Assembly (NCBI RefSeq): GCF_003725695.1
Contig: NZ_RJSE01000007.1
Coordinates: 660,552 to 724,551 of the forward strand
Reading direction: 5' to 3'
Origin: Nocardioides marmoriginsengisoli
Lineage (GTDB): Bacteria > Actinomycetota > Actinomycetes > Propionibacteriales > Nocardioidaceae
Length of the DNA stretch: 64,000 bases
Each line of letters begins with the position of its first letter. Positions within the stretch are counted from its first letter, which is position 1. The translations under genes were made by a program, and so were the position numbers. The notes beneath the pieces were generated by a model. That model ran no database searches. It had not been told where the DNA came from and saw nothing but the letters and a program-made list of their open reading frames with translations. Positions 1 through 64,000 of this stretch are shown here, in pieces.

Positions 1-552
1 ATGAAGCTGCTCGAGCCGATTCTGCGCGAGCTGGCCGAATCGGGGAATGCGCTCCCGGACTCGCTCGAGCTGCTGCTGACCTACCCGTTCCCGGACGAGG
101 TGCTGAACGCGATCAGGGGTGACTACTTCAACGTGTTCGCGACCGCGAACTACACCTCGCTGCCGGCGAGCTGCACCGGGCTCGGGTGCCCGTGGCCGCA
201 GATGCCGGACACCGGGACCATGCCGCCCTTTGATTGGGAAGCGGAGCTGGATTCGGCGGGACGGATGGCGATGCCCGGCTTGGTCGCTCCCGCTCCGAGC
301 TCGCCTCCGGCAGCGTCCGACCAGCCGTCGCCGTCGGGGTCCGCGTCGCCGTCCGGACCTGCGTCGCCGTCGGGGTCCGCGACGCCAGCCGGTCCCGGGC
401 CGTCGCCGTCGAGCTCGGCCTCGCCGACGGACGGGCCGACCTCGACGCCGTCCGTGACTCCGTCGCCGAGCCTGCTCCCCCCGACCGATTCCGCGGCTCC
501 CGGACTCGGGCAGCGCTCGGTCCAGGTCCCCACCGCACGTAAGGCCCGCTGA
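1..552 (+). CDS. MCE-family protein, C-terminal part (MceE position), cut by window edge
   Basis: This is the 3' end of a gene for an MCE-family subunit of the Mce lipid importer of the actinobacterial cell envelope. Only about 183 codons are visible and the frame is open to base 1, so the Met at base 1 is probably internal; family members are usually 350-450 residues. The visible start, with a phrase like LLLTYPFPDEVLNAIRGDYFN, is typical of the helical C-terminal region of MCE proteins. The last ~90 residues are a low-complexity Pro/Ser/Ala/Gly tail. The stop overlaps the next start (TGATG). It lies directly before the last MCE subunit, which is where mceE sits in the mycobacterial order; the letter is inferred from position. 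Confidence 0.8.
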   Translation: MKLLEPILRELAESGNALPDSLELLLTYPFPDEVLNAIRGDYFNVFATANYTSLPASCTGLGCPWPQMPDTGTMPPFDWEAELDSAGRMAMPGLVAPAPSSPPAASDQPSPSGSASPSGPASPSGSATPAGPGPSPSSSASPTDGPTSTPSVTPSPSLLPPTDSAAPGLGQRSVQVPTARKAR

Positions 553-1727
553 TGCTGACATTCCTGACCAAGACGAAGGTGGCCGTGTTCGTCGCGCTGT
601 CGCTGGCCACGACCGCCTTCCTCTCCGTGCACTACGTCGGCCTGGACCGGTTGCTGGGCGGCGGCTACCGGATCACGGTGGAGATGCCCGAAGCCGGTGG
701 TCTCTTCAAGAACTCCGAGGTGACCTACCGCGGTGTGCCGGTCGGTCGGGTCGAGTCGCTGGAGGCGACGAAGGACGGTGCCCGGGCAGTGGTCCACATC
801 GAGTCGGGCGCCCCGGAGATGCCGGCCGAGGTCACTGCCCGGGTCGTGAACCGGTCGGCGATCGGTGAGCAGTACCTGGACCTGCGCGGCGGTTCGGTCG
901 GCAACGACGAACTGGGTGACGGTGCCCGCGTGACCATGACTGCTGCTGACCTGCCGCCCGCGATCGACAAGCTCCTCCGCAGCAGCAGGGACATGGTGGC
1001 GTCCATGCCGTCGGTGGACCTGAACACGGTCATCGACGAGGGGTACGAGTTCACCCGCGGCAACGGCCAGAACCTCTCCCGGTTGCTTGACACCTCGGCT
1101 CAGTTCGCCGAGACCGCGGACCGGAACTTCCTGATGACCGCCAGCCTGATCGACAACTCCGGGAAGGTGCTCGCCACCCAGGAGTCGACCGCGGCCAGCT
1201 TCCAGAGCTTCTCCCAGGACATGCGCCTGCTGGCGCACGCGTTCGCCGAGCAGGACGCCGACTGGCGCGAGGTGATCCGGCAGGTACCGCCGTCGATGCG
1301 CGCGCTCGACGGGCTCTTCAGCGGCGTCGGGGTTCCGCTGGGCCAGCTCATGACCAACCTGATCTCGACAGCCGAGGTCTTCGGCACCAACGCGGGTGCC
1401 GTCAAGGAGACCCTGATCAGACTCCCCGAGGGCATCTCGATCACCTTCGCGACGATGACCAGCCAAGGCATGCGCTCGGGTGTGCAGCTGAGCTTCTTCA
1501 ACCCGCTGCCCTGCGTTCAGGGGTACGAAGGCACCACGATGCGCCCAGGTCTCGATACCTCGCCGGGCAAGCCGTTCAACACCAAGGCCGGCTGCACCAT
1601 GTCACCATCCTCGGGAGTGAACGTACGCGGCCCGCGCGCCGTCCTCGACAAGAGGCCGGCCGGCTCGCGCACCACGACCGTGGACCAGGCTGACGACCTG
1701 GGAGACCTGCTGGGAGGCAGTGAGTGA
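552..1727 (+). CDS. MCE-family protein, MceF-type (last MCE subunit)
   Basis: A 391-residue MCE subunit, expected to form part of the periplasmic lipid-conducting assembly of a Mce transporter. An N-terminal signal anchor spans residues 8-27 (VAVFVALSLATTAFL). The MlaD/MCE domain follows at about 38-115, with the family pattern around LFKNSEVTYRGVPVGRV and the GEQYLDL strand. A long helical region rich in polar residues fills 130-330. Start ATG overlaps the upstream stop, and its own stop overlaps the next GTG, so translation is coupled. As the last MCE gene before the Mce-associated genes it matches MceF. The substrate cannot be read from sequence; mce systems import sterols, fatty acids or other lipids. 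Confidence 0.85.
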   Translation: MLTFLTKTKVAVFVALSLATTAFLSVHYVGLDRLLGGGYRITVEMPEAGGLFKNSEVTYRGVPVGRVESLEATKDGARAVVHIESGAPEMPAEVTARVVNRSAIGEQYLDLRGGSVGNDELGDGARVTMTAADLPPAIDKLLRSSRDMVASMPSVDLNTVIDEGYEFTRGNGQNLSRLLDTSAQFAETADRNFLMTASLIDNSGKVLATQESTAASFQSFSQDMRLLAHAFAEQDADWREVIRQVPPSMRALDGLFSGVGVPLGQLMTNLISTAEVFGTNAGAVKETLIRLPEGISITFATMTSQGMRSGVQLSFFNPLPCVQGYEGTTMRPGLDTSPGKPFNTKAGCTMSPSSGVNVRGPRAVLDKRPAGSRTTTVDQADDLGDLLGGSE

Positions 1728-2386
1728 CAACGGAGAAGCCCTTCGAGTTCCGCGGACGCAAGGGCAAGGCGGCCTCGGACGTCGAGCTTGTCGAGACGCC
1801 TGTGCCGGCCTCGGACGTCGAGCCTGTCGAGACGCCGCAACCGGCCAGCAAGGGCGTCGAGCCTGTCGAGACGCCGCAACCGGCCAGCAAGGGCGCCGGC
1901 TTTGGGACCTGGCTGTTCCTCGCCGCTGCAGTCGTCGCGGTCGTGATCGCCTTCACCTCCTGGCGAAGCGCGGACGGTGACCCCGACCGCGCCCGTGGCG
2001 CGGCTCGCGATCTCGCCATGATCCAGGGGATCAAGGCGGTCGAGACCATGAACACGATGGACCACCGCGATGTGGAAGCCGGGGTCAAGGCCTGGCAGGG
2101 CGTCTCCACCGGCGTTCTGCACGACCAGCTGATCGCGATCGACGCCGACCAGAAGAAGCTGCTCGCCGACCAGGGGAAGATCGCCACCGGGCGGGTGGTC
2201 CAGGCAGCGCTGACCGACCTCAAGGGCAGTACGGCGCGGATGATCGTGGCGGTCGAGGTCACCGTCCGAGACAGCGAGACCGATGCCGAGCCCGCGGTGA
2301 AGCGAAACCGCTACGCGGCGGACCTGGTCCTGGTGAAGGGCACCTGGAAGCTCGAAGACCTTCAGCAAGTGGCGGTGAAGCTGTGA
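1724..2386 (+). CDS. Mce-associated membrane protein with repeat-derived cytoplasmic tail
   Basis: A 220-residue protein with one membrane segment at about 61-79 (LFLAAAVVAVVIAF) and an extracytoplasmic domain of ~140 residues. This is the usual layout of Mce-associated (Mas) proteins, which stabilise Mce complexes. The N-terminal tail (residues 18-57) is unusual: it is built of three copies of a D/G-V-E-L/P-V-E-T-P unit, and the last two 13-residue units are exact 39-bp DNA duplicates. The tail is acidic, Pro-rich and probably disordered. GTG start at 1724 overlaps the mceF stop (GTGA), and the stop overlaps the next GTG. No enzymatic motif is visible. Confidence 0.75.
   Translation: MTTEKPFEFRGRKGKAASDVELVETPVPASDVEPVETPQPASKGVEPVETPQPASKGAGFGTWLFLAAAVVAVVIAFTSWRSADGDPDRARGAARDLAMIQGIKAVETMNTMDHRDVEAGVKAWQGVSTGVLHDQLIAIDADQKKLLADQGKIATGRVVQAALTDLKGSTARMIVAVEVTVRDSETDAEPAVKRNRYAADLVLVKGTWKLEDLQQVAVKL
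1781..1894 (+). repeat. Three repeat units inside the Mce-associated gene, two as a perfect 39-bp tandem
   Basis: Copies of GTCGAGCYTGTCGAGACGCC occur at 1781-1800, 1817-1836 and 1856-1875. The block 1817-1855 is repeated exactly at 1856-1894. Each unit is partly palindromic (TCGAG / CGAGA arms). Spacings of 36 and 39 bp keep the reading frame. The unit resembles the dispersed GTCTCGAC-type palindromic repeats I recall from Nocardioides-like genomes; that resemblance is from memory and not searched. Confidence 0.85.
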
Positions 2387-2916
2387 GGGCGCGGATCGGG
2401 TTGCTGGTGCGCAAGGTAGGCACCCGGCAGGGGATCGTCGTACTGGTGGCGGTGGCGCTGCTGGTGACCGCCGGCGTCTTCGCCTTGCAGGCCAAGCGCC
2501 TGAACGACGACCCGGTGCTGGCCAACCGGGCGCTCCTCGACCAGCGGGACGCCGACGAGCTGGTGGCAGGTGTGTCCCGAAGCCTGACGTCCGTGCTGAG
2601 CTACGACTGGCAGGATCCTGACGCAACCCGAGCGGTTGCCGAGCAGGTCCTGCAGGGTCAGGCTCGCAAGGAGTACGACACCCTGTTCGCGAGTCTCCAG
2701 CAACGGGCGCCCGGCCAGAAGCTGACGCTCTCCGCGCAAGTCCAGGTCGTCGGTGTCCAGGAGCTGACCGAATCCCGGGCCAAGCTGCTGGTCTTCCTCG
2801 ACCAGAAGAGCACCCGTGAGAACGACAAGCAGGCTTCCGTGTCCGCAGCCCAGCTGAGCATCACCGCCGAGCGCAAGGGCGGCAACTGGGCGATCATCGG
2901 TCTCAAACCTCTCTGA
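2383..2916 (+). CDS. Second Mce-associated membrane protein
   Basis: A 177-residue protein with a short basic N-terminus (MRARIGLLVRKVG), one membrane helix at about 17-35 (GIVVLVAVALLVTAGVFAL) and an extracytoplasmic alpha+beta domain to the end. Size, topology and place directly after the MCE genes match the small Mce-associated proteins that co-occur in pairs in actinobacterial mce operons. GTG start 2383 overlaps the preceding stop as GTGA. It is probably a paralogue of the preceding protein with the same architecture minus the repeat tail. No catalytic residues are evident. Confidence 0.7.
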   Translation: MRARIGLLVRKVGTRQGIVVLVAVALLVTAGVFALQAKRLNDDPVLANRALLDQRDADELVAGVSRSLTSVLSYDWQDPDATRAVAEQVLQGQARKEYDTLFASLQQRAPGQKLTLSAQVQVVGVQELTESRAKLLVFLDQKSTRENDKQASVSAAQLSITAERKGGNWAIIGLKPL

Positions 2917-2926
2917 CCTCGAGCCT

Positions 2927-3595
2927 GTGAAGCCGTCGACGATGAGCAGGTCGCGCGTCGCGGACGGCGCGTTCTTCGTCGTCCCTGCCGAGTTCCGTCG
3001 CCGCGGGAACGACCTCCGACGCGCCGAGGTCCGGCTGGCCCAGCGCGAGCGGATGCTGATCGCGGTCACCGAGCTGGTGGCGCAGCACGGGTACCGCGGG
3101 GTCGGCGTGCGGGACATCGTCGGGCGGGCCAAGGTCTCGTTGGCGACGTTCTACGACTGCTTCACCGACAAGGACGCCTGCTACTTCGCTGCCTACGACC
3201 GCTTCGTCGTCGTGCTGCTCGGCCGCCTGGAACCGGCGCTCGAGCAGGGCACGGAGTGGGAGGAGCGGGTTCGGCAGGTCGTGCGCTCCTACCTCGCTGC
3301 GCTCGATGCCGACCCGGTCGTGGCCAGGGCGTTCGAGGTCGAGATGGATGCCCTCGGCAGGCCCGCGCGCGAGCGCCGCCGCCGCGCGAACCAGGGGATG
3401 GGCAGGCTGGTGAAGGCGATGCGGGAGGAGACCTGGCCGGACCATCCCACCCTGGTCGAGAGTGCGTACGTCGGCGTGGTCTGCGCCGTTCAGCAACTCG
3501 CGTCGGATGCTCTCGACGGCGGCTACGTGGGCTGTCTTGCCGACATGACCGAGGAGATCAGTGGCTGGGTCGTCGCGACTCTCGGTGCCGGCTGA
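2927..3595 (+). CDS. TetR/AcrR-family regulator at the end of the mce operon
   Basis: A 222-residue regulator. The N-terminal helix-turn-helix lies at about 41-90 and contains ERMLIAVTELVAQHGYRGVGVRDIV and ATFYDCFTDKDACYFAAYD, the standard TetR recognition region. The C-terminal ligand domain is helical and ends near residue 220. It starts 10 bp after the Mce-associated gene on the same strand, so it is probably cotranscribed with mce and may autoregulate that operon; this is inference. GTG 2927 is the first start; an ATG five codons later is possible. A poorly conserved 35-residue stretch precedes the HTH. Confidence 0.8.
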   Translation: MKPSTMSRSRVADGAFFVVPAEFRRRGNDLRRAEVRLAQRERMLIAVTELVAQHGYRGVGVRDIVGRAKVSLATFYDCFTDKDACYFAAYDRFVVVLLGRLEPALEQGTEWEERVRQVVRSYLAALDADPVVARAFEVEMDALGRPARERRRRANQGMGRLVKAMREETWPDHPTLVESAYVGVVCAVQQLASDALDGGYVGCLADMTEEISGWVVATLGAG

Positions 3596-3598
3596 GGG

Positions 3599-4375
3599 CT
3601 ACCGACCGGACCAGCGGGCCGGGCGGCGCTCCTGGAAGGCGAGCGCGCCCTCGCGCGCGTCCTCGGAGCTGAAGACCGGCTCCAGGATGGCGCCTTGCAG
3701 CGCGAACGAATCCTCGACCGGCCAGCTCGGCGACTCCAGCGCGACCCGCTTGGAGGCGGCCACGGCGAGCGGGGCGTTGGCGGCGATCAGCCGAGCGAGC
3801 TCGGTCGCCGTACCCAGGGCCTCGCCGTCGGCGGCCAGCTTGTTGACCAGGCCGAACCGCCAGGCCTCCTCGGCCGTCATCGGCTCGCCGGTCAGGAGCA
3901 TCTCCAGGGCGCGCGAGCGCGGCAGCCGCTGGGTGAGCCGGATGGCACCACCGCCGCGAGCGACCAGGCCGCGGGTGACCTCGGGGAGGCCGAAGCGCGC
4001 GGTCTCGGCGGCGACGATCAGGTCGCAGCACAACAGGATTTCCAGACCGCCGCCGAGCGCCCAGCCCTCGGCGGCTCCGATCAGCGGCTTGGTCGGCGGC
4101 TTCTCCACGATCCCGGCGAACCCGCGGGTCGCCGACCGGGCGACCTCGCCGCGGGCGAACGCACCCAGGTCCAGGCCGGCGCAGAAGGTCTCTCCGGCGC
4201 CGGTCAGCACGCCGACCCGGAGGCTGCTGTCGGCGTCGAGCCGGTCGAGCGCGGCGGAGATGCTCTCGGCAACCTCACGGTTCACCGCGTTGCGCTTCTC
4301 CGGTCGGTTGATCGTGATCGTCAGGACGCCGTCCCGAGCGTCGACCCGTACCGCGTCGCCAGTTTCCTGTGTCAT
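3599..4375 (-). CDS. Enoyl-CoA hydratase/isomerase (crotonase), canonical
   Basis: A 258-residue crotonase-fold enzyme that would hydrate trans-2-enoyl-CoA in beta-oxidation. The CoA/oxyanion motifs are present (FCAGLDLG and GWALGGGLE). Both acids used by classic hydratases are retained: Glu in GGGLEILLCCD and Glu in FGLPEVTRG. The C-terminus ARWSGR is typical. GGAGG lies a few bases before ATG 4375, a good Shine-Dalgarno. It is divergent from the acyl-CoA dehydrogenase at 4457, and the 81-bp gap holds two operator-like palindromes. Its 3' end stops 3 bp from the convergent TetR gene at 3595. Substrate chain type is unknown. Confidence 0.85.
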   Translation of the reverse strand: MTQETGDAVRVDARDGVLTITINRPEKRNAVNREVAESISAALDRLDADSSLRVGVLTGAGETFCAGLDLGAFARGEVARSATRGFAGIVEKPPTKPLIGAAEGWALGGGLEILLCCDLIVAAETARFGLPEVTRGLVARGGGAIRLTQRLPRSRALEMLLTGEPMTAEEAWRFGLVNKLAADGEALGTATELARLIAANAPLAVAASKRVALESPSWPVEDSFALQGAILEPVFSSEDAREGALAFQERRPARWSGR

Positions 4376-4405
4376 GGAGCCTCCGGAGATAGACGAGTGA
4401 CGTCG

Positions 4406-4437
4406 AGAACGCTATTCTACATCAAGAACACCGTTCT
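4406..4437. promoter_or_regulatory. Two operator-like palindromes, WGAAC-N3-RTTCT
   Basis: AGAACACCGTTCT (4425-4437) is a perfect 5-3-5 palindrome, and AGAACGCTATTCT (4406-4418) differs by one arm base. Their centres are 19 bp apart in the divergent gap of crotonase 3599-4375 and dehydrogenase 4457. The distal site is followed by CTATAAG (possible -10 TATAAG at 4439-4444). Related sites occur at 7740 and 15390. A TetR- or FadR-like repressor is the likely ligand; which one is unknown. Confidence 0.6.
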
Positions 4438-4456
4438 CTATAAGGAGCAAGCGCCC

Positions 4457-5677
4457 ATGGCTTTGTCAGAGGAAACGACGTCGATCCTGCGAGGGCTCGA
4501 GGGCTTCCTCACTGCGGAGGTGTTCCCGCTCCACGAGGAGTACGCCGAGGTCCTCAACAACCCGCGCGAGCGCTACTCCGCCGACGGACGGCACGTCCCG
4601 CAGGTCGAGGAGCTGCGGCGCCGGGTCCGGACGGCGTCCGCGGAGGCCGGCTACTTCACGATGACGGTGCCGAGCGACCTCGGCGGCGGCGGGCTGGGTG
4701 CGGTGCCGACGTACGCCGCCTGGGAGCTGATCTACCGGCTCAGCGGTCCGCACCGCTGGCTGGCCCACGAGATCCTGGCGCACTGGGCCACCGGTCCCAG
4801 CTTCGTGTTCGGCCTCGTCGGCGACGAGGTGCGTGACCGCGTCCTGCCGCAGCTGATGTCCGGCGAGAAGACGATGTGCTTCATGATGTCCGAGCCCGAT
4901 GCCGGCTCGGACGCCTGGGCGATGCGCACCCGCGCTGTCGCCGACGGGGACGGGTGGCGGATCACCGGCACCAAGCAGTGGACCACCAACGGCCCGTACG
5001 CCGACTTCGGGATGGTCTTCGCGGTCACCGATGCTGAGGCACTGGAGCAGCGCCGCGGCGGGCTGAGCGCCTTCCTCGTCGACACCGACGCCCCCGGCTT
5101 CAAGGTCGACAGCGTGATCGGCCTGTACGGCGAGACCGGCGGCAACCACTCGATCATCTCGCTCGACCAAGTCGCGGTGAGCCGTCGCGAGCTGGTCGGT
5201 GCCGAGGGGGCCGCCGCCGGTATCGGGCTCGGCGGCATCAACCTGGGCCGGATGTACAACAGCGCGAAGTCGGTCGGGCTGTCCCGGTGGGCACTCGACC
5301 AGGCCCTCGACTACGCGGCCGAACGCCGGTCGTTCGGGAAGAAACTGACCGAGCACCAGGGCGTGATGTTCCCGCTGGCCGCGTGCGCGACCGACGTCCA
5401 TGCCGCGCACGTGCTCGGCCTGGACACGGCGGCGCGGATCGACGCCGGCGACCCGGCGATCATGGAGGCCGCGATGTCCAAGATCTTCTCCACGGAGATG
5501 GCGACCCGGACGATCGATCGCGCGATGCAGACCCTGGGCGGCATGGGCATCACCACCGAGGTCGGGATGTCGGAGGCCTGGAACATGGTGCGGACCGTGC
5601 AGATCGCCGACGGTTCCTCGGAGATCCTCCGACGACTGGTCGCGAACCGCCTGGTCGGAGGGGATCGCGATCTCTGA
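4457..5677 (+). CDS. Acyl-CoA dehydrogenase
   Basis: A 406-residue flavin-dependent acyl-CoA dehydrogenase, first step of beta-oxidation. The FAD/substrate motif MSEPDAGSD is near 145, the RRSFGKKLTEHQ motif near 295 and QTLGGMGITTE near 360. At the position where medium-chain enzymes carry the catalytic Glu (YEGT), this protein reads IADGSSEI, so the base is Asp there or is supplied elsewhere. ATG 4457 was chosen because AAGGAG lies 9 bp upstream; the frame is open further upstream but that part is antisense to the crotonase. It is preceded by paired palindromes and followed by an IclR gene. Confidence 0.88.
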   Translation: MALSEETTSILRGLEGFLTAEVFPLHEEYAEVLNNPRERYSADGRHVPQVEELRRRVRTASAEAGYFTMTVPSDLGGGGLGAVPTYAAWELIYRLSGPHRWLAHEILAHWATGPSFVFGLVGDEVRDRVLPQLMSGEKTMCFMMSEPDAGSDAWAMRTRAVADGDGWRITGTKQWTTNGPYADFGMVFAVTDAEALEQRRGGLSAFLVDTDAPGFKVDSVIGLYGETGGNHSIISLDQVAVSRRELVGAEGAAAGIGLGGINLGRMYNSAKSVGLSRWALDQALDYAAERRSFGKKLTEHQGVMFPLAACATDVHAAHVLGLDTAARIDAGDPAIMEAAMSKIFSTEMATRTIDRAMQTLGGMGITTEVGMSEAWNMVRTVQIADGSSEILRRLVANRLVGGDRDL

Positions 5678-5738
5678 TTCCCGAGTAGTGTCGCCCGCGT
5701 CGTGGGTTGGATGACAGTGCACCGAGAGGACAGTGGCC

Positions 5739-6518
5739 ATGGTCGATGACAAGGATCGCGCCCCAGCGGTCACCCGGGCGTTCAGCGTGCTCGGGTTCCT
5801 GGCCAGCAAGGGTCCCTCGGTCCTGGCCGACATCGTCGAGGAGACCGGCATCAACAAGAGCACGGCCTTCTACATCCTGCGCACGCTGACCTCGCTGGAG
5901 GCGGTGGACTACGACGAGCGGATGCGGACCTACCGGCTCGGGCCGACGCTGCTCGAGCTCGGCGCCGCCGCGAGCGGCCAGTACGGCGAACTCGCCCTCG
6001 CCCGCCGCTATCTCGGCGAGCTGATCGAGAAGGTCCAGGCCACGATCGTCATCTACCGCCGGGTCGGCCTCGAGGAGATCTCGCTGCTGGACAAGATGGA
6101 GCGCCCCAACCGGGTCCGGATCACCTTGCAGCCCGGCGAGCGGATCCCGATCCAGGGCGGATCCTTCGGGCGGGCGTTCCTCGCCTACGAGAGCCCCGAG
6201 TCGCTGGAGCAGGTGCTCCGGCACGGACTGCAGGCGTTCACCCCGAAGAGCGTCACCGACGTCCAGGCCTTCCGCGACGAGCTGGGCCGGGTGCGCGAGC
6301 GGGGCTGGGCCGTCGACCACGAGGGCTACGCGCTCGGCATCTCGACCGTCGCGGCGCCGGTCTTCGACTCCGAGGGACGGGTGTCCCTGGTCGTCGCGGC
6401 CGTCGGGTTCTCCAACCTGATCGACGACGCCACGGCCGCCGAGTACGGCGCCGACCTCCGCCAGGTGTGCGACCGGATCGGCGCGGTCAGCGCCCAGTCG
6501 CGGCAGTTGAGCGGATAG
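5739..6518 (+). CDS. IclR-family transcriptional regulator
   Basis: A 259-residue IclR-type regulator. The N-terminal winged HTH (residues ~5-65) contains VLADIVEETGINKSTAFYILRTLTSL. The effector domain (~75-255) has the typical RRYLGELIEKVQATIVIYRRVG and ERIPIQGGSFGRAFLAY segments. GAGAGGA (5724-5730) is 8 bp from ATG 5739; a GTG two codons earlier is too close to it. It sits between a dehydrogenase and the racemase gene on the same strand, so it may control the racemase gene at 6526, only 7 bp downstream. IclR proteins usually bind small carboxylic acids; the effector is unknown. Confidence 0.85.
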   Translation: MVDDKDRAPAVTRAFSVLGFLASKGPSVLADIVEETGINKSTAFYILRTLTSLEAVDYDERMRTYRLGPTLLELGAAASGQYGELALARRYLGELIEKVQATIVIYRRVGLEEISLLDKMERPNRVRITLQPGERIPIQGGSFGRAFLAYESPESLEQVLRHGLQAFTPKSVTDVQAFRDELGRVRERGWAVDHEGYALGISTVAAPVFDSEGRVSLVVAAVGFSNLIDDATAAEYGADLRQVCDRIGAVSAQSRQLSG

Positions 6519-6525
6519 CCCGCCG

Positions 6526-7710
6526 ATGACCGTGGTCGAGGAGAGCCGGACCGATCACCCGGACCAGGCGCTGAGCGGCGTACGGGTGGTGTTCCCCGCG
6601 GCCCTGGGGCCGGTGCCGTTCGCGGCCATGCTGCTCGCGGACCTGGGCGCGGAGGTGATCCGGATCGACCGGGCCGGCGCGGCCGGCGTGATCGGCACCT
6701 CCCTCGGCGACGATCCGCGCACCCGCGGCCAGCTCTCCGTCGGTCTGGACTTGAAGAGCCCCGACGGCGCAGCGGCGGCCGCACGGCTGATCGCGTCGGC
6801 CGATGTGCTGATGGAAGGGATGCGCCCCGGTGCGATGGAGCGCCTCGGCCTCGGGCCCGACGAGATGCGTGCCCGCAACCCCGGCCTCGTCTACGCGCGG
6901 ATGACGGGCTGGGGCCAGCAGGGGCCGCTCGCCTCCCAGGTCGGCCACGACATCAACTACATCGCTCGTGCCGGGGCGCTCTACCCGTTGGGTGACGCCG
7001 ACCGGCCGCCGACGGTGCCGCTCAACCTGGTGGCCGACTTCGGCGGCGGCGGGAGCTACCTCGCGCTCGGCGTGCTGGCGGCCCTGATGCAGCGCGGTCG
7101 CACCGGCACCGGACAGGTGATCGACTGCGCGATGGTCGACGGATCGGCCTCGCTGACCACGATGCTGCACGCGATGATGGCGTCCGGGTCCTGGGGATCC
7201 GAGCGCGGCACCAACCTCTTCGACGGCGCCGCGCCGTTCTACCGCACCTACCGCACCCGGGACGACCGGTACGTCGCCGTCGGTGCGATCGAGCCCGCCT
7301 TCCACCGCGCGCTGCTGCACGGTCTCGGGATCGACCCCGAGGAGTGGCCGCAGCACGATCGCGCCCGCTGGCCCGAGCAGCGGGAGGCCCTGGCGGCGAT
7401 CTTCGCGGCCCGCACCCGGGCGGAGTGGGTGGCGACCTTCGCGGGGACCGATGCCTGCGTCAGCGGGGTGGCCACGCCCGAGGAAGCAGCGGCCGATCCG
7501 GAGCTCGCGGCCCGGGAGGTCTTCGTCGAGTGGGACGGCATCCGGCAACCGGCGCCGGCGCCGCGGTTGTCGGCGAGCCCGGCCGTCGCCAAGCCGCGCC
7601 GCGGACCCGCGGCGGACACTGGTGCGGTGCTCGCGGGACTGGGCTACCGGACCGAGGAGATCGAACGGCTGGTGGCCGCCGGCGCGGCGTTCTCCGCCGG
7701 GTCGCCTTGA
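6526..7710 (+). CDS. Alpha-methylacyl-CoA racemase-like CoA-transferase III family enzyme
   Basis: A 394-residue family III CoA-transferase fold protein. The stretch ARMTGWGQQGP, GHDINYIA (His141) and NLVADFGGGG (Asp171) matches alpha-methylacyl-CoA racemases; the 30-residue spacing of the His and Asp equals that of His126/Asp156 in the Mycobacterium tuberculosis racemase MCR. Such enzymes interconvert 2R- and 2S-methylacyl-CoA so that branched chains, including sterol side chains, can enter beta-oxidation. ATG 6526 follows the IclR stop by 7 bp. The C-terminal part (after ~330) is rich in Ala/Pro. A formyl- or succinyl-CoA transferase is less likely because the racemase pair is intact. Confidence 0.82.
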   Translation: MTVVEESRTDHPDQALSGVRVVFPAALGPVPFAAMLLADLGAEVIRIDRAGAAGVIGTSLGDDPRTRGQLSVGLDLKSPDGAAAAARLIASADVLMEGMRPGAMERLGLGPDEMRARNPGLVYARMTGWGQQGPLASQVGHDINYIARAGALYPLGDADRPPTVPLNLVADFGGGGSYLALGVLAALMQRGRTGTGQVIDCAMVDGSASLTTMLHAMMASGSWGSERGTNLFDGAAPFYRTYRTRDDRYVAVGAIEPAFHRALLHGLGIDPEEWPQHDRARWPEQREALAAIFAARTRAEWVATFAGTDACVSGVATPEEAAADPELAAREVFVEWDGIRQPAPAPRLSASPAVAKPRRGPAADTGAVLAGLGYRTEEIERLVAAGAAFSAGSP

Positions 7711-7739
7711 CGCCCTGAGTTCCGGCTCGTACTCTCTGG

Positions 7740-7759
7740 TGAACGACATTCTCTATACT
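7740..7759 (+). promoter_or_regulatory. WGAAC-N3-RTTCT site abutting a -10 hexamer
   Basis: TGAACGACATTCT (7740-7752) is a near-palindrome of the type seen at 4425 and 15390. One base later lies TATACT (7754-7759), a strong -10 candidate for the operon starting at 7773. The order site, C, TATA is the same as at 4425-4444, so a bound repressor would block promoter opening. No good -35 hexamer is visible. Confidence 0.55.
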
Positions 7760-7772
7760 GAATCGAGGAGCG

Positions 7773-8600
7773 ATGCGGGCGTCATCCCCGTCTGATCCCG
7801 AATGGGCGGAGAACCTCTTCGGCTTCGAAGTCCTGATCGTCGACCACGTCCTGCTGGTCCGGATCAACCGGCCCGAGGTCGGGAACTCGCTCAGCAGGCG
7901 CATGCGCGAGCCGATGGCCCGGATCTGGGAGCGGCTCGACGCCGACGACGACCTCCGGGTCGCGGTGGTCACCGGTGCCGGTGACCGGCACTTCTGCACC
8001 GGCGCCGACGTCCGCGAGATCGCCGGCGACGGCGCGGTCCCGTCGGGCGACGCGGCCGACGAGCCGATCGTCTGGTCGCCGGTCGCCCGCGGGGTCCGCA
8101 AGCCGGTCCTCTGCGCCGTCAACGGAGTCGCGGCCGGCGGGGGACTGCACTTCGTGGCCGATGCCGACATCGTGATCGCCGCGGAGCACGCCGCCTTCCT
8201 GGACACCCACGTCAGCGTCGGCCAGGTCGGGGCTGTCGAGAACGTCGGCCTGACCCACCGGCTGCCGTTCGGCACCGCTATGCGGATGACCCTCCAGGGG
8301 ACGGGCTACCGGCTGGACGCCGCGCGCGCGCACGCTCTCGGGCTGGTCGACGAGGTGGTGCCCGCGGCCGAGCTGGAGACGACCGCCCTGGAGATCGCCC
8401 GCAGCATCGCGGCGAACTCGCCGCGTGCCGTCCAGCTCTCGCGCGCGGTCCTCTGGGACTCGCTCGGACGGCCGCGGCAGGAGGCCGAAGCGGCCGGATG
8501 GCAGATCGCCCAGGAGCACTGGAAGCACCCGGACTTCCTGGAGGGCGCCCGGGCGTTCGCGGAGAAGCGCGCCCCGCGCTGGACGGTGGGGGAACCGTGA
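7773..8600 (+). CDS. Crotonase-fold protein lacking both hydratase glutamates
   Basis: A 275-residue crotonase superfamily protein. The fold motifs are clear: HFCTGADVRE and VNGVAAGGGLHFVADAD. However, the two acids of classic enoyl-CoA hydratase are replaced: His stands in GGGLHF where Glu is expected, and the second region reads LDTHVSVGQVGAVE without the PE motif. It may therefore be an isomerase, C-C hydrolase or another crotonase type rather than a simple hydratase. GAGGAG lies just upstream of ATG 7773. The stop overlaps the GTG of the next dehydrogenase gene (GTGA), so it heads a coupled operon of four genes. Confidence 0.8.
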   Translation: MRASSPSDPEWAENLFGFEVLIVDHVLLVRINRPEVGNSLSRRMREPMARIWERLDADDDLRVAVVTGAGDRHFCTGADVREIAGDGAVPSGDAADEPIVWSPVARGVRKPVLCAVNGVAAGGGLHFVADADIVIAAEHAAFLDTHVSVGQVGAVENVGLTHRLPFGTAMRMTLQGTGYRLDAARAHALGLVDEVVPAAELETTALEIARSIAANSPRAVQLSRAVLWDSLGRPRQEAEAAGWQIAQEHWKHPDFLEGARAFAEKRAPRWTVGEP

Positions 8601-9721
8601 CCCACGAGGTGGCGACCGAGGTCGCCGACCTCGACGTGGAGGTGTTCCGCGCCGAGGTCCGGTCCGTGCTCGCGGACTTCGGCTCCCGGCTCGATCCGCG
8701 CCAGTTCTTCCACGGCCGCGGCGGTGCGACCCGCGAGCTGTACCAGGAGCTCGGCCGCCGCGGCTGGCTCGCGCTCGGCTGGCCGCAGCCGACCGGCGCG
8801 GTCCCGGCCACCCTGGCGCACGAGTTCGCGCTCTGGGACGAGCTCGCCTACGCCCGGGCAGCGCGTCCGGACCTGGCCTCGGGGATCGTCGCCAAGACCT
8901 TGGTCGTGCACGGCACCGACGAGCAGAAGGAGACCTTCCTGCCCGGCATCGCCGCCGGCCGGATCGGCTTCGCGCTGGGCTACTCCGAGCCCGAGGCCGG
9001 CTCCGACCTCCGGGCGGTCCGCACCCGCGCCGTCCGCGACGGCGACGTCTACCGGGTGACCGGGGAGAAGCGCTGGACCTCGGACGCGCACTGCTCCGAC
9101 TACCTCTGGCTGCTCTGCCGTGCCGGGGAGGCGGGAGGGCACACCCTGCTGATCCTCGACCTCCGGGCCGAAGGCGTCGACATCCGGCCGATCGAGACCA
9201 TCGACGGCCACCGGCTCAACGAGGTCTTTCTCGACGACGTCGTGGTGCCGGTCGCCCACCGGGTCGGTGACGAGGGCCAGGCGTGGAACCTGATCCGGGA
9301 GGCGCTGGCGGTGGAGCGGCACCTGATGGTGCTGCCCGGGCGGGTACGGCGGGACCTGGACGATCTGGTCTCCTGGGCGCGAGGGACGAGGGCCTTCGCG
9401 GACCCGGTGTTCCGGGCCCGGCTGGACCGGCTCGAGATCGACGTCTGCGCGACCGAGGTGCTCGCGGCCGAGGCGCTGGCGCGCGCCCTGGAGGGTGCCG
9501 ACTGCGCGGCGGAAGCGGCCCGGGTGAAGCTCGTCGGCTCCGGCGCCACCCAGGACATCGCGCGCGCGGCCTTCGAGCACGGCTACGTCGAGGCCACCGA
9601 TCGCGACGGCGACCTCGCCTTCCTCTGGCGCGAGTCGGTGATGGAGACCCTCGCCGGCGGGACCTCCGAGATCATGCGCAGCGTCCTGGCCCGCACCGAG
9701 TTCGGCCTGAACCCGCGATGA
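8597..9721 (+). CDS. Acyl-CoA dehydrogenase, possible large/alpha partner
   Basis: A 374-residue acyl-CoA dehydrogenase-fold protein. LGYSEPEAGSDL is the flavin loop, and TLAGGTSEIMRSVLARTEFGL the C-terminal motif. The catalytic-Glu position reads AGGTSEI, so the usual Glu is Gly. GTG 8597 overlaps the previous stop; the frame is open upstream but that is inside the crotonase gene. With the short dehydrogenase-like protein at 11165 it flanks an acyl-CoA ligase gene. This resembles the paired subunits of alpha2beta2 dehydrogenases of actinobacterial sterol side-chain catabolism; pairing here is inference. Confidence 0.82.
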   Translation: MTHEVATEVADLDVEVFRAEVRSVLADFGSRLDPRQFFHGRGGATRELYQELGRRGWLALGWPQPTGAVPATLAHEFALWDELAYARAARPDLASGIVAKTLVVHGTDEQKETFLPGIAAGRIGFALGYSEPEAGSDLRAVRTRAVRDGDVYRVTGEKRWTSDAHCSDYLWLLCRAGEAGGHTLLILDLRAEGVDIRPIETIDGHRLNEVFLDDVVVPVAHRVGDEGQAWNLIREALAVERHLMVLPGRVRRDLDDLVSWARGTRAFADPVFRARLDRLEIDVCATEVLAAEALARALEGADCAAEAARVKLVGSGATQDIARAAFEHGYVEATDRDGDLAFLWRESVMETLAGGTSEIMRSVLARTEFGLNPR

Positions 9722-11175
9722 GCACGTCCTTCGTCGAGGTGATCGCCCGGCACGCCAGCCAGGCACCGCTGGCTCCGGCGGTCTCCGACCCGGACGCTGC
9801 CTGGAACCACCGCGAGCTGTGGGAGCGCTCCCGCGAGATCGGCTCGGCGCTCGCGAAGCGCGGCATCGGACCCGGTGACCTGGTCGCGACCGCGCTGCCT
9901 CCCGGCGTCGCGCACCTGAGCGTCCTGATCGGGATCATGGCGACCGGCGCCGCAGCGGCACCGGTCAACCTCAAGCTGGCACCGGACGAACGGGAGACCT
10001 ACCTCGGCGCCCTCCGGCCGACCCTGGTCGTCACGGGGTCGGCGACGGACGCCGGGGGCTCCCCGACCTGCTCGGAGAGCGACCTCGTCGGCGCGCCCGC
10101 CGGCACCTGGACCCACGTCCCCACCGAGCCGACCGCACCCGCGTTCGTCGTCGGGACCGGTGGCACGACCGGCACGCCCAAGGGCGCCGTCTGGACCTCC
10201 GGCGGCCTGGCCGAGTACCTGGCGTCCAGTGCGCTGGTGCTCGAGGCCCGTCGTACCGACGTCGAGCTGTACTTCGCGTCCTTCTTCCACATCGCGCTGG
10301 CGACGTGCGCGATGAGCACCCTCTACGCCGGCGGCAGCGTCACCTTCGAGCCGCGCTTCGACGCCGGGCGCGCCGTCGAGAAGATCCACCGGGGCGAGGT
10401 GACCCGGCTCTTCGGGCCGCCGACCGCGTTGGACCGGATCATCGGGCACCCCGACCTCGACCTGACCCGGACCGGCTCGGTGCGCAGCGTCCTCTTCGGA
10501 TCGACGTCCTCCGAGCCGGACCTGCCGGATCGGCTCCGGGCCGCGTTCCCGGGCGCGACCCTGGTCACCGGGTACGGCGCCACCGAGTTCGGCGCGGTCA
10601 CCCGGCTGCGCTCGTGGGAGTCGCCCGACGGACTCGACGGCGTGGGGTGGCCGGTTCCGGGCGCCGCGCTGGAGATCGTCGACGAGCACGGCCGGCCGGT
10701 CCCGGACGGAGAGGTCGGCGAGGTCGTCGTACGGGCTCCTTGGCAGATGGCCGGCTACCTCGTCGACGGGCGTCTAGAACCGGTCGCCGACGGTGCGATC
10801 CGCTCCGGCGACCTGGCCGTCCGTGAGGCCGACGGCCGGATCCGGTTGCGCGGCCGGCTCAAGGAGCTGGTGATCACCGGGGGTGAGAACGTGTTCCCGG
10901 TCGAGGTCGAGCGGGTCCTGTGCGACCACCCGGCGGTGGCCACCGCGGCCGTGGTCGGTGTCGCGGACCCCGAGTGGGGCGAGCGGGTCGAGGCGATGGT
11001 CGTCCTCCGGGCACCGGCCTCCGCGCAGGTCGTCGACGAGCTGGTCCGGCACTGCCGGGAGCGACTCGTGGGCTACAAGGTTCCCAAGCGGGTCGTCGTC
11101 GGCACCGAGCTGCCGCTGACCACCGCGATGAAGGTCGACAAGCGTGCAGTGAAGGAGTGGCTCGGTGAGCACTGA
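9718..11175 (+). CDS. Acyl-CoA synthetase (AMP-forming ligase)
   Basis: A 485-residue adenylate-forming enzyme that would activate a carboxylic acid to its CoA thioester. The P-loop TGGTTGTPKGAV is near 145, YGATEFGAV near 285, SGDLAV near 365, the hinge RLKELVITGGENVFPVEVE near 380, and the catalytic Lys lies in AMKVDKRAVKEW near the C-terminus. ATG 9718 overlaps the dehydrogenase stop (ATGA); the longer open frame upstream runs through that gene and is rejected. Its 3' end overlaps the next GTG by 11 bp. It is a little short for the family (usually 500-550). Confidence 0.87.
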   Translation: MSTSFVEVIARHASQAPLAPAVSDPDAAWNHRELWERSREIGSALAKRGIGPGDLVATALPPGVAHLSVLIGIMATGAAAAPVNLKLAPDERETYLGALRPTLVVTGSATDAGGSPTCSESDLVGAPAGTWTHVPTEPTAPAFVVGTGGTTGTPKGAVWTSGGLAEYLASSALVLEARRTDVELYFASFFHIALATCAMSTLYAGGSVTFEPRFDAGRAVEKIHRGEVTRLFGPPTALDRIIGHPDLDLTRTGSVRSVLFGSTSSEPDLPDRLRAAFPGATLVTGYGATEFGAVTRLRSWESPDGLDGVGWPVPGAALEIVDEHGRPVPDGEVGEVVVRAPWQMAGYLVDGRLEPVADGAIRSGDLAVREADGRIRLRGRLKELVITGGENVFPVEVERVLCDHPAVATAAVVGVADPEWGERVEAMVVLRAPASAQVVDELVRHCRERLVGYKVPKRVVVGTELPLTTAMKVDKRAVKEWLGEH

Positions 11176-12094
11176 TTGGCCCTACTCGGAGGAACAGCGG
11201 GACTTCCAGCGCACCCTTGCTCGCGTCCAGCCGGCCCTTCCCGAGGTCGACGAGTCGGGAGCGTTCCCGTGGGCGCACTGGCAGGCGGTCGGCCGGACCG
11301 GCGCGCTCGCGCTGACGTCACCGGAGACCGGTGCCTCGGCGCTGGACCTGGTCGCGGCCGGTGAGGCGCTCGGCCACGGCGGCTGTCCGGGTCCGTGGTG
11401 GCAGTCGCTGCTGGTGATCCCGGTGCTCGAGGACGCCGAGGCCGCGATGGCCGGGGAGGTCGTCGTCACCGCCGGTACGGCGGACCGGGTGCCCTGGGCC
11501 GCCGTCGCCGAGCGCGTCTTCGAGCTGGGCGAGGCCGCGGACCGGTCCTGGCTGCTGCGGCCGGTGCGGGTTGCCGGAGTGCGCGAGTCCTGGATCTCCC
11601 TGGGCCACGAACCGGTGCTCGCGGGCGACCTCGTCGGCGACGGGCCGGAGATCGCGGTCCCGGCCCGCATCGAGCTGCTCACCAAGCTGGGCCTGGCCGC
11701 CTACCTGAGCGGCGCCGGTCGGCGGGTGCTGACCGACGTGGTCGCCTACACCGCGCAACGCACCCAGTTCCGCACCCGGATCGGGGACTTTGCGGCGGTG
11801 GCGCACCCGCTCGCCGAGTGCGACGCCCGGGTGCGTGCTGCTGCGGGTCTGTCCCGGCGCGCGGCCGCGGTGCTGGACGAGGCCGGCGGCGGTGCCGGGG
11901 AGTCCCGGTCCGTGCACACCGCCCTGCGGGCCGCGGCCGCCGCCTCCCGCGAGGCGGTCTACCAGGCGCACCAGGCGTACGGCGCGATCGGGTTCTCGCA
12001 GGAGGGCCCGCTGGCCTGGCTCGGTCAGCGCGTCGCCCAGCTCGCCACCGACGCCGAGGACCTGGCCCGCGACGCGGTCCTGGTCGCGGACTGA
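11165..12094 (+). CDS. Short acyl-CoA dehydrogenase-like protein, possible beta partner
   Basis: A 309-residue member of the acyl-CoA dehydrogenase fold, about 70 residues short of the family norm. The C-terminal helical bundle is recognisable through RTQFRTRIGDFAAVAHPLAE and HQAYGAIGFSQEGPL, while the middle beta domain lacks the SEP-x-AGSD flavin motif. This is the pattern of non-catalytic or half-site subunits in heteromeric dehydrogenases, so partnership with the 8597 product is plausible. GTG 11165 lies inside the ligase gene end (11-bp overlap), indicating coupled translation. It is the last gene before a strong hairpin terminator. Confidence 0.78.
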   Translation: MSTDWPYSEEQRDFQRTLARVQPALPEVDESGAFPWAHWQAVGRTGALALTSPETGASALDLVAAGEALGHGGCPGPWWQSLLVIPVLEDAEAAMAGEVVVTAGTADRVPWAAVAERVFELGEAADRSWLLRPVRVAGVRESWISLGHEPVLAGDLVGDGPEIAVPARIELLTKLGLAAYLSGAGRRVLTDVVAYTAQRTQFRTRIGDFAAVAHPLAECDARVRAAAGLSRRAAAVLDEAGGGAGESRSVHTALRAAAAASREAVYQAHQAYGAIGFSQEGPLAWLGQRVAQLATDAEDLARDAVLVAD

Positions 12095-12121
12095 CCCGGT
12101 CGATCCCGGGCCCGGAAACAG

Positions 12122-12154
12122 CAGTGCCCGGACGTGGGAGGCGTCCGGGCACTG
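12122..12154. terminator. Bidirectional hairpin between convergent genes
   Basis: A perfect 13-bp stem (CAGTGCCCGGACG, 12122-12134, pairing with 12142-12154) has a 7-base loop TGGGAGG. It sits between the + strand operon ending at 12094 and the minus-strand SDR gene ending at 12166. There is no U-tract, as is common in high-GC actinobacteria. Confidence 0.85.
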
Positions 12155-12165
12155 GTTCGTCCTGA

Positions 12166-12918
12166 TCAGCGGGGCGCCATCCGGATCGATCCGTCGAGGC
12201 GGACCGTCTCGCCGTTCAGGTAGCCGTTCGAGAGCATCTGCACCGCCAGGGCGGCGTACTCGCGCGGGGAGCCCAGGCGCTTGGGGTAGGGGACGGTCTC
12301 GGCGAGCGAGCCGCGCACCGTCTCGGGCAGGCGCGCCAGCATCGGGGTGTCGAAGATCCCGGGAGCGATCGCGTTGACCCGGATCCCGTGCGTGGCCAGG
12401 TCGCGGGCCGCGACCAGCACCATGCCGTGGACGCCTGCCTTCGAGGCGGCGTACGAGGTCTGCCCGATCTGGCCGTCGAACGCCGCGACCGACGCGGTCA
12501 GGACGACGGCGCCGCGCTCGCCCTCGCGCAGCTCGTTGCCGCGCATCGCCTTGGCGCCGAGCCGGAGCACGTTGTAGGTGCCGATCAGGTTCGTCCGGAT
12601 CACGTCGCTGAAGGACTCCAGCGAGCCGGGCTCGCCGTCCCGGTCGAGGATCCGGACCCGGTCGCCGCCGCGTCCGGCGCAGTGGACCACCCCGTCGACA
12701 CCCCCGAAGGAGGAGATGGCGAGGTCGAAGACCGCCGCGGTGGTCACCTCGTCGGTGATGTCGGCCTCGAGGAACAGGTGCCGGGGGTCGTCGGTCTCGA
12801 CAGCGCGCTGGTCGGTGCTGACGACGCGTGCGCCCTGCTCGAGCAGCAGCGCAGCGGTCGCCGAACCGAGCCCGGAGGCGCCGCCGGTCACGACAAAGGT
12901 GGAGTCTTCGATCTGCAC
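12166..12918 (-). CDS. SDR-family 3-hydroxyacyl-CoA dehydrogenase-like protein
   Basis: A 250-residue classical short-chain dehydrogenase. The cofactor loop is TGGASGLGSA near the N-terminus, and the catalytic pair is in SYAASKAG. Sequence features such as the acidic residue after beta-2 (STDQRA) favour NAD, and the LAARDLATHGIRVNAIAPGIFDTPML style resembles type II 3-hydroxyacyl-CoA dehydrogenase (HSD17B10-like). It would oxidise 3-hydroxyacyl-CoA before the thiolase encoded just upstream in the same minus-strand unit (gap 31 bp). Start GTG 12918 has AAAGGGAA upstream. The C-terminus RLDGSIRMAPR is usual for the group. Confidence 0.82.
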   Translation of the reverse strand: MQIEDSTFVVTGGASGLGSATAALLLEQGARVVSTDQRAVETDDPRHLFLEADITDEVTTAAVFDLAISSFGGVDGVVHCAGRGGDRVRILDRDGEPGSLESFSDVIRTNLIGTYNVLRLGAKAMRGNELREGERGAVVLTASVAAFDGQIGQTSYAASKAGVHGMVLVAARDLATHGIRVNAIAPGIFDTPMLARLPETVRGSLAETVPYPKRLGSPREYAALAVQMLSNGYLNGETVRLDGSIRMAPR

Positions 12919-12949
12919 AGAGGGTTCCCTTTCTCAGGGTGACGGGGGA

Positions 12950-14098
12950 CTAGGAGAGGTTCTCGACGAGGGTGGCGTTGGCCATGCCGCCGGCCTCGCA
13001 CATCGTCTGCAACCCGTAGCGGAGGTTCTGGTCGCGGAGGTGGTGGACGAGGCGGGTCATCAGGATCGCGCCGGAACCGCCGAGCGGGTGCCCGACGGCG
13101 ATCGCGCCGCCGTTGGGGTTGACCCGTTCGGGATCCGCGCCGGTCTCGACCTGCCAGGCGGCGACGACCGAGGCGAAGGCCTCGTTCACCTCGAAGGCGC
13201 CGACGTCGCCGATCCCGAGACCGCTGCGCGCGAGCAGCTTCCGGGTGGCCGGGATCGGCGCGGTGAGCATCGTGACCGGATCGTCGCCGACGACGACGCC
13301 GTGCCGGAACGCCGCGAGCGGGCGCAGTCCGAGCTGCTCGGCACGTTCCTGGGTCATGATCAGGAGGGCGCCGGCGCCGTCGGAGATCTGCGAGGCGTTG
13401 CCGGCCGTCACCACGCCGTCGTCGGCGAAGGCGGGCTTCAGTCCGGCCAGCTTGTCCAGCGAGGTGTCGCGTCGGATGCCCTCGTCGACGGCGAGCTCGC
13501 CCTCGGGGAGCCGGACCTCGATGACCTGGTCCGCGAACGCGCCCGCGTCGGTGGCCCGTGCGGCCCGGGCGTGCGACTCCAGGGAGAGCTCGTCGAGGGC
13601 GGTCCGGCTCAGGTTCCAGCGACGGGCGATGGTCTCGGCGCCCTCGCCCTGGCTGAAGGTGTCCCGGTCGTAGCGGGCCCGGACCCGTGGCCCGTAGGGC
13701 TCGCCCACCGACCGCGCCGACCCGATCGGCACCATCGACATCGACTCGACGCCGCCAGCGATGACGATGTCCTGGTGCCCGGCCGCGACCGTTGCTGCCG
13801 CGAAGTGCAGGGCCTGCTGGCTGGAGCCGCAGGCCCGGTCGACGGTGGTGCCGGGGACCGACTCCGGCCAGCCCGCCGCCAGCGCTCCGAGGCGGCCGAC
13901 GTTGCTCGACTGGGCGCCGATCTGGGTCACGCAGCCCCAGACGACGTCGTCGACCTGGGCCGGGTCCAGGCCGTTGCGCGCCGTGATCGCGGCGAGGACG
14001 TGGGCGGTCAGGTCGACGGGGTGGACTCCGGAGAGGGAACCGTTCCTGCGTCCGATCGGCGTGCGTACCGCATCCACGATGACGGCGGTGGACTTCAT
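12950..14098 (-). CDS. Thiolase (acetyl-CoA C-acyltransferase)
   Basis: A 382-residue thiolase, the final thiolytic step of beta-oxidation. The acyl-accepting Cys is in DRACGSSQQALH (Cys90). The His motif is GGAIAVGHPLGGSGA near 335, and the second Cys lies in MCEAGGMANATLVE near the end. Length is close to the usual 390. ATG 14098 has GAGAGGAC upstream. It is divergent from the acyl-CoA dehydrogenase at 14175, and it is cotranscribed with the SDR at 12166, so this pair supplies oxidation and cleavage steps for the neighbouring dehydrogenases. Confidence 0.9.
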   Translation of the reverse strand: MKSTAVIVDAVRTPIGRRNGSLSGVHPVDLTAHVLAAITARNGLDPAQVDDVVWGCVTQIGAQSSNVGRLGALAAGWPESVPGTTVDRACGSSQQALHFAAATVAAGHQDIVIAGGVESMSMVPIGSARSVGEPYGPRVRARYDRDTFSQGEGAETIARRWNLSRTALDELSLESHARAARATDAGAFADQVIEVRLPEGELAVDEGIRRDTSLDKLAGLKPAFADDGVVTAGNASQISDGAGALLIMTQERAEQLGLRPLAAFRHGVVVGDDPVTMLTAPIPATRKLLARSGLGIGDVGAFEVNEAFASVVAAWQVETGADPERVNPNGGAIAVGHPLGGSGAILMTRLVHHLRDQNLRYGLQTMCEAGGMANATLVENLS

Positions 14099-14111
14099 CA
14101 GCGTCCTCTCG

Positions 14112-14154
14112 ACAGAGTGTTCTGTATGTTGTTTGATGTTCTCAACAGTGAACA
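14112..14154. promoter_or_regulatory. Divergent regulatory gap with two inverted repeats
   Basis: ACAGA-GTGT-TCTGT (14112-14125) and TGTTC-TCAACAGT-GAACA (14137-14154) lie in the 76-bp gap between thiolase and dehydrogenase. Both contain AGAAC- or GAAC-type half sites like those of the WGAAC-N3-RTTCT sites elsewhere in this region, but with different spacing. They may bind the same or a related regulator; evidence is weak. Confidence 0.4.
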
Positions 14155-14174
14155 GCCTAGAGCAAGGATTCGCG

Positions 14175-15326
14175 ATGTCAATCGCCCTGAACGCCGACGA
14201 GCAAGATCTTCAGCTGGCCGTCCGGCGCTACCTCGACACCAAGATCGCGCCCCTGGTCGCGGAGCACGAGGAGCGCCGCGAGTTCCCCTGGGAGGTGCTC
14301 GCCGGCCTCTACGAGTTCGGCTACGTCCGCGGCATGGTGGCGGCCGAGCACGGCGGCGACGAGCTGAGCGCGATGATGCAGGCCGTCCTGATGGAGGAGG
14401 CCGGCCGCTGCTGGGGATCGCTGCGGACCACGGTCAACGTGCAGGGCATGGTCGCGATGCTGCTCAGCCGTTCCGGTACGCCGGAGCAGCGCGGCACGTT
14501 CCTGGACCCGATGCTCGCCGGCGCCCGGTTCGGCTGGTTCGCGCTGACCGAGTCCGAGGCCGGGTCGGACGCCGGCGCGCTGACCACCACGGCCCAGCGG
14601 GTCGGTGACCGGTTCGTGCTGAAGGGCCGGAAGATCTACATCACCAACGCGCTGGGCTCGGACTTCGGGATCCTGGTGGCCCGCCACCTCGACGCCGACG
14701 GCACCGACCTCGGCGTCTCCGCGTTCCTGGTCGAGGCGGCCGAATCGCCGTACGGGGTCAGCGAGATCGCGCACATGCCGGTCCGGAGCACGTCCAGCTG
14801 CGAGCTCGTCTTCGACGGCACCGAGATCCCGGCGGCCAACCTGCTCGGCGAGCCGGGGTCGGGGTTCCGGCAGGCGATGGCCGCGGTCAACATCGGCCGG
14901 CTGAACATGGCGATGGGCGCCGTCGGCCTCTCCCAGGCCTGCCTCGAGGCGGCGGTGCGGTTCAGCAAGGAGCGCCGGCAGTTCGGCAAGAGCATCGCCG
15001 AGTTCCAGCTCATCCAGCAGATGGTCGTCGACATCGCCGTGGGCACCCAGACCGCCCGGCTGCTCGGGTACGACGCCGCGCGCGCCCTCGATGCCGGTGC
15101 GGACGCCCGGTACGAGTGCTCGATGGCGAAGTACTACTGCGGGGAGACGGCCGGTCGCAGCGCGACGCTGGCGCTGCAGGTCCACGGGGGCGCCGGACTG
15201 ATGGAGGAGTTCCCGGTGGAGCGGTACTTCCGGGACGCCCGCGAGGCCACGATCCCGGAGGGAACCTCGCAGATCCAGGTCCTCCAGATGGGGCGGCAGC
15301 TCCTCGGCGTCTCCGCTCTGCGATAA
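14175..15326 (+). CDS. Acyl-CoA dehydrogenase, canonical catalytic Glu
   Basis: A 383-residue acyl-CoA dehydrogenase. Flavin loop FALTESEAGSDAGAL is near 120, RRQFGKSIAEFQLIQ near 270, LQVHGGAGLMEEF near 335, and the C-terminal motif TIPEGTSQIQ carries the Glu that acts as base in medium/short-chain enzymes. It is the only dehydrogenase of this window with that Glu in its usual place. ATG 14175 has AAGGA upstream; upstream frame extension is antisense to thiolase. It is divergent from thiolase and followed by 130 bp of promoter region before the next SDR gene. Confidence 0.9.
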   Translation: MSIALNADEQDLQLAVRRYLDTKIAPLVAEHEERREFPWEVLAGLYEFGYVRGMVAAEHGGDELSAMMQAVLMEEAGRCWGSLRTTVNVQGMVAMLLSRSGTPEQRGTFLDPMLAGARFGWFALTESEAGSDAGALTTTAQRVGDRFVLKGRKIYITNALGSDFGILVARHLDADGTDLGVSAFLVEAAESPYGVSEIAHMPVRSTSSCELVFDGTEIPAANLLGEPGSGFRQAMAAVNIGRLNMAMGAVGLSQACLEAAVRFSKERRQFGKSIAEFQLIQQMVVDIAVGTQTARLLGYDAARALDAGADARYECSMAKYYCGETAGRSATLALQVHGGAGLMEEFPVERYFRDAREATIPEGTSQIQVLQMGRQLLGVSALR

Positions 15327-15351
15327 AAGACAAGGGTCGTCTCGGAAATCG

Positions 15352-15402
15352 TTGACCGTGACTGTGATCCACACTACAGTCGTCAATAGTGAACAACGTT
15401 CT
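15352..15402 (+). promoter_or_regulatory. Promoter with downstream WGAAC-N3-RTTCT operator
   Basis: TTGACC (15352-15357) and TACAGT (15375-15380) are spaced by 17 bp, a good sigma-A-type promoter. TGAACAACGTTCT (15390-15402) follows the -10 by 9 bp, over the expected transcript start. A TGTGA half-site lies in the spacer (15363-15367). It should drive the SDR/VOC unit at 15459. Confidence 0.65.
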
Positions 15403-15426
15403 TTCTGCTGAACACACGAGGTAGTC

Positions 15427-15462
15427 ATGATTGTTTCAGTCCGGACCAGGGGTGCCCGGTGA
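15427..15462 (+). other. Possible 11-codon leader ORF overlapping the SDR start
   Basis: ATG 15427, preceded by GAGG (15418-15421), opens an 11-codon frame reading MIVSVRTRGAR. Its TGA overlaps the GTG start of the SDR gene as GTGA. Such coupling is the style used between genes here. No known leader peptide is recognised; it may be chance. Confidence 0.35.
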
Positions 15463-16202
15463 GCGCGGCTCCGCTGGTCGTCGTCACCGGTGGCGCGCGC
15501 GGGATCGGCCGGGTGCTCGCGGAGAACTGGATCGCGAACGGCGCCCGGGTCGCACTCGCCGACCTGGACGAGGACCAGGCCCGGGCGACCGCGGCCGAGC
15601 TCGGGTCCGACGTCGCCTTCGGGGTGGGGTGCGACGTCGGTGACGACGCCTCGGTCCAGGCCGCGATGGAGCAGGTCGCCGCGTGGGGCGGCGGCATCGA
15701 CTGCCTGGTCAACAACGCCGGCCTGCACCTGATGGCCTGGTCGCGGCCACCGACGGAGATCGACTCGGCCGGCTGGATGTCGATCCTGTCGGTCAACGTC
15801 GTCGGCCTGGTCCGGTGTGCCCGCAGTGCGCGGCCCTGGCTGACGCGGTCCGAGAACGCCAGCATCATCAACATCTCGTCGGTCTCCGGCATCGTGCCGC
15901 GCGACGTGTACGGCGTCAGCAAGCTCGCGGTCCGCGGCCTCACCACCGCGCTCGCCGCCGAGCTCGCCGTCGACGGGATCCGGGTGAACTGCCTCGCGCC
16001 CGGCCCGATGGACACCGAGTCGGCGATGGCCGACCTGCCGAGCAGCCTGCTCGAGGAGTTCATCGCGAACAAGCAGCTGATCCAGCGGCAGGGGCGGACC
16101 GGCGACCTCGTCGGCCCCGCGCTCTTCCTGGCTTCCGAGGCCTCCGCGTTCATGACCGGGGAGACCCTCGTCATCGGCGGCGGGTTCCCGCTCCGCATGT
16201 GA
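15459..16202 (+). CDS. SDR-family oxidoreductase
   Basis: A 247-residue classical SDR. The nucleotide loop VTGGARGIGR is at residues 9-18, Asp in LADLDED suggests NAD preference, NNAG is near 86 and the catalytic pair lies in VYGVSKLAV. The C-terminal GETLVIGGGFPLRM is typical. It would oxidise a hydroxyl or reduce a keto group in a CoA or free intermediate. GTG 15459 has AGGGG about 7 bp upstream and overlaps the stop of an 11-codon ORF. It heads a small unit with the VOC gene (52-bp gap) behind a clear promoter. Confidence 0.82.
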   Translation: MSAAPLVVVTGGARGIGRVLAENWIANGARVALADLDEDQARATAAELGSDVAFGVGCDVGDDASVQAAMEQVAAWGGGIDCLVNNAGLHLMAWSRPPTEIDSAGWMSILSVNVVGLVRCARSARPWLTRSENASIINISSVSGIVPRDVYGVSKLAVRGLTTALAAELAVDGIRVNCLAPGPMDTESAMADLPSSLLEEFIANKQLIQRQGRTGDLVGPALFLASEASAFMTGETLVIGGGFPLRM

Positions 16203-16254
16203 CCGCCACGACCACTCACCTCTCGAAAATCCGTCCCGAAAGGCATTCATCACC

Positions 16255-16677
16255 ATGAGCTGGAACCTGCACCACGTCAATCTTCCCGCGCACGACGTCC
16301 GCGCGATGGTCAACTTCTACAGCAGCGTCTTCGGGATGAACGAGGTGCCGTTCCCGTGGTCCGGTGACGGCGACAAGGGCAAGCTCGAGACCGGCGGCGA
16401 CTTCGTCGCCCTCTTCGAGGACGTCAACGGCCGGCAGATCCACATCTGCAAGCCGACCCCGTCGCTGCCGTGGGACAACGACCTGCGCCTGCACCCGGTC
16501 ATCAACGGCCACATCGCGCTCCAGGTCGACGACATCCAGGCCGTGATGCGTCGGCTCAAGGAGCAGAACATGCCGTACAACGACGCCGGCAGCTGGTCGT
16601 ACCGGGGATTCCACCAGCTGTACACCTACGACCCGTCGATGAACGTGGTCGAGGTCAACCAGCGAGTCGAAGACTGA
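16255..16677 (+). CDS. VOC-superfamily (glyoxalase/dioxygenase-fold) protein
   Basis: A 140-residue single-domain vicinal-oxygen-chelate protein. The start LHHVNLPAHDVRAMVNFYSSVFGM is the usual first beta-alpha module with a metal-ligand His, HIALQVDDIQAVMRRL the second module, and the Glu near the C-terminus (MNVVEVNQR) a likely metal ligand. Such proteins act as lyases, epimerases (for example methylmalonyl-CoA epimerase), isomerases or ring-cleavage enzymes; the exact role is not readable. GAAAGG lies upstream of ATG 16255. It follows an SDR and ends 40 bp from the convergent TetR gene. Confidence 0.8.
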   Translation: MSWNLHHVNLPAHDVRAMVNFYSSVFGMNEVPFPWSGDGDKGKLETGGDFVALFEDVNGRQIHICKPTPSLPWDNDLRLHPVINGHIALQVDDIQAVMRRLKEQNMPYNDAGSWSYRGFHQLYTYDPSMNVVEVNQRVED

Positions 16678-16717
16678 GACCTTGAGCGCCGATCGAGCGG
16701 CTGCGCTCCCGTCCGGC

Positions 16718-17413
16718 TCAGGCCGGCGGGATCTGCAGTGCTTGCGCCCAGAAGGCGGTGACCCGCTCGACACCCTCGTCGAAGTCGAACGGCTCGCCGA
16801 GCACGAACCACAGGAAGGCGCAGCGCTCGGTCATCGCTCCCAGGGCGGTCGCGCAGAAGGCGATGTCGACGTGTGCCGGGATGATGCCCTGCTCCTGCCA
16901 GATCCGGAAGGCGGACTCGGTGCGCTCCCGGCTGTTCTGGTGGCGGGAGGTCAGCACCAGCCTGGCCTTCTCGTCGCGCATCGCGGCCTCCTCGACCACC
17001 GCCCAGAACGCGGCGTTGCGCCGGAAGGCCTCGAAGTACAGGCGGTTGGTGTCGCGGAGACGGTCGTACGGGGCCGCGTCCCGCGGCAGCCGGGTCGGCT
17101 CGTCGAAGACCTCGTTCTCGAGCTCGACCAGGAGCAGGTGGAAGACCTCTTCCTTGGAGTCGAAGTAGGTGTAGAAGGAGCCGACCGCGGTCCGGGCGGC
17201 CGTCGTGATGTCGGCGACCCGGGTGCGGTGGTAGCCCTGCTTCTCGAAGGCCCGCTTGGCGCCGCGGAGCAGCTGACGACGGGTGCGGAGGCCCTGCTTG
17301 GTCAGGCCCCCGGGGTCCCGGCCGCGGCTTGTTCCGGCGGCCTTCTCCGGCGTCGGAGGAGCAGTCCCTGCGAGAGGGGAGCCCGTCGTTGACTCCTCCG
17401 GATCCGCGGCCAT
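16718..17413 (-). CDS. TetR/AcrR-family regulator
   Basis: A 231-residue regulator. A ~35-residue Pro/Gly/Ser-rich N-terminal tail precedes the HTH (about 40-88; FEKQGYHRTRVADITTAARTAVGSFYTYFDSKEEVFH). The C-terminal domain is helical and contains a TERCAFLWFVLGEPFDFDEGVERVTAFW segment. It is divergent from the SDR that begins the 15-gene operon at 17574, and the shared 160-bp gap contains several AT-rich inverted repeats, so it probably represses itself and that operon. ATG 17413 is the first start in frame; its long disordered leader makes a later start possible. Confidence 0.82.
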   Translation of the reverse strand: MAADPEESTTGSPLAGTAPPTPEKAAGTSRGRDPGGLTKQGLRTRRQLLRGAKRAFEKQGYHRTRVADITTAARTAVGSFYTYFDSKEEVFHLLLVELENEVFDEPTRLPRDAAPYDRLRDTNRLYFEAFRRNAAFWAVVEEAAMRDEKARLVLTSRHQNSRERTESAFRIWQEQGIIPAHVDIAFCATALGAMTERCAFLWFVLGEPFDFDEGVERVTAFWAQALQIPPA

Positions 17414-17464
17414 GGTCGCAACCTATCTGGTGGTCGTTGGTGGTCATCGACAGTCTCAACAACA

Positions 17465-17517
17465 TTGAATAGGAATTCAAGATCTGAACACTTGCTCAAC
17501 ATATGAATCTATGTTCA
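17465..17517. promoter_or_regulatory. Stacked AT-rich inverted repeats in a divergent promoter
   Basis: TTGAAT-AGGA-ATTCAA (17465-17480) is a perfect 16-bp inverted repeat, and TGAA-TCTATG-TTCA (17504-17517) a second one. A TGAACACTTGCTCA element lies between them. The gap between the TetR gene and the SDR operon is much more AT-rich than its surroundings. Likely operators of the divergent TetR protein. Confidence 0.6.
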
Positions 17518-17573
17518 ACTTGGCCTCACCATCAGCTGTGGTGCTCGCCACACGGACAAACAGGGAGAACGAA

Positions 17574-18455
17574 GTGGACCAGCGCGTTGTGCTCATCACC
17601 GGAGCGTCTCGAGGATTCGGCGAGGTCGCCGCCCGGGAACTGGCACGCCGAGGGCACCGGGTCATTGCGTCCATGCGCAAGCCGGAGGTCGACGGCGAGA
17701 AGGTGCGCGCCGGCTACGAGGACCTGATGACGACGGTCAGCCTGGACGTCACCGACCCGGCGGCGGTGAACGCGGTGGTCTCGTCGATCGTCGCCGAGCA
17801 CGGCCGGATCGACGCGGTCGTCAACAACGCCGGCTACGGCCTGTACGGCGCCGTCGAGGACCTCAGCGAGGAGGAGCTGTTCCAGCAGTTCAACACGAAC
17901 TTCATGGGTGAGTGGCGGGTCTGCAAGGCCGTCGTCCCGCACATGCGCGCCGCCGGCGGCGGCACGATCGTCAACGTCAGCTCGCTCGGCGCGCGCTTCG
18001 TGGCTCCGCTCACCGGGATGTACTCGGCGACCAAGGCGGCGATCGAGGCCATGTCCGAGGCGCTGCGCTACGAGGTCGACCGGTTCAACATCAAGGTCAC
18101 CATGCTCGAGCCGGGCATGTACAAGAGCGACTGGGCGACCACCTCGCTCGCGGTGTGCGACGCGCTCAGCGCCGGCACCAGCCCGTACCAGGAGTCGGCC
18201 GAGAAGGCGCTCGACGCCTTCCGGGTGATGGCCGAGACCCGGCCCGGTCCGGAGGCCGTCGGCATGGTGATGGCGGACATGGTCGAGCTCCAGCAGAACC
18301 CGCCGGTGCGGATCCCGATCGGCGAGGACGCGTTCCGGCTGACCATGGCGCGGACCTTCGCCTCCGACGACGCCTGGGAGAAGTCCATGAAGACCGGGCC
18401 GTTCTTCGACGGCGTCGTCGCCCCCGAGGCCGGACCCGGGTTCGCCGGCTACTGA
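17574..18455 (+). CDS. SDR-family oxidoreductase, first gene of the 15-gene run
   Basis: A 293-residue classical SDR. LITGASRGFGE is the nucleotide loop, the Arg/Lys after beta-2 (ASMRKPEV) favours NADP, NNAGYGLYGAVED is near 85, and the catalytic pair is in MYSATKAAIE. Its C-terminal extension (after ~200) is longer than in 250-residue SDRs, as in ketoreductase-type members. GTG 17574 is preferred over ATG 17511 because AGGGAG lies 6 bp upstream and the alternative adds 21 unconserved-looking residues. It is divergent from the TetR gene and starts a co-directional run that continues to 31112. Confidence 0.8.
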   Translation: MDQRVVLITGASRGFGEVAARELARRGHRVIASMRKPEVDGEKVRAGYEDLMTTVSLDVTDPAAVNAVVSSIVAEHGRIDAVVNNAGYGLYGAVEDLSEEELFQQFNTNFMGEWRVCKAVVPHMRAAGGGTIVNVSSLGARFVAPLTGMYSATKAAIEAMSEALRYEVDRFNIKVTMLEPGMYKSDWATTSLAVCDALSAGTSPYQESAEKALDAFRVMAETRPGPEAVGMVMADMVELQQNPPVRIPIGEDAFRLTMARTFASDDAWEKSMKTGPFFDGVVAPEAGPGFAGY

Positions 18456-18504
18456 GCGGCCGCCGTGCAGGTGCCCCCACCCTTCGTCAGATCCGAGGTG
18501 AACG

Positions 18505-19338
18505 ATGAGTGAGTTCGAGAGCAAAGTAGTGATGATCGCGGGAGGCGCCCGCGGCATCGGGCGCGCGATCGCGACGTCGCTGGCCGGAGCCGGAGCGCAG
18601 ATCGTCCTGGTCGACGCGCCGGCCCCGATGCAGACGCTCGGCTACCCGTTGCCGGACGCCGACGCCCTGGAGTCCGCCGTCGCGGAGATCCGGGCCGCCG
18701 GCGGCACCTGCACCGGGTACGAGCTCGACGTCCGCGACCGTCCGCGGGTCGCCGAGACCGTGCAGCGCTGCATCGCCGAGGCGGGACGCATCGACATGCT
18801 CGTCAACTGCGCCGGCGTCGGCAGCGTCTCCGACGCGGGGGAGATGGACGACCTCACCTGGTCGGAGGTCGTCGACACCAACCTGAACGGTTTCTACAAC
18901 CTGGTCCGTGCGGTGACGGCGCACATGACGGCGCGCGGCTCCGGGAACATCGTGGCCGTGGTGGGCGACTCCGCCCGCCGCGGCGCGGCCGGCCTGTCGC
19001 ACGTGAGCGCCGCCGGCTGGGCGACGATCGGGCTGGCCAAGTCGCTCGCCCTGGAGACCGCTGATGCCGGGGTCGCGGTGAACGTCCTCAGCCTCGGCCC
19101 GGTCGACACCGAGCTGTCCTCGTCGGCGGAGTTCCGCTCCGCGGTCGCCGACCTGCGGCACGTCGTACACGGACAGGACGCCATCGAGGCGATGGGCCGG
19201 CGGCACCCGAACTGCGAGCCGTGGGTCCCGATGGAGGACGTCGTCCGCGCGGCGCGGTTCCTCCTCGGCGGCGGTACGTCGATGACCGGGTCGGTGCTGG
19301 ACGTCTCGGCGGGGCTGAGCGCCCTGAACTCGTCATGA
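18505..19338 (+). CDS. Mycofactocin-type SDR with lost catalytic Tyr and Lys
   Basis: A 277-residue SDR. The nucleotide loop GGARGIGRAIA is intact. After beta-2 it carries an insertion DAPAPMQTLGYPLPDADAL, the hallmark of the SDR group tied to the redox cofactor mycofactocin. Where active SDRs have YxxxK it reads HVSAAGW, so both catalytic residues are missing, while the flanking region is well kept. It may be a structural or regulatory partner of the next SDR, or use other chemistry. GAGGTG lies upstream of ATG 18505. The gap to the preceding gene is 49 bp. Confidence 0.75.
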   Translation: MSEFESKVVMIAGGARGIGRAIATSLAGAGAQIVLVDAPAPMQTLGYPLPDADALESAVAEIRAAGGTCTGYELDVRDRPRVAETVQRCIAEAGRIDMLVNCAGVGSVSDAGEMDDLTWSEVVDTNLNGFYNLVRAVTAHMTARGSGNIVAVVGDSARRGAAGLSHVSAAGWATIGLAKSLALETADAGVAVNVLSLGPVDTELSSSAEFRSAVADLRHVVHGQDAIEAMGRRHPNCEPWVPMEDVVRAARFLLGGGTSMTGSVLDVSAGLSALNSS

Positions 19339-19402
19339 CGCCGTACTTCTGCGGAGCGGGCTCCGCTGCGACGTACTCCAGCCAATCCAGTGAGGGGAAG
19401 AG

Positions 19403-20236
19403 ATGACCGAGCCAGTTGACCGGGTGGTGCTCGTCACCGGCGGCGCGAAGGGTCAGGGCCGCAACCACGCCCTCGCCTTCGCGCGCCAGGGTGCACGGGT
19501 CGGCGTGATGGACATCTGCCGCCAGTTCCCGGGTTCCGCGCCGATGGCCACCGAGGAGGACCTGGCGACGACCCAGAAGCTGCTCGGCGAGGCCGGTGCG
19601 GACTCCTTCGCCCTGGTGGGCGACACCCGCAGCAGCGCGGACATGCGCCGGTTCGTCGACACCGCCGTCGAGCGCTGGGGACGCGTCGACGTCTTCGTCG
19701 CCAACGCCGGTGTCGCCAGCTTCGGGCCGGTCGTGGAGATGACCGACCCGATGTGGGACGACGTCGTCTCGACCAACCTGGACGGCGTCGCGACGTCGAT
19801 CCGGGCGGTGATCCCGACGATGGTGGCCCAGCGTTCCGGACGGATCATCGCGACCTCGTCCTCGGTGGCCCGCGAGGGCGGCCCGAACAACGCCAACTAC
19901 GCCGCCTCGAAGTGGGGCGTGATCGGCTTCGTGAAGTCGGTGGCGATCGAGCTGGCGCCGCTGGGGATCACCGTCAACGCGTTCTCGCCGATGTCGGTCT
20001 CCACCGACATGTGCCACAACGAGGCGACCTACAAGCTGTTCCGCCCGGACCTGGCGGATCCGCAGGAGGACGACGTCCGCGAGACCTTCGCCGGGTTGAA
20101 CCCGATGCACGTCCCGTGGCTGGAGCTCGAGGACGCGACGGCGGGGGTGCTCTACCTCGCCTCGGAAGGCGCGCGGTACGTCACCGGCGCCGCTCTCGAC
20201 GTGGCGGGTGGCTGGAATGCCTACCACGGCGCCTAG
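19403..20236 (+). CDS. Mycofactocin-coupled SDR-family oxidoreductase, intact active site
   Basis: A 277-residue SDR. VTGGAKGQGRNHALAFARQGA and DICRQFPGSAPMATEEDLATT match the mycofactocin-associated SDR family, whose NAD is thought not to exchange and is reoxidised through mycofactocin. NANAG-like VANAGVAS and the catalytic NYAASKWGVIG are intact. The NPMHVPWLELEDATAGVLYLAS segment is also characteristic. GGGGAAGAG precedes ATG 19403. Its 3' end overlaps the RidA gene by about 20 bp. No mycofactocin synthesis genes lie in this window, so the cofactor link is family knowledge. Confidence 0.8.
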   Translation: MTEPVDRVVLVTGGAKGQGRNHALAFARQGARVGVMDICRQFPGSAPMATEEDLATTQKLLGEAGADSFALVGDTRSSADMRRFVDTAVERWGRVDVFVANAGVASFGPVVEMTDPMWDDVVSTNLDGVATSIRAVIPTMVAQRSGRIIATSSSVAREGGPNNANYAASKWGVIGFVKSVAIELAPLGITVNAFSPMSVSTDMCHNEATYKLFRPDLADPQEDDVRETFAGLNPMHVPWLELEDATAGVLYLASEGARYVTGAALDVAGGWNAYHGA

Positions 20237-20675
20237 GTCCGACCCGGCCCGCGTGTCGCCGGTGGCGACCGCCGGCCGGGCCGCGATCAGCGACGTGTCG
20301 GGGCTGGCGAGCCTGGGCCAGACCCACGCCGTACGGGTCGGGCGCCAGGTCTTCATCTCGGGCCAGCTCGGCCTCGGCGAGGACGGCCGACTGGTCGGTG
20401 CCGACGACTGCTACGCCCAGTCGGTGCAGTGCTTCCGCAACGTCGAGGCGATCCTGCGGGCGGCCGGCGGGCAGCTGACCGACGTGGTCAAGCTCGTCTG
20501 CTACCTGACCGACCAGGCGAACGCCAAGGCGTACGCCGAGGCCCGCGGCACCTTCCTCGACCAGCTCCCCGCGACCACGGCCGTGGTGGTGCAGGAGCTG
20601 CTCCTTCCCGGCGCGCTGCTCGAGCTCGACGTCACCGCCGTCCTTCCCGATCCCGACCACACCCCTGAATCTTGA
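20217..20675 (+). CDS. RidA/YjgF-family protein (imine/enamine deaminase-like)
   Basis: A ~152-residue RidA-family protein with an N-terminal extension of about 25 residues. The core contains THAVRVGRQVFISGQLGL and QSVQCFRNVEAILRAAGGQLTDVVKLVCYLTD, and the usual Arg/Glu of the trimer interface cleft lie around VVVQELLLPGALLELDVTAVL. RidA proteins hydrolyse reactive imines made by PLP enzymes, which fits the aminotransferase gene 10 bp downstream. ATG 20217 was chosen over GTG 20208; both overlap the upstream SDR gene end. Some RidA relatives in catabolic operons have other hydrolase roles. Confidence 0.8.
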   Translation: MPTTAPRSDPARVSPVATAGRAAISDVSGLASLGQTHAVRVGRQVFISGQLGLGEDGRLVGADDCYAQSVQCFRNVEAILRAAGGQLTDVVKLVCYLTDQANAKAYAEARGTFLDQLPATTAVVVQELLLPGALLELDVTAVLPDPDHTPES

Positions 20676-20685
20676 GAGGCCCTCG

Positions 20686-21906
20686 ATGACCCGCACGATC
20701 GACGATCTCGTCTCCGCCGAAGTCTCCGGCGGACCGCCGATGTTCTTCCCGCAGCCGGAGGAGCCGATCCACTACAACTTCGACCAGGGGAATCCGGCGA
20801 CGGAGACCTTCCCGCTCGACGAGCTGGCCGCCATCGAGGCGGACGTGCGCCGCGAGATCGGCGGACCGAGCTTCGACTACTTCGACGCCGACACCGGCTA
20901 CGAGGAGCTGGTCTACGGCTGGCGCGGCCTGCGCGGCGTCCTCGCCGACCGGTTCGCCGCGCGCGACGGGGTGGAGCTCGACCCGATGAACGTGATCCTG
21001 ACCTCGGGATCGGTGCACGGGATCGCCCTGGTCGCCCGGGCGTTCCTCGACCCGGGCGACGTGGTCCTGGTCGAGGCCGCGACGTTCCCGTACGCCGTCC
21101 GCTTCTTCGAGGCCGCCGGTGCCGAGGTCGTGACCGTCCCCGTCGACTCCGAGGGCATGCGCGTCGACCTGCTGGAGCAGGAGATCGCGAACCTGCGCGC
21201 TGCCGGCCGCCGTCCGAAGCTGATCTACACGATCCCGACGTTCCAGCTGCCGACCGGGACCTGCATGCCGCTGGAGCGGCGTCGCCAGCTGGTCGCGCTC
21301 GCCCAGCGCGAGCGGATCATGGTGCACGAGGACAACGTCTACGCGCAGCTGCGCTACGACGGCGAGTACCTGCCGACGCTCTTCAGCCTCGACGACCAGG
21401 GCATCGTCATCCAGTCGGACAGCTTCAGCAAGACCGTCGCGCCTGCCCTGCGCCTCGGCTGGGTGCTGGGTTCCGAGCAGGCGATCGCGGCGGTGGCGGC
21501 GGTGCGCCAGGACCTCGGCGTGAACCAGTTCCACGCCCGGGTGATGGCCCGGTACACCGAGTCCGGCCAGCTGGACCGGCACATCGAGCAGATCCGGGAG
21601 GTGTACCGCGCCAAGCGGGACACCGCGGTGAAGGCGCTGCGCGAGTACTGCGGCGCGTGGGTCGACTTCGAGGTCCCGCAGGGCTCGTTCTTCCTGTGGC
21701 TGCGGATCTCCGAGCAGGTCGACTGGGAGCTGGCGGCGAAGAAGGTCGCCGAGGAAGGCGTCTTCTGCCGGCCGGGAGAGCGCTTCTCCGGCGACGCCTC
21801 CGGGCAGCGCTACCTGCGGATGGCGTACAGCAACGTCTCCACCGACATCATCGCCCAGGGTGTCGAAGCCCTCGGCCGCGCTCTCGACGCAGGCGCCCGA
21901 CGCTGA
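20686..21906 (+). CDS. PLP-dependent aminotransferase, class I/II (2-aminoadipate/MocR-like)
   Basis: A 406-residue fold-type I PLP enzyme. YNFDQGNPATETFP at the start, the cofactor Asp/Tyr region MVHEDNVYAQLRYDGE, and the Schiff-base Lys in SDSFSKTVAPALRLGW are visible, plus the carboxylate-binding Arg in GQRYLRMAYSNVS. This resembles 2-aminoadipate aminotransferase and the catalytic half of MocR proteins, without the DNA-binding domain. It would transaminate an amino acid or oxo acid in the pathway; the partner RidA is directly upstream. GAGAGGCCC precedes ATG 20686. Its stop shares a base with the next ATG. Confidence 0.85.
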   Translation: MTRTIDDLVSAEVSGGPPMFFPQPEEPIHYNFDQGNPATETFPLDELAAIEADVRREIGGPSFDYFDADTGYEELVYGWRGLRGVLADRFAARDGVELDPMNVILTSGSVHGIALVARAFLDPGDVVLVEAATFPYAVRFFEAAGAEVVTVPVDSEGMRVDLLEQEIANLRAAGRRPKLIYTIPTFQLPTGTCMPLERRRQLVALAQRERIMVHEDNVYAQLRYDGEYLPTLFSLDDQGIVIQSDSFSKTVAPALRLGWVLGSEQAIAAVAAVRQDLGVNQFHARVMARYTESGQLDRHIEQIREVYRAKRDTAVKALREYCGAWVDFEVPQGSFFLWLRISEQVDWELAAKKVAEEGVFCRPGERFSGDASGQRYLRMAYSNVSTDIIAQGVEALGRALDAGARR

Positions 21907-22871
21907 TGCCGACCGCGAAGAGCAGCGCCACCGGGCGCCCGGACCTGGACCTCGAGACCGAGGTCCGGGTCGAGGGGCTGCTCTTCCCGGAAGGCCCGGT
22001 CGTGCTCCCGTCCGGGGACCTGGTGGTCTGCGAGCTGGCCGGACGGCGGGTCACCCGGATCGATGCCCGGGGCGGCAAGCGCACGCTGGCGACCTTCGCG
22101 GGCTCGCCCAACGGTCAGGTGGTGGCCCCGGACGGGTCGCTCTGGGTCTGCGACAACGGCGGCCGCTGGGTCGCCGAGTCGGCGGCGGACCTTCGTGAGG
22201 GTCCGGGGGACCAGCCGGGCCTGCTCTGGCGGCTCACCCTGGACGGCGACCTGGCGCCGCTGCTGACCGAGATCGACGGCCGGCCGCTGACCTCTCCCAA
22301 CGACCTCTGCCTGGACGGCGACGGCGGCCTCTGGTTCACCGACCCGGTCTGGCCGGACGCCGACGGCCAGGTGTCCGCCGGGAAGATCGGCTACCGCGCC
22401 GCCGACGGTCGCGCGCACTACGAGCACGAGGGCCTGCGCTTCCCGAACGGTCTCGCCGTCACCGCGGCGGGTGACGCCCTGATCGTGGCCGAGTCGTACA
22501 CCTCCTGGCTGCACCGCTTCCCGATCCTCGGCCCGGGCCGGCTGGGTCAGCCGGAGCCGTTCGCGTTCCTCGGCGAGGGCACCCTGCCCGACGGGCTCTG
22601 CTTCGACTCCGCCGGGCGGGTGATCGTCGCGGGCGCCGGCACCGGGTGCGTCGTGGTGTTCACCGCGGACGGCGAGGACCTCGGCCGGATCCCGTTCGGC
22701 AACGACGTCACCAACGTCTGCTTCGGCGGCAGCGACCTGCGCACGCTCTTCGTCACCGAGGTGGGGCTGGGACGGGTCAGCACGGTCCGCTGGGACGTGC
22801 CCGGGCTGCCGATGCCCTACCAGCTGGGTTGGGCACCGCGGGACGCGGAGGCGGTGAGCACCGATGCCTAG
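21906..22871 (+). CDS. SMP-30/gluconolactonase/LRE-family lactonase-like protein
   Basis: A 321-residue six-bladed beta-propeller protein of the SMP-30 family, probably a calcium- or zinc-dependent lactonase. The metal-site pattern is present: Glu in LLFPEGPVV near 30, Asn/Asp in TSPNDLCLDGDGGLWFTDP near 130, Asn in LRFPNGLAV near 180 and Asp in LPDGLCFDSAGRVIVA near 225. It would open a lactone formed by ring oxidation. ATG 21906 overlaps the aminotransferase stop (TGATG); the larger frame upstream is inside that gene. The end overlaps the next gene by 8 bp. Confidence 0.82.
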   Translation: MPTAKSSATGRPDLDLETEVRVEGLLFPEGPVVLPSGDLVVCELAGRRVTRIDARGGKRTLATFAGSPNGQVVAPDGSLWVCDNGGRWVAESAADLREGPGDQPGLLWRLTLDGDLAPLLTEIDGRPLTSPNDLCLDGDGGLWFTDPVWPDADGQVSAGKIGYRAADGRAHYEHEGLRFPNGLAVTAAGDALIVAESYTSWLHRFPILGPGRLGQPEPFAFLGEGTLPDGLCFDSAGRVIVAGAGTGCVVVFTADGEDLGRIPFGNDVTNVCFGGSDLRTLFVTEVGLGRVSTVRWDVPGLPMPYQLGWAPRDAEAVSTDA

Positions 22872-23457
22872 GATCCAGCCGGTCGCCGACGAGCTCCTGG
22901 ACCGGAACCATGCCGACCTGCTCGCCACCATCCGCGGCGCGTACGGTTCCGAGCCGTCCAGCTTCGCGCTGCTCGCGCACGTCCCCGGACTGCTCGAGGC
23001 CGTCGGCGACCTCAGCGAGGCGGTGATGGGACCGGGACGGATCGACGCCGGCCTGAAGTGGATGGTCGCCCACGTGGCCAGTCTCTCCGCGGGCTGCCAG
23101 TACTGCTCGGCGCACACCGGCTACCACGCCGCCCACGCCGCCGGCGTCCGCGAGGAGAAGGTCGCCGCGCTCTGGGACTTCGCGACCGATCCGCTGTTCT
23201 CGCGCGCCGAACGGGCCGCGCTGAACCTGGCGCTGGGCGCGGCGCACAGCCCCAACGCCACCACCGACGCCGACTTCGACGAGCTGCGCGCCTCCTTCAC
23301 CGACGGCCAGATCGCCGAGCAGGTGGCGGTGGTCGCGCTCTTCGGCCTCTTCAACCGCTGGAACGACACCTTGAAGCCCGAGCTGGAGGACGCGCCCCTC
23401 CGGTTCGCGGAGCAGACCGGGGCGTACGCGGGGCGCAACGAAGGGAGATCGCGATGA
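22864..23457 (+). CDS. Carboxymuconolactone decarboxylase/AhpD-like protein
   Basis: A 197-residue alpha-helical protein of the CMD/AhpD superfamily. The redox motif CQYCSAHTGYHAAHAAG (about residues 79-95) has the CxxC and downstream His typical of AhpD-type proteins, which act as thiol peroxidase partners; other members are decarboxylases. The second half (AERAALNLALGAAHSPNATT, EQVAVVALFGLFNRWNDTL) is also characteristic. It overlaps the lactonase gene by 8 bp and its stop overlaps the next ATG, so it is tightly coupled. The CxxC suggests a thiol-redox role, notable beside the Cys-rich UGSC-type protein. Confidence 0.82.
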   Translation: MPRIQPVADELLDRNHADLLATIRGAYGSEPSSFALLAHVPGLLEAVGDLSEAVMGPGRIDAGLKWMVAHVASLSAGCQYCSAHTGYHAAHAAGVREEKVAALWDFATDPLFSRAERAALNLALGAAHSPNATTDADFDELRASFTDGQIAEQVAVVALFGLFNRWNDTLKPELEDAPLRFAEQTGAYAGRNEGRSR

Positions 23458-24563
23458 GGACGACGATGACGATCGCGGCTGACGACCTGCAGTCGCACTT
23501 CTACGACCAGGGCTGGACCGACGGGCTGCCGATCGTCGCGCCGACCGCCGCCGCGGTCGAAGCGATGCTGGCCGGAGGCGGGGTCGCCGCCGACGAGGTG
23601 CTCGGCGCGATCCCCGCGCACGGCGTGACGATGGACGCCGAGCACGCGGCCACCGCGGCCGTGATGGCCGGGTGCGTCCCGGAGTACTTCCCGATCGTGC
23701 TGGCCGCGGTCGGAGCGACGCTCGATCCGCTGTTCAACCTGCAGGTCGCCTGCACCAGCACCGGTGGTCCGGCGCTCTGCACGATCGTCAGCGGTCCGCT
23801 GGCCGCGGAGCTCGCGATGAATGCCGAGCACAACGCGCTCGCCTCGGGCAACCGGGCGAACGCGACCATCGGCCGAGCGGTCAGGTTCGCCGCGGTCAAC
23901 CTGCTGCGGACCCAGGTCGACGGGACCGACGGGTCGTCGATCGGCAACCCCGGCAAGTACACCTTCTGCTTCGCCGAGCGTCCGGTGACCGGGTGGTCGT
24001 CGCTGCGCGAGGACCTCGGGTACGCCGAGGAGGACACCACCGTGACGGTCGCGCCGACGACCGGACCGATCCAGGTCGGAAACCACCTCACCGCGGAGCC
24101 GGACGCGATCGCCGCGAGCCTGGCGGCGGCGATGCGGATGCCGTCGCTGTTCACCACCGGCAAAGGTGGCGCGCAGTTCGTGATCGCGCTCGGGGTCGAG
24201 CACGAGGCGGCGTTCCGCGACAACGGCTGGACCCGGGCGGACCTGCGGGCTCGGCTGCGCGAGGGCAGCCGGATCCGGGTCGACGAGCTCCGGGCGGCGG
24301 GCATCGTGATCGAGGAGGGCACCCACCACGACATGAGCGCGGACGCGGACGGCTACCTCCGGACGGTCGCGGCCGACGCCGACATCCACGTGGTCTCCGC
24401 GGGCGGTGCCGGGGCCGGCTGGTCCGCGGTGATCCCGTCCTGGGCGCCCCGGCAGCACGCCCAGATCGCCACCCGCCGGGTGCGGGTCAAGGGCGAGGAG
24501 CTGCCCGACTGCGGCCCGGATTCCTGTGCGATCGACCCGACGGCGATGGAGGGACGGCTATGA
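23454..24563 (+). CDS. Uncharacterised protein paired with the UGSC-type protein
   Basis: A 369-residue protein that I do not recognise as an enzyme of known function. It begins with the phrase FYDQGWTDGLPIVAPTAAAVEAML, which I have seen in uncharacterised actinobacterial proteins next to UGSC-family proteins. It has several conserved-looking Gly/Ser/Thr-rich loops (CTSTGGPAL, TGKGGAQFV) and a C-terminal CGPDSC pair. There is no signal peptide and no clear membrane segment. Both ends overlap neighbours (ATGA), and the next gene is the small Cys protein, so the two are probably subunits of one activity. Function open. Confidence 0.7.
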   Translation: MRTTMTIAADDLQSHFYDQGWTDGLPIVAPTAAAVEAMLAGGGVAADEVLGAIPAHGVTMDAEHAATAAVMAGCVPEYFPIVLAAVGATLDPLFNLQVACTSTGGPALCTIVSGPLAAELAMNAEHNALASGNRANATIGRAVRFAAVNLLRTQVDGTDGSSIGNPGKYTFCFAERPVTGWSSLREDLGYAEEDTTVTVAPTTGPIQVGNHLTAEPDAIAASLAAAMRMPSLFTTGKGGAQFVIALGVEHEAAFRDNGWTRADLRARLREGSRIRVDELRAAGIVIEEGTHHDMSADADGYLRTVAADADIHVVSAGGAGAGWSAVIPSWAPRQHAQIATRRVRVKGEELPDCGPDSCAIDPTAMEGRL

Positions 24564-25096
24564 GCGAGCTGACGGTACTGAGCCCGGTCGCCGAGCAACC
24601 GGACGACGAGGCACGTGCCGAGCTCGCGCCCCGCGGGGAGCTCGCCGGCCTGCGCCTGACCGTGATCGAGAACGGGAAGCCGCGGGCGCACGAGCTCCTC
24701 GGCGCGCTCGCCGCCGGGCTGAAGGAGCGGCACGGGTTGGCCGCGGTCACGATCTTCTCCAAGCCGGGCGCGTCCCAGCCCGTCAGCGACGAGACCGTCC
24801 AGGAGCTGGCGGCCGGCGGCGACGTCTTCCTCACCGGCCTCGGCGACTGCGGCGGGTGCTCGGCGTGCAGCCTGCAGGACGCGCTGCTGATGGAGCGCGC
24901 CGGTCGCCCGGCCACGGTGCTGATCTCGGATCCCTTCCAGGGCCGGATCGCGTCGTACGCCGCCAAGCTCGGTGCTCCGGGCTACGGAGTCGTGGTCGCG
25001 CCGCACCCGGTCGCCACCCGGTCGGCGGAGTTCCTCGCCGACCTGGCCGAGCAGCTCGTCGACGGCGTCGCCCGCAACCTCGGCAGGCTGCCATGA
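24560..25096 (+). CDS. UGSC-family protein (cysteine form)
   Basis: A 178-residue protein whose centre reads TGLGDCGGCSACSLQD, with Cys97, Cys100 and Cys103. This is like the U/C-G-S/G-C motif of the UGSC family, in which the first position is selenocysteine in some members; here it is a normal TGC codon. The segment VIENGKPRAHELLGAL and FSKPGASQPVSDETVQELA also fit that family. The CxxCxxC arrangement suggests thiol-redox or metal binding. It is translationally coupled to the 369-residue partner upstream and the alcohol dehydrogenase downstream (ATGA overlaps). No biochemical role is established to my knowledge. Confidence 0.72.
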   Translation: MSELTVLSPVAEQPDDEARAELAPRGELAGLRLTVIENGKPRAHELLGALAAGLKERHGLAAVTIFSKPGASQPVSDETVQELAAGGDVFLTGLGDCGGCSACSLQDALLMERAGRPATVLISDPFQGRIASYAAKLGAPGYGVVVAPHPVATRSAEFLADLAEQLVDGVARNLGRLP

Positions 25097-26202
25097 GCCC
25101 GTCCGAGCAGGTGCGCGCCGCGGTCCTCACCGGCCCCGGTGCGATCGAGCTCCAGACCTTCCCCCGGCCGCCGACGGATGCCGACTCGGCGCTGCTCCTG
25201 GTCGAGGCGAACGGCATCTGCGGCACCGACGTGCACTTCCGCGGCGACGGGGCCGACGTCCCGCGCATCCTCGGGCACGAGGTCGTCGGCCGCATCCTCG
25301 AGATCGGCGACCTCGCCCGCGAGCGCTGGGGCGTCGAGGCGGGGGACCGGGTCGCGGTCGAGGCCGGGATCGCCTGCGGGACCTGCCGCTCCTGCCTGGA
25401 TGGCTTCGCCCAGACCTGCGCCGCCCGGCTCGGTTACGGGTCCAACGTCACCACCGACGTCGCCCCCGCCCTCTGGGGCGGCCTGAGCGAGCTGATGCAC
25501 CTGGCCCCCGGGTCGGTGCTGACCAAGGTCGACGACGCAGTCGGTGCCGACGTCGCCGCCGGCTGGTTCAGCCCGCTGGCCAACGCGGTCGACTGGACCG
25601 GCGAGACCGGGGGCAGCGTCCAGCCGGGTCAGACCGTGCTGGTCCTCGGCCCCGGTCCCCAGGGGCTGGCGATCTGCCTCGCCGCGAAGGCTCGCGGAGC
25701 CGGGCAGGTGATCCTGGTCGGTCTTGCCCGTGACCGGCACCGCCTGGACGCCGGCACCAGCCTCGGTGCCGACGTGGTCGTCGAGGCCGACGTCGAGTCG
25801 GTGCTCGAGGTCGTCGCCGCCCGGACGAACGGTGCGATGGCCGACGTGGTGCTCGACGTGTCGGGCAACCGGGAGAGCGCGCGCACGGCGGCCCTCGCGG
25901 TGCGTCCGCGCGGGACGATCGTGGCGGCCAGCCCGATCAACACCACCGACGACGTGGGCCTGCCGCTGCGCGACCTGATCTGGAAGCAGGTGCGCTGGCA
26001 GGGCGTCCTGTCCAACCGTCCGAGCGCGGCCCCGGCGGCCGCCGTACTCCTGGCGGCGCACGCCGAGCAGCTGGCGCCGCTGGTCACGCACCGCTTCGAC
26101 CTTGCCGCCGCCGATCAGGCGATCGACGTCGTCGCCGGAGTCGACCCCGCAGCCGCGGCGATCAAGGTCGTCGTCTGTCCGAACGGAGTTCCGTCGTCAT
26201 GA
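25093..26202 (+). CDS. Zinc-dependent alcohol dehydrogenase (MDR superfamily)
   Basis: A 369-residue medium-chain dehydrogenase. The catalytic zinc ligands are Cys in NGICGTDVHF and His-Glu in ILGHEVVGR; the structural zinc is held by four Cys in CGTCRSCLDGFAQTC. The NAD-binding loop is VLGPGPQGLAICLAAKARG. It resembles threonine/sorbitol dehydrogenase-type enzymes and would oxidise a secondary alcohol or polyol-like intermediate. ATG 25093 overlaps the UGSC stop; the longer upstream frame is within that gene. Its stop overlaps the EthD gene start (ATGA). Confidence 0.87.
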   Translation: MSPSEQVRAAVLTGPGAIELQTFPRPPTDADSALLLVEANGICGTDVHFRGDGADVPRILGHEVVGRILEIGDLARERWGVEAGDRVAVEAGIACGTCRSCLDGFAQTCAARLGYGSNVTTDVAPALWGGLSELMHLAPGSVLTKVDDAVGADVAAGWFSPLANAVDWTGETGGSVQPGQTVLVLGPGPQGLAICLAAKARGAGQVILVGLARDRHRLDAGTSLGADVVVEADVESVLEVVAARTNGAMADVVLDVSGNRESARTAALAVRPRGTIVAASPINTTDDVGLPLRDLIWKQVRWQGVLSNRPSAAPAAAVLLAAHAEQLAPLVTHRFDLAAADQAIDVVAGVDPAAAAIKVVVCPNGVPSS

Positions 26203-26621
26203 TCAAGATGAGATTCGGGTGGCGCGACCGCCCCGGCATGACCGCCGAGGAGTGCGAGGCGCACTACCGGAGCGTGCACATGGAGCTGGCCCGCGCCGGG
26301 TTCGACGGCGTCGACGGCTTCATCGCGGTCGCGTACGAGCGGGTGCGCAGTGCTGCCGTCAACGACTTCAACCGCCCGGAGCGGCGCGAGGTCGTCCCGG
26401 ACTTCGACGCCTTCTGCGAGCTGTACTTCCGCGACGCCACGAGCATGCAGGCGGCGTTCGCGCGGCCGCAGCTGGCGGCGATGTTCGAGGACCACGTCAA
26501 CTTCATGGACACCGAGATCGAGTCCAACGTCCGGATCTACGAGGTCGAGGAGACCGTCTTCTTCGGCGCCCGCCCGGACCCCACGTCGTCCGCAAGTCAG
26601 TCTGAGAGGACAGTTCCGTGA
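26199..26621 (+). CDS. EthD-domain protein
   Basis: A 140-residue ferredoxin-like dimeric alpha-beta barrel protein of the EthD type. It opens with FGWRDRPGMTAEECEAHYRSVHMELARA, the typical W/R-x-GM-T-x-EEF-x-x-HYxxxHxxL pattern, and has a second half around FDAFCELYFRDATSMQAAFA. EthD proteins accompany oxidative degradation of ethers, aromatics and polyketide-like compounds, often as small decarboxylases or isomerases, but the role of most is unknown. It is coupled to the dehydrogenase before it and the permease after it (GTGA). Confidence 0.78.
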   Translation: MIKMRFGWRDRPGMTAEECEAHYRSVHMELARAGFDGVDGFIAVAYERVRSAAVNDFNRPERREVVPDFDAFCELYFRDATSMQAAFARPQLAAMFEDHVNFMDTEIESNVRIYEVEETVFFGARPDPTSSASQSERTVP

Positions 26622-27460
26622 GCACCAAGACCGTCTCCGCACTCACCGACGGCGCGTCGAAGCGCTCGGGGCGTTCGAGCCGATCGGTTCAACGCCTGCA
26701 GAGCGCGGCGGTGACCACCGTCGCGGTCACGATCGTCGGCGTCCTGCTGGTGATGAGCTGGCAGTGGACCTACGACCGCGAGCTGATGTCGAACATCGTG
26801 CTGCCCTCGCCGATGCAGACCTGGGACGCGTTCCGGGCCGGCGTCCTGGAGTCGGACCTCTACTGGCCGCACATCTGGGCGACCACCTTGGCGACGCTGA
26901 TCGCGGTGGCGATCGGCCTCGGCATCGGGGTCGCGGCCGGGGCCCTGTTCGCGTTCGTGCCGCTGGCCCGGCGGACGCTGTACCCGTTCGTGCTGATCGG
27001 GCTGTCGTTCCCGAAGATCGCGGTCGCGCCGCTCTTCGTGCTCTGGTTCGGCTACGGCATGTCCTCGAAGGTCGCGGTCGGCGCCTCGATCGCGTTCTTC
27101 CCGGTGCTGGCCAACACGGCGGCCGGCCTGCGCGAGGTCAACCGCGACGAGATCGAGCTCTTCGAGTCCAACCGGGCGACGGTCTGGCAGCAGTTCCGGC
27201 TGCTGCGGGTGCCGCGGGCGCTGGCCTTCATCCTCCCGTCGCTGGACCTGGCGATCGTCGGGGCGCTGCTCGGCGTGATCGCGGGCGAGTTCGTCGCGTC
27301 CGGCGAGGGCCTCGGCTTCCTGGTCCTCCAGTTCTCCCAGATGGGCGATGCCCCGGGAGTCTTCGCGGCCCTGTTCTGCATGGCGATCATCGGCCTGCTG
27401 ATGAAGGCGCTCGCGGTCGCCCTCGTCCAGCTCGGTCCCAAAAATGTCACACCCAACTGA
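26618..27460 (+). CDS. ABC transporter permease, SsuC/TauC-like
   Basis: A 280-residue inner-membrane permease with about six helices, of the nitrate/sulfonate/taurine importer class. The cytoplasmic EAA-like loop is around FESNRATVWQQFRLLRVPRALAFILPSLD, and FPKIAVAPLFVLWFG is characteristic of SsuC-type permeases. A basic 30-residue N-terminus precedes the first helix (VTTVAVTIVGVLLVMSW). It is the first of the three transporter genes; the binding protein and the ATPase follow. In this family the substrates are sulfonates, taurine, nitrate, pyrimidine precursors, or aromatic acids, so the substrate cannot be named. GTG 26618 overlaps the EthD stop. Confidence 0.88.
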   Translation: MSTKTVSALTDGASKRSGRSSRSVQRLQSAAVTTVAVTIVGVLLVMSWQWTYDRELMSNIVLPSPMQTWDAFRAGVLESDLYWPHIWATTLATLIAVAIGLGIGVAAGALFAFVPLARRTLYPFVLIGLSFPKIAVAPLFVLWFGYGMSSKVAVGASIAFFPVLANTAAGLREVNRDEIELFESNRATVWQQFRLLRVPRALAFILPSLDLAIVGALLGVIAGEFVASGEGLGFLVLQFSQMGDAPGVFAALFCMAIIGLLMKALAVALVQLGPKNVTPN

Positions 27461-27500
27461 CTTCCCGGGGAGTCACGGCAACACCTGCGAAAGGAAAAGT

Positions 27501-28595
27501 ATGTTCAAGAAGAAGATGTACGTAGCGGGCCTGGTTGTAGGGCTCCTCGTCACGACCGCCGCGTGCGGGGGTGACGACGAGAAGGGCGCGGACGGCAAGT
27601 CGCTCACGAAGATCGTCCAGGTCAACGCTGACCCGGGCCTCGGCGCGACGACCGCGTTCCACTCCTCGGTCCCCGAGAAGCTCGGGTACTTCAAGGAAGA
27701 GGGCCTCTCGGTCGAGACCCGCGGTGTGCAGGGTGCTGACGCCGCTGCCGCCATGGTGCAGTCCGGTCAGGCGGACATCGTCCAGGCCGGCGGCCCCGCG
27801 ATGGTGCAGTTCGCCGGTGACAAGGACGACAGCCTGGTGGCCGTCTACCTGAACAAGTCGCACTCGTTCCGGTTCGTCGTACCCGAGGACAGCGACATCA
27901 AGACCGCCGCCGACCTCAAGGGCGCCACCATCGGCGTGCTCGCGATGGCCGGTCCGATGATCCAGTACGGCAAGGCCGTCGTCAGCCAGGGCGGGCTCGA
28001 CCCGGAGAAGGACGTCAAGTTCCTGCCGGTGGGCCTCGGCACCCAGGCCGCGGCCGCGTTCGAGAAGGGCCAGATCCAGGCGTACGCCGGTGCCGACTCG
28101 TTCAACTCGGTGATCGGCCAGCTGACCGGTCAGACGATGCGGGTGATCTCGGTCCCCTCGGACACCCTGCCGGCGTTCGGCGGCTGGCTGGTGCGCCGCG
28201 AGATGATCGAGAAGAACCCCGAGGCGATCATCGGCTTCATCAGGGCGACCCTGAAGGGCCTGACGTTCGCGAACGCCAACCCCGAGGCCGCGGTGAAGAT
28301 CCACTGGGAGCGCTACCCGACGTCCAAGGCGGCTGACGGTGACAAGCCCGAGGTCCTCGCGCAGTGGGCAGCCACGATCAAGGAGCGGATCGACCTGGCC
28401 TACCTCGGCAAGGGCCCCGACGGCTTCTACGGTACGGCGGACGAGAAGGACCTGGCCGGGTCGCTGCAGTTCCAGGTCGACGCGGGGATCCTCCCGAAGA
28501 TGCCGGACCTGAAGCAGCTGGTCGACCTTGAGTTCGCCAAGCAGTACAACGACTTCGACGAGAGCGGACCGCTCGACTCGGCGAAGAACTACTGA
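27501..28595 (+). CDS. ABC transporter substrate-binding lipoprotein, SsuA/NMT1-like
   Basis: A 364-residue binding protein anchored as a lipoprotein: MFKKKMYVAGLVVGLLVTTAAC gives a basic start, hydrophobic core and lipobox Cys22. The mature part has the NMT1/SsuA pattern: KLGYFKEEGLSVETRGVQGADAAAAMVQSGQADI and the ADLKGATIGVLAMAGP segment. AAAGGAAAAG lies just before ATG 27501; the 19 codons before it in frame are an intergenic shadow. It belongs with the permease before it and the ATPase after it. The ligand is unknown; the neighbouring enzymes suggest an organic acid. Confidence 0.87.
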   Translation: MFKKKMYVAGLVVGLLVTTAACGGDDEKGADGKSLTKIVQVNADPGLGATTAFHSSVPEKLGYFKEEGLSVETRGVQGADAAAAMVQSGQADIVQAGGPAMVQFAGDKDDSLVAVYLNKSHSFRFVVPEDSDIKTAADLKGATIGVLAMAGPMIQYGKAVVSQGGLDPEKDVKFLPVGLGTQAAAAFEKGQIQAYAGADSFNSVIGQLTGQTMRVISVPSDTLPAFGGWLVRREMIEKNPEAIIGFIRATLKGLTFANANPEAAVKIHWERYPTSKAADGDKPEVLAQWAATIKERIDLAYLGKGPDGFYGTADEKDLAGSLQFQVDAGILPKMPDLKQLVDLEFAKQYNDFDESGPLDSAKNY

Positions 28596-28614
28596 GACAA
28601 GAGGATCCAGAGAA

Positions 28615-29445
28615 ATGACGACAGCCACAGTCGCTCGGGCCAGCATCAGCGTTCGGGGCGTGAGCAAGAGCTTCGAGATTCCGCGGGAAGCACCCTTCCT
28701 GGCCTTGAAGGAGGCATCGATCGAGGTCGAGCCGGGCGAGTTCCTCGCGCTGGTCGGCCCGAGCGGCTGTGGCAAGTCGACCCTGCTCCGGATGATCGCC
28801 GGTCTGCTGAAGCCGACCGAGGGCGAGATCTGGGTCGGGGACCGGCAGATCACCAGGCCGCAGGAGGACTTCAGCATCGTCTTCCAGAGTCCGCGGCTGC
28901 TGCCGTGGAAGACGGTCCTGGAGAACGTGATGCTTCCGCTCGCACTCGGGCGCGGCAAGAAGGTGCCCAAGGCGGAGGCCAAGGCGCGCGCCCAGGAGCT
29001 GCTCGAGCTGGTCCAGCTCGAGGGCTTCGGGGGACGCTTCCCCTCCGAGCTCTCCGGCGGCATGCAGCAGCGGGTCTCGATCGCCCGCTCGCTGGTCAAC
29101 TCGGCGAACGTGCTGCTGATGGACGAACCGTTCGGAGCGCTCGACGCGTTCACCCGCGAACGGCTGAACGAGGAGCTGCTCCGGATCTGGTCCGCGACCG
29201 GCAGGACGATCATCTTCGTCACCCACGACATGGACGAGGCCGTCTTCCTCGCCGACCGGGTGGCCGTGATGGGCAAGGAACCGGGCCGGATCGTCGACGT
29301 CGTCGACATCCCGCTGGCCCGGCCCCGCAACGCGGAGTCGCGTACCTCCGAGGAGTTCTTCGGGTCGGTACGGCGGCTGCGCCAGACCTTGTCCACGGGA
29401 GTCGGCGTGGATGCCGGCGGAGCGGGCGCGCACCGCGCCGAGTGA
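28615..29445 (+). CDS. ABC transporter ATP-binding protein, SsuB/TauB-like
   Basis: A 276-residue ATPase of the nitrate/sulfonate class. Walker A GPSGCGKST is near 49-57, the Q-loop FQSPRLLPWKTVLENV near 95, the signature LSGGMQQRVSIAR near 145, Walker B VLLMDEPFGALD near 165 and the H-loop FVTHDMDEAVFLADR near 200. It would power the importer encoded by the two preceding genes. ATG 28615 follows the binding-protein stop by 19 bp with a GAGGA upstream. The C-terminal 20 residues are low-complexity. Confidence 0.9.
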   Translation: MTTATVARASISVRGVSKSFEIPREAPFLALKEASIEVEPGEFLALVGPSGCGKSTLLRMIAGLLKPTEGEIWVGDRQITRPQEDFSIVFQSPRLLPWKTVLENVMLPLALGRGKKVPKAEAKARAQELLELVQLEGFGGRFPSELSGGMQQRVSIARSLVNSANVLLMDEPFGALDAFTRERLNEELLRIWSATGRTIIFVTHDMDEAVFLADRVAVMGKEPGRIVDVVDIPLARPRNAESRTSEEFFGSVRRLRQTLSTGVGVDAGGAGAHRAE

Positions 29446-29477
29446 CCTCGGCCGGCCGGTCGCGGAGAGGGTGAGCC

Positions 29478-31112
29478 ATGCAGCCCACGCAACGCCTGCG
29501 GGACGCGATGTCCCGGGTGCCCGTCTGGGAGTCGCTGGACCAGGCGATCCGGAGCCATGCCGCGACCCGGCCCGACGACTGGGCGTACATCGAACCGGCC
29601 GGACGGCTCAGCTGGGCGGCGTACGACGGCTACGTCACGCTGATCGCCGCGGCCCTGGTGGACGCCGGCATCGAGCCGGGCGAACGGGTCGCCCTCTGGA
29701 TCCCGGACGGCGTCCTGGTGCACGCCGCGCTGTCGGCCGCCCTGCGCGCGGGCGTGGTCGCGGTCGGGATCGGCGCTCGTTCCGGTGAGCGCGAGGTCCG
29801 GCACCTGCTGTCCCGGACGGAGGCGACGACGCTGCTCACGGTGCCGTCGATCGGGCAGGTCGGGACCCGGGAGGTCTTCGACCGAGTCGCCGCGGACCTG
29901 CCGCGGCTGACCCGCTACCTCGACCTTCCGGGCATCGTGCCCGCGCCCGTCGGCGAGGTGCGCTCGGCAGGGGACCGGGACGCGCTGGCCGGGGCGGAGC
30001 AGCGGATCGCGGGTCGTCGCCGGCCGGTGGACGCGCTGTCGATCATCAACTCCACCTCGGGGACGACCGGGCTGCCGAAGTGCGTGGCGCACGACGAGCG
30101 TCGCTGGCTGATGTACCACGAGTACTCGGTGGACTGCGGCGACCTCAGCACCGAGGACGTCTGCCTCAGCGTGGTGCCGGCACCGTTCGGGTTCGGCCTC
30201 TGGACGGCGCACTTCACGCCGACGCTGCTCGGGGCGCCGACGGTGGTGCTTCCGAGGTTCGACCCGCGGGCCACCCTCCAACTGCTCCAGGACGAGCGGG
30301 TCACGGTGTTCATGGCGGTGTCGACCCAGTTCGTGATGATGCTCGGCCAGCCGGACTTCGACGACTACGACCTCTCCGCGCTCCGGGTGATGTTCACCGG
30401 AGGCGAGGCAGTGCCGCGGCACAAGGCCGAGGAGTTCGAGCGCCGAACCGGGGCCGTCATCCTCAACATGTACGGCTCGAACGAGAGCGGCGTGCTGAGC
30501 TACACCACCACCGACGACCCGCCCGAGCGCCGGCACACGACCGCGGGCCGGTTGATCCCGGAGGTGGAGGTGCGGTTGTTCGACGCCGACCGGAACGAGA
30601 TCGACTTCGGGTCCGGGCCCGGGCAGCCGGGCCTGATCGGGACGGTCCGCTCGCGCGGCTACTACCAGGACGACGAGGCGAACCGCGCCCTGTACACCGA
30701 GGACGGCTGGATGCTGATGGGGGACCTCGTCACCATCGACGCCGAGGGCTACCTCCAGGTGGTCGGTCGGACCTCGGACTTCATCATCCGCGGCGGCAAG
30801 AACATCAGCGCACCGGCGGTCGAGGAGCTCGTCAGCGAGGTCCCGGGGGTGCTTCGGGCGGCGGCGGTCGCCGTACCGGACGAGGTGTTCGGCGAGCGGG
30901 TGTGCGTCTACGTGATCCCGGCCGGTGCGCCGGTCACCCTCGACGCCGTACGCCGGCACCTCGCCGACCAGGGTGTGAGCAAGGAGTGGCTGCCCGAGTA
31001 CCTGGTGCTCGTCGAGGAGCTGCCGGTCTCCGAGGGCGGCAAGCTCGCCAAGGGCGCCCTGCGCGCCGATGCCCGGCGCCGGCGGGACGACGGCGAGCTG
31101 GTGCTCTCCTGA
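29478..31112 (+). CDS. Acyl-CoA synthetase (AMP-forming), last gene of the 15-gene run
   Basis: A 544-residue adenylate-forming ligase. The P-loop STSGTTGLPKCVAHD is near 193, YGSNESGVLSY near 333, GDLVTIDAEGYLQVVGRTSDFIIRGGKNISAPAVEE near 415-450, and the catalytic Lys in EGGKLAKGALRAD at ~525. It should activate the imported acid or a pathway intermediate to a CoA ester, with the transporter genes directly upstream. It ends 8 bp from the convergent TetR gene at 31121. GGTGAG lies just before ATG 29478. The sequence around NESG differs from typical fatty acid ligases, so an aromatic or cyclic acid is possible. Confidence 0.87.
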   Translation: MQPTQRLRDAMSRVPVWESLDQAIRSHAATRPDDWAYIEPAGRLSWAAYDGYVTLIAAALVDAGIEPGERVALWIPDGVLVHAALSAALRAGVVAVGIGARSGEREVRHLLSRTEATTLLTVPSIGQVGTREVFDRVAADLPRLTRYLDLPGIVPAPVGEVRSAGDRDALAGAEQRIAGRRRPVDALSIINSTSGTTGLPKCVAHDERRWLMYHEYSVDCGDLSTEDVCLSVVPAPFGFGLWTAHFTPTLLGAPTVVLPRFDPRATLQLLQDERVTVFMAVSTQFVMMLGQPDFDDYDLSALRVMFTGGEAVPRHKAEEFERRTGAVILNMYGSNESGVLSYTTTDDPPERRHTTAGRLIPEVEVRLFDADRNEIDFGSGPGQPGLIGTVRSRGYYQDDEANRALYTEDGWMLMGDLVTIDAEGYLQVVGRTSDFIIRGGKNISAPAVEELVSEVPGVLRAAAVAVPDEVFGERVCVYVIPAGAPVTLDAVRRHLADQGVSKEWLPEYLVLVEELPVSEGGKLAKGALRADARRRRDDGELVLS

Positions 31113-31120
31113 GCCCTCGC

Positions 31121-31771
31121 TCAGGCAGCGCCGACGCCGAGGAGGCGCATCGCCCACTCCCCGTAGTGGAACACCAGACCGTCCTCGCCGGTCGACCTGT
31201 CCTCCTCGTACCAGGCGGCGACACCGATGCCCATGTCGATCAGCGCGCAGGAGGCGAGGTGGACGGACGCGACGTTGAACTCACCGGCGTCGACCCCTTC
31301 CCGGATCAGCTCCCGGAACCGCCGCTCGTAGCTCGAGCTGCGTTCGAGCACCTCGGCCAGCGCTTCGGGGTCCAGGCTGCGCGTCTCCCGGGTCCCGATG
31401 AACGCCTCGTACTTGTGCCGCGCGTGGAAGCGGACGTGCGCCTCGAACGCCCGGCGCAGCCGGATCGTCGGCGACTGGCTCGACCGGATCGCCTCGTCGA
31501 AACCCTCGGTGAGCGAGTCCAGCGTCCGGACGATGATCTCGCGCAGCAGCTGGTTCTTCGAGCCGACGTGGTTGTAGATGCTCGGTGCCCGGATCCCCAG
31601 CTCGTCGGCGATGTGGGCCATCGTCGTCGCCTGGTAGCCGTTGGTCGCGAACAGCCGGAGCGCGACGGCACGGATCTCGTCGGTCCGATCGGCGCCCCGC
31701 GGGGCGGCCTTCGCGCCGACCGAACCGCGTCCGCTCATCGGTCCGGGAATGCGCTCTGTCTCTGAGTTCAC
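31121..31771 (-). CDS. TetR/AcrR-family regulator, divergent from the ligase/LIV operon
   Basis: A 216-residue regulator. The HTH (about 28-76) contains LRLFATNGYQATTMAHIADELGIRAPSIYNHVGSKNQLL. The C-terminal domain has the KstR/FadR-like style with an FHARHKYEAFIGTRETRSL segment. The gene is divergent from the acyl-CoA ligase at 31923, and the gap carries two similar palindromes, one perfect. This strongly suggests autoregulation and control of that operon, probably relieved by an acyl-CoA. GTG 31771 is the first start; ATG 31738 is an alternative that would drop 11 residues. Confidence 0.83.
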   Translation of the reverse strand: MNSETERIPGPMSGRGSVGAKAAPRGADRTDEIRAVALRLFATNGYQATTMAHIADELGIRAPSIYNHVGSKNQLLREIIVRTLDSLTEGFDEAIRSSQSPTIRLRRAFEAHVRFHARHKYEAFIGTRETRSLDPEALAEVLERSSSYERRFRELIREGVDAGEFNVASVHLASCALIDMGIGVAAWYEEDRSTGEDGLVFHYGEWAMRLLGVGAA

Positions 31772-31779
31772 GAGCGCAG

Positions 31780-31795
31780 ACTAACGGCCATTCGT
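31780..31795. promoter_or_regulatory. Second, imperfect operator-like site near the tetR start
   Basis: ACTAACG-GC-CATTCGT is identical at 13 of 16 positions to the perfect palindrome core at 31890-31905. It lies 9 bp before the tetR start, where a bound repressor would block its own transcription. Confidence 0.65.
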
Positions 31796-31845
31796 CGCGC
31801 TAGCCAAGTCACGAGGACAAGTTTTCCACTTATTTCACGAAGCCC

Positions 31846-31906
31846 TTGACAAGTCGCGGACCCGATCCGTTAGGTTTCGTGTCGTTCAAACTAATGACCA
31901 TTAGTT
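31846..31906 (+). promoter_or_regulatory. Promoter with a perfect 18-bp operator palindrome
   Basis: TTGACA (31846-31851) is a consensus -35; TTAGGT or TAGGTT at 31870-31876 is a weaker -10 with 18-19 bp spacing. Immediately downstream AACTAATG-AC-CATTAGTT (31889-31906) is a perfect inverted repeat covering the expected start region. AAGGGG (31908-31913) then precedes GTG 31923. Expected to be bound by the divergent TetR protein. Confidence 0.78.
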
Positions 31907-31922
31907 CAAGGGGTTGGTTCCA

Positions 31923-33548
31923 GTGCTCAGGCTCTTCGATGTCCTGCGGAACAACGCCAGGCATCTTCCCGACCACCCTGCGGTGGTCATGGGCGCGGAG
32001 CGGGTCTCCTACGGCGAGCTCCTCGGCCGAGCCGTGGCGTTGCGGGCCGGGATGGCCGAGCGCGGGCTGGAGCCGGGTGACCGGGTCGCCGTGATGTCCC
32101 GGCATGCGGTCGACTTCGTCGCGCTCTACTTCGCGACCGCCGCCTCCGGCATCACGATGGTCCCGCTGAGCTACTGGCACCGCGAGGGCGAGCAGCGCGA
32201 GGTGCTCGCCATCGCCCGCCCCGACCTGGTCGTCTGCGAGCGCGAGTTCGAGGCGCAGGTCGCCGGGCTCGCCGCCGAGGTCGGCGCACCGGTGGTCGTG
32301 GTCGAGGACGGCCGGCACGGTGACGACGAGGTCTCGCCGCCCTGGACCGCCCTGTACGGCGAGGTGCCGGCGGGTGCGGACCCGGACGCCCGGCCGCTGG
32401 TCGCGGGCCACCCGCACATGATGATCTTCACCTCGGGGACGACCGGCACCCCCAAGGGCGCGCTGCTCTCCGAGGCGCGGACCGTCGAGAGCGCCTACGG
32501 GATGTCGCTGGCCCTCGGCCTGCGCCGCGACGACGTCTACATCGACTGCTTCCGAACCTTCCACTCCGGGTCCTGGGACCACCTGAAGCTGTACTTCCTC
32601 GTCGGTGCCTCGATCGTGCTGATCCGGGACTTCGACGCTGCCGTGGTGGTGGAGAAGATCCAGCGCGAACGGGTCACCGTAGTGCTCGCCGGCGGCACCA
32701 TGCTCCGGCTCTTCATGGACAGCGCGCCGTTCGCCGGAGCGGATCTCAGCTCGCTGCGGCTGGTCTACGCCGGCGCCTACGCGGACGGCACCGGCCTGGC
32801 CGACGAGTTCATGGGACGGCTGCGCGAGCACAACCCGGAGGTGGCGTTCGCGGCCACCTACGGGCTCACCGAGTTCGGGCCGTACGTGACCCTGATGACG
32901 CCGGACGAGGTCGCGCTCAACCCGGCCGCCGTCGGCCGGCCGATCCCCGGCGTCCGGGTGGAGCTGGTCGACGACGACGGAAACCTGGTGCCGCGCGGAA
33001 CCGCCGGCGAGGTGGTCGCGTTCGGTCCGTCCTTCGACGGCTACCTGGACCGTCCCGAGGAGACCGCGGAGTCGCGGCTGGCGGGCGGGCTGCGGACCGG
33101 AGACATCGCGATCGAGGACGAGCACGGCTTCCTGGTCCTGGTCGACCGGAAGAAGGACATCGTCCGTTCCGGTGCGCACAACATCTTCTCCGCCCAGGTC
33201 GAGACCGGCCTGGCCGGGCACGAGGCCGTCGCCGAGGTGGCCGTCGTCGGGGTGCCCGATCCGGTGCTCGTGGAGACGGTCTGCGCCGTGGTCGTCCTGG
33301 CCGGTGCCTTCGCGGACGCGGATCCGTCAGAGGTCGCATCCTCGATCCAGGAGCGGGTCCGGTCGCAGCTGGCCGGCTACAACGTGCCCAAGTTCGTGGT
33401 CGCGGTGGACGCGCTCCCGCGCAACTCCAACGGCAAGGTGCTCAAGCGGGAGCTCCGCGAGGCGCTCCGGGACCTGGCGACGACCGGGGAACCCGACGTC
33501 GCGGCGGTGAAGCCGCGGTGGATCAGCAGGGGCGAGCACGATGACTGA
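31923..33548 (+). CDS. Acyl-CoA synthetase (AMP-forming), first gene of the LIV operon
   Basis: A 541-residue adenylate-forming ligase. The P-loop FTSGTTGTPKGALLSE is near 170, YGLTEFGPYV near 317, RTGDIAIEDEHGFLVLVDRKKDIVRSGAHNIFS near 395-425 and the catalytic Lys in PRNSNGKVLKRELRE near 505. It would trap the substrate imported by the LIV-type transporter as a CoA ester. GTG 31923 is preferred because AAGGGG sits 9 bp upstream; a TTG at 31914 is too close to it. It overlaps the following ATPase gene by 8 bp. Confidence 0.87.
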   Translation: MLRLFDVLRNNARHLPDHPAVVMGAERVSYGELLGRAVALRAGMAERGLEPGDRVAVMSRHAVDFVALYFATAASGITMVPLSYWHREGEQREVLAIARPDLVVCEREFEAQVAGLAAEVGAPVVVVEDGRHGDDEVSPPWTALYGEVPAGADPDARPLVAGHPHMMIFTSGTTGTPKGALLSEARTVESAYGMSLALGLRRDDVYIDCFRTFHSGSWDHLKLYFLVGASIVLIRDFDAAVVVEKIQRERVTVVLAGGTMLRLFMDSAPFAGADLSSLRLVYAGAYADGTGLADEFMGRLREHNPEVAFAATYGLTEFGPYVTLMTPDEVALNPAAVGRPIPGVRVELVDDDGNLVPRGTAGEVVAFGPSFDGYLDRPEETAESRLAGGLRTGDIAIEDEHGFLVLVDRKKDIVRSGAHNIFSAQVETGLAGHEAVAEVAVVGVPDPVLVETVCAVVVLAGAFADADPSEVASSIQERVRSQLAGYNVPKFVVAVDALPRNSNGKVLKRELREALRDLATTGEPDVAAVKPRWISRGEHDD

Positions 33549-34263
33549 GCCGGTCCTGGAGCTGAGCGGGGTCACCAAGGACTTCGCGGGGGTGCGGGCC
33601 GTGGACGCGGTCAGCTGCGCGCTCGCCGCCGGCGAGGTGACCGGGTTCATCGGTCCGAACGGGGCCGGCAAGTCGACGATGATCAACCTGGCGTCGGGAC
33701 TCCTCCGGCCGACCCAGGGATCGATCCGGCTCCGCGGCGCCAACGTGACCCGTACGTCGATGGCCCGTCGGGCCCGGCTCGGCATCCGCCGGTCGTTCCA
33801 GCACCCGCACCTGCTCGCCGGGGCGACCGTCGACTCGATGCTGCGGCTGGCCGCGTCCGCACCGCGCTCCGGCGGCATCCGCGACCGGAAGGCGGTCGCG
33901 GACCGCTTCGGCCTCGGCGACCGTCTCGACCAGGTCGTCACCGACCTGCCGTACGGGCACCAGAAGCTCCTCAACCTGGCGATGCTCTGGGTCGGCCGCG
34001 CGGTGGTCGTGCTGCTCGACGAGCCGTACGCCGGCGTCGGACCCGAGCACCGCGACGCGGTCACCGAGGCGATCCGGACGATGGCCGGCGACGGGGCCGC
34101 GGTCGCACTGGTCGAGCACAACCTCGAGATCGTCTCGTCCCTCGCGCCGACCAGCGTCGTCCTCGACCTGGGTGCAGTGATCTTCACCGGTGCGACCCAG
34201 GACGCGTTGCGCGACGAACGGGTGCTGACGGCGTACCTGGGCTCCGCGGAGGAGACGGCATGA
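33541..34263 (+). CDS. Branched-chain amino acid-type ABC transporter ATPase, LivG-like
   Basis: A 240-residue ATPase. Walker A is GPNGAGKSTM near 38, Walker B VVLLDEPYAGVGPEH near 158, and the H-loop VALVEHNLEIV. The signature loop reads LPYGHQKLLNLAM, which corresponds to the LSYGQQ form of LivG proteins. It is a little shorter than typical LivG (~255) because the segment after the Q-loop is reduced. Despite the family name, LIV-type importers in catabolic operons often carry aromatic acids, steroid acids or other carboxylates; the neighbours suggest that here. ATG 33541 overlaps the ligase gene by 8 bp. Confidence 0.85.
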   Translation: MTEPVLELSGVTKDFAGVRAVDAVSCALAAGEVTGFIGPNGAGKSTMINLASGLLRPTQGSIRLRGANVTRTSMARRARLGIRRSFQHPHLLAGATVDSMLRLAASAPRSGGIRDRKAVADRFGLGDRLDQVVTDLPYGHQKLLNLAMLWVGRAVVVLLDEPYAGVGPEHRDAVTEAIRTMAGDGAAVALVEHNLEIVSSLAPTSVVLDLGAVIFTGATQDALRDERVLTAYLGSAEETA

Positions 34264-35036
34264 GCGAGTCGCTGCTGACCGTGGAGTCCCTCGTCGCCGG
34301 CTACCACGGGTCACGGGTCATCGACGACGTCTCGTTCTCGGTCGGCCCGGGCGAGGGCCTGGGCGTGGTCGGCGCCAACGGTGCCGGCAAGTCCACGCTG
34401 CTGCGGACGATCTCCGGACTGGTGGCGCCCGCCTCCGGGCGGATCCTGCTGGAGGGCCGCGACATCACCAGGCTCAGCCCGGACCGGATCGCCCGCGCCG
34501 GGGTGCTGCACGTCCCCGAGGGCCGCCGGGTCTTCAGCGGCCTGACCGTGCACGAGAACCTGCGCACGGGGACCATCGCCGGTGCCGCGCGGGCCGGGTC
34601 CTCGGCCGACCCGTACGACGCGGTCCTGGATCTCTTCCCGCGCCTGCGCGAGCGCCTGAACCAGCAGGCGCAGACGATGTCCGGCGGCGAGCAGCAGATG
34701 CTCGCCATCGCCCGTGCCCTGATGGGCCGGCCGTCGGTGCTGCTGGTCGACGAGCCGGCGATGGGCCTGGCCCCGGTCGTCGTGAAGCGCGTCGCGGAGC
34801 ACCTCAGGACGATCCGGGAGCACTGGGGTGTGGCGTTGGTCGTGGCCGAGCAGTCCGCGAACAACGTCGACGGAATCGTCGGCGGTCACCAGCTCCTGGT
34901 GGACGGCCGGCTGCGGGAGGTCGACTCGGGCGGGTCCGACCGCGCCAACCTGCTCGCCGCCTACCGGGCGGCCGGCGCAGATGTTCCAACAACCGCGCGA
35001 TCCGGTCGCGCCCTCACCGATGGGAAGAACGAATGA
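34260..35036 (+). CDS. Branched-chain amino acid-type ABC transporter ATPase, LivF-like
   Basis: A 258-residue ATPase. Walker A GANGAGKSTLLRTI is near 38, the LivF-typical LHVPEGRRVFSGLTVHENLRTG near 85, the signature MSGGEQQMLAIARALMGRPSVLLVDEPAMGLAP near 140-170. It pairs with the LivG-type ATPase in the importer. Start ATG overlaps the livG-like stop (ATGA), and its own stop overlaps the next ATG. A ~20-residue C-terminal tail extends beyond the usual end. Confidence 0.87.
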   Translation: MSESLLTVESLVAGYHGSRVIDDVSFSVGPGEGLGVVGANGAGKSTLLRTISGLVAPASGRILLEGRDITRLSPDRIARAGVLHVPEGRRVFSGLTVHENLRTGTIAGAARAGSSADPYDAVLDLFPRLRERLNQQAQTMSGGEQQMLAIARALMGRPSVLLVDEPAMGLAPVVVKRVAEHLRTIREHWGVALVVAEQSANNVDGIVGGHQLLVDGRLREVDSGGSDRANLLAAYRAAGADVPTTARSGRALTDGKNE

Positions 35037-36250
35037 GAGTCAGGTCAATCGCGTGGGTGGCGGGCGCCGCCCTCGCAGTCACGGGTCTAGCGGCGTGCGG
35101 TGAAGACAGCGGATCCTCCGACGGCTCGGAGCTCGTGATCGGTGAGGTCGCTGAGCTCACCGGAGCCGCCGAGGCGGTCGGCGGTCCGCAGCACAACGCG
35201 ATCAAGCTCGCCGTGGACGAGATCAACGCCGCTGGCGGCATCCGGATCGGCGACAAGAAGGTCCGGATCAAGCTGCGTACCGAGGACACCAAGTCGGACC
35301 CGACCGTCGGCGTGACGGCGGTGCAGAAGCTCCTCACCAAGGACGGCGTGCACTACCTGGTCGGCAGCCTCAGCGGTGCCGTCGCCAGCGCCTACCTGCC
35401 GGTGATCAAGGACCGCAAGGACATCATCGACATCGTCGTCGGAGCGGCGAACCCGGGGCTGAACGAGAACATCTCGGTCTACCGCCCGCGGGCCGACGCC
35501 TTCCAGTCGGTCGACGCCGAGGTGACCCTCGCGCTCGAGACGGCCGGCGAGCTCGGCACCGACAACATCGCGGTGCTGTCGGACAAGAAGCTGCAGTCCA
35601 ACGCGGTCGCGGTTCCGAAGATCGTCGACGCGATCAAGGCGGCCGGGAAGACGGTCGTCGGACCGGTCGACTTCGAGATGGGCGCCACCCAGTTCAGCTC
35701 GCAGATCGCGGCGCTGAAGCGGGCCGGCAACAAGGTCGCCCTGTTCCAGGGGTACGGCACCGACCTGATGACCTTCGTGAAGCAGGCCCGTGCGCAGGGG
35801 TACGACGGCACGGTGGTCGCCGCGTCCGGTGCCACCGCCGACCAGGTCAAGCAGGCCGACGTGTCGGCCGACGCCCTGAAGAACGTCTTCGACATCGGCA
35901 CCGCCTTCCCGGCCGACCTGGTCGCGCTCAAGCTGAACGCGGAAGCGGCGCAGAAGTTCGCGGACGCCTACGAGAAGGAGTTCGGCGCCCCGCCGGGCTA
36001 CACCTCGGCGAGCGCCTACGGCGGTGTCCACATCCTCGCGGCCGCCCTGGAGAAGGCCGGCACGACGACCGACTACGCCAAGGTCCGCGAGGCCCTGGAC
36101 GACCTCACCGTCGCCGACGTCCCCGAGCTCGCGGAGAAGGTCGTGCCCCAGGAGGGCGACCGGATCTTCAAGGACCACCAGGCGTACTTCTCCCTGGTCC
36201 TGCGCGCGTGGGACGGCGCCGCCTGGACCACGGTCAAGGCGATCGGCTGA
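35033..36250 (+). CDS. LIV-type ABC transporter substrate-binding lipoprotein
   Basis: A 405-residue periplasmic-binding-protein type I receptor. The lipoprotein signal is MRVRSIAWVAGAALAVTGLAAC with Cys22. The mature part opens with ELVIGEVAELTGAAEAVGGPQHNAIKLAVDEINAAGGI, the standard LivJ/LivK start, and has the ALKRAGNKVALFQGYG hinge region. It supplies substrate to the permeases encoded downstream. A strong hairpin (36263-36292) directly follows the gene, likely raising its transcript level relative to the permeases. Confidence 0.87.
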   Translation: MRVRSIAWVAGAALAVTGLAACGEDSGSSDGSELVIGEVAELTGAAEAVGGPQHNAIKLAVDEINAAGGIRIGDKKVRIKLRTEDTKSDPTVGVTAVQKLLTKDGVHYLVGSLSGAVASAYLPVIKDRKDIIDIVVGAANPGLNENISVYRPRADAFQSVDAEVTLALETAGELGTDNIAVLSDKKLQSNAVAVPKIVDAIKAAGKTVVGPVDFEMGATQFSSQIAALKRAGNKVALFQGYGTDLMTFVKQARAQGYDGTVVAASGATADQVKQADVSADALKNVFDIGTAFPADLVALKLNAEAAQKFADAYEKEFGAPPGYTSASAYGGVHILAAALEKAGTTTDYAKVREALDDLTVADVPELAEKVVPQEGDRIFKDHQAYFSLVLRAWDGAAWTTVKAIG

Positions 36251-36262
36251 CCCTGCTGCCGA

Positions 36263-36292
36263 CGACAGGGGCGGCCCTCGCCGCCCCTGTCG
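36263..36292 (+). terminator. Intra-operon hairpin after the binding-protein gene
   Basis: A perfect 13-bp stem (CGACAGGGGCGGC pairing with 36280-36292) has a 4-base loop CCTC. It lies between the binding-protein stop and the permease start. It probably acts as a partial terminator or a 3'-end stabiliser rather than a full operon end, since the permeases follow at once. Confidence 0.7.
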
Positions 36293-36323
36293 CCGACACC
36301 CCTTCCCCACGAACGGAGGACCT

Positions 36324-37181
36324 ATGCAAGAGCTGCTCAACGGCGTGGCTCAGGGCACGGTCTACGCGCTCATCGCAGCCGGCCTGGTGCTGATCTTCGG
36401 CGTCGTCCGGGTGCCGCACTTCGCGCACGGCGAATCAGTGATGGTCTCCGGGATGATGACCTGCTGGGCCGTGACCAGCCTGCACCTACCGGTGCTCCTC
36501 GGCGCGGCCGTAGGTGTCGCCGCCTCGGTCGGCTACGGACTCTTCCTCTGCTTCGCCGTGTACTGGCCGATGCGGAACCACCCGGAGTGGAACCTGCTGG
36601 CCTCCTCGCTCGGCGCGGTGGTGATCACCCAGACCGCGGCGATCGCGATCTGGACGAGCACGCCGCGGGTCACTCCCGGCGGCGTCAGCGGCTCGTTCGA
36701 GATCGGCGACGCGATCATCCCGTGGAGCTGGGCCGTCCTGGCCGCGATCAGCGCCGCGGTCATCGGCGCCACCGCGCTCCTCGTCTCACGGACCACCGCC
36801 GGCGTCTCGATGAAGGCGATGGCCGCCGATGCCGAGACCGCCCAGCTGATGGGCATCCCGGTCCGCAAGAACTGGGCGATCGCGTTCGCGGTGGGCTCGG
36901 CCCTCGCGGGGGTCGCCGGCAGCGTCTACAGCACGGTCTTCCCGGTCTCCACGACGCTCGGCCTGGACGTCACCTTCTCGGCACTGGTGGTGATCATCCT
37001 GGCCGGCATCGGCTCGGTGGCCCACGTGCTCTGGGGAGGAGTCCTGCTCGGGGTCGTCGAAGCCGTCGCCGGCACGGTCTTCCCCGGCGGCTACCAGGAC
37101 AGCATGGTCTTCCTCTTCATGCTCGTCGTGCTGGTGGCCCGGCCGAACGGGCTCTTCGGGTTGGAGCGCGCCCGTGACTAG
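36324..37181 (+). CDS. LIV-type ABC transporter permease, LivH-like
   Basis: A 285-residue membrane protein with about eight helices. It opens with LLNGVAQGTVYALIAAGLVLIFGVVRVPHFAHGESVM, the LivH signature, and has the cytoplasmic motif TAGVSMKAMAADAETAQLMGIPV followed by ALAGVAGSVYS. It forms the channel with the LivM-like protein. ATG 36324 has CGGAGGA upstream; the longer open frame before it is the shadow of the binding protein. It overlaps the next gene by 8 bp. Confidence 0.88.
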   Translation: MQELLNGVAQGTVYALIAAGLVLIFGVVRVPHFAHGESVMVSGMMTCWAVTSLHLPVLLGAAVGVAASVGYGLFLCFAVYWPMRNHPEWNLLASSLGAVVITQTAAIAIWTSTPRVTPGGVSGSFEIGDAIIPWSWAVLAAISAAVIGATALLVSRTTAGVSMKAMAADAETAQLMGIPVRKNWAIAFAVGSALAGVAGSVYSTVFPVSTTLGLDVTFSALVVIILAGIGSVAHVLWGGVLLGVVEAVAGTVFPGGYQDSMVFLFMLVVLVARPNGLFGLERARD

Positions 37182-38184
37182 GTTCCTTCCGTGGGCCGCC
37201 CTGGTGGCCGGGCTCGGCATCCTCGGCACCGGCAGCCCCTACCTGCTCACCCTCGCCGCGACCTCGGCGCTGGCGATCATGGTCGCGATCGCGCTGAACG
37301 TCTCGATGGGCCTGGGCGGCTCGGTCAACCTGGGGGTCGGGGTGTTCTACGGCTGCGGCGCGTACGGCGCGGCGCTGCTCAACACCAAGCAGGGCTATTC
37401 GCTCGGCGCCTCGCTCGTGGTCGCCGTCGCGATCGCGGTCGTGGTCTCGCTGATCGTCGGACCGCTCCTGCTGCGGACCCGCAGCCTCTACTTCGCGATC
37501 TCGACGCTGGCGCTGAACGGCATCTTCGTCGACATCGTGGCGAGCAACGACGACCTCGGCGGCGAGCTCGGCATCCCGGGGATCACCCGCCCCGGTCCGC
37601 TGCCGTTCTTCGGCGAGGACGGCGACCCCGGGTCGCTGCGGACGATGTACCTGTTGATCTGCGTCGCCCTGGTGGCGGTCCTGGCCGTGTTCGCGGCGAT
37701 CCGCGGCCACCGGGTCGGGCGCACCCTCGAGGCGATCCGGGAGGACGAGCTGCTCTGCCAGTCGCTCGGCTACACGACGCTCGGCTACCGGGTGTTCGCG
37801 TTCACGGTGACGGCCGGGCTCGCGGCGGTCGCCGGGGTGTTCTACGCGTTCGTCATCCAGTACGTGAACCCCGGCCCGTTCTCGTTCCTGACCAGCTCCT
37901 TCCAGGCGTTCGTCATCGTGGCGGTCGGGGGAGCGGCCCGGACCTGGGGGCCGATCCTGGCCGGGATCGTCCTGGTCGCCGGTCCGAGCTTCCTGGAGTT
38001 CTCGGCCACGACCAACCAGTACGTCTACGGCGGGGTCCTCCTCGCCATCGTGATCTTCCTCCCCGGCGGACTCGCCGCCGGGGTGGACCGGCTGGCGCGC
38101 GGAGGCGCAGCGACAACGTCGTCGCTGCGCCGCACGCTGGCACGTCTCAAGCACACCCGTGAATCAGAAGGAGAGTTGTCATGA
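37174..38184 (+). CDS. LIV-type ABC transporter permease, LivM-like
   Basis: A 336-residue membrane protein with about nine helices. The motifs ALNVSMGLGGSVNLGVGVFYGCGAYGAA and RGHRVGRTLEAIREDELLCQSLGYTTLGYRVFAFTV are LivM-typical. It completes the GFKHM importer. GTG 37174 overlaps the livH-like gene by 8 bp. Its stop overlaps the SRPBCC gene start (ATGA), so the transporter and the downstream enzymes are one transcription and translation unit. Confidence 0.88.
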   Translation: MTRFLPWAALVAGLGILGTGSPYLLTLAATSALAIMVAIALNVSMGLGGSVNLGVGVFYGCGAYGAALLNTKQGYSLGASLVVAVAIAVVVSLIVGPLLLRTRSLYFAISTLALNGIFVDIVASNDDLGGELGIPGITRPGPLPFFGEDGDPGSLRTMYLLICVALVAVLAVFAAIRGHRVGRTLEAIREDELLCQSLGYTTLGYRVFAFTVTAGLAAVAGVFYAFVIQYVNPGPFSFLTSSFQAFVIVAVGGAARTWGPILAGIVLVAGPSFLEFSATTNQYVYGGVLLAIVIFLPGGLAAGVDRLARGGAATTSSLRRTLARLKHTRESEGELS

Positions 38185-38573
38185 CGTCCACTCGCACCCA
38201 CCGCACCGTGTCCGCGACGCCCGACGAGGTCTGGGCGATCCTGTCGGACTGGGCCAAGGTCGGTGACTGGTTCCCCGGGATCGCCGACTGCGTGGTCGAC
38301 GGCGAGACCCGCACCCTGACCCTCGGCAACGGCGCGACGATCGTCGAGACGATCACCCAGGTCGACCCGGAGCTGCGCCGGCTGGAGTACGAGGTCACCG
38401 GCGGCGACATCCAGGTCGACGCCCACCGCGCCACCCTCGACGTCCTCGACGTCGGCGGCAGCACCGTCGTGGTCAGCTCGGTCTACGCCGCCCCCGCCTC
38501 CCGGCTCAAGATCTTCGCCGGCACGCTCGAGCCCGCGCTCGACGGTCTGGAGAAGGTTCTCGGTCGCTCATGA
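38181..38573 (+). CDS. SRPBCC-family (polyketide cyclase-like) protein
   Basis: A 130-residue single-domain protein of the START/SRPBCC fold, with MTSTRTHRTVSATPDEVWAILSDWAKVGDWFPGI at the start and a C-terminal helix SRLKIFAGTLEPALDGLEKVL. The fold has a deep hydrophobic pocket, and members bind, cyclise or hydrate lipophilic ligands. No catalytic residues can be assigned. It is coupled to the permease before it and the crotonase after it, so it probably handles the hydrophobic imported compound or its CoA ester. Confidence 0.78.
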   Translation: MTSTRTHRTVSATPDEVWAILSDWAKVGDWFPGIADCVVDGETRTLTLGNGATIVETITQVDPELRRLEYEVTGGDIQVDAHRATLDVLDVGGSTVVVSSVYAAPASRLKIFAGTLEPALDGLEKVLGRS

Positions 38574-39382
38574 CCGGCCTGGTGGTGTCGGACCCGACGA
38601 CCTCCGGCGGCGTCCGGCGGATCCGGCTCGATCGGCCCGACGCGCGGAACGCGCAGAGCCCGGCGCTGCTCTACGACCTGGACCGGGCTCTCCTCGAGGC
38701 CGCGCAGGACCCGGCGACGAAGGTGATCGTGCTGTCCGGGAACGGACCGCACTTCTCCTCCGGGCACGACCTGCGTGACCCGAGCCGTCCGGAGCCGGGC
38801 AGCACCGTCGGGACCTGGGGCGAGTTCGAGGCCCCCGGCTGCGAGGGCCGGCTCGCCGTCGAGGAGGAGCTGTACCTCGGGCTCTGCCGCCGGTGGCGGG
38901 AGATCCCGAAGCCCACCATCGCCCAGGTGCACGGCAAGGTGATGGCCGCGGGCCTGATGCTGGCCTGGGTCTGCGACCTGATCGTGGCCGCCGACGACAC
39001 CGAGTTCCTGGACCCGGTGGTGGCCTTCGGGATGCCGGGCGTCGAGTACTTCCTGCACCCCTGGGAGCTCGGCCCGCGCCGGGCCAAGCACATGCTCTTC
39101 ACCGGCGAGCCGGTGTCCGCCCGGGACGCCCTCGCCCTGGGCATGGTCTCCGACGTGGCGCCGGTCGACGAGCTGGAGGGCCGGGTGGACGCGCTGGCCG
39201 AGCGGATAGGCCGGCAGCCGCTGATGGCGCTCAAGCTCGCCAAGCTCTCGGTCAACGCGATGGTCGACGCCCAGGGCCAGCGCGCCGCGGTCGACCAGGC
39301 CTTCGCGCTGCACCAGCTCGGCCACGCGCACAACCAGGAGCTCTTCGGGTTCCCGATGGACCCGACCAACCTGCGATCGTGA
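38570..39382 (+). CDS. Crotonase-fold enoyl-CoA hydratase-like protein, noncanonical
   Basis: A 270-residue crotonase-family protein. The oxyanion region FSSGHDLRDP and GKVMAAGLMLAWVCDLIVA are present. As in the protein at 7773, the two classical catalytic glutamates are not in place: Leu/Met stand in AAGLMLAW, and the second site reads LDPVVAFGMPGVEYF. It carries a ~35-residue insertion after the first oxyanion motif. It may be a C-C bond hydrolase, dehalogenase-like or isomerase member. ATG 38570 overlaps the previous stop; the next gene starts 10 bp downstream. Confidence 0.8.
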   Translation: MTGLVVSDPTTSGGVRRIRLDRPDARNAQSPALLYDLDRALLEAAQDPATKVIVLSGNGPHFSSGHDLRDPSRPEPGSTVGTWGEFEAPGCEGRLAVEEELYLGLCRRWREIPKPTIAQVHGKVMAAGLMLAWVCDLIVAADDTEFLDPVVAFGMPGVEYFLHPWELGPRRAKHMLFTGEPVSARDALALGMVSDVAPVDELEGRVDALAERIGRQPLMALKLAKLSVNAMVDAQGQRAAVDQAFALHQLGHAHNQELFGFPMDPTNLRS

Positions 39383-39392
39383 AAGGAATCAG

Positions 39393-40292
39393 ATGACCGC
39401 CGAGAACACGGTCCCCGACGAGGCATGGCGGATCGACCGCGAGATGCGCGAGGTCTGGGAACGCATCCCCGTCGCCGTCGAGCTCGCCCCGGTGAGCTAC
39501 ACCGTCACCGACGAGCACGTCGCCCGCTACCTGACCGCCGTGGGCGGTCCGCCCGCGCCGGAGGGCACCGCCGGGTGGGTCCCGCCCGAGCTGTTCTGCG
39601 GGGACTACAGCCCGCTGGTGCTGGACTTCGGCCAGACGGTGGGCTTCCACGCCAGTCACCGCTTCACGTCGTACCGGCCGCTGGAGATCGGGACGACGGT
39701 CACCGCCACCGGCCGCGTCGTGGAGAAGTTCGAGCGCCGGGGCTTCCGGTACTTCACCCTCTCCTTCACGCACGCGTCCGCCGACGGCCGGGTCTTCGTG
39801 GTCAACGAGACGACCATCGCGGTCGGCGTGCTGCGCGATCCGTCGTACCGGCCGGAGCCGCGGACCGGGGGTCCGGCGGAACCGCGTCCCGAGCCGGTCT
39901 TCGAGACGGTCGCCACGGTCCCGATGAGCCAGGAGGCGATGGCGGTGTTCGCTGCCCAGGGGGCGATCCGGTGGGGCTGGGAGGACACCGGCGGCGGTGC
40001 GCACACGGACGAGTCGTTCGCCCAGTCCGCGGGGCTGGAGCAGACCAACGCCCAGTCGCTGCACTACGTCGGCTGGATGGCCCGGCACCTGGCCGCCCGC
40101 TGGGGAACAGCGTGGTGGGAGCGCGGCGGGCTCGACGTGAAGTTCGTCGGCCAGGTCGGGCCGCGCGACGTGCTGCGCCTGGAGGCGAGCCCGGGAGCGG
40201 GCGCGTCGGACCTGCTGGTGCGGGTGCTGAACGACGAGACCGGCGCGGTGATCTGCACCGGTTCCGCCTCGCTCCGGGCGGAGGCCGAGTGA
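39393..40292 (+). CDS. Double-hotdog MaoC/FAS1-like dehydratase
   Basis: A 299-residue protein with two hotdog domains. The N-terminal half (about 20-150) contains YTVTDEHVARYLTAVGG and VLDFGQTVGFHASHRFTSYRPLEIGTTVTATGRV, matching FAS1-like or MaoC N-terminal dehydratase domains. The C-terminal half (about 175-298) has QTNAQSLHYVGWMARHLAARWG and a final GSASLRAEAE. It probably hydrates or dehydrates an acyl-CoA. It is in the LIV operon between a crotonase and a TPP enzyme. GAAAGGAAT precedes ATG 39393. Confidence 0.75.
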   Translation: MTAENTVPDEAWRIDREMREVWERIPVAVELAPVSYTVTDEHVARYLTAVGGPPAPEGTAGWVPPELFCGDYSPLVLDFGQTVGFHASHRFTSYRPLEIGTTVTATGRVVEKFERRGFRYFTLSFTHASADGRVFVVNETTIAVGVLRDPSYRPEPRTGGPAEPRPEPVFETVATVPMSQEAMAVFAAQGAIRWGWEDTGGGAHTDESFAQSAGLEQTNAQSLHYVGWMARHLAARWGTAWWERGGLDVKFVGQVGPRDVLRLEASPGAGASDLLVRVLNDETGAVICTGSASLRAEAE

Positions 40293-41881
40293 GCGGACCG
40301 GTCCGCCTCCTCGACCAGCTGGTCGGCCTCGTCGCCGAGCTGGGCAACCGCCACCTCTTCGGGGTCCTGGGCGACGCGAACATGTTCTTCGTCGACGAGT
40401 ACCGCAGGACCGGCGGGCGGTACGTCGCGGCGGCGGAGGAGAAGGCCGCGGTCCTGATGGCCACCGGCTACGCCCGGCGGGGCGGGCGTCCCGGGGTCGT
40501 CACCGTCACCCACGGCCCCGGCCTGGCGAACACGGTCGCGGCGCTCGTCGACGCGGAGCGCGACAAGAGCCCGGTCCTGGTCGTCGCCGGCGAGACGCCG
40601 CCCGAGGACCCGGACCACCTGCAGTGGCTGCCGCAGCGCGAGCTCGTGGAGGCGATCGGCGTGACCTACCTGCGCGTCGACGCGCCGGGGGAGCTGGCGG
40701 CCCGGTTCGCCGAGGCGGTCGCCGAGCTGACGGCGCGCCGCGGCCCGGTCGTGCTCGGGATCCCGAGCACGTTCATGTTCGAGGAGGTCGTCCCGGAAGC
40801 GGACCGGCCTCCGGCCGCGCACCGGCCCGCGGGTCGCGTCGACGAGGACGCTCTCGACGCCGCGCTGGGGATCCTCGCGACCAGCCGACGCGGGATCCTG
40901 CTGGCGGGACGCGGTGCCACCGGACCGGGGATGCGCGAGGTGCTTCTCCAGCTCGCCGAGGCGGCGGACCTCGACGTCGCGACCACCCTGCTGGCCAAGG
41001 ACTTCTTCGCCGAGCACCCGCGCGACCTCGGCGTCTTCGGCACCTTCTCGACGGCGTCCGCGACCGAGCGGATCGCCCGCGCCGACTGCATCGTGGCGCT
41101 CGGTGCCTCCCTGAACCGGTGGACGACCGCGGACGCGACGCTGCTCAGCGGCGCACGGCTGATCGCCGTCGACGACGTCGTCGACCCGGCCGCCGGAGCC
41201 TGGGCGCGGCCCGACGTCGTGCTCCGGGCCGACGCCGGCGACGTCGCGGCGCTGCTGACGCAGGGACTCCGCCAGCTCGGACCGAGAGAGCCGCGGGTAC
41301 GACCCGCCGCGGACCTGGCGCCGCCGAGCCCGGCCCCCATCGACGTCTACGTCGGTGCGCTCGACGAGGCGTTGCCCCGGGACCGGACGGTGGTGTGCGA
41401 CGGCGGTCGCTTCATGGTGCGCGCGCTGCACGGGATGCGCGTCGCCGATCCGCGCGCCCTGGTGCACACGCTCGGCTTCGGCTCGATCGGGCTCGGTCTC
41501 GGCAACGCGGTCGGTGCCGCCGTCGCGGCACCGGAGCAGCCGACGGTGCTGCTGGTCGGGGACGGCGGGCTGATGCTCGCCGGCTGGTCGGAGCTGCACA
41601 CCATCGTGCGGGAGCGGCTCGACGTCACGATCGCGGTCTTCAACGACGCGGCGTACGGGGCCGAGCACCAGCACTTCGTGGGGCGCGGCCTCGATCCGTC
41701 GGTGACCGAGTTCGACTGGCCGAGCTTCGCCGAGGTCGCCTCCGGGTTCGGGTGGGCGACGGCGACCCTCGAGTCGCCGGCCGACGCCGAGCGGATCGGG
41801 CCGCTGCTGCGGCAGCGGGACCGGCCGACGCTGCTCGACCTGCGGCTGGACCCGCTCCAGGTGCCCACGACCACGGGGTAG
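40289..41881 (+). CDS. TPP-dependent enzyme, acetolactate synthase/benzoylformate decarboxylase-like
   Basis: A 530-residue thiamine diphosphate enzyme. The activating Glu lies in AAAEEKAAVLMATGYARRGG near 50, the central domain contains HPRDLGVFGTFSTASATERI, and the TPP motif is GDGGLMLAGWSELHTIVRERLDVTIAVFNDAAYG near 430-460 (ND instead of the usual NN). It could decarboxylate a 2-oxo acid or cleave/condense a 2-hydroxyacyl-CoA, as oxalyl-CoA decarboxylase-like relatives do. GTG 40289 overlaps the previous stop. It is the last gene of the operon. The much longer upstream frame is a shadow. Confidence 0.83.
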   Translation: MSGPVRLLDQLVGLVAELGNRHLFGVLGDANMFFVDEYRRTGGRYVAAAEEKAAVLMATGYARRGGRPGVVTVTHGPGLANTVAALVDAERDKSPVLVVAGETPPEDPDHLQWLPQRELVEAIGVTYLRVDAPGELAARFAEAVAELTARRGPVVLGIPSTFMFEEVVPEADRPPAAHRPAGRVDEDALDAALGILATSRRGILLAGRGATGPGMREVLLQLAEAADLDVATTLLAKDFFAEHPRDLGVFGTFSTASATERIARADCIVALGASLNRWTTADATLLSGARLIAVDDVVDPAAGAWARPDVVLRADAGDVAALLTQGLRQLGPREPRVRPAADLAPPSPAPIDVYVGALDEALPRDRTVVCDGGRFMVRALHGMRVADPRALVHTLGFGSIGLGLGNAVGAAVAAPEQPTVLLVGDGGLMLAGWSELHTIVRERLDVTIAVFNDAAYGAEHQHFVGRGLDPSVTEFDWPSFAEVASGFGWATATLESPADAERIGPLLRQRDRPTLLDLRLDPLQVPTTTG

Positions 41882-41977
41882 GTCGGAGGGAGTCGATTGC
41901 CGGTCAGACCGTTCGCGGGGCGACCGTCTTCTTCGACGCGGGGCTGGTCCGCCCGCCGTGCGATGAGCCGTCGGGGC

Positions 41978-42454
41978 TCAGCCCCGCCCAGGTCCGCCGG
42001 GCAACCGCTCGGTCTGCTCGCGGTTGACCTCGACGGCGGCCTGGAGCTGGGCGATACCGATGCGGAGCTGGTCGGTGGTCTGGGTGGCGAGGAACGCGTT
42101 CCAGGCCTCGCTCACGCCGGCGTAGAGCGGTGCCAGTCGCGCGCCGACCTGCTCGAGGTCCGCGGTGATCCGGACCTTGCGGCGGTCCTGGGCGTCCCGG
42201 CTGCGACGGACGAACCCGGCCTTCTCGAGCCGGTCGACCAGCAGCGTGATCGCACCGCCGGCGGTGATGCCGGTGTGCTGGGCGAGCTCGCCGGGCGTCG
42301 CCGATCCCTGGGCGAGCAGGACGCCCAGCGCCTGGAGGTCGGTGCTGTTCAACCCTGCCGCGCGCGCGACGGCGTCTTGGAAGAAGACGGCGGTCGCCAT
42401 GAAGTCGCGCATCACGGACGCGTACTCGGCGTGCAGCTGCTCGCGGTTGGACAT
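41978..42454 (-). CDS. MarR-family regulator
   Basis: A 158-residue winged-helix regulator. The DNA-binding part contains LNSTDLQALGVLLAQGSATPGELAQHTGITAGGAITLLVDRLEKAGFVRRSRDAQDRRKVRI, the full MarR HTH and wing. ATG 42454 is preferred over GTG 42463 since GAGGTG lies 6-7 bp upstream. It is divergent from an FAD monooxygenase/multicopper oxidase pair and the 88-bp gap holds interleaved inverted repeats, so it very likely represses both directions and is released by a phenolic or other small ligand. Confidence 0.85.
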   Translation of the reverse strand: MSNREQLHAEYASVMRDFMATAVFFQDAVARAAGLNSTDLQALGVLLAQGSATPGELAQHTGITAGGAITLLVDRLEKAGFVRRSRDAQDRRKVRITADLEQVGARLAPLYAGVSEAWNAFLATQTTDQLRIGIAQLQAAVEVNREQTERLPGGPGRG

Positions 42455-42476
42455 CGCTTTCACCTCTGCTACTTTG

Positions 42477-42515
42477 TCTCTGAAACCGAGTGAATCACAT
42501 TCAGAGAGACTCGGT
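42477..42515. promoter_or_regulatory. Two interleaved inverted repeats, MarR operator candidates
   Basis: TCTCTGAA (42477-42484) pairs with TTCAGAGA (42500-42507), and ACCGAGT (42485-42491) pairs with ACTCGGT (42509-42515). The centres are 8 bp apart. A short GTGAATCAC palindrome is inside. All arms are perfect. The region is the middle of the marR/monooxygenase gap. Confidence 0.75.
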
Positions 42516-42542
42516 CGATCTCGTCAATCGTAGGAGGTAAAG

Positions 42543-43727
42543 ATGCCGAAGGCCGTCGTGGTGGGTGGGGGAGTCGCCGGTCCTGCCGTCGCCCAGCTGT
42601 TGACCCGGGCTGGATGGGAGGCGCCGGTCTTCGAGGCCCGCGAGACTCCGGACTCGTTCGAAGGGCTCTTCCTCAACGTGGCCGTCAACGGCCGTCGGGT
42701 CCTGCGCGAGCTCGGCGTCGAGGAGCGCCTCTTGTCCGATGCGCACCCCGCCCCGTCGATGGCGATGTGGAGCGGACGCGGCAAGCAGCTCGGCGTGGTG
42801 CCGAACGGCCCGGCCGGCCGGCCCGCCGACGGCGGCGTCGTCGTCAGGCGTGGCTGGCTGCACGACGTGATCCGCGAGGGCGCCGAGAACGCCGGGGTGC
42901 GGTTCGAGCACGGCCGTCGCCTGGTCTCGGTCGACGAGCGCGACGGCCTGGCCGTGGCCACGTTCGCCGACGGTCACGTCGAGGAGGCCGACGTGGTGAT
43001 CGGCGCCGACGGCGTCGGCTCGGCGGCCCGCGCGTACGTCGCACCCGACGTACGGCCGACCTTCACCGGGTTGCTCGGGACGGGCGGCTTCGCCAGCGTG
43101 CCGGGGCTCGCGCCGACGCCCGGCCTGCAGCACTTCGTCTTCGGGGCCCGGTCCTTCTTCGGCTACTTGGTCCGCGACGACGGCACCGTGTACTGGTTCG
43201 CGAACCTGCCGGCCGACTCGCCCGACGCCGGTGACTCGCTGACCGCCGGGGAGCAGTGGATCGCGATGCTGCGCGACCTGCACAGCGACGACCCGGCCCC
43301 GGTGCCAGGGATCCTGGCGAGCACGACGACAGCCCTGCGCGGCTACCCGATCTTCCGGCTGCCGTCGGTTCCGTCCTGGTCGCGCGGCCGCGTCGTCCTG
43401 GCCGGGGACGCCGTGCACGCGACCAGTCCGTCGGCCGGGCAGGGGGCGTCGCTGGCTCTGGAGGACGCGTTCGTGCTGGCGCGGGCGCTGCGGGACCGGA
43501 AGACTCCTGAGGCGGCGTTCGCTACGTACGAGGAGGCGCGCCGCCAGCGCGCGGAGGCGGTGGTCGCCTGTGCCGCGGGCATCGACAAGCAGAAGCGGGT
43601 CACCAAGAGCCGGATCGGCGTCGCTCTGCGGGACGCGATGCTGCCGATGTTCCTGCGCAGGGCCGGGAGCGACGCGCGGCACGACTGGATCTACGACTAC
43701 GACGTGCCGTGGGAGGCTCGGGCGTGA
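42543..43727 (+). CDS. FAD-dependent aromatic-type monooxygenase
   Basis: A 394-residue class A flavoprotein hydroxylase. The FAD dinucleotide loop VVGGGVAGPAVAQLL is at residues 6-20, the DG motif in EADVVIGADGVGSAAR near 155 and the GD motif in LAGDAVHATSPSAGQGASLALEDAFVLAR near 285. These enzymes use NAD(P)H and O2 to hydroxylate or epoxidise small rings and related compounds. AGGAGGT lies 6 bp before ATG 42543, an unusually strong ribosome site. It is divergent from MarR and coupled (GTGA) to the multicopper oxidase gene, so a hydroxylated phenolic may be passed on. Confidence 0.85.
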   Translation: MPKAVVVGGGVAGPAVAQLLTRAGWEAPVFEARETPDSFEGLFLNVAVNGRRVLRELGVEERLLSDAHPAPSMAMWSGRGKQLGVVPNGPAGRPADGGVVVRRGWLHDVIREGAENAGVRFEHGRRLVSVDERDGLAVATFADGHVEEADVVIGADGVGSAARAYVAPDVRPTFTGLLGTGGFASVPGLAPTPGLQHFVFGARSFFGYLVRDDGTVYWFANLPADSPDAGDSLTAGEQWIAMLRDLHSDDPAPVPGILASTTTALRGYPIFRLPSVPSWSRGRVVLAGDAVHATSPSAGQGASLALEDAFVLARALRDRKTPEAAFATYEEARRQRAEAVVACAAGIDKQKRVTKSRIGVALRDAMLPMFLRRAGSDARHDWIYDYDVPWEARA

Positions 43728-45244
43728 TCGTGGCGCGGCTCCGCCGGTTGCCGCAGTGGGCTCGGTGGACGGGCGGCATCGTCGCCGCGGGGCTGGTCGC
43801 CGCCGGCGGCTTCGTCGCGCTCGCGGCGCGGGTCTGGCTGACCGCGCCGATCGACACCACCGGCGACGTCGACTTCGACCGACCGCTCGCCATCCCGCCG
43901 CTCGCGTCCTCGACCGTCGTCGACGGCGAGCGGATCTTCGACCTCCGCCTGCAGGAAGGGGTCGCCGACTTCGGTCGCGGCCGGACGCCGACCTGGGGCG
44001 TCAACGGCGACTACCTCGGACCAACCCTGCGCGCCGAGCGCGGCGAGCGGGTCCGGATCCGGGTGCGCAACGACTTGGGCGAGGACACCAGCCTGCACTG
44101 GCACGGCATGCACCTGCCGGCCGCCATGGACGGCGGCCCGCACCAGCCGGTCGGTGCCGGGGCGACGTGGACACCGCATTGGCGGATCGACCAGACCGCT
44201 GCGACGCTCTGGTATCACCCGCACCTGCACGGGAAGACTGCCGCGCATGTCTACCGCGGCCTGGCGGGACTCTTCGTCCTCGACGACGCGAAGGAACGCT
44301 CGCTCCCGCTGCCCCGCTCGTACGGCGTCGACGACATCCCGGTCATCCTGCAGGACAAGAAGCTCCACGACGACGGCTCGCTCGACGAAGACGCGGGGCT
44401 GTTCCGGTCCGCCGGTCTCACCGGGGACACCGTGGTGGTCAACGGGACCGTCGGGCCGTACCTCGACGTCAGCACCGAGGCGGTCCGGCTGCGCGTCGTC
44501 AACGCCTCGAACACCCGGCCGTACAGCCTCCGGTTCGACGACGGCAGCAGCTTCGCGATGATCGCCAGCGACGGCGGCCTGCTCGACGCCCCTATCTTCC
44601 TCACCCGCTTGCAGCTCTCGGTCGGTGAGCGGGCGGAGATCGTCGTCGCGCTCGACCCGGGGGAGCGGCGGGTGCTGCGCTCGGGGCCGTCCGACAGCGG
44701 TGACCGGCTGGCCGGAGGCGGCGACCGGCTCGACCTCCTCGAGCTTCGGGCCGCCGATGAGCTGAGGCCCGCGCCTGCGCTCCCGGCCGCGCTCACCGAG
44801 CAGCCGGCGCTGGCCGAGGACGAGGCGGTCCGTACCCGCACCTTCGACCTGGCCGGGTTCTCGATCAACGGACGGACGATGGACCTGGGCCGGATCGATC
44901 ACGCGAGCACCGTGGGCGACACCGAGATCTGGGAGGTCACCAACGCCGACGGCGGGAGCCACAACTTCCACGTCCACGACGTGCAGTTCCAGGTGCTCGC
45001 CGTCGACGGCGAGCCGCCGCCTCCCGAGCTCGCCGGGCAGAAGGACACGGTCTGGATCAGGCCCAAGGAGACGGTTCGGCTGATCATGAGGTTCGAGGGT
45101 TACACGTCTCCCGGGACGCCGTACATGTTCCACTGCCACACGCTGCGGCACGAGGACCTCGGCATGATGGGCCAGTTCGTCGTCGTCGAGCCGGGCCAGG
45201 CTCCCGACGACCACGTCGCCGGCTCAGCAGCCGGGCACCACTGA
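43724..45244 (+). CDS. Multicopper oxidase (laccase/CueO-like)
   Basis: A 506-residue multicopper oxidase with an N-terminal membrane anchor or signal (WTGGIVAAGLVAAGGFVALAARVWL). All four copper motifs are visible: LHWHGMH near 120, WYHPHLHG near 160, HNFHVHDVQFQVL near 412 and HCHTLRHEDLGMMGQF near 462, with Met as axial type-1 ligand. It would oxidise phenols or Cu(I)/other metals with O2 outside the membrane. GTG 43724 overlaps the monooxygenase stop. The last 21 bp overlap the convergent MarR gene at 45224. Confidence 0.9.
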   Translation: MIVARLRRLPQWARWTGGIVAAGLVAAGGFVALAARVWLTAPIDTTGDVDFDRPLAIPPLASSTVVDGERIFDLRLQEGVADFGRGRTPTWGVNGDYLGPTLRAERGERVRIRVRNDLGEDTSLHWHGMHLPAAMDGGPHQPVGAGATWTPHWRIDQTAATLWYHPHLHGKTAAHVYRGLAGLFVLDDAKERSLPLPRSYGVDDIPVILQDKKLHDDGSLDEDAGLFRSAGLTGDTVVVNGTVGPYLDVSTEAVRLRVVNASNTRPYSLRFDDGSSFAMIASDGGLLDAPIFLTRLQLSVGERAEIVVALDPGERRVLRSGPSDSGDRLAGGGDRLDLLELRAADELRPAPALPAALTEQPALAEDEAVRTRTFDLAGFSINGRTMDLGRIDHASTVGDTEIWEVTNADGGSHNFHVHDVQFQVLAVDGEPPPPELAGQKDTVWIRPKETVRLIMRFEGYTSPGTPYMFHCHTLRHEDLGMMGQFVVVEPGQAPDDHVAGSAAGHH

Positions 45245-45670
45245 GTCTGCCTCGGCCCGCGCCAGGATGTCGGTCATCGCGCGCACGAACTCCCGACGCC
45301 GTCGGTCGCTCCAGTCCTCGGTCAGCGTCGAGAAGACCCGTTCCTGCCAGGCACGCGCCTCGCGGAGCAAGGAGCGTCCGGCCGGCGTGACCAACACCTC
45401 GCGCCGGCGACCGTCGTACGGCGAGGTGCGCAGCTCCGCGTGCCCGGCGGCGACCGCCCGGTGGACCAGGCGGGAGGCACCGCTCTGGTCGATGCCGACC
45501 TCCTCGGCAATCGCGTTGATCGTGGCCGGTGCACCGCGGGCGGTCAGGTCGAGCGCGGCCTCGACGACCATCACGAGACGCCCCTGATCCGTGCCGAGCG
45601 GGTCGGTGGTGGGGACCCGCCGCGACCAGAAGCGAACGAACCCGAAGAGAGCCTGACCGTCGGTTCTCAT
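45224..45670 (-). CDS. MarR-family regulator (second)
   Basis: A 148-residue winged-helix protein. The HTH and wing read ATINAIAEEVGIDQSGASRLVHRAVAAGHAELRTSPYDGRRREVLVTPAG, followed by the helical dimer part. It starts immediately after, and overlaps by ATGA, the SnoaL-like gene at 45667, and it ends inside the multicopper oxidase gene on the other strand (21-bp overlap). Because the SnoaL-like gene is upstream in the same unit, the regulator probably controls that small operon; no palindrome is obvious in its promoter. Confidence 0.82.
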   Translation of the reverse strand: MRTDGQALFGFVRFWSRRVPTTDPLGTDQGRLVMVVEAALDLTARGAPATINAIAEEVGIDQSGASRLVHRAVAAGHAELRTSPYDGRRREVLVTPAGRSLLREARAWQERVFSTLTEDWSDRRRREFVRAMTDILARAEADSVVPGC

Positions 45671-46050
45671 TCCGTTGCCGCCAGCTCGCGGCAGATGAAC
45701 GCGAGGTCCAGTGCGGCCCGGAGGTCGGGGAGCCGCAGTGCGGCGGTGACCTTGCCGTCGGCCACCCGGAAGACGCTCGCGACCCGCGTCGGCTCCGGGC
45801 TAGCGGGCCAGGTGGCGTCCTCCTCGACGACCATGATGCGGTCGCTCACCGGGTGCCACGACCGCGGCGTCAGCTGGATCCCGGATCGCTCGACCCAGTC
45901 GGCGAACCCGGAAGGAGTCAGGGGCCCGGCGCCCTTGGGGCCGAGGACCACGACCGTGCTCCCCACGGATCGGGCCGATCGGTCCAGGTCGCCGGAGTTG
46001 ACGCTCGCGTGCCACTCGACGATGGCAGCCTCTGTCGACAAGGTATCCAT
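45667..46050 (-). CDS. SnoaL/NTF2-like fold protein
   Basis: A 127-residue protein with the NTF2-like pattern: STEAAIVEWHASVNSGDLDRSARSVGSTVVVLGPKG at the start, GFADWVERSGIQLTPRSWHPVSDRIMVVEEDATWPA and a final RVADGKVTAALRLPDLRAALD. Members are small hydrolases, isomerases, cyclases or ligand-binding proteins; which one is not readable. It is the first gene of a minus-strand pair with MarR (ATGA overlap). The start ATG 46050 lies only ~10 bp after a TATATG-like element, so the mRNA may be nearly leaderless. Confidence 0.72.
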   Translation of the reverse strand: MDTLSTEAAIVEWHASVNSGDLDRSARSVGSTVVVLGPKGAGPLTPSGFADWVERSGIQLTPRSWHPVSDRIMVVEEDATWPASPEPTRVASVFRVADGKVTAALRLPDLRAALDLAFICRELAATE

Positions 46051-46098
46051 GCAGACAGCATATATGCCTGGCGCATGGAAATCACCCGGACTCCGCGC

Positions 46099-47280
46099 TC
46101 AGCGCGGCAGCCGGTGCCGGACCAGCCCGCGGTTGCCGCCGACACCGTCGACCGCGGCGCGCACGGAGGCGAGCCGGGCGCCGGTGGCGTTGCGGATCCG
46201 GATCGGGTTGCCGGGGGTGTAGTGGTTCCACTGCGTCGGCACGTACGCCGCCCGGGTGACCACCCAGCGCCCGTCGGACCGCTCGGTGAACTCGAAGTCG
46301 ACGGTGATGCCCTCGTAGGTGTTGCGCCGCTCGACCTCGTTCTGGGCGATCATGTTGCCGAGCCCGTAGGCGACCCACTTGCCGTTGACGGTGGTGATCG
46401 GCTGGACGACGTGGGCGTGGTCGCCGAGCACCAGGTCGACGTCCGGTGAGGCGGTCAGGGCGTCGGCGAGCGCGACCTGGTCGGCGTTCGGGCGGTGGTC
46501 GTACTCGTTGCCCCAGTGCACGTGGGCGATCACGATGTCGGCTCCGGCGGCGCGGGCGCGGCTCGCCTGGACGAGGAGGTTGTCGCGGAGGTCGGTGGTC
46601 TGCGAGACCGCCCACCACTGGCGCTCGGGGACCACGAACCCGTTCAACCCGTACGTCGCCGCGACCACCCCGACCCGGACGCCGTCGGCGGTGGTGAGGA
46701 TCACCGGCTCGGTGCGCTCGTCGGCGCTGCGGAAGGTGCCGATGTGCCGGACGTGGTTCGCCTCGAGCAGGTCGGCGGTGGTGACCAGGCCGGCGAAGCC
46801 CTGGTCCCAGCTGTGGTTCGACGCGGTGGTGCAGCCGTCCCAGCCCATGCTCGCGATCCAGGGCGCGACCTCGCGCGGCGCCGCGAACACCGGGTAGCTC
46901 TCCGGTTTCTGGCCGGGCGCAGCGAACGGCACCTCCTCGTGGCAGAGCGCGACGTCGGCCGACGCGATCAGCGGCTTCAGCTTCGCGAACATCGGGTCGA
47001 AGTCGTAGCGCCGTCCCTTGCCGGTGCGGGCGCGGTCCTCCGCCGCGCTGAACCACACGGTGTTGTGCCACAGCAGGTCGCCGCCCATCACGACCGAGAC
47101 GGTCCGCGGTGCCGGATCGGCGCTCGGGTCCGGGGTCCGCGCGCTGGCGGTGGCCGACGGCCGGTCGCTCCCGCGGCTCGCCGGGCCGGCGTCGTCGCAA
47201 CCGCTCGTCGCCAGCAGTGCCAGGACGAGGAGCGCGACCACCGGGGCGGACGAGCGCCGAACGGGGAGGGGTCTGGGCAC
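46099..47280 (-). CDS. CapA-family (PGA capsule synthesis-like) lipoprotein
   Basis: A ~393-residue exported protein. The N-terminus (PLPVRRSSAPVVALLVLALLATSGC) is a lipoprotein-type signal, followed by a Ser/Pro/Asp-rich linker. The CapA phosphoesterase-like domain has VMGGDLLWHN, ALCHEEVPF, TTASNHSWDQG, IVIAHVHWGNEYDH and LVLGDHAHVVQP, with the expected His/Asp/Asn metal-ligand pattern. CapA proteins are linked to poly-gamma-glutamate or to metallophosphatase activity; the true role in actinobacteria is unclear. GTG 47280 is chosen because the TTG start at 47307 adds residues before an already complete signal. It stands alone and is not clearly part of the catabolic operons. Confidence 0.78.
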   Translation of the reverse strand: MPRPLPVRRSSAPVVALLVLALLATSGCDDAGPASRGSDRPSATASARTPDPSADPAPRTVSVVMGGDLLWHNTVWFSAAEDRARTGKGRRYDFDPMFAKLKPLIASADVALCHEEVPFAAPGQKPESYPVFAAPREVAPWIASMGWDGCTTASNHSWDQGFAGLVTTADLLEANHVRHIGTFRSADERTEPVILTTADGVRVGVVAATYGLNGFVVPERQWWAVSQTTDLRDNLLVQASRARAAGADIVIAHVHWGNEYDHRPNADQVALADALTASPDVDLVLGDHAHVVQPITTVNGKWVAYGLGNMIAQNEVERRNTYEGITVDFEFTERSDGRWVVTRAAYVPTQWNHYTPGNPIRIRNATGARLASVRAAVDGVGGNRGLVRHRLPR

Positions 47281-47330
47281 GCGGCCAGTGAAGCACCCTC
47301 GCCCCAACGGATCAGGTGCGGGGCCGACCG

Positions 47331-47930
47331 CTAGGCGGCGCTCGCCCCGACGATCCGCAGCGCGATCTCGACGTACCCGTCGGCGATCTCGGAGGCGTCC
47401 CAGCCGGGCTCGCGGTACCAGCGGGCGATGTCGATGCCCAGCGACTGGAGGGCGACCACGGCCATCCGCGGGTGCGGGGTGACGAACGCTCCCGAGGCGA
47501 TCCCGCGCTCGACCAGGTCGCTGAACAGCACGTCGATCTCGTGGCGGATCCGGAGCATCTCGGCGAGGTGCGGCTCGGAGAGCGCGGCGAGCTCGTAGTT
47601 CACGATCCGGGCGGACGTGTGCGCGCGGACGTGGTGCTCGGCGAAGTTCCGCACCGCGACGCGCAGCTGCTCGACCGGGTCCTCGGAGGAGTCGACGGCC
47701 GCCCGGAGCAGCGCGAGCACGTCCTCGTGGCCACTGCGCGAGATCTGGTACAGCAGCTCCTCCTTGGAGGAGTGGTGCACGTAGACCGCCGCCGGCGACA
47801 TGCCCGCCGTCGAGGCGATGTCACGGGTCGTGGTGCCGTGGTAGCCGCGGGCGGCGAACGCCTCCACGGCCGCCTCCAGCAGCCGTGCCTTGGTCACCTC
47901 GGCCCGTCGAGGGTCCCTCGTCTCCGGCAT
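47331..47930 (-). CDS. TetR-family regulator, KstR2-like (first of two relatives)
   Basis: A 199-residue regulator. The HTH is at about 9-56 (FAARGYHGTTTRDIASTAGMSPAAVYVHHSSKEELLY). The C-terminal half ends ARWYREPGWDASEIADGYVEIALRIVG, similar in style to KstR2, a regulator of steroid ring-degradation genes. ATG 47930 is chosen (GGAAGG upstream); the open frame continues 40 codons upstream without TetR-like sequence. It is divergent from the SDR/kinase/dehydrogenase operon at 48086, with the motif AGCAAGCGCTTAGT at 48053. A second relative is at 52825 with the same motif. Confidence 0.85.
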   Translation of the reverse strand: MPETRDPRRAEVTKARLLEAAVEAFAARGYHGTTTRDIASTAGMSPAAVYVHHSSKEELLYQISRSGHEDVLALLRAAVDSSEDPVEQLRVAVRNFAEHHVRAHTSARIVNYELAALSEPHLAEMLRIRHEIDVLFSDLVERGIASGAFVTPHPRMAVVALQSLGIDIARWYREPGWDASEIADGYVEIALRIVGASAA

Positions 47931-48012
47931 CGTCGCACCTTCCGCTCTCGCCCGGCTTGGCCCCGTGTGGGGAATCGCACGTGTGTGGGGAGCAGGGTAC
48001 GGCGATTGGTGG

Positions 48013-48066
48013 TTGACGCCCTGCTTCTGATGCCGCATCCTATCAGTCAATAAGCAAGCGCTTAGT
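48013..48066 (+). promoter_or_regulatory. Promoter region with operator-like AGCAAGCGCTTAGT
   Basis: AGCAAGCGCTTAGT (48053-48066) has a CAAG-CG-CTT core and fits the published KstR2 pattern AnCAAGnnCTTGnT with one mismatch. TTGACG (48013-48018) is a possible -35 with a weak -10 (CATCCT, 48036-48041). Identical 14-mers occur at 52790 and, in reverse, at 59138. GGGGAG then precedes GTG 48086. Confidence 0.72.
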
Positions 48067-48085
48067 TACCTGATGGGGAGAATTC

Positions 48086-48898
48086 GTGCCGCAAGCAGTC
48101 GTCGTGACGCCGGGCACGGCCGTCGTCACCGGGGCCGGCGGCGGCATCGGGCGCGCACTCGCCCATCGGCTCGCGGCGGGCGGCGTCCGGGTCGTCGTGA
48201 ACGACCTCGACGCCGAGGCGGCCCAGCGGGTCGCCGCCGAGATCGGCGGGCTGGCGGTGCCGGGCGACGCCGCCTCGGTCGTCGGCGTCGCGGCCCTGGT
48301 CGATGCCGCCACCGCGCACCTCGGTCGGATCGACGCCTGGTTCGCCAACGCCGGGGTCGACCGGGGGCGCGGCCTCGACGCGGACGAGGAGGCCTGGGTC
48401 TCCAGCCTGGAGACCAACGTGCTCGCGCACGTCCGGGCCGCCCGGCTGCTCGTGCCCGGCTGGCTGGAGCGCGGCCACGGCCGGTTCGTGGTGACCGCGT
48501 CCGCCGCCGGCCTGCTGACGATGCTCGGCAGCCCGGCCTACTCGGTGAGCAAGCACGGCGCGGTCGCCTTCGCGGAGTGGCTCTCGGCGACGTACCGGCA
48601 CCGCGGCGTGGTGGTCCAGGCGATCTGCCCGCAAGGCGTCCGCACCCGGATGCTCGACGACGCCGGCTCGCTCAAGGAGATGCTCAGCCGCGACCGGGCG
48701 CTGGCTCCGGAGGAGGTCGCCGAGGCGGCCTGGGAGGCGCTCGCCGACGACCGGTTCCTGGTGCTGCCGCACGACCAGGTCGCCGGCTACTGGGCGGCGA
48801 AGGCGGCGGACCCCGAACGCTGGCTGGCCGGCATGAACCGGATCCAGCAGCACCTCGACATGCAGCAGGAGCCCCTGCAGGACGGAGTGACGACATGA
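48086..48898 (+). CDS. SDR-family oxidoreductase
   Basis: A 270-residue classical SDR. VVTGAGGGIGRALAHRLAAGG is the nucleotide loop, Asp in VVNDLDAEA suggests NAD, ANAGVDRGRG is near 88 and the catalytic pair is in SPAYSVSKHGAVAF. It is the first gene of a five-gene operon that continues with quinone oxidoreductase-like, MaoC, kinase and dehydrogenase genes. It may oxidise a secondary alcohol of the substrate chain. GTG 48086 with GGGGAG upstream. The stop overlaps the next start (ATGA). Confidence 0.82.
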   Translation: MPQAVVVTPGTAVVTGAGGGIGRALAHRLAAGGVRVVVNDLDAEAAQRVAAEIGGLAVPGDAASVVGVAALVDAATAHLGRIDAWFANAGVDRGRGLDADEEAWVSSLETNVLAHVRAARLLVPGWLERGHGRFVVTASAAGLLTMLGSPAYSVSKHGAVAFAEWLSATYRHRGVVVQAICPQGVRTRMLDDAGSLKEMLSRDRALAPEEVAEAAWEALADDRFLVLPHDQVAGYWAAKAADPERWLAGMNRIQQHLDMQQEPLQDGVTT

Positions 48899-49878
48899 AG
48901 GCGTGGCGCGTCAGCCGGCTCGGTGAGCCGGCCGCGGTGATGGAGCTGGTCGAGGTCGAGGACCCGCGGCCCGGGCCGGGACAGCTGACGGTGCGGGTGC
49001 TCGCCTCGCCGGCCAACTTCCCCGACGTGCTGATGTGCCGCGGCGAGTACCAGGTGAAGCCGGAGCTCCCGTTCCACCCCGGCATCGAGCTCTGCGGCGA
49101 GGTCCTCGCCGTCGGTGCCGGGGTCACGGAGCGCCGGGTCGGCGACCGGGTGCTGGGCGCGTCGGTGCTCCCGTACGGCGGCTTCGCGGAGCAGGCGCTG
49201 ATGGAGGTCGGGACGACCTTCGCGGCACCTCCCGAGCTCGACGACGCCGAGGCCGCGGCGCTCTACGTCGGCTACCAGACCGGGTGGTTCGGGCTGCACC
49301 GGCGCACCTCGCTGCAGCCCGGCCAGACCCTCCTGGTGCACGCCGCCGCCGGCGGTGTCGGCAGCGCCGCGATCCAGCTCGGCAAGGCCGCCGGTGCCCG
49401 GGTGATCGGGGTCGTCGGCGGACCGGAGAAGGCCGAGGTGGCCCGCGCGCTGGGTGCCGACGTGGTCGTCGACCGCCACCAGCAGGACTTCGTCGAAGTG
49501 GTCAAGGCGGAGACCGGCGGCCGCGGCGCGGACGTGATCTACGACCCGGTCGGCGGCGAGACCTACGCGCGCTCCACCAAGTGCATCGCGTTCGAGGGCA
49601 GCATCCTGGTGATCGGCTTCGCCGGCGGGGCGATCCAGACCGCAGCGCTCAACCACGCGCTGGTGAAGAACTACTCGATCGTCGGCCTGCACTGGGGGCT
49701 CTACACCCAGCGCGATCCGCGGTTGGTCCAGGAGTGCCACGACGCGCTCTGCGACCTGGCCGCCCGCGGCCTGATCAAGCCGCTGGTCAGCGAGCGGCTC
49801 GCGCTCCCGGACCTCGCCGCCGGCGTCCAGCGGCTCGCCGACGGCGTCACCGTGGGCCGGGTGGCCCTGCAGGCCTGA
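48895..49878 (+). CDS. NADPH:quinone oxidoreductase-like MDR protein
   Basis: A 327-residue zinc-free medium-chain reductase. The catalytic-domain start MKAWRVSRLGEPAAVMELVEVEDP and the nucleotide loop HAAAGGVGSAAIQLGKAAGARVIGVVG identify the QOR subfamily; no zinc Cys cluster is present. Members reduce enoyl bonds in CoA esters or quinones. The position after an SDR and before a MaoC hydratase suggests an enoyl reductase or dehydrogenation role in chain shortening. ATG 48895 overlaps the SDR stop. The gap to the MaoC gene is 53 bp. Confidence 0.83.
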   Translation: MKAWRVSRLGEPAAVMELVEVEDPRPGPGQLTVRVLASPANFPDVLMCRGEYQVKPELPFHPGIELCGEVLAVGAGVTERRVGDRVLGASVLPYGGFAEQALMEVGTTFAAPPELDDAEAAALYVGYQTGWFGLHRRTSLQPGQTLLVHAAAGGVGSAAIQLGKAAGARVIGVVGGPEKAEVARALGADVVVDRHQQDFVEVVKAETGGRGADVIYDPVGGETYARSTKCIAFEGSILVIGFAGGAIQTAALNHALVKNYSIVGLHWGLYTQRDPRLVQECHDALCDLAARGLIKPLVSERLALPDLAAGVQRLADGVTVGRVALQA

Positions 49879-49931
49879 CCCCTGATCCACCGCCCTGAAC
49901 CCCGGGCATAGCACCGACACAGGAGAACGAC

Positions 49932-50414
49932 ATGACCGACCAGCTCACCCCGCAGACCGAGGGCCGCGTCTTCCAAGGCACCGGCGACCTGTACGACGCC
50001 ATCGGCACCCACGTCGGGTACTCGTCGTGGCACGAGGTCGGCCAGGGCCGGGTGAACGAGTTCGCCGACGCCACCGGTGACCACCAGTGGATCCACGTCG
50101 ACGTCCCGCGCGCGGCCGACGGGCCCTTCGGCGGCACCATCGCCCACGGCTACCTGACCCTCTCGATGGTGCCGATGCTGGTCTGGGAGGTGATGCGGAT
50201 CGACGGTCTCTCGATGGAGGTCAACTACGGCGCCGAGAAGGTGCGCTTCCCGGCTCCGGTTCCGGTCGGCTCGCGGGTGCGGGCGGGCGTCGAGCTGCTC
50301 AGCCTCATCCCCGCCGGCGACGGACACCGGCTGATCTCCCGGGTGACCGTCGAGCGCGAGGGCGGGGACAAGCCGGTCTGCGTCGTCGACACGGTCTCCT
50401 ACCTGGTGGCCTGA
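49932..50414 (+). CDS. MaoC-family enoyl-CoA hydratase
   Basis: A 160-residue hotdog-fold protein, single domain. The hydratase 2 motif is [40 protein letters not shown] (about 38-78), with the Asp/His pair in GDHQWIH. It would hydrate trans-2-enoyl-CoA to an R-3-hydroxyacyl-CoA. GGAGAACG precedes ATG 49932. Its stop shares a base with the kinase start (TGATG), so hydratase, kinase and dehydrogenase are coupled. It fits the expected downstream step after phosphate elimination from a 4-phospho-acyl-CoA. Confidence 0.87.
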
Positions 50415-51445
50415 TGACGGCCGTGTCGGCGGTCCCCGGGCTCGACGTCGCCGCCTTCGCGGGCTGGCTCGCCGAGGCGTTGCCGGGTGTCGACCCGACC
50501 ACTGCCCGGGCCGACCTGATCGCCGGCGGCAAGTCCAACCTGACCTACCGCGCCACCCTCGGCGAGCTGACCTGCATCGTCCGGCGGCCGCCGCTGGGAC
50601 ACGTCCAGGCGACCGCGCACGACATGGCCCGCGAGTACCGGGTGATGAGCGCGCTGGTCCCGACCGACGTCCCGGTGCCCCGGACGCTCGCGCTCTGCGA
50701 GGACCCCGCGGTGACCGGCGCCGTCTTCTACGTGATGGAGGACGTCGCCGGGACGCCGTACCGGACCGCGGCCGAGCTCGCCGGCCTCGGCCCGGAACGG
50801 GTCCGGACCGTGTCGACGGCGCTGGTCGACACCCTGATCGCGCTGCACCAGGTGGACCCCGCCGCGGTCGGGCTCGCCGACTTCGGCCGGCCGGAGGGCT
50901 TCCCGGAGCGCCAGGTACGACGCTGGACCCGGCAGCTCGAGGGCTCCCGGACCAGGCCGCTGCCGGCAGCCGACGAGCTGCGCGGCCGGCTCGAGCGGAA
51001 CCTGCCGCCGCCCCGGCCGAGCCGGATCGTGCACGGCGACTACCGCCTCGACAACGTCCTGATCGACGCGGCGGACCGGCCGGCCGCCGTGATCGACTGG
51101 GAGATGGCGACCCTCGGCGACCCGCTCACCGACCTCGCCCTGCTGCTCGTCTACGGACGGGTCGGCGAGATCGCCGGCGGCGAGGCAGTCGCCGACGCGG
51201 CGTCCGCGCCCGGCTTCCTCACCGAGAGCGAGCTGGTCGCCCGGTACGCCGCCGGCACCGGGTCCGAGCCGACCGGGTTCGGCTTCTACCTCGGCCTGGC
51301 GGCGTACAAGCTCGCCGGGATCCTCGAGGGGATCCACTACCGCTTCCTGCACGGCCAGACGGTCGGTGCCGGTTTCGAAGGAGTCGGCGCGGTCACCGAG
51401 CCGCTGCTCGACCTGGGTCTCGACGCAATGAAGGAGTACAGCTGA
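50414..51445 (+). CDS. APH-type phosphotransferase (ACAD10/11 kinase-domain-like)
   Basis: A 343-residue aminoglycoside-phosphotransferase-fold kinase. The nucleotide region [23 protein letters not shown] carries the Lys-binding strand, and the catalytic loop is [14 protein letters not shown] near 205 (HGDxxxxN), then [17 protein letters not shown] near 225 with the metal-binding Asp. In ACAD10/11 proteins such a domain phosphorylates the 4-hydroxy group of a 4-hydroxyacyl-CoA. The next gene encodes a matching ACAD10/11-type dehydrogenase with overlapping stop/start (TGATG). Antibiotic resistance is unlikely given this context. Confidence 0.85.
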
Positions 51446-52680
51446 TGGAGTTTGCCTACGACGCCCGCACCGAAGGCCTGCGGGAGAACCTGCTCGATTT
51501 CATGGCCGAGCACGTCTACCCCGCCGAGGCGGTGTTCCACGAGCAGCTTGCCGCGCAGCCGAACCCGTGGGCCTGGGACGCGGCGCCGGTGATGGGCGAG
51601 CTGCGCGCGGCTGCCCGGAGCCGAGGGCTGTGGAACCTCTTCCTGCCCGGTGAGGGCGGTGCCGGCCTGACGAACCTGCAGTACGCGCCGCTGGCGGAGA
51701 TCGCCGGCCGCAGCGTGCTGCTCGCGCCGCCGGCAATGAACTGCGCCGCCCCGGACACCGGGAACATGGAGGTGCTCTCGCTGTTCGCGACGCCGGCGCA
51801 GCGCGAGCAATGGCTGGAGCCGCTGCTGTCCGGCGAGATCCGCTCGGCGTTCGCGATGACCGAGCCGGACGTCGCCTCCTCCGACGCCACCAACATCGGC
51901 ACCTCGATCGTGCGCGACGGCGACGAGTACGTGGTCAACGGCCGCAAGTGGTGGATCACCGGGGCGATGAACCCGAACTGCAAGGTCCTGATCGTGATGG
52001 GCAAGACCGATCCGAGCGCCGACCGGCACCAGCAGCAGTCGATGATCCTGGTGCCGCGCGACGCCCCCGGCCTGGAGATCAAGCGCGGCATGCACGTCCT
52101 CGGGTACGACGACCACGACCACGGCGGCCACGCCGAGCTGGAGTTCCGCGATGTCCGGGTGCCGGCTGCGAACCTGATCGCCGGCGAGGGCGACGGCTTC
52201 GCGATCGCGCAGGCCCGCCTGGGCCCCGGCCGGATCCACCACTGCATGCGCTCGATCGGAGTCGCCGAGCGGGCCATCGAGCTGATGTGCGCCCGTGCCG
52301 AGGAGCGGGTCGCGTTCGGGAAGCCGATCGCCGATCAGGGCGTGGTGCGGACCTGGATCGCCGAGTCCCGGATCAAGGTCGAGCAGCTGCGGCTGCTCAC
52401 CCTCAAGGCCGCCTGGCTGATGGACACGGTCGGCAACAAGGGTGCGCACACCGAGATCCAGGCGATCAAGATCGCGGCCCCGAAGACGGTGCAGTGGATC
52501 CTGGACAAGGCGATGCAGGTGCACGGTGCCGGCGGCCTCTCGCAGGACTTCCCGCTGGCCAACGCCTACGCGAGCATCCGCACCCTGCGGCTCGCCGACG
52601 GGCCCGACGAGGTCCACCAGGACGCCCTGGCCAGGGCCGAGCTGCGCCGCCAGCGCGACGCGCGCGGGTCCGCCTCCTGA
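51445..52680 (+). CDS. Acyl-CoA dehydrogenase, ACAD10/11-type
   Basis: A 411-residue acyl-CoA dehydrogenase-fold enzyme. [19 protein letters not shown] replaces the usual SEPxAGSD loop, and the C-terminal motif [22 protein letters not shown] with ADGPDEVH is characteristic of the ACAD10/11 group rather than of fatty-acid dehydrogenases. [20 protein letters not shown] and [14 protein letters not shown] are also visible. In that group the enzyme helps eliminate phosphate from 4-phosphoacyl-CoA. It is coupled to the kinase before it and followed by a perfect 15-bp hairpin terminator. Confidence 0.87.
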
Positions 52681-52681
52681 C

Positions 52682-52724
52682 CGCGTACCGGCGCCCGGGG
52701 TCAACGGCAGGGCGCCGGTACGCG
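52682..52724 (+). terminator. Strong hairpin after the kinase/dehydrogenase operon
   Basis: A perfect 15-bp stem (52682-52696, core GCGTACCGGCGCCC, pairing with 52710-52724) has a 13-base loop. It follows the dehydrogenase stop by 1 bp and precedes the promoter of the tetR gene at 52825. Likely operon terminator. Confidence 0.88.
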
Positions 52725-52751
52725 CACCATCGTGGAATCCGGGGTACCGAA

Positions 52752-52803
52752 ATGACACGAACCGGGGGATTGCCTACACTCGGGCTGCAAGCAAGCGCTT
52801 AGT
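52752..52803 (+). promoter_or_regulatory. tetR promoter with AGCAAGCGCTTAGT operator
   Basis: ATGACA (52752-52757) and TACACT (52775-52780) are spaced by 17 bp. The sequence AGCAAGCGCTTAGT (52790-52803), identical to the site at 48053, follows the -10 by 9 bp, over the expected start of transcription. Suggests repression of the tetR gene by itself or its relative. Confidence 0.75.
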
Positions 52804-52824
52804 AGATGGGGAGGAGGCGGACCG

Positions 52825-53523
52825 ATGGCGACGAACGAGCTCGCTGAGGGCGGTGCCAAGCGGATGGCGTTCCAGCGCGAGCACGAGCACGTCTCGCCGC
52901 GCGGCCTCTTCGACCAGGTCGAGCCCAAGGGCTCCCGCCGGTTCCTCACCGCCGCGGTGGTGGCGTTCTCCGGCCGCGGCTACCACGCCACGACCACCCG
53001 CGACATCGCGACGCTGGCGGGGTCCAGCCCGGCCGGGATCTACACCTACTACGCCACCAAGGCCGACCTGCTCTACGAGATCTCGGTGATCGCGCACCAG
53101 TACATCCTCGACGAGACGATCGCCGCCGTCGCGGTGCACGAGGACCCGATCGGCCGGATCAGCGAGGTGGTCCGGCGCTCGGTGACCTACCACGCCGAGG
53201 AGCACGTGCTCGCCCGCGTGGTGAACACCGACTTCCGGGCGCTCGACGTCCCGCGCCTGGCGGCGATCCTGAAGATGCGCCGGCAGATCAGCACGATCGT
53301 CCGCGACGAGGTCGCCCGCGGTGTCGAGCTCGGCGTCTTCGACGTCAACCACATCGAGGGCGCGACGATCGCGATCCTGCGGCTGCTCGACGTGGCGCCC
53401 TGGTACAACGAGCGCGGCCCGATGTCGCCCGCCGAGCTGGCCGAGGTCTACGTCGCGCTGATCCTGAAGATGGTCGGGGCCTCACACCAGGGCGGCGATC
53501 GAGATGCCGCCGTCAACGGGTAG
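52825..53523 (+). CDS. TetR-family regulator, KstR2-like (second)
   Basis: A 232-residue regulator. A 30-residue polar N-terminal tail precedes the HTH (about 36-82; VAFSGRGYHATTTRDIATLAGSSPAGIYTYYATKADLLYEI), whose RGYHxTTTRDIA core matches the regulator at 47331. The C-terminal domain ends APWYNERGPMSPAELAEVYVALILKMVGAS. Both have the same motif in their promoters, so they may compete for the same operators or respond to different ligands. GGAGGAGG lies upstream of ATG 52825. The 3' end overlaps the convergent SDR gene by 42 bp. Confidence 0.85.
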   Translation: MATNELAEGGAKRMAFQREHEHVSPRGLFDQVEPKGSRRFLTAAVVAFSGRGYHATTTRDIATLAGSSPAGIYTYYATKADLLYEISVIAHQYILDETIAAVAVHEDPIGRISEVVRRSVTYHAEEHVLARVVNTDFRALDVPRLAAILKMRRQISTIVRDEVARGVELGVFDVNHIEGATIAILRLLDVAPWYNERGPMSPAELAEVYVALILKMVGASHQGGDRDAAVNG

Positions 53524-54255
53524 CACCACACCGGTCAGGTACGCCGAGGCCGGCGCGGCCAGGTAGACGACCGCACCGGCGATGTCGTCGTCGCGGCCGA
53601 TCCGGCCCAGCGGCGCGGCCTTCTCGAAGGAGGCCTGGTCCTCGTCCAGGGTCGCCGCCATCATCTTCGAGGCGAACGGTCCAGGGGCGATCGCGTTCAC
53701 GGTCAGGTGCGGGCCGAGCTCGACCGCCAGGGTGCGGGTCAGGTGGTGCAGGCCTGCCTTGGCCGCCGAGTAGGAGAAGTTCGGCAGCGACGGGACCCGG
53801 AGCCCGTCGATCGAGCCGATGTTGATCACCCGGGCCGGAGCGTCGGGGGTGGCGTGCCGGCCGAGCAGCCCGGCGAGCTCCTGGGTCAGGTAGAACGGGG
53901 CCTTGAGGTTCAGGTCCACGACCTTGTCCCAGGCCGATGCCGGGAACTCCGCGAACGGCGCCCCCCAGACCGCACCGGCGTTGTTGACCAGCACGTCCAG
54001 CCGGTCGGTGCGCTCGGCGACCTCCGCGGCGAGCCCGACGCAGCCCTCGTGGGTGGACAGGTCGGCGGCCATCGCCTCGATGGGACCGAGGTGACCGAGC
54101 TCGGCCGCGGTCTCCTCGCAGTCGGCGAGCTTGCGCGACGCGATCAGCACCCGGGCCCCCGCGTCGAGCAGTCCGCGGGCGGCCATCCGGCCGATGCCGC
54201 GTCCGCCTCCGGTGACGAGCGCGGTGCGGCCGGTGAGGTCGAAGAGGGGGTTCAT
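53482..54255 (-). CDS. SDR-family oxidoreductase
   Basis: A 257-residue classical SDR. LVTGGGRGIGRMAARGLLDAGARVLIASR carries the nucleotide loop, with Arg after beta-2 suggesting NADP. NNAGAVWGAPFAE is near 90 and the catalytic pair is in NFSYSAAKAGLHHL. ATG 54255 has AAAGGCACC upstream. It is the second gene of a minus-strand unit headed by the large ferredoxin oxidoreductase (gap 19 bp). Its end overlaps the convergent TetR gene by 42 bp, so the two transcripts are antisense there. Confidence 0.83.
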   Translation of the reverse strand: MNPLFDLTGRTALVTGGGRGIGRMAARGLLDAGARVLIASRKLADCEETAAELGHLGPIEAMAADLSTHEGCVGLAAEVAERTDRLDVLVNNAGAVWGAPFAEFPASAWDKVVDLNLKAPFYLTQELAGLLGRHATPDAPARVINIGSIDGLRVPSLPNFSYSAAKAGLHHLTRTLAVELGPHLTVNAIAPGPFASKMMAATLDEDQASFEKAAPLGRIGRDDDIAGAVVYLAAPASAYLTGVVLPVDGGISIAALV

Positions 54256-54274
54256 CAGGTGCCTTTCGGTCGAG

Positions 54275-57200
54275 TCAGGATGCGGCGGTGCGGGCCGGCG
54301 GCTGGAGGAAGGAGGAACGGAGCTCGGCGAGCCGCTCGTGGTAGCGCTCGATGTTGCGCTCCTTGATCTCCTCGTAGCCGCGGACCAGGTCGGGCAGCTC
54401 CGCGATCTCCACGGCGAGTGCGTGGTTCTCGGCGGTGATCGCGCCGGCGAGCTCGGCGATCAAGGCGTCGTACTCGGTGACCAGGGCGCGCTCGGCCCGG
54501 CGCACCCGAGCGAGGCCGAAGACGTCGAACGGGGTGCCGCGCAGACCGCGGAGGGCGTAGAGCACGGTGAAGACGATCCGGAACCAAGGGCCCAGGGTCA
54601 GCTTCTTCTTCATCCCCAGGGCGCGCAGCACCGGCGGGTGCAGCCGGTACGACGCCTTGTATCCGGGACCGAACTGGGCCTCGAGCGCGTGCCGGAGAGC
54701 CGGGTCCACGGAGAGCCGGGCGACCTCGTACTCGTCCTTGTAGGCCATCAGCTTGTGCAGGTGCTGCGCGGTCGCCAGCGCGAACTCCTCCGATCCGGGG
54801 ACGGCGCTCTCCTCGGCGGCGCGGGCGCGTTCGACCAGGGCCGCGTACCGCTCGGCGTACCGGACGTTCTGGTAGGCGATCAGGTCGTCGACCCGGCGTA
54901 CCACGAGTGCGGCCAGCGCACCGTCGGCGGCGGCCTGGACGGAGCCGGCGATCCGGACTGCCTCGGCGCTCGGCTCGGCGGGAGCGTCGTCGGACGCGGT
55001 CAGCGCCGCCAGGTCGGCCAGCAGCGCCGCCGGGTCGGCGGCGAACTGCCGGCCGCGGCGGAACGCCTGCACGTTGCGGGGCACCTGGACCCCGTTCAGG
55101 CTGATCGCCTCCTCGATCCGGGCGGCCTCCAGCGGCAGCGCACCGGCCTGGAAGGCGACGCCGACCAGGAACACGTTGGCGAACTGGTCGTCGTCGAAGA
55201 GGTCCTTGGTCAGCTGGCGGGCGTCGATGTAGCGGCTCGCCTCGTCGCGGACGCGGGCCTGGATGCGGCCGGCGGTCTCGGCCGGCTCGGGGAACGCGAC
55301 CGCGGTGTCGGTGACCATCGCGCCGGTGGGGACCTCGGCGGTCGAGACGACGGCGACGGTCCGCTCCGGCGAGGCCACCGAGAGGTACGTGTCGGTGGCC
55401 GCGACGAGCACGTCGCAGCCGAGGTAGAGGTCGGCCTCGCCGCGGGCGATCTTGTTCGACCGGGCCACCGGCCGGGTGGAGATCTTCACGTCGGAGACCA
55501 CGGCGCCGCCCTTCTGGGCCAGGCCGGTCTGGTCGAGGGTCCGCACGTAGCGGCCGGAGTTCGAGGCCGCGGTGGCGATGATCTGGGAGACGGTGACCAC
55601 GCCGGTGCCGCCGATCCCGGTGATCCGGAGGCCGAACTGGTCGGCCGGCACCACCAGCTCGGGGTCGGGGAGCATGCCGTCGTCGAGGTCGGCAACCGTC
55701 GACCGCGGGGTGGCCCGGTTCCCGGACGCCGCCGGGACCACGGTCAGGAACGACGGGCAGTCGCCGTCCAGGCAGGAGTAGTCCTTGTTGCAGGAGGCCT
55801 GGTGGATCGCGGTCTTGCGGCCGTACTCGGTGCCGACCGGCTGCACGGACAGGCAGTTCGACTTCGAGCCGCAGTCGCCGCAGCCCTCGCAGACGCGCTC
55901 GTTGATGAAGGCACGCTCGACGGGCTCGACGACCAGCTTGCGCTTGCGCTTGCGGCGCAGCTCGGTCGCGCACTCCTGGTCGTGGATCAGCACGGTCACG
56001 CCCGGGACCTTCGCGAGCTCCTGCTGGGTCTCGATCAGCCGGTCGCGGTGCCGGACCTCGACGCCGCCGGGCAGCCGGATCTTCCGGTAGCGGTGCGGCT
56101 CCTCGGTGGTGATCACGATCCGGGCGACACCCTCGGCGAGCAGCTCGGAGACGATCTCGGGCACGGTCATCGCGCCGACGGCGTCCTGGCCGCCGGTCAT
56201 CGCGACCGCGGAGTTGTAGAGGATCTTGTAGGTGATGTTCACCTGGCCGGCGAGTGCGGCCCGGATGGCCAGGCTGCCGGAGTGGTGGAAGGTGCCGTCG
56301 CCCATGTTCTGCAGCAGGTGCGGCGCCTCGACGAACGGCGACATCCCGATCCAGGGCCCGCCCTCGCCGCCCATCTGGGAGAGGCCGATCACCTCGCCGA
56401 CCCGGTCGCTGGGCATCAGCGCCGCCATCCCGGAGCAGCCGATGCCGGCACCGACGAGCGAGCCGTCGGGGGCTCGGGTCGACCGGTTGTGCGGGCAGCC
56501 GGAGCAGAAGTACGGGGTGCGGGCGAGCAGCGGGAGGGCGATCGTCGTGGGTCGTGGCCGGGCCGTCCCCGCCTCGGCGGGAGCCGGCAGGGCGACGTGC
56601 TCGCTGAGCCGGCGCCGGAGCGCGTCGGTGATCTGCTCGGGGTCGAGGTCGGCGTCGGAGCGGAGCAGCGGCAACCGGTTCATCGTGGTCTTGCCGGACA
56701 CCGCGGGTGCGTCCGGGCGGCCGTACAGGATGTCCTTGATCCCGCTCTCGACGAAGGAGCGCTTCTCCTCGACCACGACGATCTCGTCCAGGCCGTCGGC
56801 GAACGCGATGATCTCCTCGGCGTCGAGCGGGAAGACCACCCCGAGCCGGAGCAGCCTGATCCCGCGGGCCTCCAGCTCCTCCTCGGAGAGGCCGAGCCGG
56901 GCGAGCGCCTGACGGACGTCGAGGTAGCTGGCGCCGGCGGTGACGATCCCGACCCGGGCTTCACCGGTGGCGCCGTAGGTGCGGTTGAGGCCGTTGGCGA
57001 CGGCGTACCGGGCGGCGAGGACGAGGCGCTTGGTCGCCAGGCTGTTCTCCAGCTCCGACAGCGTCGGCTGCAGGAACTGCGCCGAGACCTCGTGCACGTA
57101 GGGGAAGCCGGCGACCTTGTTGTCCGGGATCACCGGGGTGACCAGGTCGGGGGCCACCTCCGTGGTGGCCGAGCCGTCGGCGACGTTGGTGGCGATCTTC

Positions 57201-57811
57201 AGGCCGACGTACAGGCCGCTGAACCGGGACATCGCCAGGCCGTGCACGCCGAGGAACAGGATGTCCTGCGGATCCGCCGGGCTGAGCACCGGCAGGCCCA
57301 GCTCGGCCATCGCGATCTCCGAGCTGCTGGGCACCGTGGAGGACTTGGCGGTCGAGTCGTCGCCGACCAGGACCAGGGCACCGCCCTCGGGGTGCGCGCC
57401 GCCGAGGTTGGCGTGCCGGATCGCGTCCGAGGCCCGGTCCAGGCCCGGAGCCTTCCCGTACCAGATCCCGATCACGCCGTCCTGCTTGGCGGTCGGCTGA
57501 GCGCCGGCCAGCTGGCTGCCCTGGACGGCGTTGGCCGCCAGCTCCTCGTTCAGGCCGGGCATGAAGACGACGCCGTACTCGTCGAGCAGCGCCTGCTGCC
57601 GGCCGAGCTCGAGGTCGTAGCCGGCCAGCGGCGATCCCTCGTAGCCGCTGATGAAGCAGGCGGTGTCCCGGCCGGCCGCGAGGTCGTGGCGGCGCAGGTC
57701 CAGGGGGAGTCGGACCAGCGCCTGCATCCCGGAGAGGTACACCGTGCCGCGCTCGACCGTGTAGCGCTCGACCAGCGGCCTCGCAGCGGTGTCGACGGGT
57801 GCCTGAGTCAT
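54275..57811 (-). CDS. Indolepyruvate/2-oxoacid ferredoxin oxidoreductase, single-chain
   Basis: A 1178-residue fused 2-oxoacid:ferredoxin oxidoreductase. The N-terminal TPP/pyrimidine part begins ERYTVERGTVYLSGMQALVRLPL and includes GYEGSPLAGYDLEL. The CoA/TPP part includes YFCSGCPHNRST near 435. A ferredoxin-like iron-sulfur segment CEGCGDCGSKSNC with further Cys lies near 640, and the gamma-type domain GIGGTGVVTVSQIIA near 735. It oxidatively decarboxylates aryl- or branched 2-oxo acids to CoA esters. GGAGGAAGC precedes ATG 57811. Divergent from the PucR gene. Confidence 0.88.
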   Translation of the reverse strand: MTQAPVDTAARPLVERYTVERGTVYLSGMQALVRLPLDLRRHDLAAGRDTACFISGYEGSPLAGYDLELGRQQALLDEYGVVFMPGLNEELAANAVQGSQLAGAQPTAKQDGVIGIWYGKAPGLDRASDAIRHANLGGAHPEGGALVLVGDDSTAKSSTVPSSSEIAMAELGLPVLSPADPQDILFLGVHGLAMSRFSGLYVGLKIATNVADGSATTEVAPDLVTPVIPDNKVAGFPYVHEVSAQFLQPTLSELENSLATKRLVLAARYAVANGLNRTYGATGEARVGIVTAGASYLDVRQALARLGLSEEELEARGIRLLRLGVVFPLDAEEIIAFADGLDEIVVVEEKRSFVESGIKDILYGRPDAPAVSGKTTMNRLPLLRSDADLDPEQITDALRRRLSEHVALPAPAEAGTARPRPTTIALPLLARTPYFCSGCPHNRSTRAPDGSLVGAGIGCSGMAALMPSDRVGEVIGLSQMGGEGGPWIGMSPFVEAPHLLQNMGDGTFHHSGSLAIRAALAGQVNITYKILYNSAVAMTGGQDAVGAMTVPEIVSELLAEGVARIVITTEEPHRYRKIRLPGGVEVRHRDRLIETQQELAKVPGVTVLIHDQECATELRRKRKRKLVVEPVERAFINERVCEGCGDCGSKSNCLSVQPVGTEYGRKTAIHQASCNKDYSCLDGDCPSFLTVVPAASGNRATPRSTVADLDDGMLPDPELVVPADQFGLRITGIGGTGVVTVSQIIATAASNSGRYVRTLDQTGLAQKGGAVVSDVKISTRPVARSNKIARGEADLYLGCDVLVAATDTYLSVASPERTVAVVSTAEVPTGAMVTDTAVAFPEPAETAGRIQARVRDEASRYIDARQLTKDLFDDDQFANVFLVGVAFQAGALPLEAARIEEAISLNGVQVPRNVQAFRRGRQFAADPAALLADLAALTASDDAPAEPSAEAVRIAGSVQAAADGALAALVVRRVDDLIAYQNVRYAERYAALVERARAAEESAVPGSEEFALATAQHLHKLMAYKDEYEVARLSVDPALRHALEAQFGPGYKASYRLHPPVLRALGMKKKLTLGPWFRIVFTVLYALRGLRGTPFDVFGLARVRRAERALVTEYDALIAELAGAITAENHALAVEIAELPDLVRGYEEIKERNIERYHERLAELRSSFLQPPARTAAS

Positions 57812-57861
57812 GCTTCCTCCGGGTCAAATCGGGACAGAACGGGGGGTCTTTTCATTCAATC

Positions 57862-57898
57862 CCGTGGACTCGACGATTGTCTGCTGTCAGATCCACGG
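57862..57898. promoter_or_regulatory. Inverted repeat in the oxidoreductase/pucR divergent gap
   Basis: CCGTGGA (57862-57868) and TCCACGG (57892-57898) form a perfect 7-bp inverted repeat with a 23-bp spacer in the 154-bp gap. The regulator gene nearby may bind here. No clear -35/-10 pair is seen. Confidence 0.45.
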
Positions 57899-57965
57899 TT
57901 TCCCTGGCGCACGGGCGGAATCTCTTGTTGAATCCACAAAGAGCGTCCGAAATGAGGAGATCGTC

Positions 57966-59111
57966 ATGGCGAAGAGTGCGGGTCGGGAAGCGATCGTCGA
58001 GGTGCTGCAGCAGCTGCTCGACGACATGCCGGTGCTGGCGAGGGGGGTCGTGCGGGAGATCCGAGCGCAGGTCCAGGAGTACGACCGGGTCCCCCTCGGT
58101 GACCATGCCGACCACGTGCTCGAGCAGCAGGAGCGGATCGTCCGAGCCCTGATCGAAGGCCGCGGACTGGACGCCGAGGACCTCCGCCGGGCGGCCGCCC
58201 TGGGCCGGGTCCGGGCGGCTCAGGGAGTCAGCGTCGAGGGGGTGATCAGCGCCTACCACGTGGGCAACCGGGAGCTCTGGAAGCTGATCGACGAGCACGC
58301 CGACCGCGGGCGCGAGTTCCTCCCCGAGCTGGCCTCGATGATGTGGGAGGCGATCCACCACACGTCGACCGAGATCGCCGCCGCGCACTCGCTGGTGGCC
58401 CGTGCCCGGCACACCCAGAGCCTCACCATGCGGCACCGGTTCATGGAGCTCCTCGACCGCGCGGACGACGATCCGGAGATCCTCGAGATCGCCGCCGGAC
58501 TCGGGTTCGATCCGGACGGACCCTTCCTCGCGGCGTGCATCGATGCAGGTGAGACGCCTGTTGGCGTCGCGGAGTCGGTCCACGAGGAGCTGGAGTACCT
58601 CGACGGCGTCTCGTTCGCGGTGCAGCAGGGAGCGCTCCTGCTGGTGCTCGCCCAGGGCCCGGACGCGGCGGCCCTGACCGAGCTGGCCGAGGCTCTCCGG
58701 CCGACTCCGCGGACCGGTGTCGGGTTGCGTCGGACGGGTCTCGCCGGCGCCCGGGAGAGCATCCGGGACGCGGTCGAGGCGTTGGCCGGGACCGACGTCG
58801 CGCACCCGGTCGCGGGCTTCGCCGACAGCTGGTGGCTGGCCTGCGTCGCGGCCCAGGCGAGCCGGCTGGAACCGGTGCTCGGAACGGCCCGCGAGGTGGT
58901 CGCCGACAACCCGCACCTGGTGGCCGCGGTGCGGGCCTTCGCCGACGCCGGGTTCTCGGTGGCGGCCGCCGCGAAGGAGCTGCACGTGCACGCCAACAGC
59001 GTCGCCTACCGGCTCGACCGATGGGACCAGCTGACCGGTTGGAACCCGCGGACGTTCACCGGTCTAGTGCACTCGCTCGCCGCCTGCACGGCTGTTCAGG
59101 CGCCCGAATGA
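57966..59111 (+). CDS. PucR-family (CdaR-like) transcriptional regulator
   Basis: A 381-residue regulator. The N-terminal helical region (to ~170) has a REAIVEVLQQLLDDMPVLARGVVREIRAQV start and VSVEGVISAYHVGNRELWKLI, typical of PucR-type proteins with an RsbT/RsbR-like N-domain. The middle forms a diverged GGDEF-like sensor domain. The C-terminal HTH is VRAFADAGFSVAAAAKELHVHANSVAYRLDRWDQLTG near 325-362. ATG 57966 has GAGGAGA upstream. It is divergent from the large oxidoreductase and precedes the FAD oxidase/LIV operon, so it may activate either. Confidence 0.85.
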   Translation: MAKSAGREAIVEVLQQLLDDMPVLARGVVREIRAQVQEYDRVPLGDHADHVLEQQERIVRALIEGRGLDAEDLRRAAALGRVRAAQGVSVEGVISAYHVGNRELWKLIDEHADRGREFLPELASMMWEAIHHTSTEIAAAHSLVARARHTQSLTMRHRFMELLDRADDDPEILEIAAGLGFDPDGPFLAACIDAGETPVGVAESVHEELEYLDGVSFAVQQGALLLVLAQGPDAAALTELAEALRPTPRTGVGLRRTGLAGARESIRDAVEALAGTDVAHPVAGFADSWWLACVAAQASRLEPVLGTAREVVADNPHLVAAVRAFADAGFSVAAAAKELHVHANSVAYRLDRWDQLTGWNPRTFTGLVHSLAACTAVQAPE

Positions 59112-59137
59112 ATTGATCGGGCCGTAACACAATCGCA

Positions 59138-59151
59138 ACTAAGCGCTTGCT
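59138..59151 (-). promoter_or_regulatory. Third copy of the CAAGCGCTT operator, reverse orientation
   Basis: ACTAAGCGCTTGCT is the reverse complement of the 14-mer at 48053 and 52790. It abuts the -35 hexamer of the following promoter, so binding could block or tune the FAD oxidase operon. Confidence 0.65.
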
Positions 59152-59204
59152 TGCCAGTGACTAAAATCCGTGCCATAGTCACGCTCACTGTGATGGCAGT
59201 CACA
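59151..59204 (+). promoter_or_regulatory. Promoter with consensus CRP-type site
   Basis: TTGCCA (59151-59156) and CATAGT (59174-59179) are spaced by 17 bp. TGTGATGGCAGTCACA (59189-59204) is an exact TGTGA-N6-TCACA palindrome, the CRP/GlxR-family consensus, 9 bp downstream of the -10. In this position a bound protein would most likely repress. AGGGG (59204-59208) follows as Shine-Dalgarno of the oxidase gene. Confidence 0.78.
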
Positions 59205-59217
59205 GGGGATCCGAGAG

Positions 59218-60390
59218 GTGGTCGAGCAAGAGATGTCCCAGGAGATGTCGCAGTACGACGTGATCGTGATCGGTGGCGGAATCGCCGGTGTCTCGATCGG
59301 CTACGAGTTGTCGAAGAGCAGCAGGGTCTGCCTGCTCGAGATGGAGTCGACACTCGCGTTCCACACCACGGGCCGGTCGGCCGCGACGTTCCTCGAGACG
59401 TACGGCGGACCGGAGATCAGGGCGCTGACGACCGGCAGCCGCGCCTTCCTGGAGAACCCGCCGGAGTACTTCGAGTCGGAGCTGATGACGCCCCGCCCGC
59501 TGCTCCAGTTCGCGAAGCAGGGCCGCGGTGCGGTGATCGAGCAGCTGCACGCCGACGTGCTGCCGCTGGTCCCGGACGCCGAGCTGCTCACCCCCGACCA
59601 GGTCGCCGAGATCTTCCCGCTGGTCGCACCGGGCTACGTCGAGCGCGGCATGTACGAGCCGGGAGCGATGGAGCTCGACGTGGCCGGCCTGCACCAGGGC
59701 TACGTCCGCGGCCTGCGTGCCCACGGCGGCGACATCGTCAAGAGCGCCCCGGTCGTCGGCCTGACCCGCGGACCGGAGAGCTGGACCGTCGAGACCGCTG
59801 ACGGCGAGCGCCGCTCGGCGGCCACCATCGTCAACGCGGCCGGCGCCTGGGGCGACGTCGTCGGCGAGCTCGCCGGCGCGAAGCCGCTCGGCCTGATGCC
59901 GTTGCGCCGCAGCATCTTCATGGTGCGGTCGCCGCAGGGTGCGGACAGCAAGGACCTGCCGATCTTCGGTGACATCGACCAGAGCTTCTACGTCAAGCCC
60001 GAGGGCGAGCAGTTCCTCTGCTCACCGGCCGACGAGACGCCGTGCCCGCCGAGCGACGCCAAGGCCGACGAGCTCGAGATCGCCCGGGCGATCGACGAGA
60101 TCAACGCGGCCACCAGCATCGGCGTGCGCAGCATCAGCACCTCCTGGGCCGGTCTGCGCACCTTCGTCCCGGACCGCAACTTCGTGGTGGGCCCGGACCC
60201 CGAGGTCCCCGGCTTCCACTGGTTCGTCGGTCAGGGCGGCTACGGCATCCAGACCGCGCCCGCCGCGGCGATGGCCGGTGCCGCGCTGGTCCGGGGCGAG
60301 GGGCTCCCGGCCGACCTGATCAGCCGCGGCCTCGAAGCCGCCCGCCTGGCCCCGCACCGTCCGGGCATGTCCGACGCAGCCGACCACTAG
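59218..60390 (+). CDS. FAD-dependent amine oxidase-like protein (DAO family)
   Basis: A ~390-residue FAD oxidoreductase of the D-amino-acid oxidase/glycine oxidase family. The dinucleotide loop VIVIGGGIAGVSIGYELSKSSRVCLLEME is near residue 15, HTTGRSAATFLETYGG is the flavin contact after it, and the C-terminal part reads DRNFVVGPDPEVPGFHWFVGQGGYGIQTAPAAA. Such enzymes oxidise secondary amines or amino acids to imines. GTG 59218 with AGGGG 9 bp upstream is chosen; ATG 59233 and 59245 are alternatives. It is the first gene before a LIV-type importer and follows a CRP-type site. Confidence 0.82.
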   Translation: MVEQEMSQEMSQYDVIVIGGGIAGVSIGYELSKSSRVCLLEMESTLAFHTTGRSAATFLETYGGPEIRALTTGSRAFLENPPEYFESELMTPRPLLQFAKQGRGAVIEQLHADVLPLVPDAELLTPDQVAEIFPLVAPGYVERGMYEPGAMELDVAGLHQGYVRGLRAHGGDIVKSAPVVGLTRGPESWTVETADGERRSAATIVNAAGAWGDVVGELAGAKPLGLMPLRRSIFMVRSPQGADSKDLPIFGDIDQSFYVKPEGEQFLCSPADETPCPPSDAKADELEIARAIDEINAATSIGVRSISTSWAGLRTFVPDRNFVVGPDPEVPGFHWFVGQGGYGIQTAPAAAMAGAALVRGEGLPADLISRGLEAARLAPHRPGMSDAADH

Positions 60391-60399
60391 GGAGCGACC

Positions 60400-61272
60400 G
60401 TGGAATTCCTCCAGCAGGTCACCAACGGCCTGACCATCGGCAGCGTGTACGCGCTCGTCGCCATCGGCTTCTCGGTCGTCTACGGCGCGCTCGGCCTGGT
60501 GAACTTCGCCCACGGCGACATCCTCATGGCCGGGACGTTCGTGACGTACGGCGTCTACACGTCGTTCCACCTCCCGATCGTGATCTCCTGCGTGATCGGC
60601 ATCCTCGCCGGCATCGTGATAGCCGGGATCGTCGAGGAGGTCGCGGTCCGGCCGGTGCTCAAGTCGCACCTGCTGATCCCGATGATGACCACGCTCGGCA
60701 TGGGTCTGATCATCCGCAACCTGGTGGAGCTGAAGTACGGCTCGGGCACGCTGCCCTTCCCGTCGTTCGCCGGATCGGGGTTCTTCCACATCGGCGACCT
60801 GCAGATCGCCCGGGCGGCGGTGGTCACCCTGGTCGTCGCGGTGATCACGCTGGTGCTGTTCGCGGCGTTCCTGAAGTTCACCAAGCCAGGCTTCGCGATC
60901 CGCGTGGTCGCCCAGGACATGACCGCCGCCCGGCTGATGGGCGTGCCGGTCAACCGGACGATCATGGCCGTGTACGGCGCGGGCGGCGCGCTCGGCGTCA
61001 TCGGCGGCCTGCTCTACGCCAACACGCTCGAGGTCGTCTACCTCGGGATGGGCTTCCCGATCCTGCTCAAGGGCTTCGCCGCGGCGATCGTCGGCGGCAT
61101 CGGCAACCTCCAGGGCGCCCTGATCGGCGGTCTGGTGCTCGGCATCCTCGAGGCCACCGTCGGCCCCGCGGCCGGGTCCTACCGGGACGCGATCGCCTTC
61201 GTGCTGCTGATCGCGATCCTTCTCGTCCGCCCCGCCGGCCTGCTCGGCGCCCGAGTGCAGGAGCGTGTCTGA
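60400..61272 (+). CDS. LIV-type ABC transporter permease, LivH-like (second system)
   Basis: A 290-residue membrane protein with about eight helices. FLQQVTNGLTIGSVYALVAIGFSVVYGALGLVNFAHGDILM is the LivH signature, and FTKPGFAIRVVAQDMTAARLMGVPVN the cytoplasmic motif. It belongs to a second importer (order HMGF then binding protein). GTG 60400 has TAGGGAG upstream. Its stop overlaps the livM-like start (TGATG). Substrate is unknown; the amine-oxidase gene upstream points to a nitrogenous compound. Confidence 0.88.
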   Translation: MEFLQQVTNGLTIGSVYALVAIGFSVVYGALGLVNFAHGDILMAGTFVTYGVYTSFHLPIVISCVIGILAGIVIAGIVEEVAVRPVLKSHLLIPMMTTLGMGLIIRNLVELKYGSGTLPFPSFAGSGFFHIGDLQIARAAVVTLVVAVITLVLFAAFLKFTKPGFAIRVVAQDMTAARLMGVPVNRTIMAVYGAGGALGVIGGLLYANTLEVVYLGMGFPILLKGFAAAIVGGIGNLQGALIGGLVLGILEATVGPAAGSYRDAIAFVLLIAILLVRPAGLLGARVQERV

Positions 61273-62324
61273 TGTTGAGCTTCGTCCCCAAGCCGATCAT
61301 GCGGATCGCGCTGCTGGCCCTGGTGGTCCTCGGCTTCCTGCTCCCGAACCTGGTGGAGCCGTACACGATCCGCGTCGCCGCGACGATCCTGGTGTTCACC
61401 GTCTTCGCGACCGGCCTCAACCTGATCCTCGGCTTCGGCGGACTGCTCAGCTTCGGGCACGCCGCGATGTTCGGAGCGGGTGCCTACATCGCGGCCCGGC
61501 TGATGCTCGACACCGGGATGTCGCTGGCGCTGGTGATCGTCTGCTCGGTCCTGGGTACGGCGGTCTTCGGCCTGCTGGTCGGGATCACCTCCTGGCGGGT
61601 CGGCGGTGACTACCTCGCCCTGATCACCCTCGGCGCCGGTCAGATCTTCTACCTCTACCTGAACAACGCCAAGGAGGTCACCGGCGGTGCGACCGGTCTG
61701 CCGGGCATCCCGCCCGGGGTGTTCTTCGGCTGGGACCTGACCGCGATCGAGAACACCTACCTGTTCATCCTGGGCGCGACGATCGTGGCGACCGCGTTCG
61801 CCTGGCTGATCGGCAAGTCCTTCCTCGGCCGGTCGCTGCTCGCGATCCGCGAGGACGAGGTGATCGCCCGCGCGCACGGCATCAACGTGCCGCTCACCAA
61901 GGTGATCGTCTTCGGGATCGGCGCCGGTATCGCGGGACTGGCCGGGGTGCTCCAGGTGTTGCTGCTCGGCTTCGTCGGCCCGGCGAGCTTCACCGTGGAC
62001 CAGTCCATCCTGGCGGTCGAGATCGTGCTGATCGGCGGGATGGCGACCACCCTGGGTCCGTTCCTCGGGTCGATCCTGGTGATCGGCTCCACCGAGTACC
62101 TGCGCAGCCTGGCCGACTACCGCTCGATGATCTTCGGCGCGCTGATGGTGCTGATCCTGCTCTGGAAGCCGGGCGGCCTGGTCCAGATCCTCGGCCTCGG
62201 CGAGACCCGGGCCTCGAAGGCCACGTCGCTGTCGGCGCTGCTCGCGAAGCTCCGCCGGTCCGGTACGCCGCCGTCCCGGCACAGCGCCCACGCGGAACCC
62301 GTCACCGAGGAGGCCCGGCCATGA
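61272..62324 (+). CDS. LIV-type ABC transporter permease, LivM-like (second system)
   Basis: A 350-residue membrane protein with about ten helices. ATGLNLILGFGGLLSFGHAAMFGAGAYIAA and RSLLAIREDEVIARAHGINVPLTKVIVFGIGAGIAGLAGVLQ are LivM-typical. The C-terminal 40 residues are a polar, basic tail. ATG 61272 shares bases with the upstream stop; the very long open frame before it is a shadow of the oxidase and livH-like genes. It overlaps the ATPase gene (ATGA). Confidence 0.88.
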   Translation: MLSFVPKPIMRIALLALVVLGFLLPNLVEPYTIRVAATILVFTVFATGLNLILGFGGLLSFGHAAMFGAGAYIAARLMLDTGMSLALVIVCSVLGTAVFGLLVGITSWRVGGDYLALITLGAGQIFYLYLNNAKEVTGGATGLPGIPPGVFFGWDLTAIENTYLFILGATIVATAFAWLIGKSFLGRSLLAIREDEVIARAHGINVPLTKVIVFGIGAGIAGLAGVLQVLLLGFVGPASFTVDQSILAVEIVLIGGMATTLGPFLGSILVIGSTEYLRSLADYRSMIFGALMVLILLWKPGGLVQILGLGETRASKATSLSALLAKLRRSGTPPSRHSAHAEPVTEEARP

Positions 62325-63106
62325 GCACCACCGTCACCGATCCGATCTTCAGGGCCACCGGCGTCGGCTGCCGGTTCGGCGGCGTGATCGCGCTGGACAG
62401 CGTCGACTTCGAGATCGGCCGCAACGAGATCGTCGGGCTGATCGGCCCGAACGGCTCCGGCAAGACCACCCTGCTCAACGTGCTCTCCGGGATCTACAAG
62501 AGCACCTCGGGCGAGCTCGAGGTCGACGGCCGGCCGAGCCGGTTCATGTCCTCGCGCCGGCTGAGCCGGGACTACGGCCTGGCGCGGACCTTCCAGAACA
62601 TCCGGCTCTGCTCGTCGCTGACGGTGCGGGAGAACGTGCTGATCGGGATGCACTCCCGGTTCAAGTGGTACGACTCGATCCTGCCCTTCGGTCCGGGGAG
62701 CCGGGAGAAGAAGGCCGCGGCGAACGTCGAGGAGATCCTCGAGTTCGTCGGCATCGGCGACAAGGCCGACGAGATCGCCACCGACCTCGCGTACGGCGAC
62801 CAGCGCCGGGTGGAGATCGCCCGCGCCCTGGCCACCTCGCCCCGGCTGCTGCTCCTCGACGAGCCCGCCGCCGGGATGAACCCCCGGGAGGCGCGGGTGC
62901 TGGTGGACCTGATCCACCGGATCCACGCCGAGCGCGACATGGCCGTGGTGGTCATCGAGCACAACATGAACGTGGTGATGAACACCGCCTCGCGGGTGAT
63001 GGTCCTGGACGCGGGGCTCTGCATCGCGCACGGCGACCCGAAGACGGTCAGCGCCGACCCGCACGTCCTCGAGGCCTACCTGGGAAAGAGGTTCCGCGAT
63101 GCCTGA
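62321..63106 (+). CDS. LIV-type ABC transporter ATPase, LivG-like (second system)
   Basis: A 261-residue ATPase. Walker A GPNGSGKTT is near 42, the Q-loop region ARTFQNIRLCSSLTVRENVLIGMHS near 86, the signature LAYGDQRRVEIARALATSPRLLLLDEPAAGMNP near 155-185 and the H-loop VVVIEHNMNVVM. It is the standard LivG length, unlike the shorter paralogue at 33541. Start ATG overlaps the permease stop; the end overlaps the next gene by 8 bp. Confidence 0.88.
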   Translation: MSTTVTDPIFRATGVGCRFGGVIALDSVDFEIGRNEIVGLIGPNGSGKTTLLNVLSGIYKSTSGELEVDGRPSRFMSSRRLSRDYGLARTFQNIRLCSSLTVRENVLIGMHSRFKWYDSILPFGPGSREKKAAANVEEILEFVGIGDKADEIATDLAYGDQRRVEIARALATSPRLLLLDEPAAGMNPREARVLVDLIHRIHAERDMAVVVIEHNMNVVMNTASRVMVLDAGLCIAHGDPKTVSADPHVLEAYLGKRFRDA

Positions 63107-63866
63107 GACCCTGCTCCGCGCCGACGACCTCACCGTGCGCTACGGCCCGGTGACCGCGTTGAACGGCATCAGCCTGCACGTCGACGAGGGTGAGGTAGTC
63201 GCCCTGGTCGGCGCCAACGGTGCCGGCAAGTCGACGCTGCTCAAGACGCTGTCCGGACTGATCCGTCCGGCCGGTGGGTCGATCACCTTCCAGGGCAAGG
63301 ACCTGGCCCGGACGGCCGCGCACGACATCGTGAAGTCCGGCCTGGTGCACGTCCCCGAGGGCCGGCACGTGTTCCCGCGGTTCACCCTCAAGGAGAACCT
63401 GCTCGCCGGTGCGTTCACGAACGACTTCAAGAGCGCCGGCAAGCGGGCCGAGGAGATCATCGCCGGGACCCCGATCCTGGCCCGCCGGGCCGGCAGCACG
63501 GCCGGCCAGCTCTCCGGCGGCGAGCAGCAGATGCTGGTGATCCAGCGGGCGCTGATGGCCGACCCGCGGATGATCATGCTCGACGAGCCGTCGATGGGTC
63601 TCTCGCCGGTGCTCGCCGACGAGGTCCTGGAGCTCGTCGCCCAGCTCAGCGAGCGCGGGATGACTGTGCTGCTGGTGGAGCAGAACGCGCTCGGCGCCCT
63701 CGACATCGCCGACCGGGTCTACGCGCTCGCGACCGGGGAGGTCCTCTTCGAGGGCCGCTCCGACGACCTGCGCGCGAATCCCCAGTTCGCGGACCAGTTC
63801 CTCGGCGTCGTCTCGGCGGACGCCGAGCGGCGGGCGCACGAGGAGCCGGAGGCGGCAACCCCCTGA
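63099..63866 (+). CDS. LIV-type ABC transporter ATPase, LivF-like (second system)
   Basis: A 255-residue ATPase. Walker A GANGAGKSTLLKTL is near 39, LVHVPEGRHVFPRFTLKENLLAG near 85, the signature LSGGEQQMLVIQRALMADPRMIMLDEPSMGLSP near 140-170 and the H-loop LVEQNALGALDIADR. A Glu/Ala-rich C-terminal tail follows. It is followed by a hairpin and then the start of a binding-protein gene. Confidence 0.88.
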   Translation: MPETLLRADDLTVRYGPVTALNGISLHVDEGEVVALVGANGAGKSTLLKTLSGLIRPAGGSITFQGKDLARTAAHDIVKSGLVHVPEGRHVFPRFTLKENLLAGAFTNDFKSAGKRAEEIIAGTPILARRAGSTAGQLSGGEQQMLVIQRALMADPRMIMLDEPSMGLSPVLADEVLELVAQLSERGMTVLLVEQNALGALDIADRVYALATGEVLFEGRSDDLRANPQFADQFLGVVSADAERRAHEEPEAATP

Positions 63867-63875
63867 ACTCCGGAT

Positions 63876-63899
63876 CCCGGTCGCGACGAGGCGACCGGG
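63876..63899 (+). terminator. Hairpin between LivF-like gene and binding-protein gene
   Basis: CCCGGTCGC (63876-63884) and GCGACCGGG (63891-63899) form a perfect 9-bp stem with loop GACGAG. As at 36263, it separates transporter genes of one LIV system and may attenuate or stabilise. Confidence 0.65.
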
Positions 63900-63984
63900 T
63901 CCCCGGTTGGTGCAGCTACGCGGTGACGGGACACCGGGTGTACGCACCGCAGATGCAGCACCACAACCAGAACAAGGAGCAGGC

Positions 63985-64000
63985 ATGAAGTTCAAGAAAG
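63985..64000 (+). CDS. Start of next gene (probable LIV binding protein), cut by window edge
   Basis: ATG 63985 follows AAGGAG (63974-63979) by 5 bp and encodes MKFKK before the window ends. A basic start is typical of a lipoprotein signal peptide. Its place after the four LIV transporter genes makes the substrate-binding protein the expected product; only five codons are visible, so this is inferred from context. Confidence 0.55.

Follow-up and report, generated by a model that had tools for sequence, protein, structure and literature searches.

The question raised by this locus is whether a long run of genes in Nocardioides marmoriginsengisoli makes up one undescribed degradation system. 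The window analysed here is a stretch of 64,000 nucleotides, and the run fills positions 17574-31112 of it. According to the original prediction, its 15 co-directional genes form a catabolic unit that fits no nameable pathway.

Layout of the run

On the whole, our own gene calls agree with this description, filling 17574-31112 with 15 genes, all on the + strand, and Pfam agrees with the gene families that had been named, including the three SDRs, RidA, aminotransferase, lactonase, AhpD, UGSC, EthD and the importer. The features are as follows.

16718..17413, - strand, divergent TetR-family regulator (PF00440, 47.9 bits)
17574..18455, + strand, SDR 1, GTG start, cofactor motif TGASRGFG (PF00106, scanned from 17673)
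18505..19338, + strand, SDR 2, nearest to mycofactocin-coupled SDRs (PF00106; TIGR03971, 194.5 bits, cut-off 300)
19403..20236, + strand, SDR 3, near-threshold mycofactocin-coupled SDR (TIGR03971, 289.5 bits, cut-off 300)
20253..20675, + strand, RidA-type imine/enamine deaminase (PF01042)
20686..21906, + strand, PLP aminotransferase class I/II, MocR/MppQ-like without HTH (PF00155; top NCBIfam matches below cut-off)
21906..22871, + strand, SMP-30/gluconolactonase-type propeller (PF08450, 134.9 bits)
22864..23457, + strand, CMD/AhpD-like protein (PF02627; CQYCSAH motif in the translation)
23466..24563, + strand, BIG, uncatalogued UGSC partner, 365 aa (no Pfam, NCBIfam or PDB match; alignments; co-occurrence)
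24560..25096, + strand, UGSC protein, cysteine form, D-CGGCSAC (PF24696, 158.5 bits; NF041046, 115 bits; alignment)
25093..26202, + strand, Zn-dependent medium-chain dehydrogenase (PF08240, PF00107)
26199..26621, + strand, EthD-domain protein (PF07110; TIGR02118, 37.2 bits, cut-off 30.5)
26618..27460, + strand, ABC importer permease, SsuC/TauC type (PF00528)
27501..28595, + strand, NMT1/SsuA-type substrate-binding protein (PF09084; TIGR01728, 77.4 bits, cut-off 163.5)
28615..29445, + strand, ABC importer ATPase (PF00005)
29478..31112, + strand, AMP-forming acid-CoA ligase (PF00501, 202.6 bits)
31121..31738, - strand, second TetR, closing the run (PF00440, PF17932)

Our calls began the first gene at 17673, and its predicted start at 17574 is borne out by the GTG codon there with TGASRGFG downstream. 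In addition to SDR 3, which reaches 289.5 of the 300 bits demanded by TIGR03971, the genome contains an MftC radical SAM protein (655 bits). The genes had been described as mostly having overlapping starts, which is too strong: overlaps occur at six of the 14 junctions (-1, -8, -4, -4, -4 and -4), the remaining gaps measure 8-64 bp, and no gap exceeds 64 bp. Between 16600 and 32000, terminator-like sites do not exceed the chance level (4 seen against 3.6 expected) and no promoter-like site is found (0 against 0.4 expected), so that the whole run is likely to be a single transcript. The 160-bp spacer before 17574 carries the short inverted repeats TTGAAT/ATTCAA and TGAACA/TGTTCA, a putative TetR operator. 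The divergent TetR at 16718-17413 is present as predicted, but it is not the only one, since there is one TetR gene at either end of the run; the second probably serves the next unit.

Conservation of the run and of the BIG-UGSC pair

When the same gene set is sought in other genomes, only a core of two genes recurs, and the conserved core of the run is BIG and UGSC. We searched the operon proteins with phmmer against ORFs of at least 120 aa lying no more than 8 kb from BIG at 108 related loci, and the window proteins with tblastn against 20 loci around BIG relatives. In none of the 108 loci does phmmer place a match to the aminotransferase, AhpD, EthD, lactonase or RidA protein within 4 kb of the pair. 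Even L042-L045, whose BIG relatives are the nearest of all (52-56% identical over the aligned part), yield by tblastn no run genes other than BIG and UGSC. The pair aside, ABC ATPase matches are found only in L046-L048, one CoA ligase match in L059 (27%) and an Ssu-type permease in L046 and L143, while general SDRs recur. Among 216 genomes of the class, EthD is matched only in its own genome and in none of the 215 others, and the AhpD relatives show 24-39% identity among the matches listed. Plasmid records, searched with four operon proteins and with the whole run, give only homologues below 60% identity or short DNA matches. Judged from these comparisons, the run is not conserved as a 15-gene pathway. 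Of the proposal of an undescribed degradation system, a catabolic operon with importer and CoA activation is a fair description, whereas a coherent 15-gene system lacks comparative support. The statement that it fits no nameable pathway holds, in that no characterised pathway with the same set was found, the literature not having been searched for the gene set itself.

The run might then be a chance assembly of several unrelated co-directional small units, the pair being one of them. It would agree with this that hardly any further run gene travels with the pair, that EthD and AhpD are without close relatives in the sampled class, and that there would be room for promoters in the gaps of 49, 64 and 40 bp. 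We nevertheless consider it improbable in view of the shortness of all gaps, the 4-bp overlaps that chain the two neighbours of UGSC through to the permease, and the bounding of each end by one TetR gene.

The pair itself is shown to be close to constant. Of 396 genomes of the phylum, BIG is detected in 28 and, by a second search over genomes with coinciding handles, UGSC over cut-off in 27, every genome with UGSC also having BIG; five candidates per genome were scored in the BIG search and eight in the UGSC search, so that single misses are possible. UGSC lies within 2.5 kb of BIG in 111 of 118 BIG loci, on the same strand in 110, a sample that is not random (80 kept of 520 relatives, 20 loci around genome-search hits, 10 further hits and 8 hand-picked plasmid loci). 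The UGSC nucleophile in the 111 loci is U in 96 (in-frame TGA), C in 14 and unclear in one. Since UAG was treated as a stop in these scans and Sec-UAG in UGSC is known for some Actinomycetota (PMC5330540, in the passages available), a few UGSC genes were possibly missed. Overall, the pair is distributed over Chloroflexota, Pseudomonadota, Actinomycetota and haloarchaea, usually with a selenocysteine as predicted from the reading frame. A second copy in the same genome (P0002) has BIG and UGSC fused into one protein. The "UGSC pair" singled out in the original prediction is indeed the informative part of the run; neither where it occurs nor how it probably works was anticipated there.

The UGSC site and its probable relation to GrdB/PrdB

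The passages of the UGSC literature at hand give no function for the family, which they count among the most abundant selenoprotein families in aquatic metagenomes, with 255 genes and a Trx-like fold proposed as likely (PMC2398784), and with 8.2% of selenoprotein genes (PMC9402790). The window protein is a member by Pfam (158.5 bits against a cut-off of 25 for PF24696) and falls under the equivalog cut-off of NF041046 (115 against 125 bits). It has the same D-U/C-G-x-C site as the family, but a Cys codon stands at the U position and there is no in-frame TGA. No SelB is found over cut-off in its own genome, in agreement with the Cys form, which would be easy to make because no Sec machinery is needed. 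In the alignment of the window UGSC with 46 of 79 rows (A3, 47 proteins), every protein has U or C at the first position of the site and keeps the second Cys, and Lys, Asp and His-Pro positions are likewise invariant; on the tree the Cys label was set by hand for 11 rows. Fused relatives in Vibrio and Sporomusa (L145, L147) have lost the Sec/Cys and carry DMGTS instead, so not every member can use the residue. A PDB search with UGSC yields only weak matches to unrelated proteins (best E 0.28 and 0.13).

Profile comparison points to a remote relative. Against a GrdB/PrdB-like profile, hhalign gives UGSC 89.7% with a score of 50.1 and Sec aligned with Sec, compared with at most 20.6 and 1.5% for 60 column shuffles, which are a lenient control, 0.27% for the reversed profile and 0.15% for GrdE. 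Smaller sets are weaker (GrdB alone 41%, the first eight PrdB-like proteins 55%). Alignment A5 comprises 19 of 34 GrdB/PrdB-like loci (L150-158, L171-181, L185-198), 13 having been left out because automatic extraction misjudged the strand or frame or yielded only part of the gene, and L152 and L157 by choice, with L182-184 also unused; alignment A4 holds eight of L150-158, without L152. The GrdB Pfam model PF07355 matches none of the 47 UGSC proteins at E 0.1 and nothing in the own genome, so the homology rests on the profile comparison over about 96 columns. A remote kinship between the Sec/Cys region of UGSC and the Sec region of GrdB/PrdB, a relation new here, is supported but not certain.

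The partner is different. BIG has no Pfam or NCBIfam match and no PDB relative by sequence at E 1, and profile comparison shows no likeness to GrdE or GrdB (0.2-0.3% for the two, 0.16% for GrdE), so that BIG is rejected as a homologue of either; PF09338, the model of the pyruvoyl-type partner GrdE/PrdA, has no match in the own genome. In the alignment of the window BIG with 74 of 93 relative coordinates (A2), a conserved AGC is seen whose Cys, C70, is nearly invariant. The window BIG ends in the tail PDCGPDSC. Such a CxnC tail is present in the last 25 residues of 21 of 103 different BIG proteins, the window BIG included, and absent from 82; of 1269 windows of 25 residues taken from the interior, 20 contain the pattern. 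Class I ribonucleotide reductase has a C-terminal dithiol tail, and the Cys-x(n)-Cys at the extreme C-terminus of BIG may likewise be a shuttle, by analogy only and with no homology claimed. BIG was also considered as a selenoprotein and rejected, the TGA in the matches being its own stop read through into the following sequence. The fused domain 'Unknown_1' reported with UGSC in the available passages of the 2008 GOS paper (PMC2398784) may be BIG.

A candidate thioredoxin-coupled reductase

The neighbours of the pair suggest a source of electrons. In 10 of 108 loci a TrxB-like gene (CxxCD motif) lies within 2.1 kb of the pair and in the same orientation; three of these loci (L142-L144) also supplied the tblastn queries, and leaving out the 8 hand-picked plasmid loci gives 6 of 100. 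None is found at 4-8 kb, a control covering about 0.69 Mb compared with 0.81 Mb near the pair, and none within the 15-gene operon. L146 has a further trxB 9.5 kb away on the opposite strand. CoA-transferase, acyl-CoA dehydrogenase and CoA ligase genes are also found near the pair; the CoA-transferases are hardly commoner there (10 loci within 4 kb against 8 at 4-8 kb), so that the CoA link may merely mirror a catabolic neighbourhood.

The best explanation, to which we give close to an even chance on the sequence evidence, would be a thioredoxin-coupled two-subunit reductase in its cysteine version within a single inducible, lineage-specific catabolic operon. The operon would take up a small organic compound by the NMT1/Ssu-type importer, oxidise it, transaminate it or hydrolyse its imine, open a lactone by hydrolysis and activate an acid with CoA. 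The other 13 genes indicate no unique chemistry, and the distinctive step would be that of BIG and UGSC: electrons may pass from thioredoxin/thioredoxin reductase (or AhpD) to the C-terminal dithiol of BIG and on to the U/C-x-x-C of UGSC, whose selenolate or thiolate would attack a substrate held by both proteins and split a carbon-heteroatom bond reductively, as in protein B of glycine/proline reductase. The likeness to protein B of glycine/D-proline reductase lies in the remote profile similarity of the U-x-x-C region and in the thioredoxin coupling suggested by the neighbours, whereas the partner differs and UGSC occurs in many lineages, in catabolic loci of CoA type. More broadly, we put forward tentatively, as possible rather than probable, that BIG-UGSC is an undescribed class of selenium- or cysteine-dependent, thioredoxin-driven two-subunit reductases cleaving carbon-heteroatom bonds of organic acids, related by descent to GrdB/PrdB but having another, unrelated partner, and wired into many catabolic operons of which the run is a Cys example. 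With the near-constant partner named, the Sec site placed near GrdB/PrdB and thioredoxin reductase linked, the role of UGSC becomes testable at the bench.

The same thiols could instead belong to a peroxidase or detoxification module shielding the pathway from peroxides or electrophiles, and the AhpD-like gene directly upstream of BIG-UGSC, the thioredoxin reductase neighbours and the likely Trx-like fold (PMC2398784) would all suit it. It is unlikely, however, for a pair that in distant hosts lies amid importers, CoA-transferases, CoA ligases and acyl-CoA dehydrogenases; the profile similarity of UGSC is to a reductase subunit, and in a peroxidase the large conserved partner would be hard to account for. 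We are equally doubtful of a lyase, isomerase or hydrolase without redox chemistry, whose Sec/Cys would be merely a nucleophile or base and the reductase would just keep the thiol reduced. The loss of the residue in the two fused homologues speaks for it, and the invariant Lys, Asp and His-Pro of UGSC with Cys70 of BIG could perform acid-base catalysis, but the invariance of both U/C and the second Cys and the dithiol tails of BIG argue against it, and Sec and Cys typically replace each other at sites that are redox-active or strongly nucleophilic. A relation to the SAO (selenocysteine-assisted organometal) system is very improbable, for in spite of the Sec/Cys sites common to both and of importer genes matching the SaoP, SaoX and SaoA NCBIfam models, all three scores are far below cut-off (80/295, 34/300 and 236/360 bits), by which membership is rejected, models of taurine, sulfonate or nitrate importers reach similar or higher scores, and no MerB-like gene is among the families of the run.

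Like SsuABC/TauABC, the run has a permease, an NMT1-type binding protein and an ATPase, but these genes are under the curated cut-offs, and we regard them as a putative importer. In addition, a beta-propeller gene with NHL repeats (Pfam) is present in 8 loci, in 7 of them within 4 kb; phmmer detects no relationship to the SMP-30 gene of the window, and its role may be like that of the SMP-30 gene.

The run and the units beside it

On the whole, the gene calls bear out the original prediction of a co-directional 15-gene catabolic run at 17574-31112, and the start of its first gene (GTG at 17574) agrees as well. All 15 genes are on the + strand with a largest gap of 64 bp, but overlaps occur at 6 of the 14 junctions only, so that the description of the starts as "mostly overlapping" does not hold. 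The G+C content is ~71% across the window, and the host genome has 4.46 Mb in 16 contigs. TetR genes are located on both flanks of the run, and the short inverted repeats at 17465-17517, in the spacer from the TetR gene to the first SDR, could be an operator. The TetR at 31121-31738 is the probable regulator of the next unit, at 31983-41881.

Genes of the run and of the neighbouring units
17574-31112, + strand, first part in order: SDR, SDR, SDR, RidA, aminotransferase, SMP-30 lactonase, AhpD-like protein, BIG (23466-24563, 365 aa)
17574-31112, + strand, second part in order: UGSC (PF24696; 24560-25096), Zn-dehydrogenase, EthD, ABC permease, NMT1-type binding protein, ABC ATPase, CoA ligase
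31983-41881: CoA ligase, two ABC ATPases (from translation only), branched-chain-type binding protein, two permeases; in the same unit polyketide-cyclase-like protein, enoyl-CoA hydratase, weak MaoC-like protein, TPP enzyme
41978-45244: MarR regulator, divergent from FAD-binding monooxygenase-type protein, then multicopper oxidase

The BIG-UGSC pair and the rest of the run

Tested alone, BIG belongs to no Pfam or NCBIfam family and has no match in PDB, and 75 of its relatives gave nothing beyond single weak hits against Pfam/NCBIfam. Within the phylum it is present in 28 of 396 genomes, and within the order in 3 of 196; it occurs at no fewer than 520 places in a collection with one genome per species, and plasmids from Alpha-, Beta- and Gammaproteobacteria, Actinomycetota, haloarchaea and Sporomusa carry it too. 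Among the 396 phylum genomes UGSC exceeds the Pfam cut-off in 27, all of which have BIG; a single genome (G378) has BIG without UGSC, and two (G391, G465) have sub-cut-off UGSC matches with BIG absent. An HMM census covering 118 BIG loci places UGSC within 2.5 kb of BIG in 111, with BIG first in 100, UGSC first in 10 and the two on opposite strands in one. Of the seven census-negative loci, two (L145, L147) encode UGSC-BIG fusions having lost the selenocysteine (Sec) or Cys, one (L097) ends close to its contig end, one (L086) has UGSC ~5 kb off, one (L039) is in a genome (G331) where a weak UGSC match immediately precedes BIG, and the last two (L027, L128) are without UGSC. The host genome itself has a second copy, a fused protein of 540 aa in the Cys form, whose neighbours are an IclR-type regulator, an ABC ATPase and permease, an ATP-grasp acyl-CoA synthetase and a CaiB-type CoA-transferase.

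Fused UGSC-BIG genes
L046:8782-10404, host contig C2 near 230 kb: second UGSC-BIG copy
L145:9362-11047, Vibrio europaeus: UGSC-BIG fusion, Sec/Cys replaced, DMGTS
L147:9320-11044, Sporomusa termitida: UGSC-BIG fusion, Sec/Cys replaced, DMGTS

The existence of fusions with neither Sec nor Cys shows that the fold can still serve when the redox site is missing. The L145 and L147 fusions both lie near aconitase X and DUF126 genes.

When the same gene set was sought in other genomes, a conserved 15-gene system found no support, the genes other than BIG and UGSC being rarely shared. A tblastn search of 20 loci, each spanning 20 kb around a BIG relative, finds BIG and UGSC jointly in 18, and the best matches to the other 13 genes are limited to the ABC ATPase (L046-L048) and the CoA ligase (L059, 27%). 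Across 108 loci, phmmer gives no match for the aminotransferase, AhpD, EthD, RidA or lactonase within 4 kb of BIG, and SDR matches are equally frequent near BIG and farther off (16 vs 16). EthD has no match among 215 other genomes of the class, and plasmid records hold just scattered homologues of <60% identity plus short DNA matches. Therefore the run would be a lineage-specific operon, or else its relatives fall outside the samples. An NHL-repeat beta-propeller gene, of a family distinct from SMP-30, recurs in eight BIG-UGSC loci (for example L086:8090-9100), in seven within 4 kb; this recurrence recalls the window's own SMP-30 propeller gene upstream of BIG.

Selenocysteine, cysteine and the likeness to GrdB/PrdB

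UGSC is a published selenoprotein family, for which a search of open-access papers found no stated function; a 2008 paper (PMC2398784) gives its fold as likely Trx-like and mentions a fusion to a domain 'Unknown_1', which may be BIG. Across the 111 paired loci the nucleophile is an in-frame TGA in 96, Cys in 14 and unclear in one. The window UGSC has the Cys form (D-CGGCSAC), which fits the result that no SelB exceeds the family cut-off in the host genome (best 208 of 242 bits). In the BIG tree the window sequence clusters with one Cys form (G014) and four Sec forms (L062, G452, G357, G441) with support of 97/89. The Cys label needs nine changes, at least eight of them on starred branches, which indicates repeated exchange between Sec and Cys.

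On visual inspection the Sec regions of UGSC and GrdB look alike, with strand, U-G-S-C, helix and LE-x-x-G-x-P in UGSC and strand, U-G-T-x, helix and LERAGIPT in GrdB; GrdB and PrdB are the Sec-bearing protein B of glycine and D-proline reductase (PF07355). The profile comparison aligns Sec on Sec with a probability of 89.7% and a score of 50.1, against maxima of 1.5% and 20.6 for 60 column shuffles, 0.27% for the reversed profile and 0.15% for the pyruvoyl-type partner GrdE as negative control. Smaller sets lower the probability to 55% and 41%, so the evidence that the two regions are related is good, not certain. BIG has no likeness to GrdE or GrdB by profile comparison, and may be a different partner or have diverged beyond the reach of these methods. 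PF07355 matches are found in 52 of 246 sampled phylum genomes; full-length GrdB occurs in 11, the same 11 with GrdE (PF09338), and most remaining matches cover the C-terminal part only, with no PF09338 partner, several having an in-frame TGA (U-P-x-C).

Putative electron supply and pathway

In 10 of 108 loci BIG has a same-strand neighbour within 2.1 kb that resembles thioredoxin reductase and carries a CxxCD motif. Three of the ten are chosen plasmid loci also used as queries; with plasmids removed, the count is 6 of 100. The ten hosts include Actinomycetota, Chloroflexota, Pseudomonadota and one haloarchaeon; three of the genes are annotated as thioredoxin-disulfide reductase, and no member of the cluster lies 4-8 kb from BIG. 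The order trxB, trxA, BIG, UGSC is seen in the window's genus (L047) and on an Arthrobacter plasmid (L143). On the latter an Ssu-type importer, a CocE-type hydrolase and a phosphosulfolactate synthase-like gene precede the four; L047 has ABC ATPases and relatives of that hydrolase and synthase nearby. Cys-x(2-5)-Cys occurs within the last 25 residues of 21 of 103 different BIG proteins, compared with 20 of 1269 inner windows, and such dithiol tails (PDCGPDxC, GVCIDC, DCSDGACRL) are found in several separate subfamilies; the window BIG ends in PDCGPDSCAIDPTAMEGRL. Ribonucleotide reductase has a C-terminal shuttle arm, and on this model the Cys tail of BIG could be read as a similar arm. There is no Trx gene within the run; a possible local electron donor is the CQYC-bearing AhpD-like protein encoded immediately upstream of BIG.

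The substrate would be imported by the Ssu-type importer, oxidized by the SDRs and the Zn-dehydrogenase, relieved of nitrogen by the aminotransferase and RidA, opened at a lactone, reductively cleaved by BIG-UGSC and activated with CoA; only the gene families are observed here, and both the sequence of steps and the choice of substrate are conjecture. CoA-transferases, CoA ligases and acyl-CoA dehydrogenases accompany the pair in unrelated hosts, which would point to an organic acid as the most likely type of substrate. However, this argument is weak, since CoA-transferases occur almost as often 4-8 kb from BIG (8 loci) as within 4 kb of it (10 loci). The control also lowered the chance we give to the best explanation as a whole, an inducible catabolic operon with thioredoxin-driven reductive cleavage by BIG-UGSC, from even to slightly below even. 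One SDR of the run is near the mycofactocin-coupled class, and MftC is present in the host genome.
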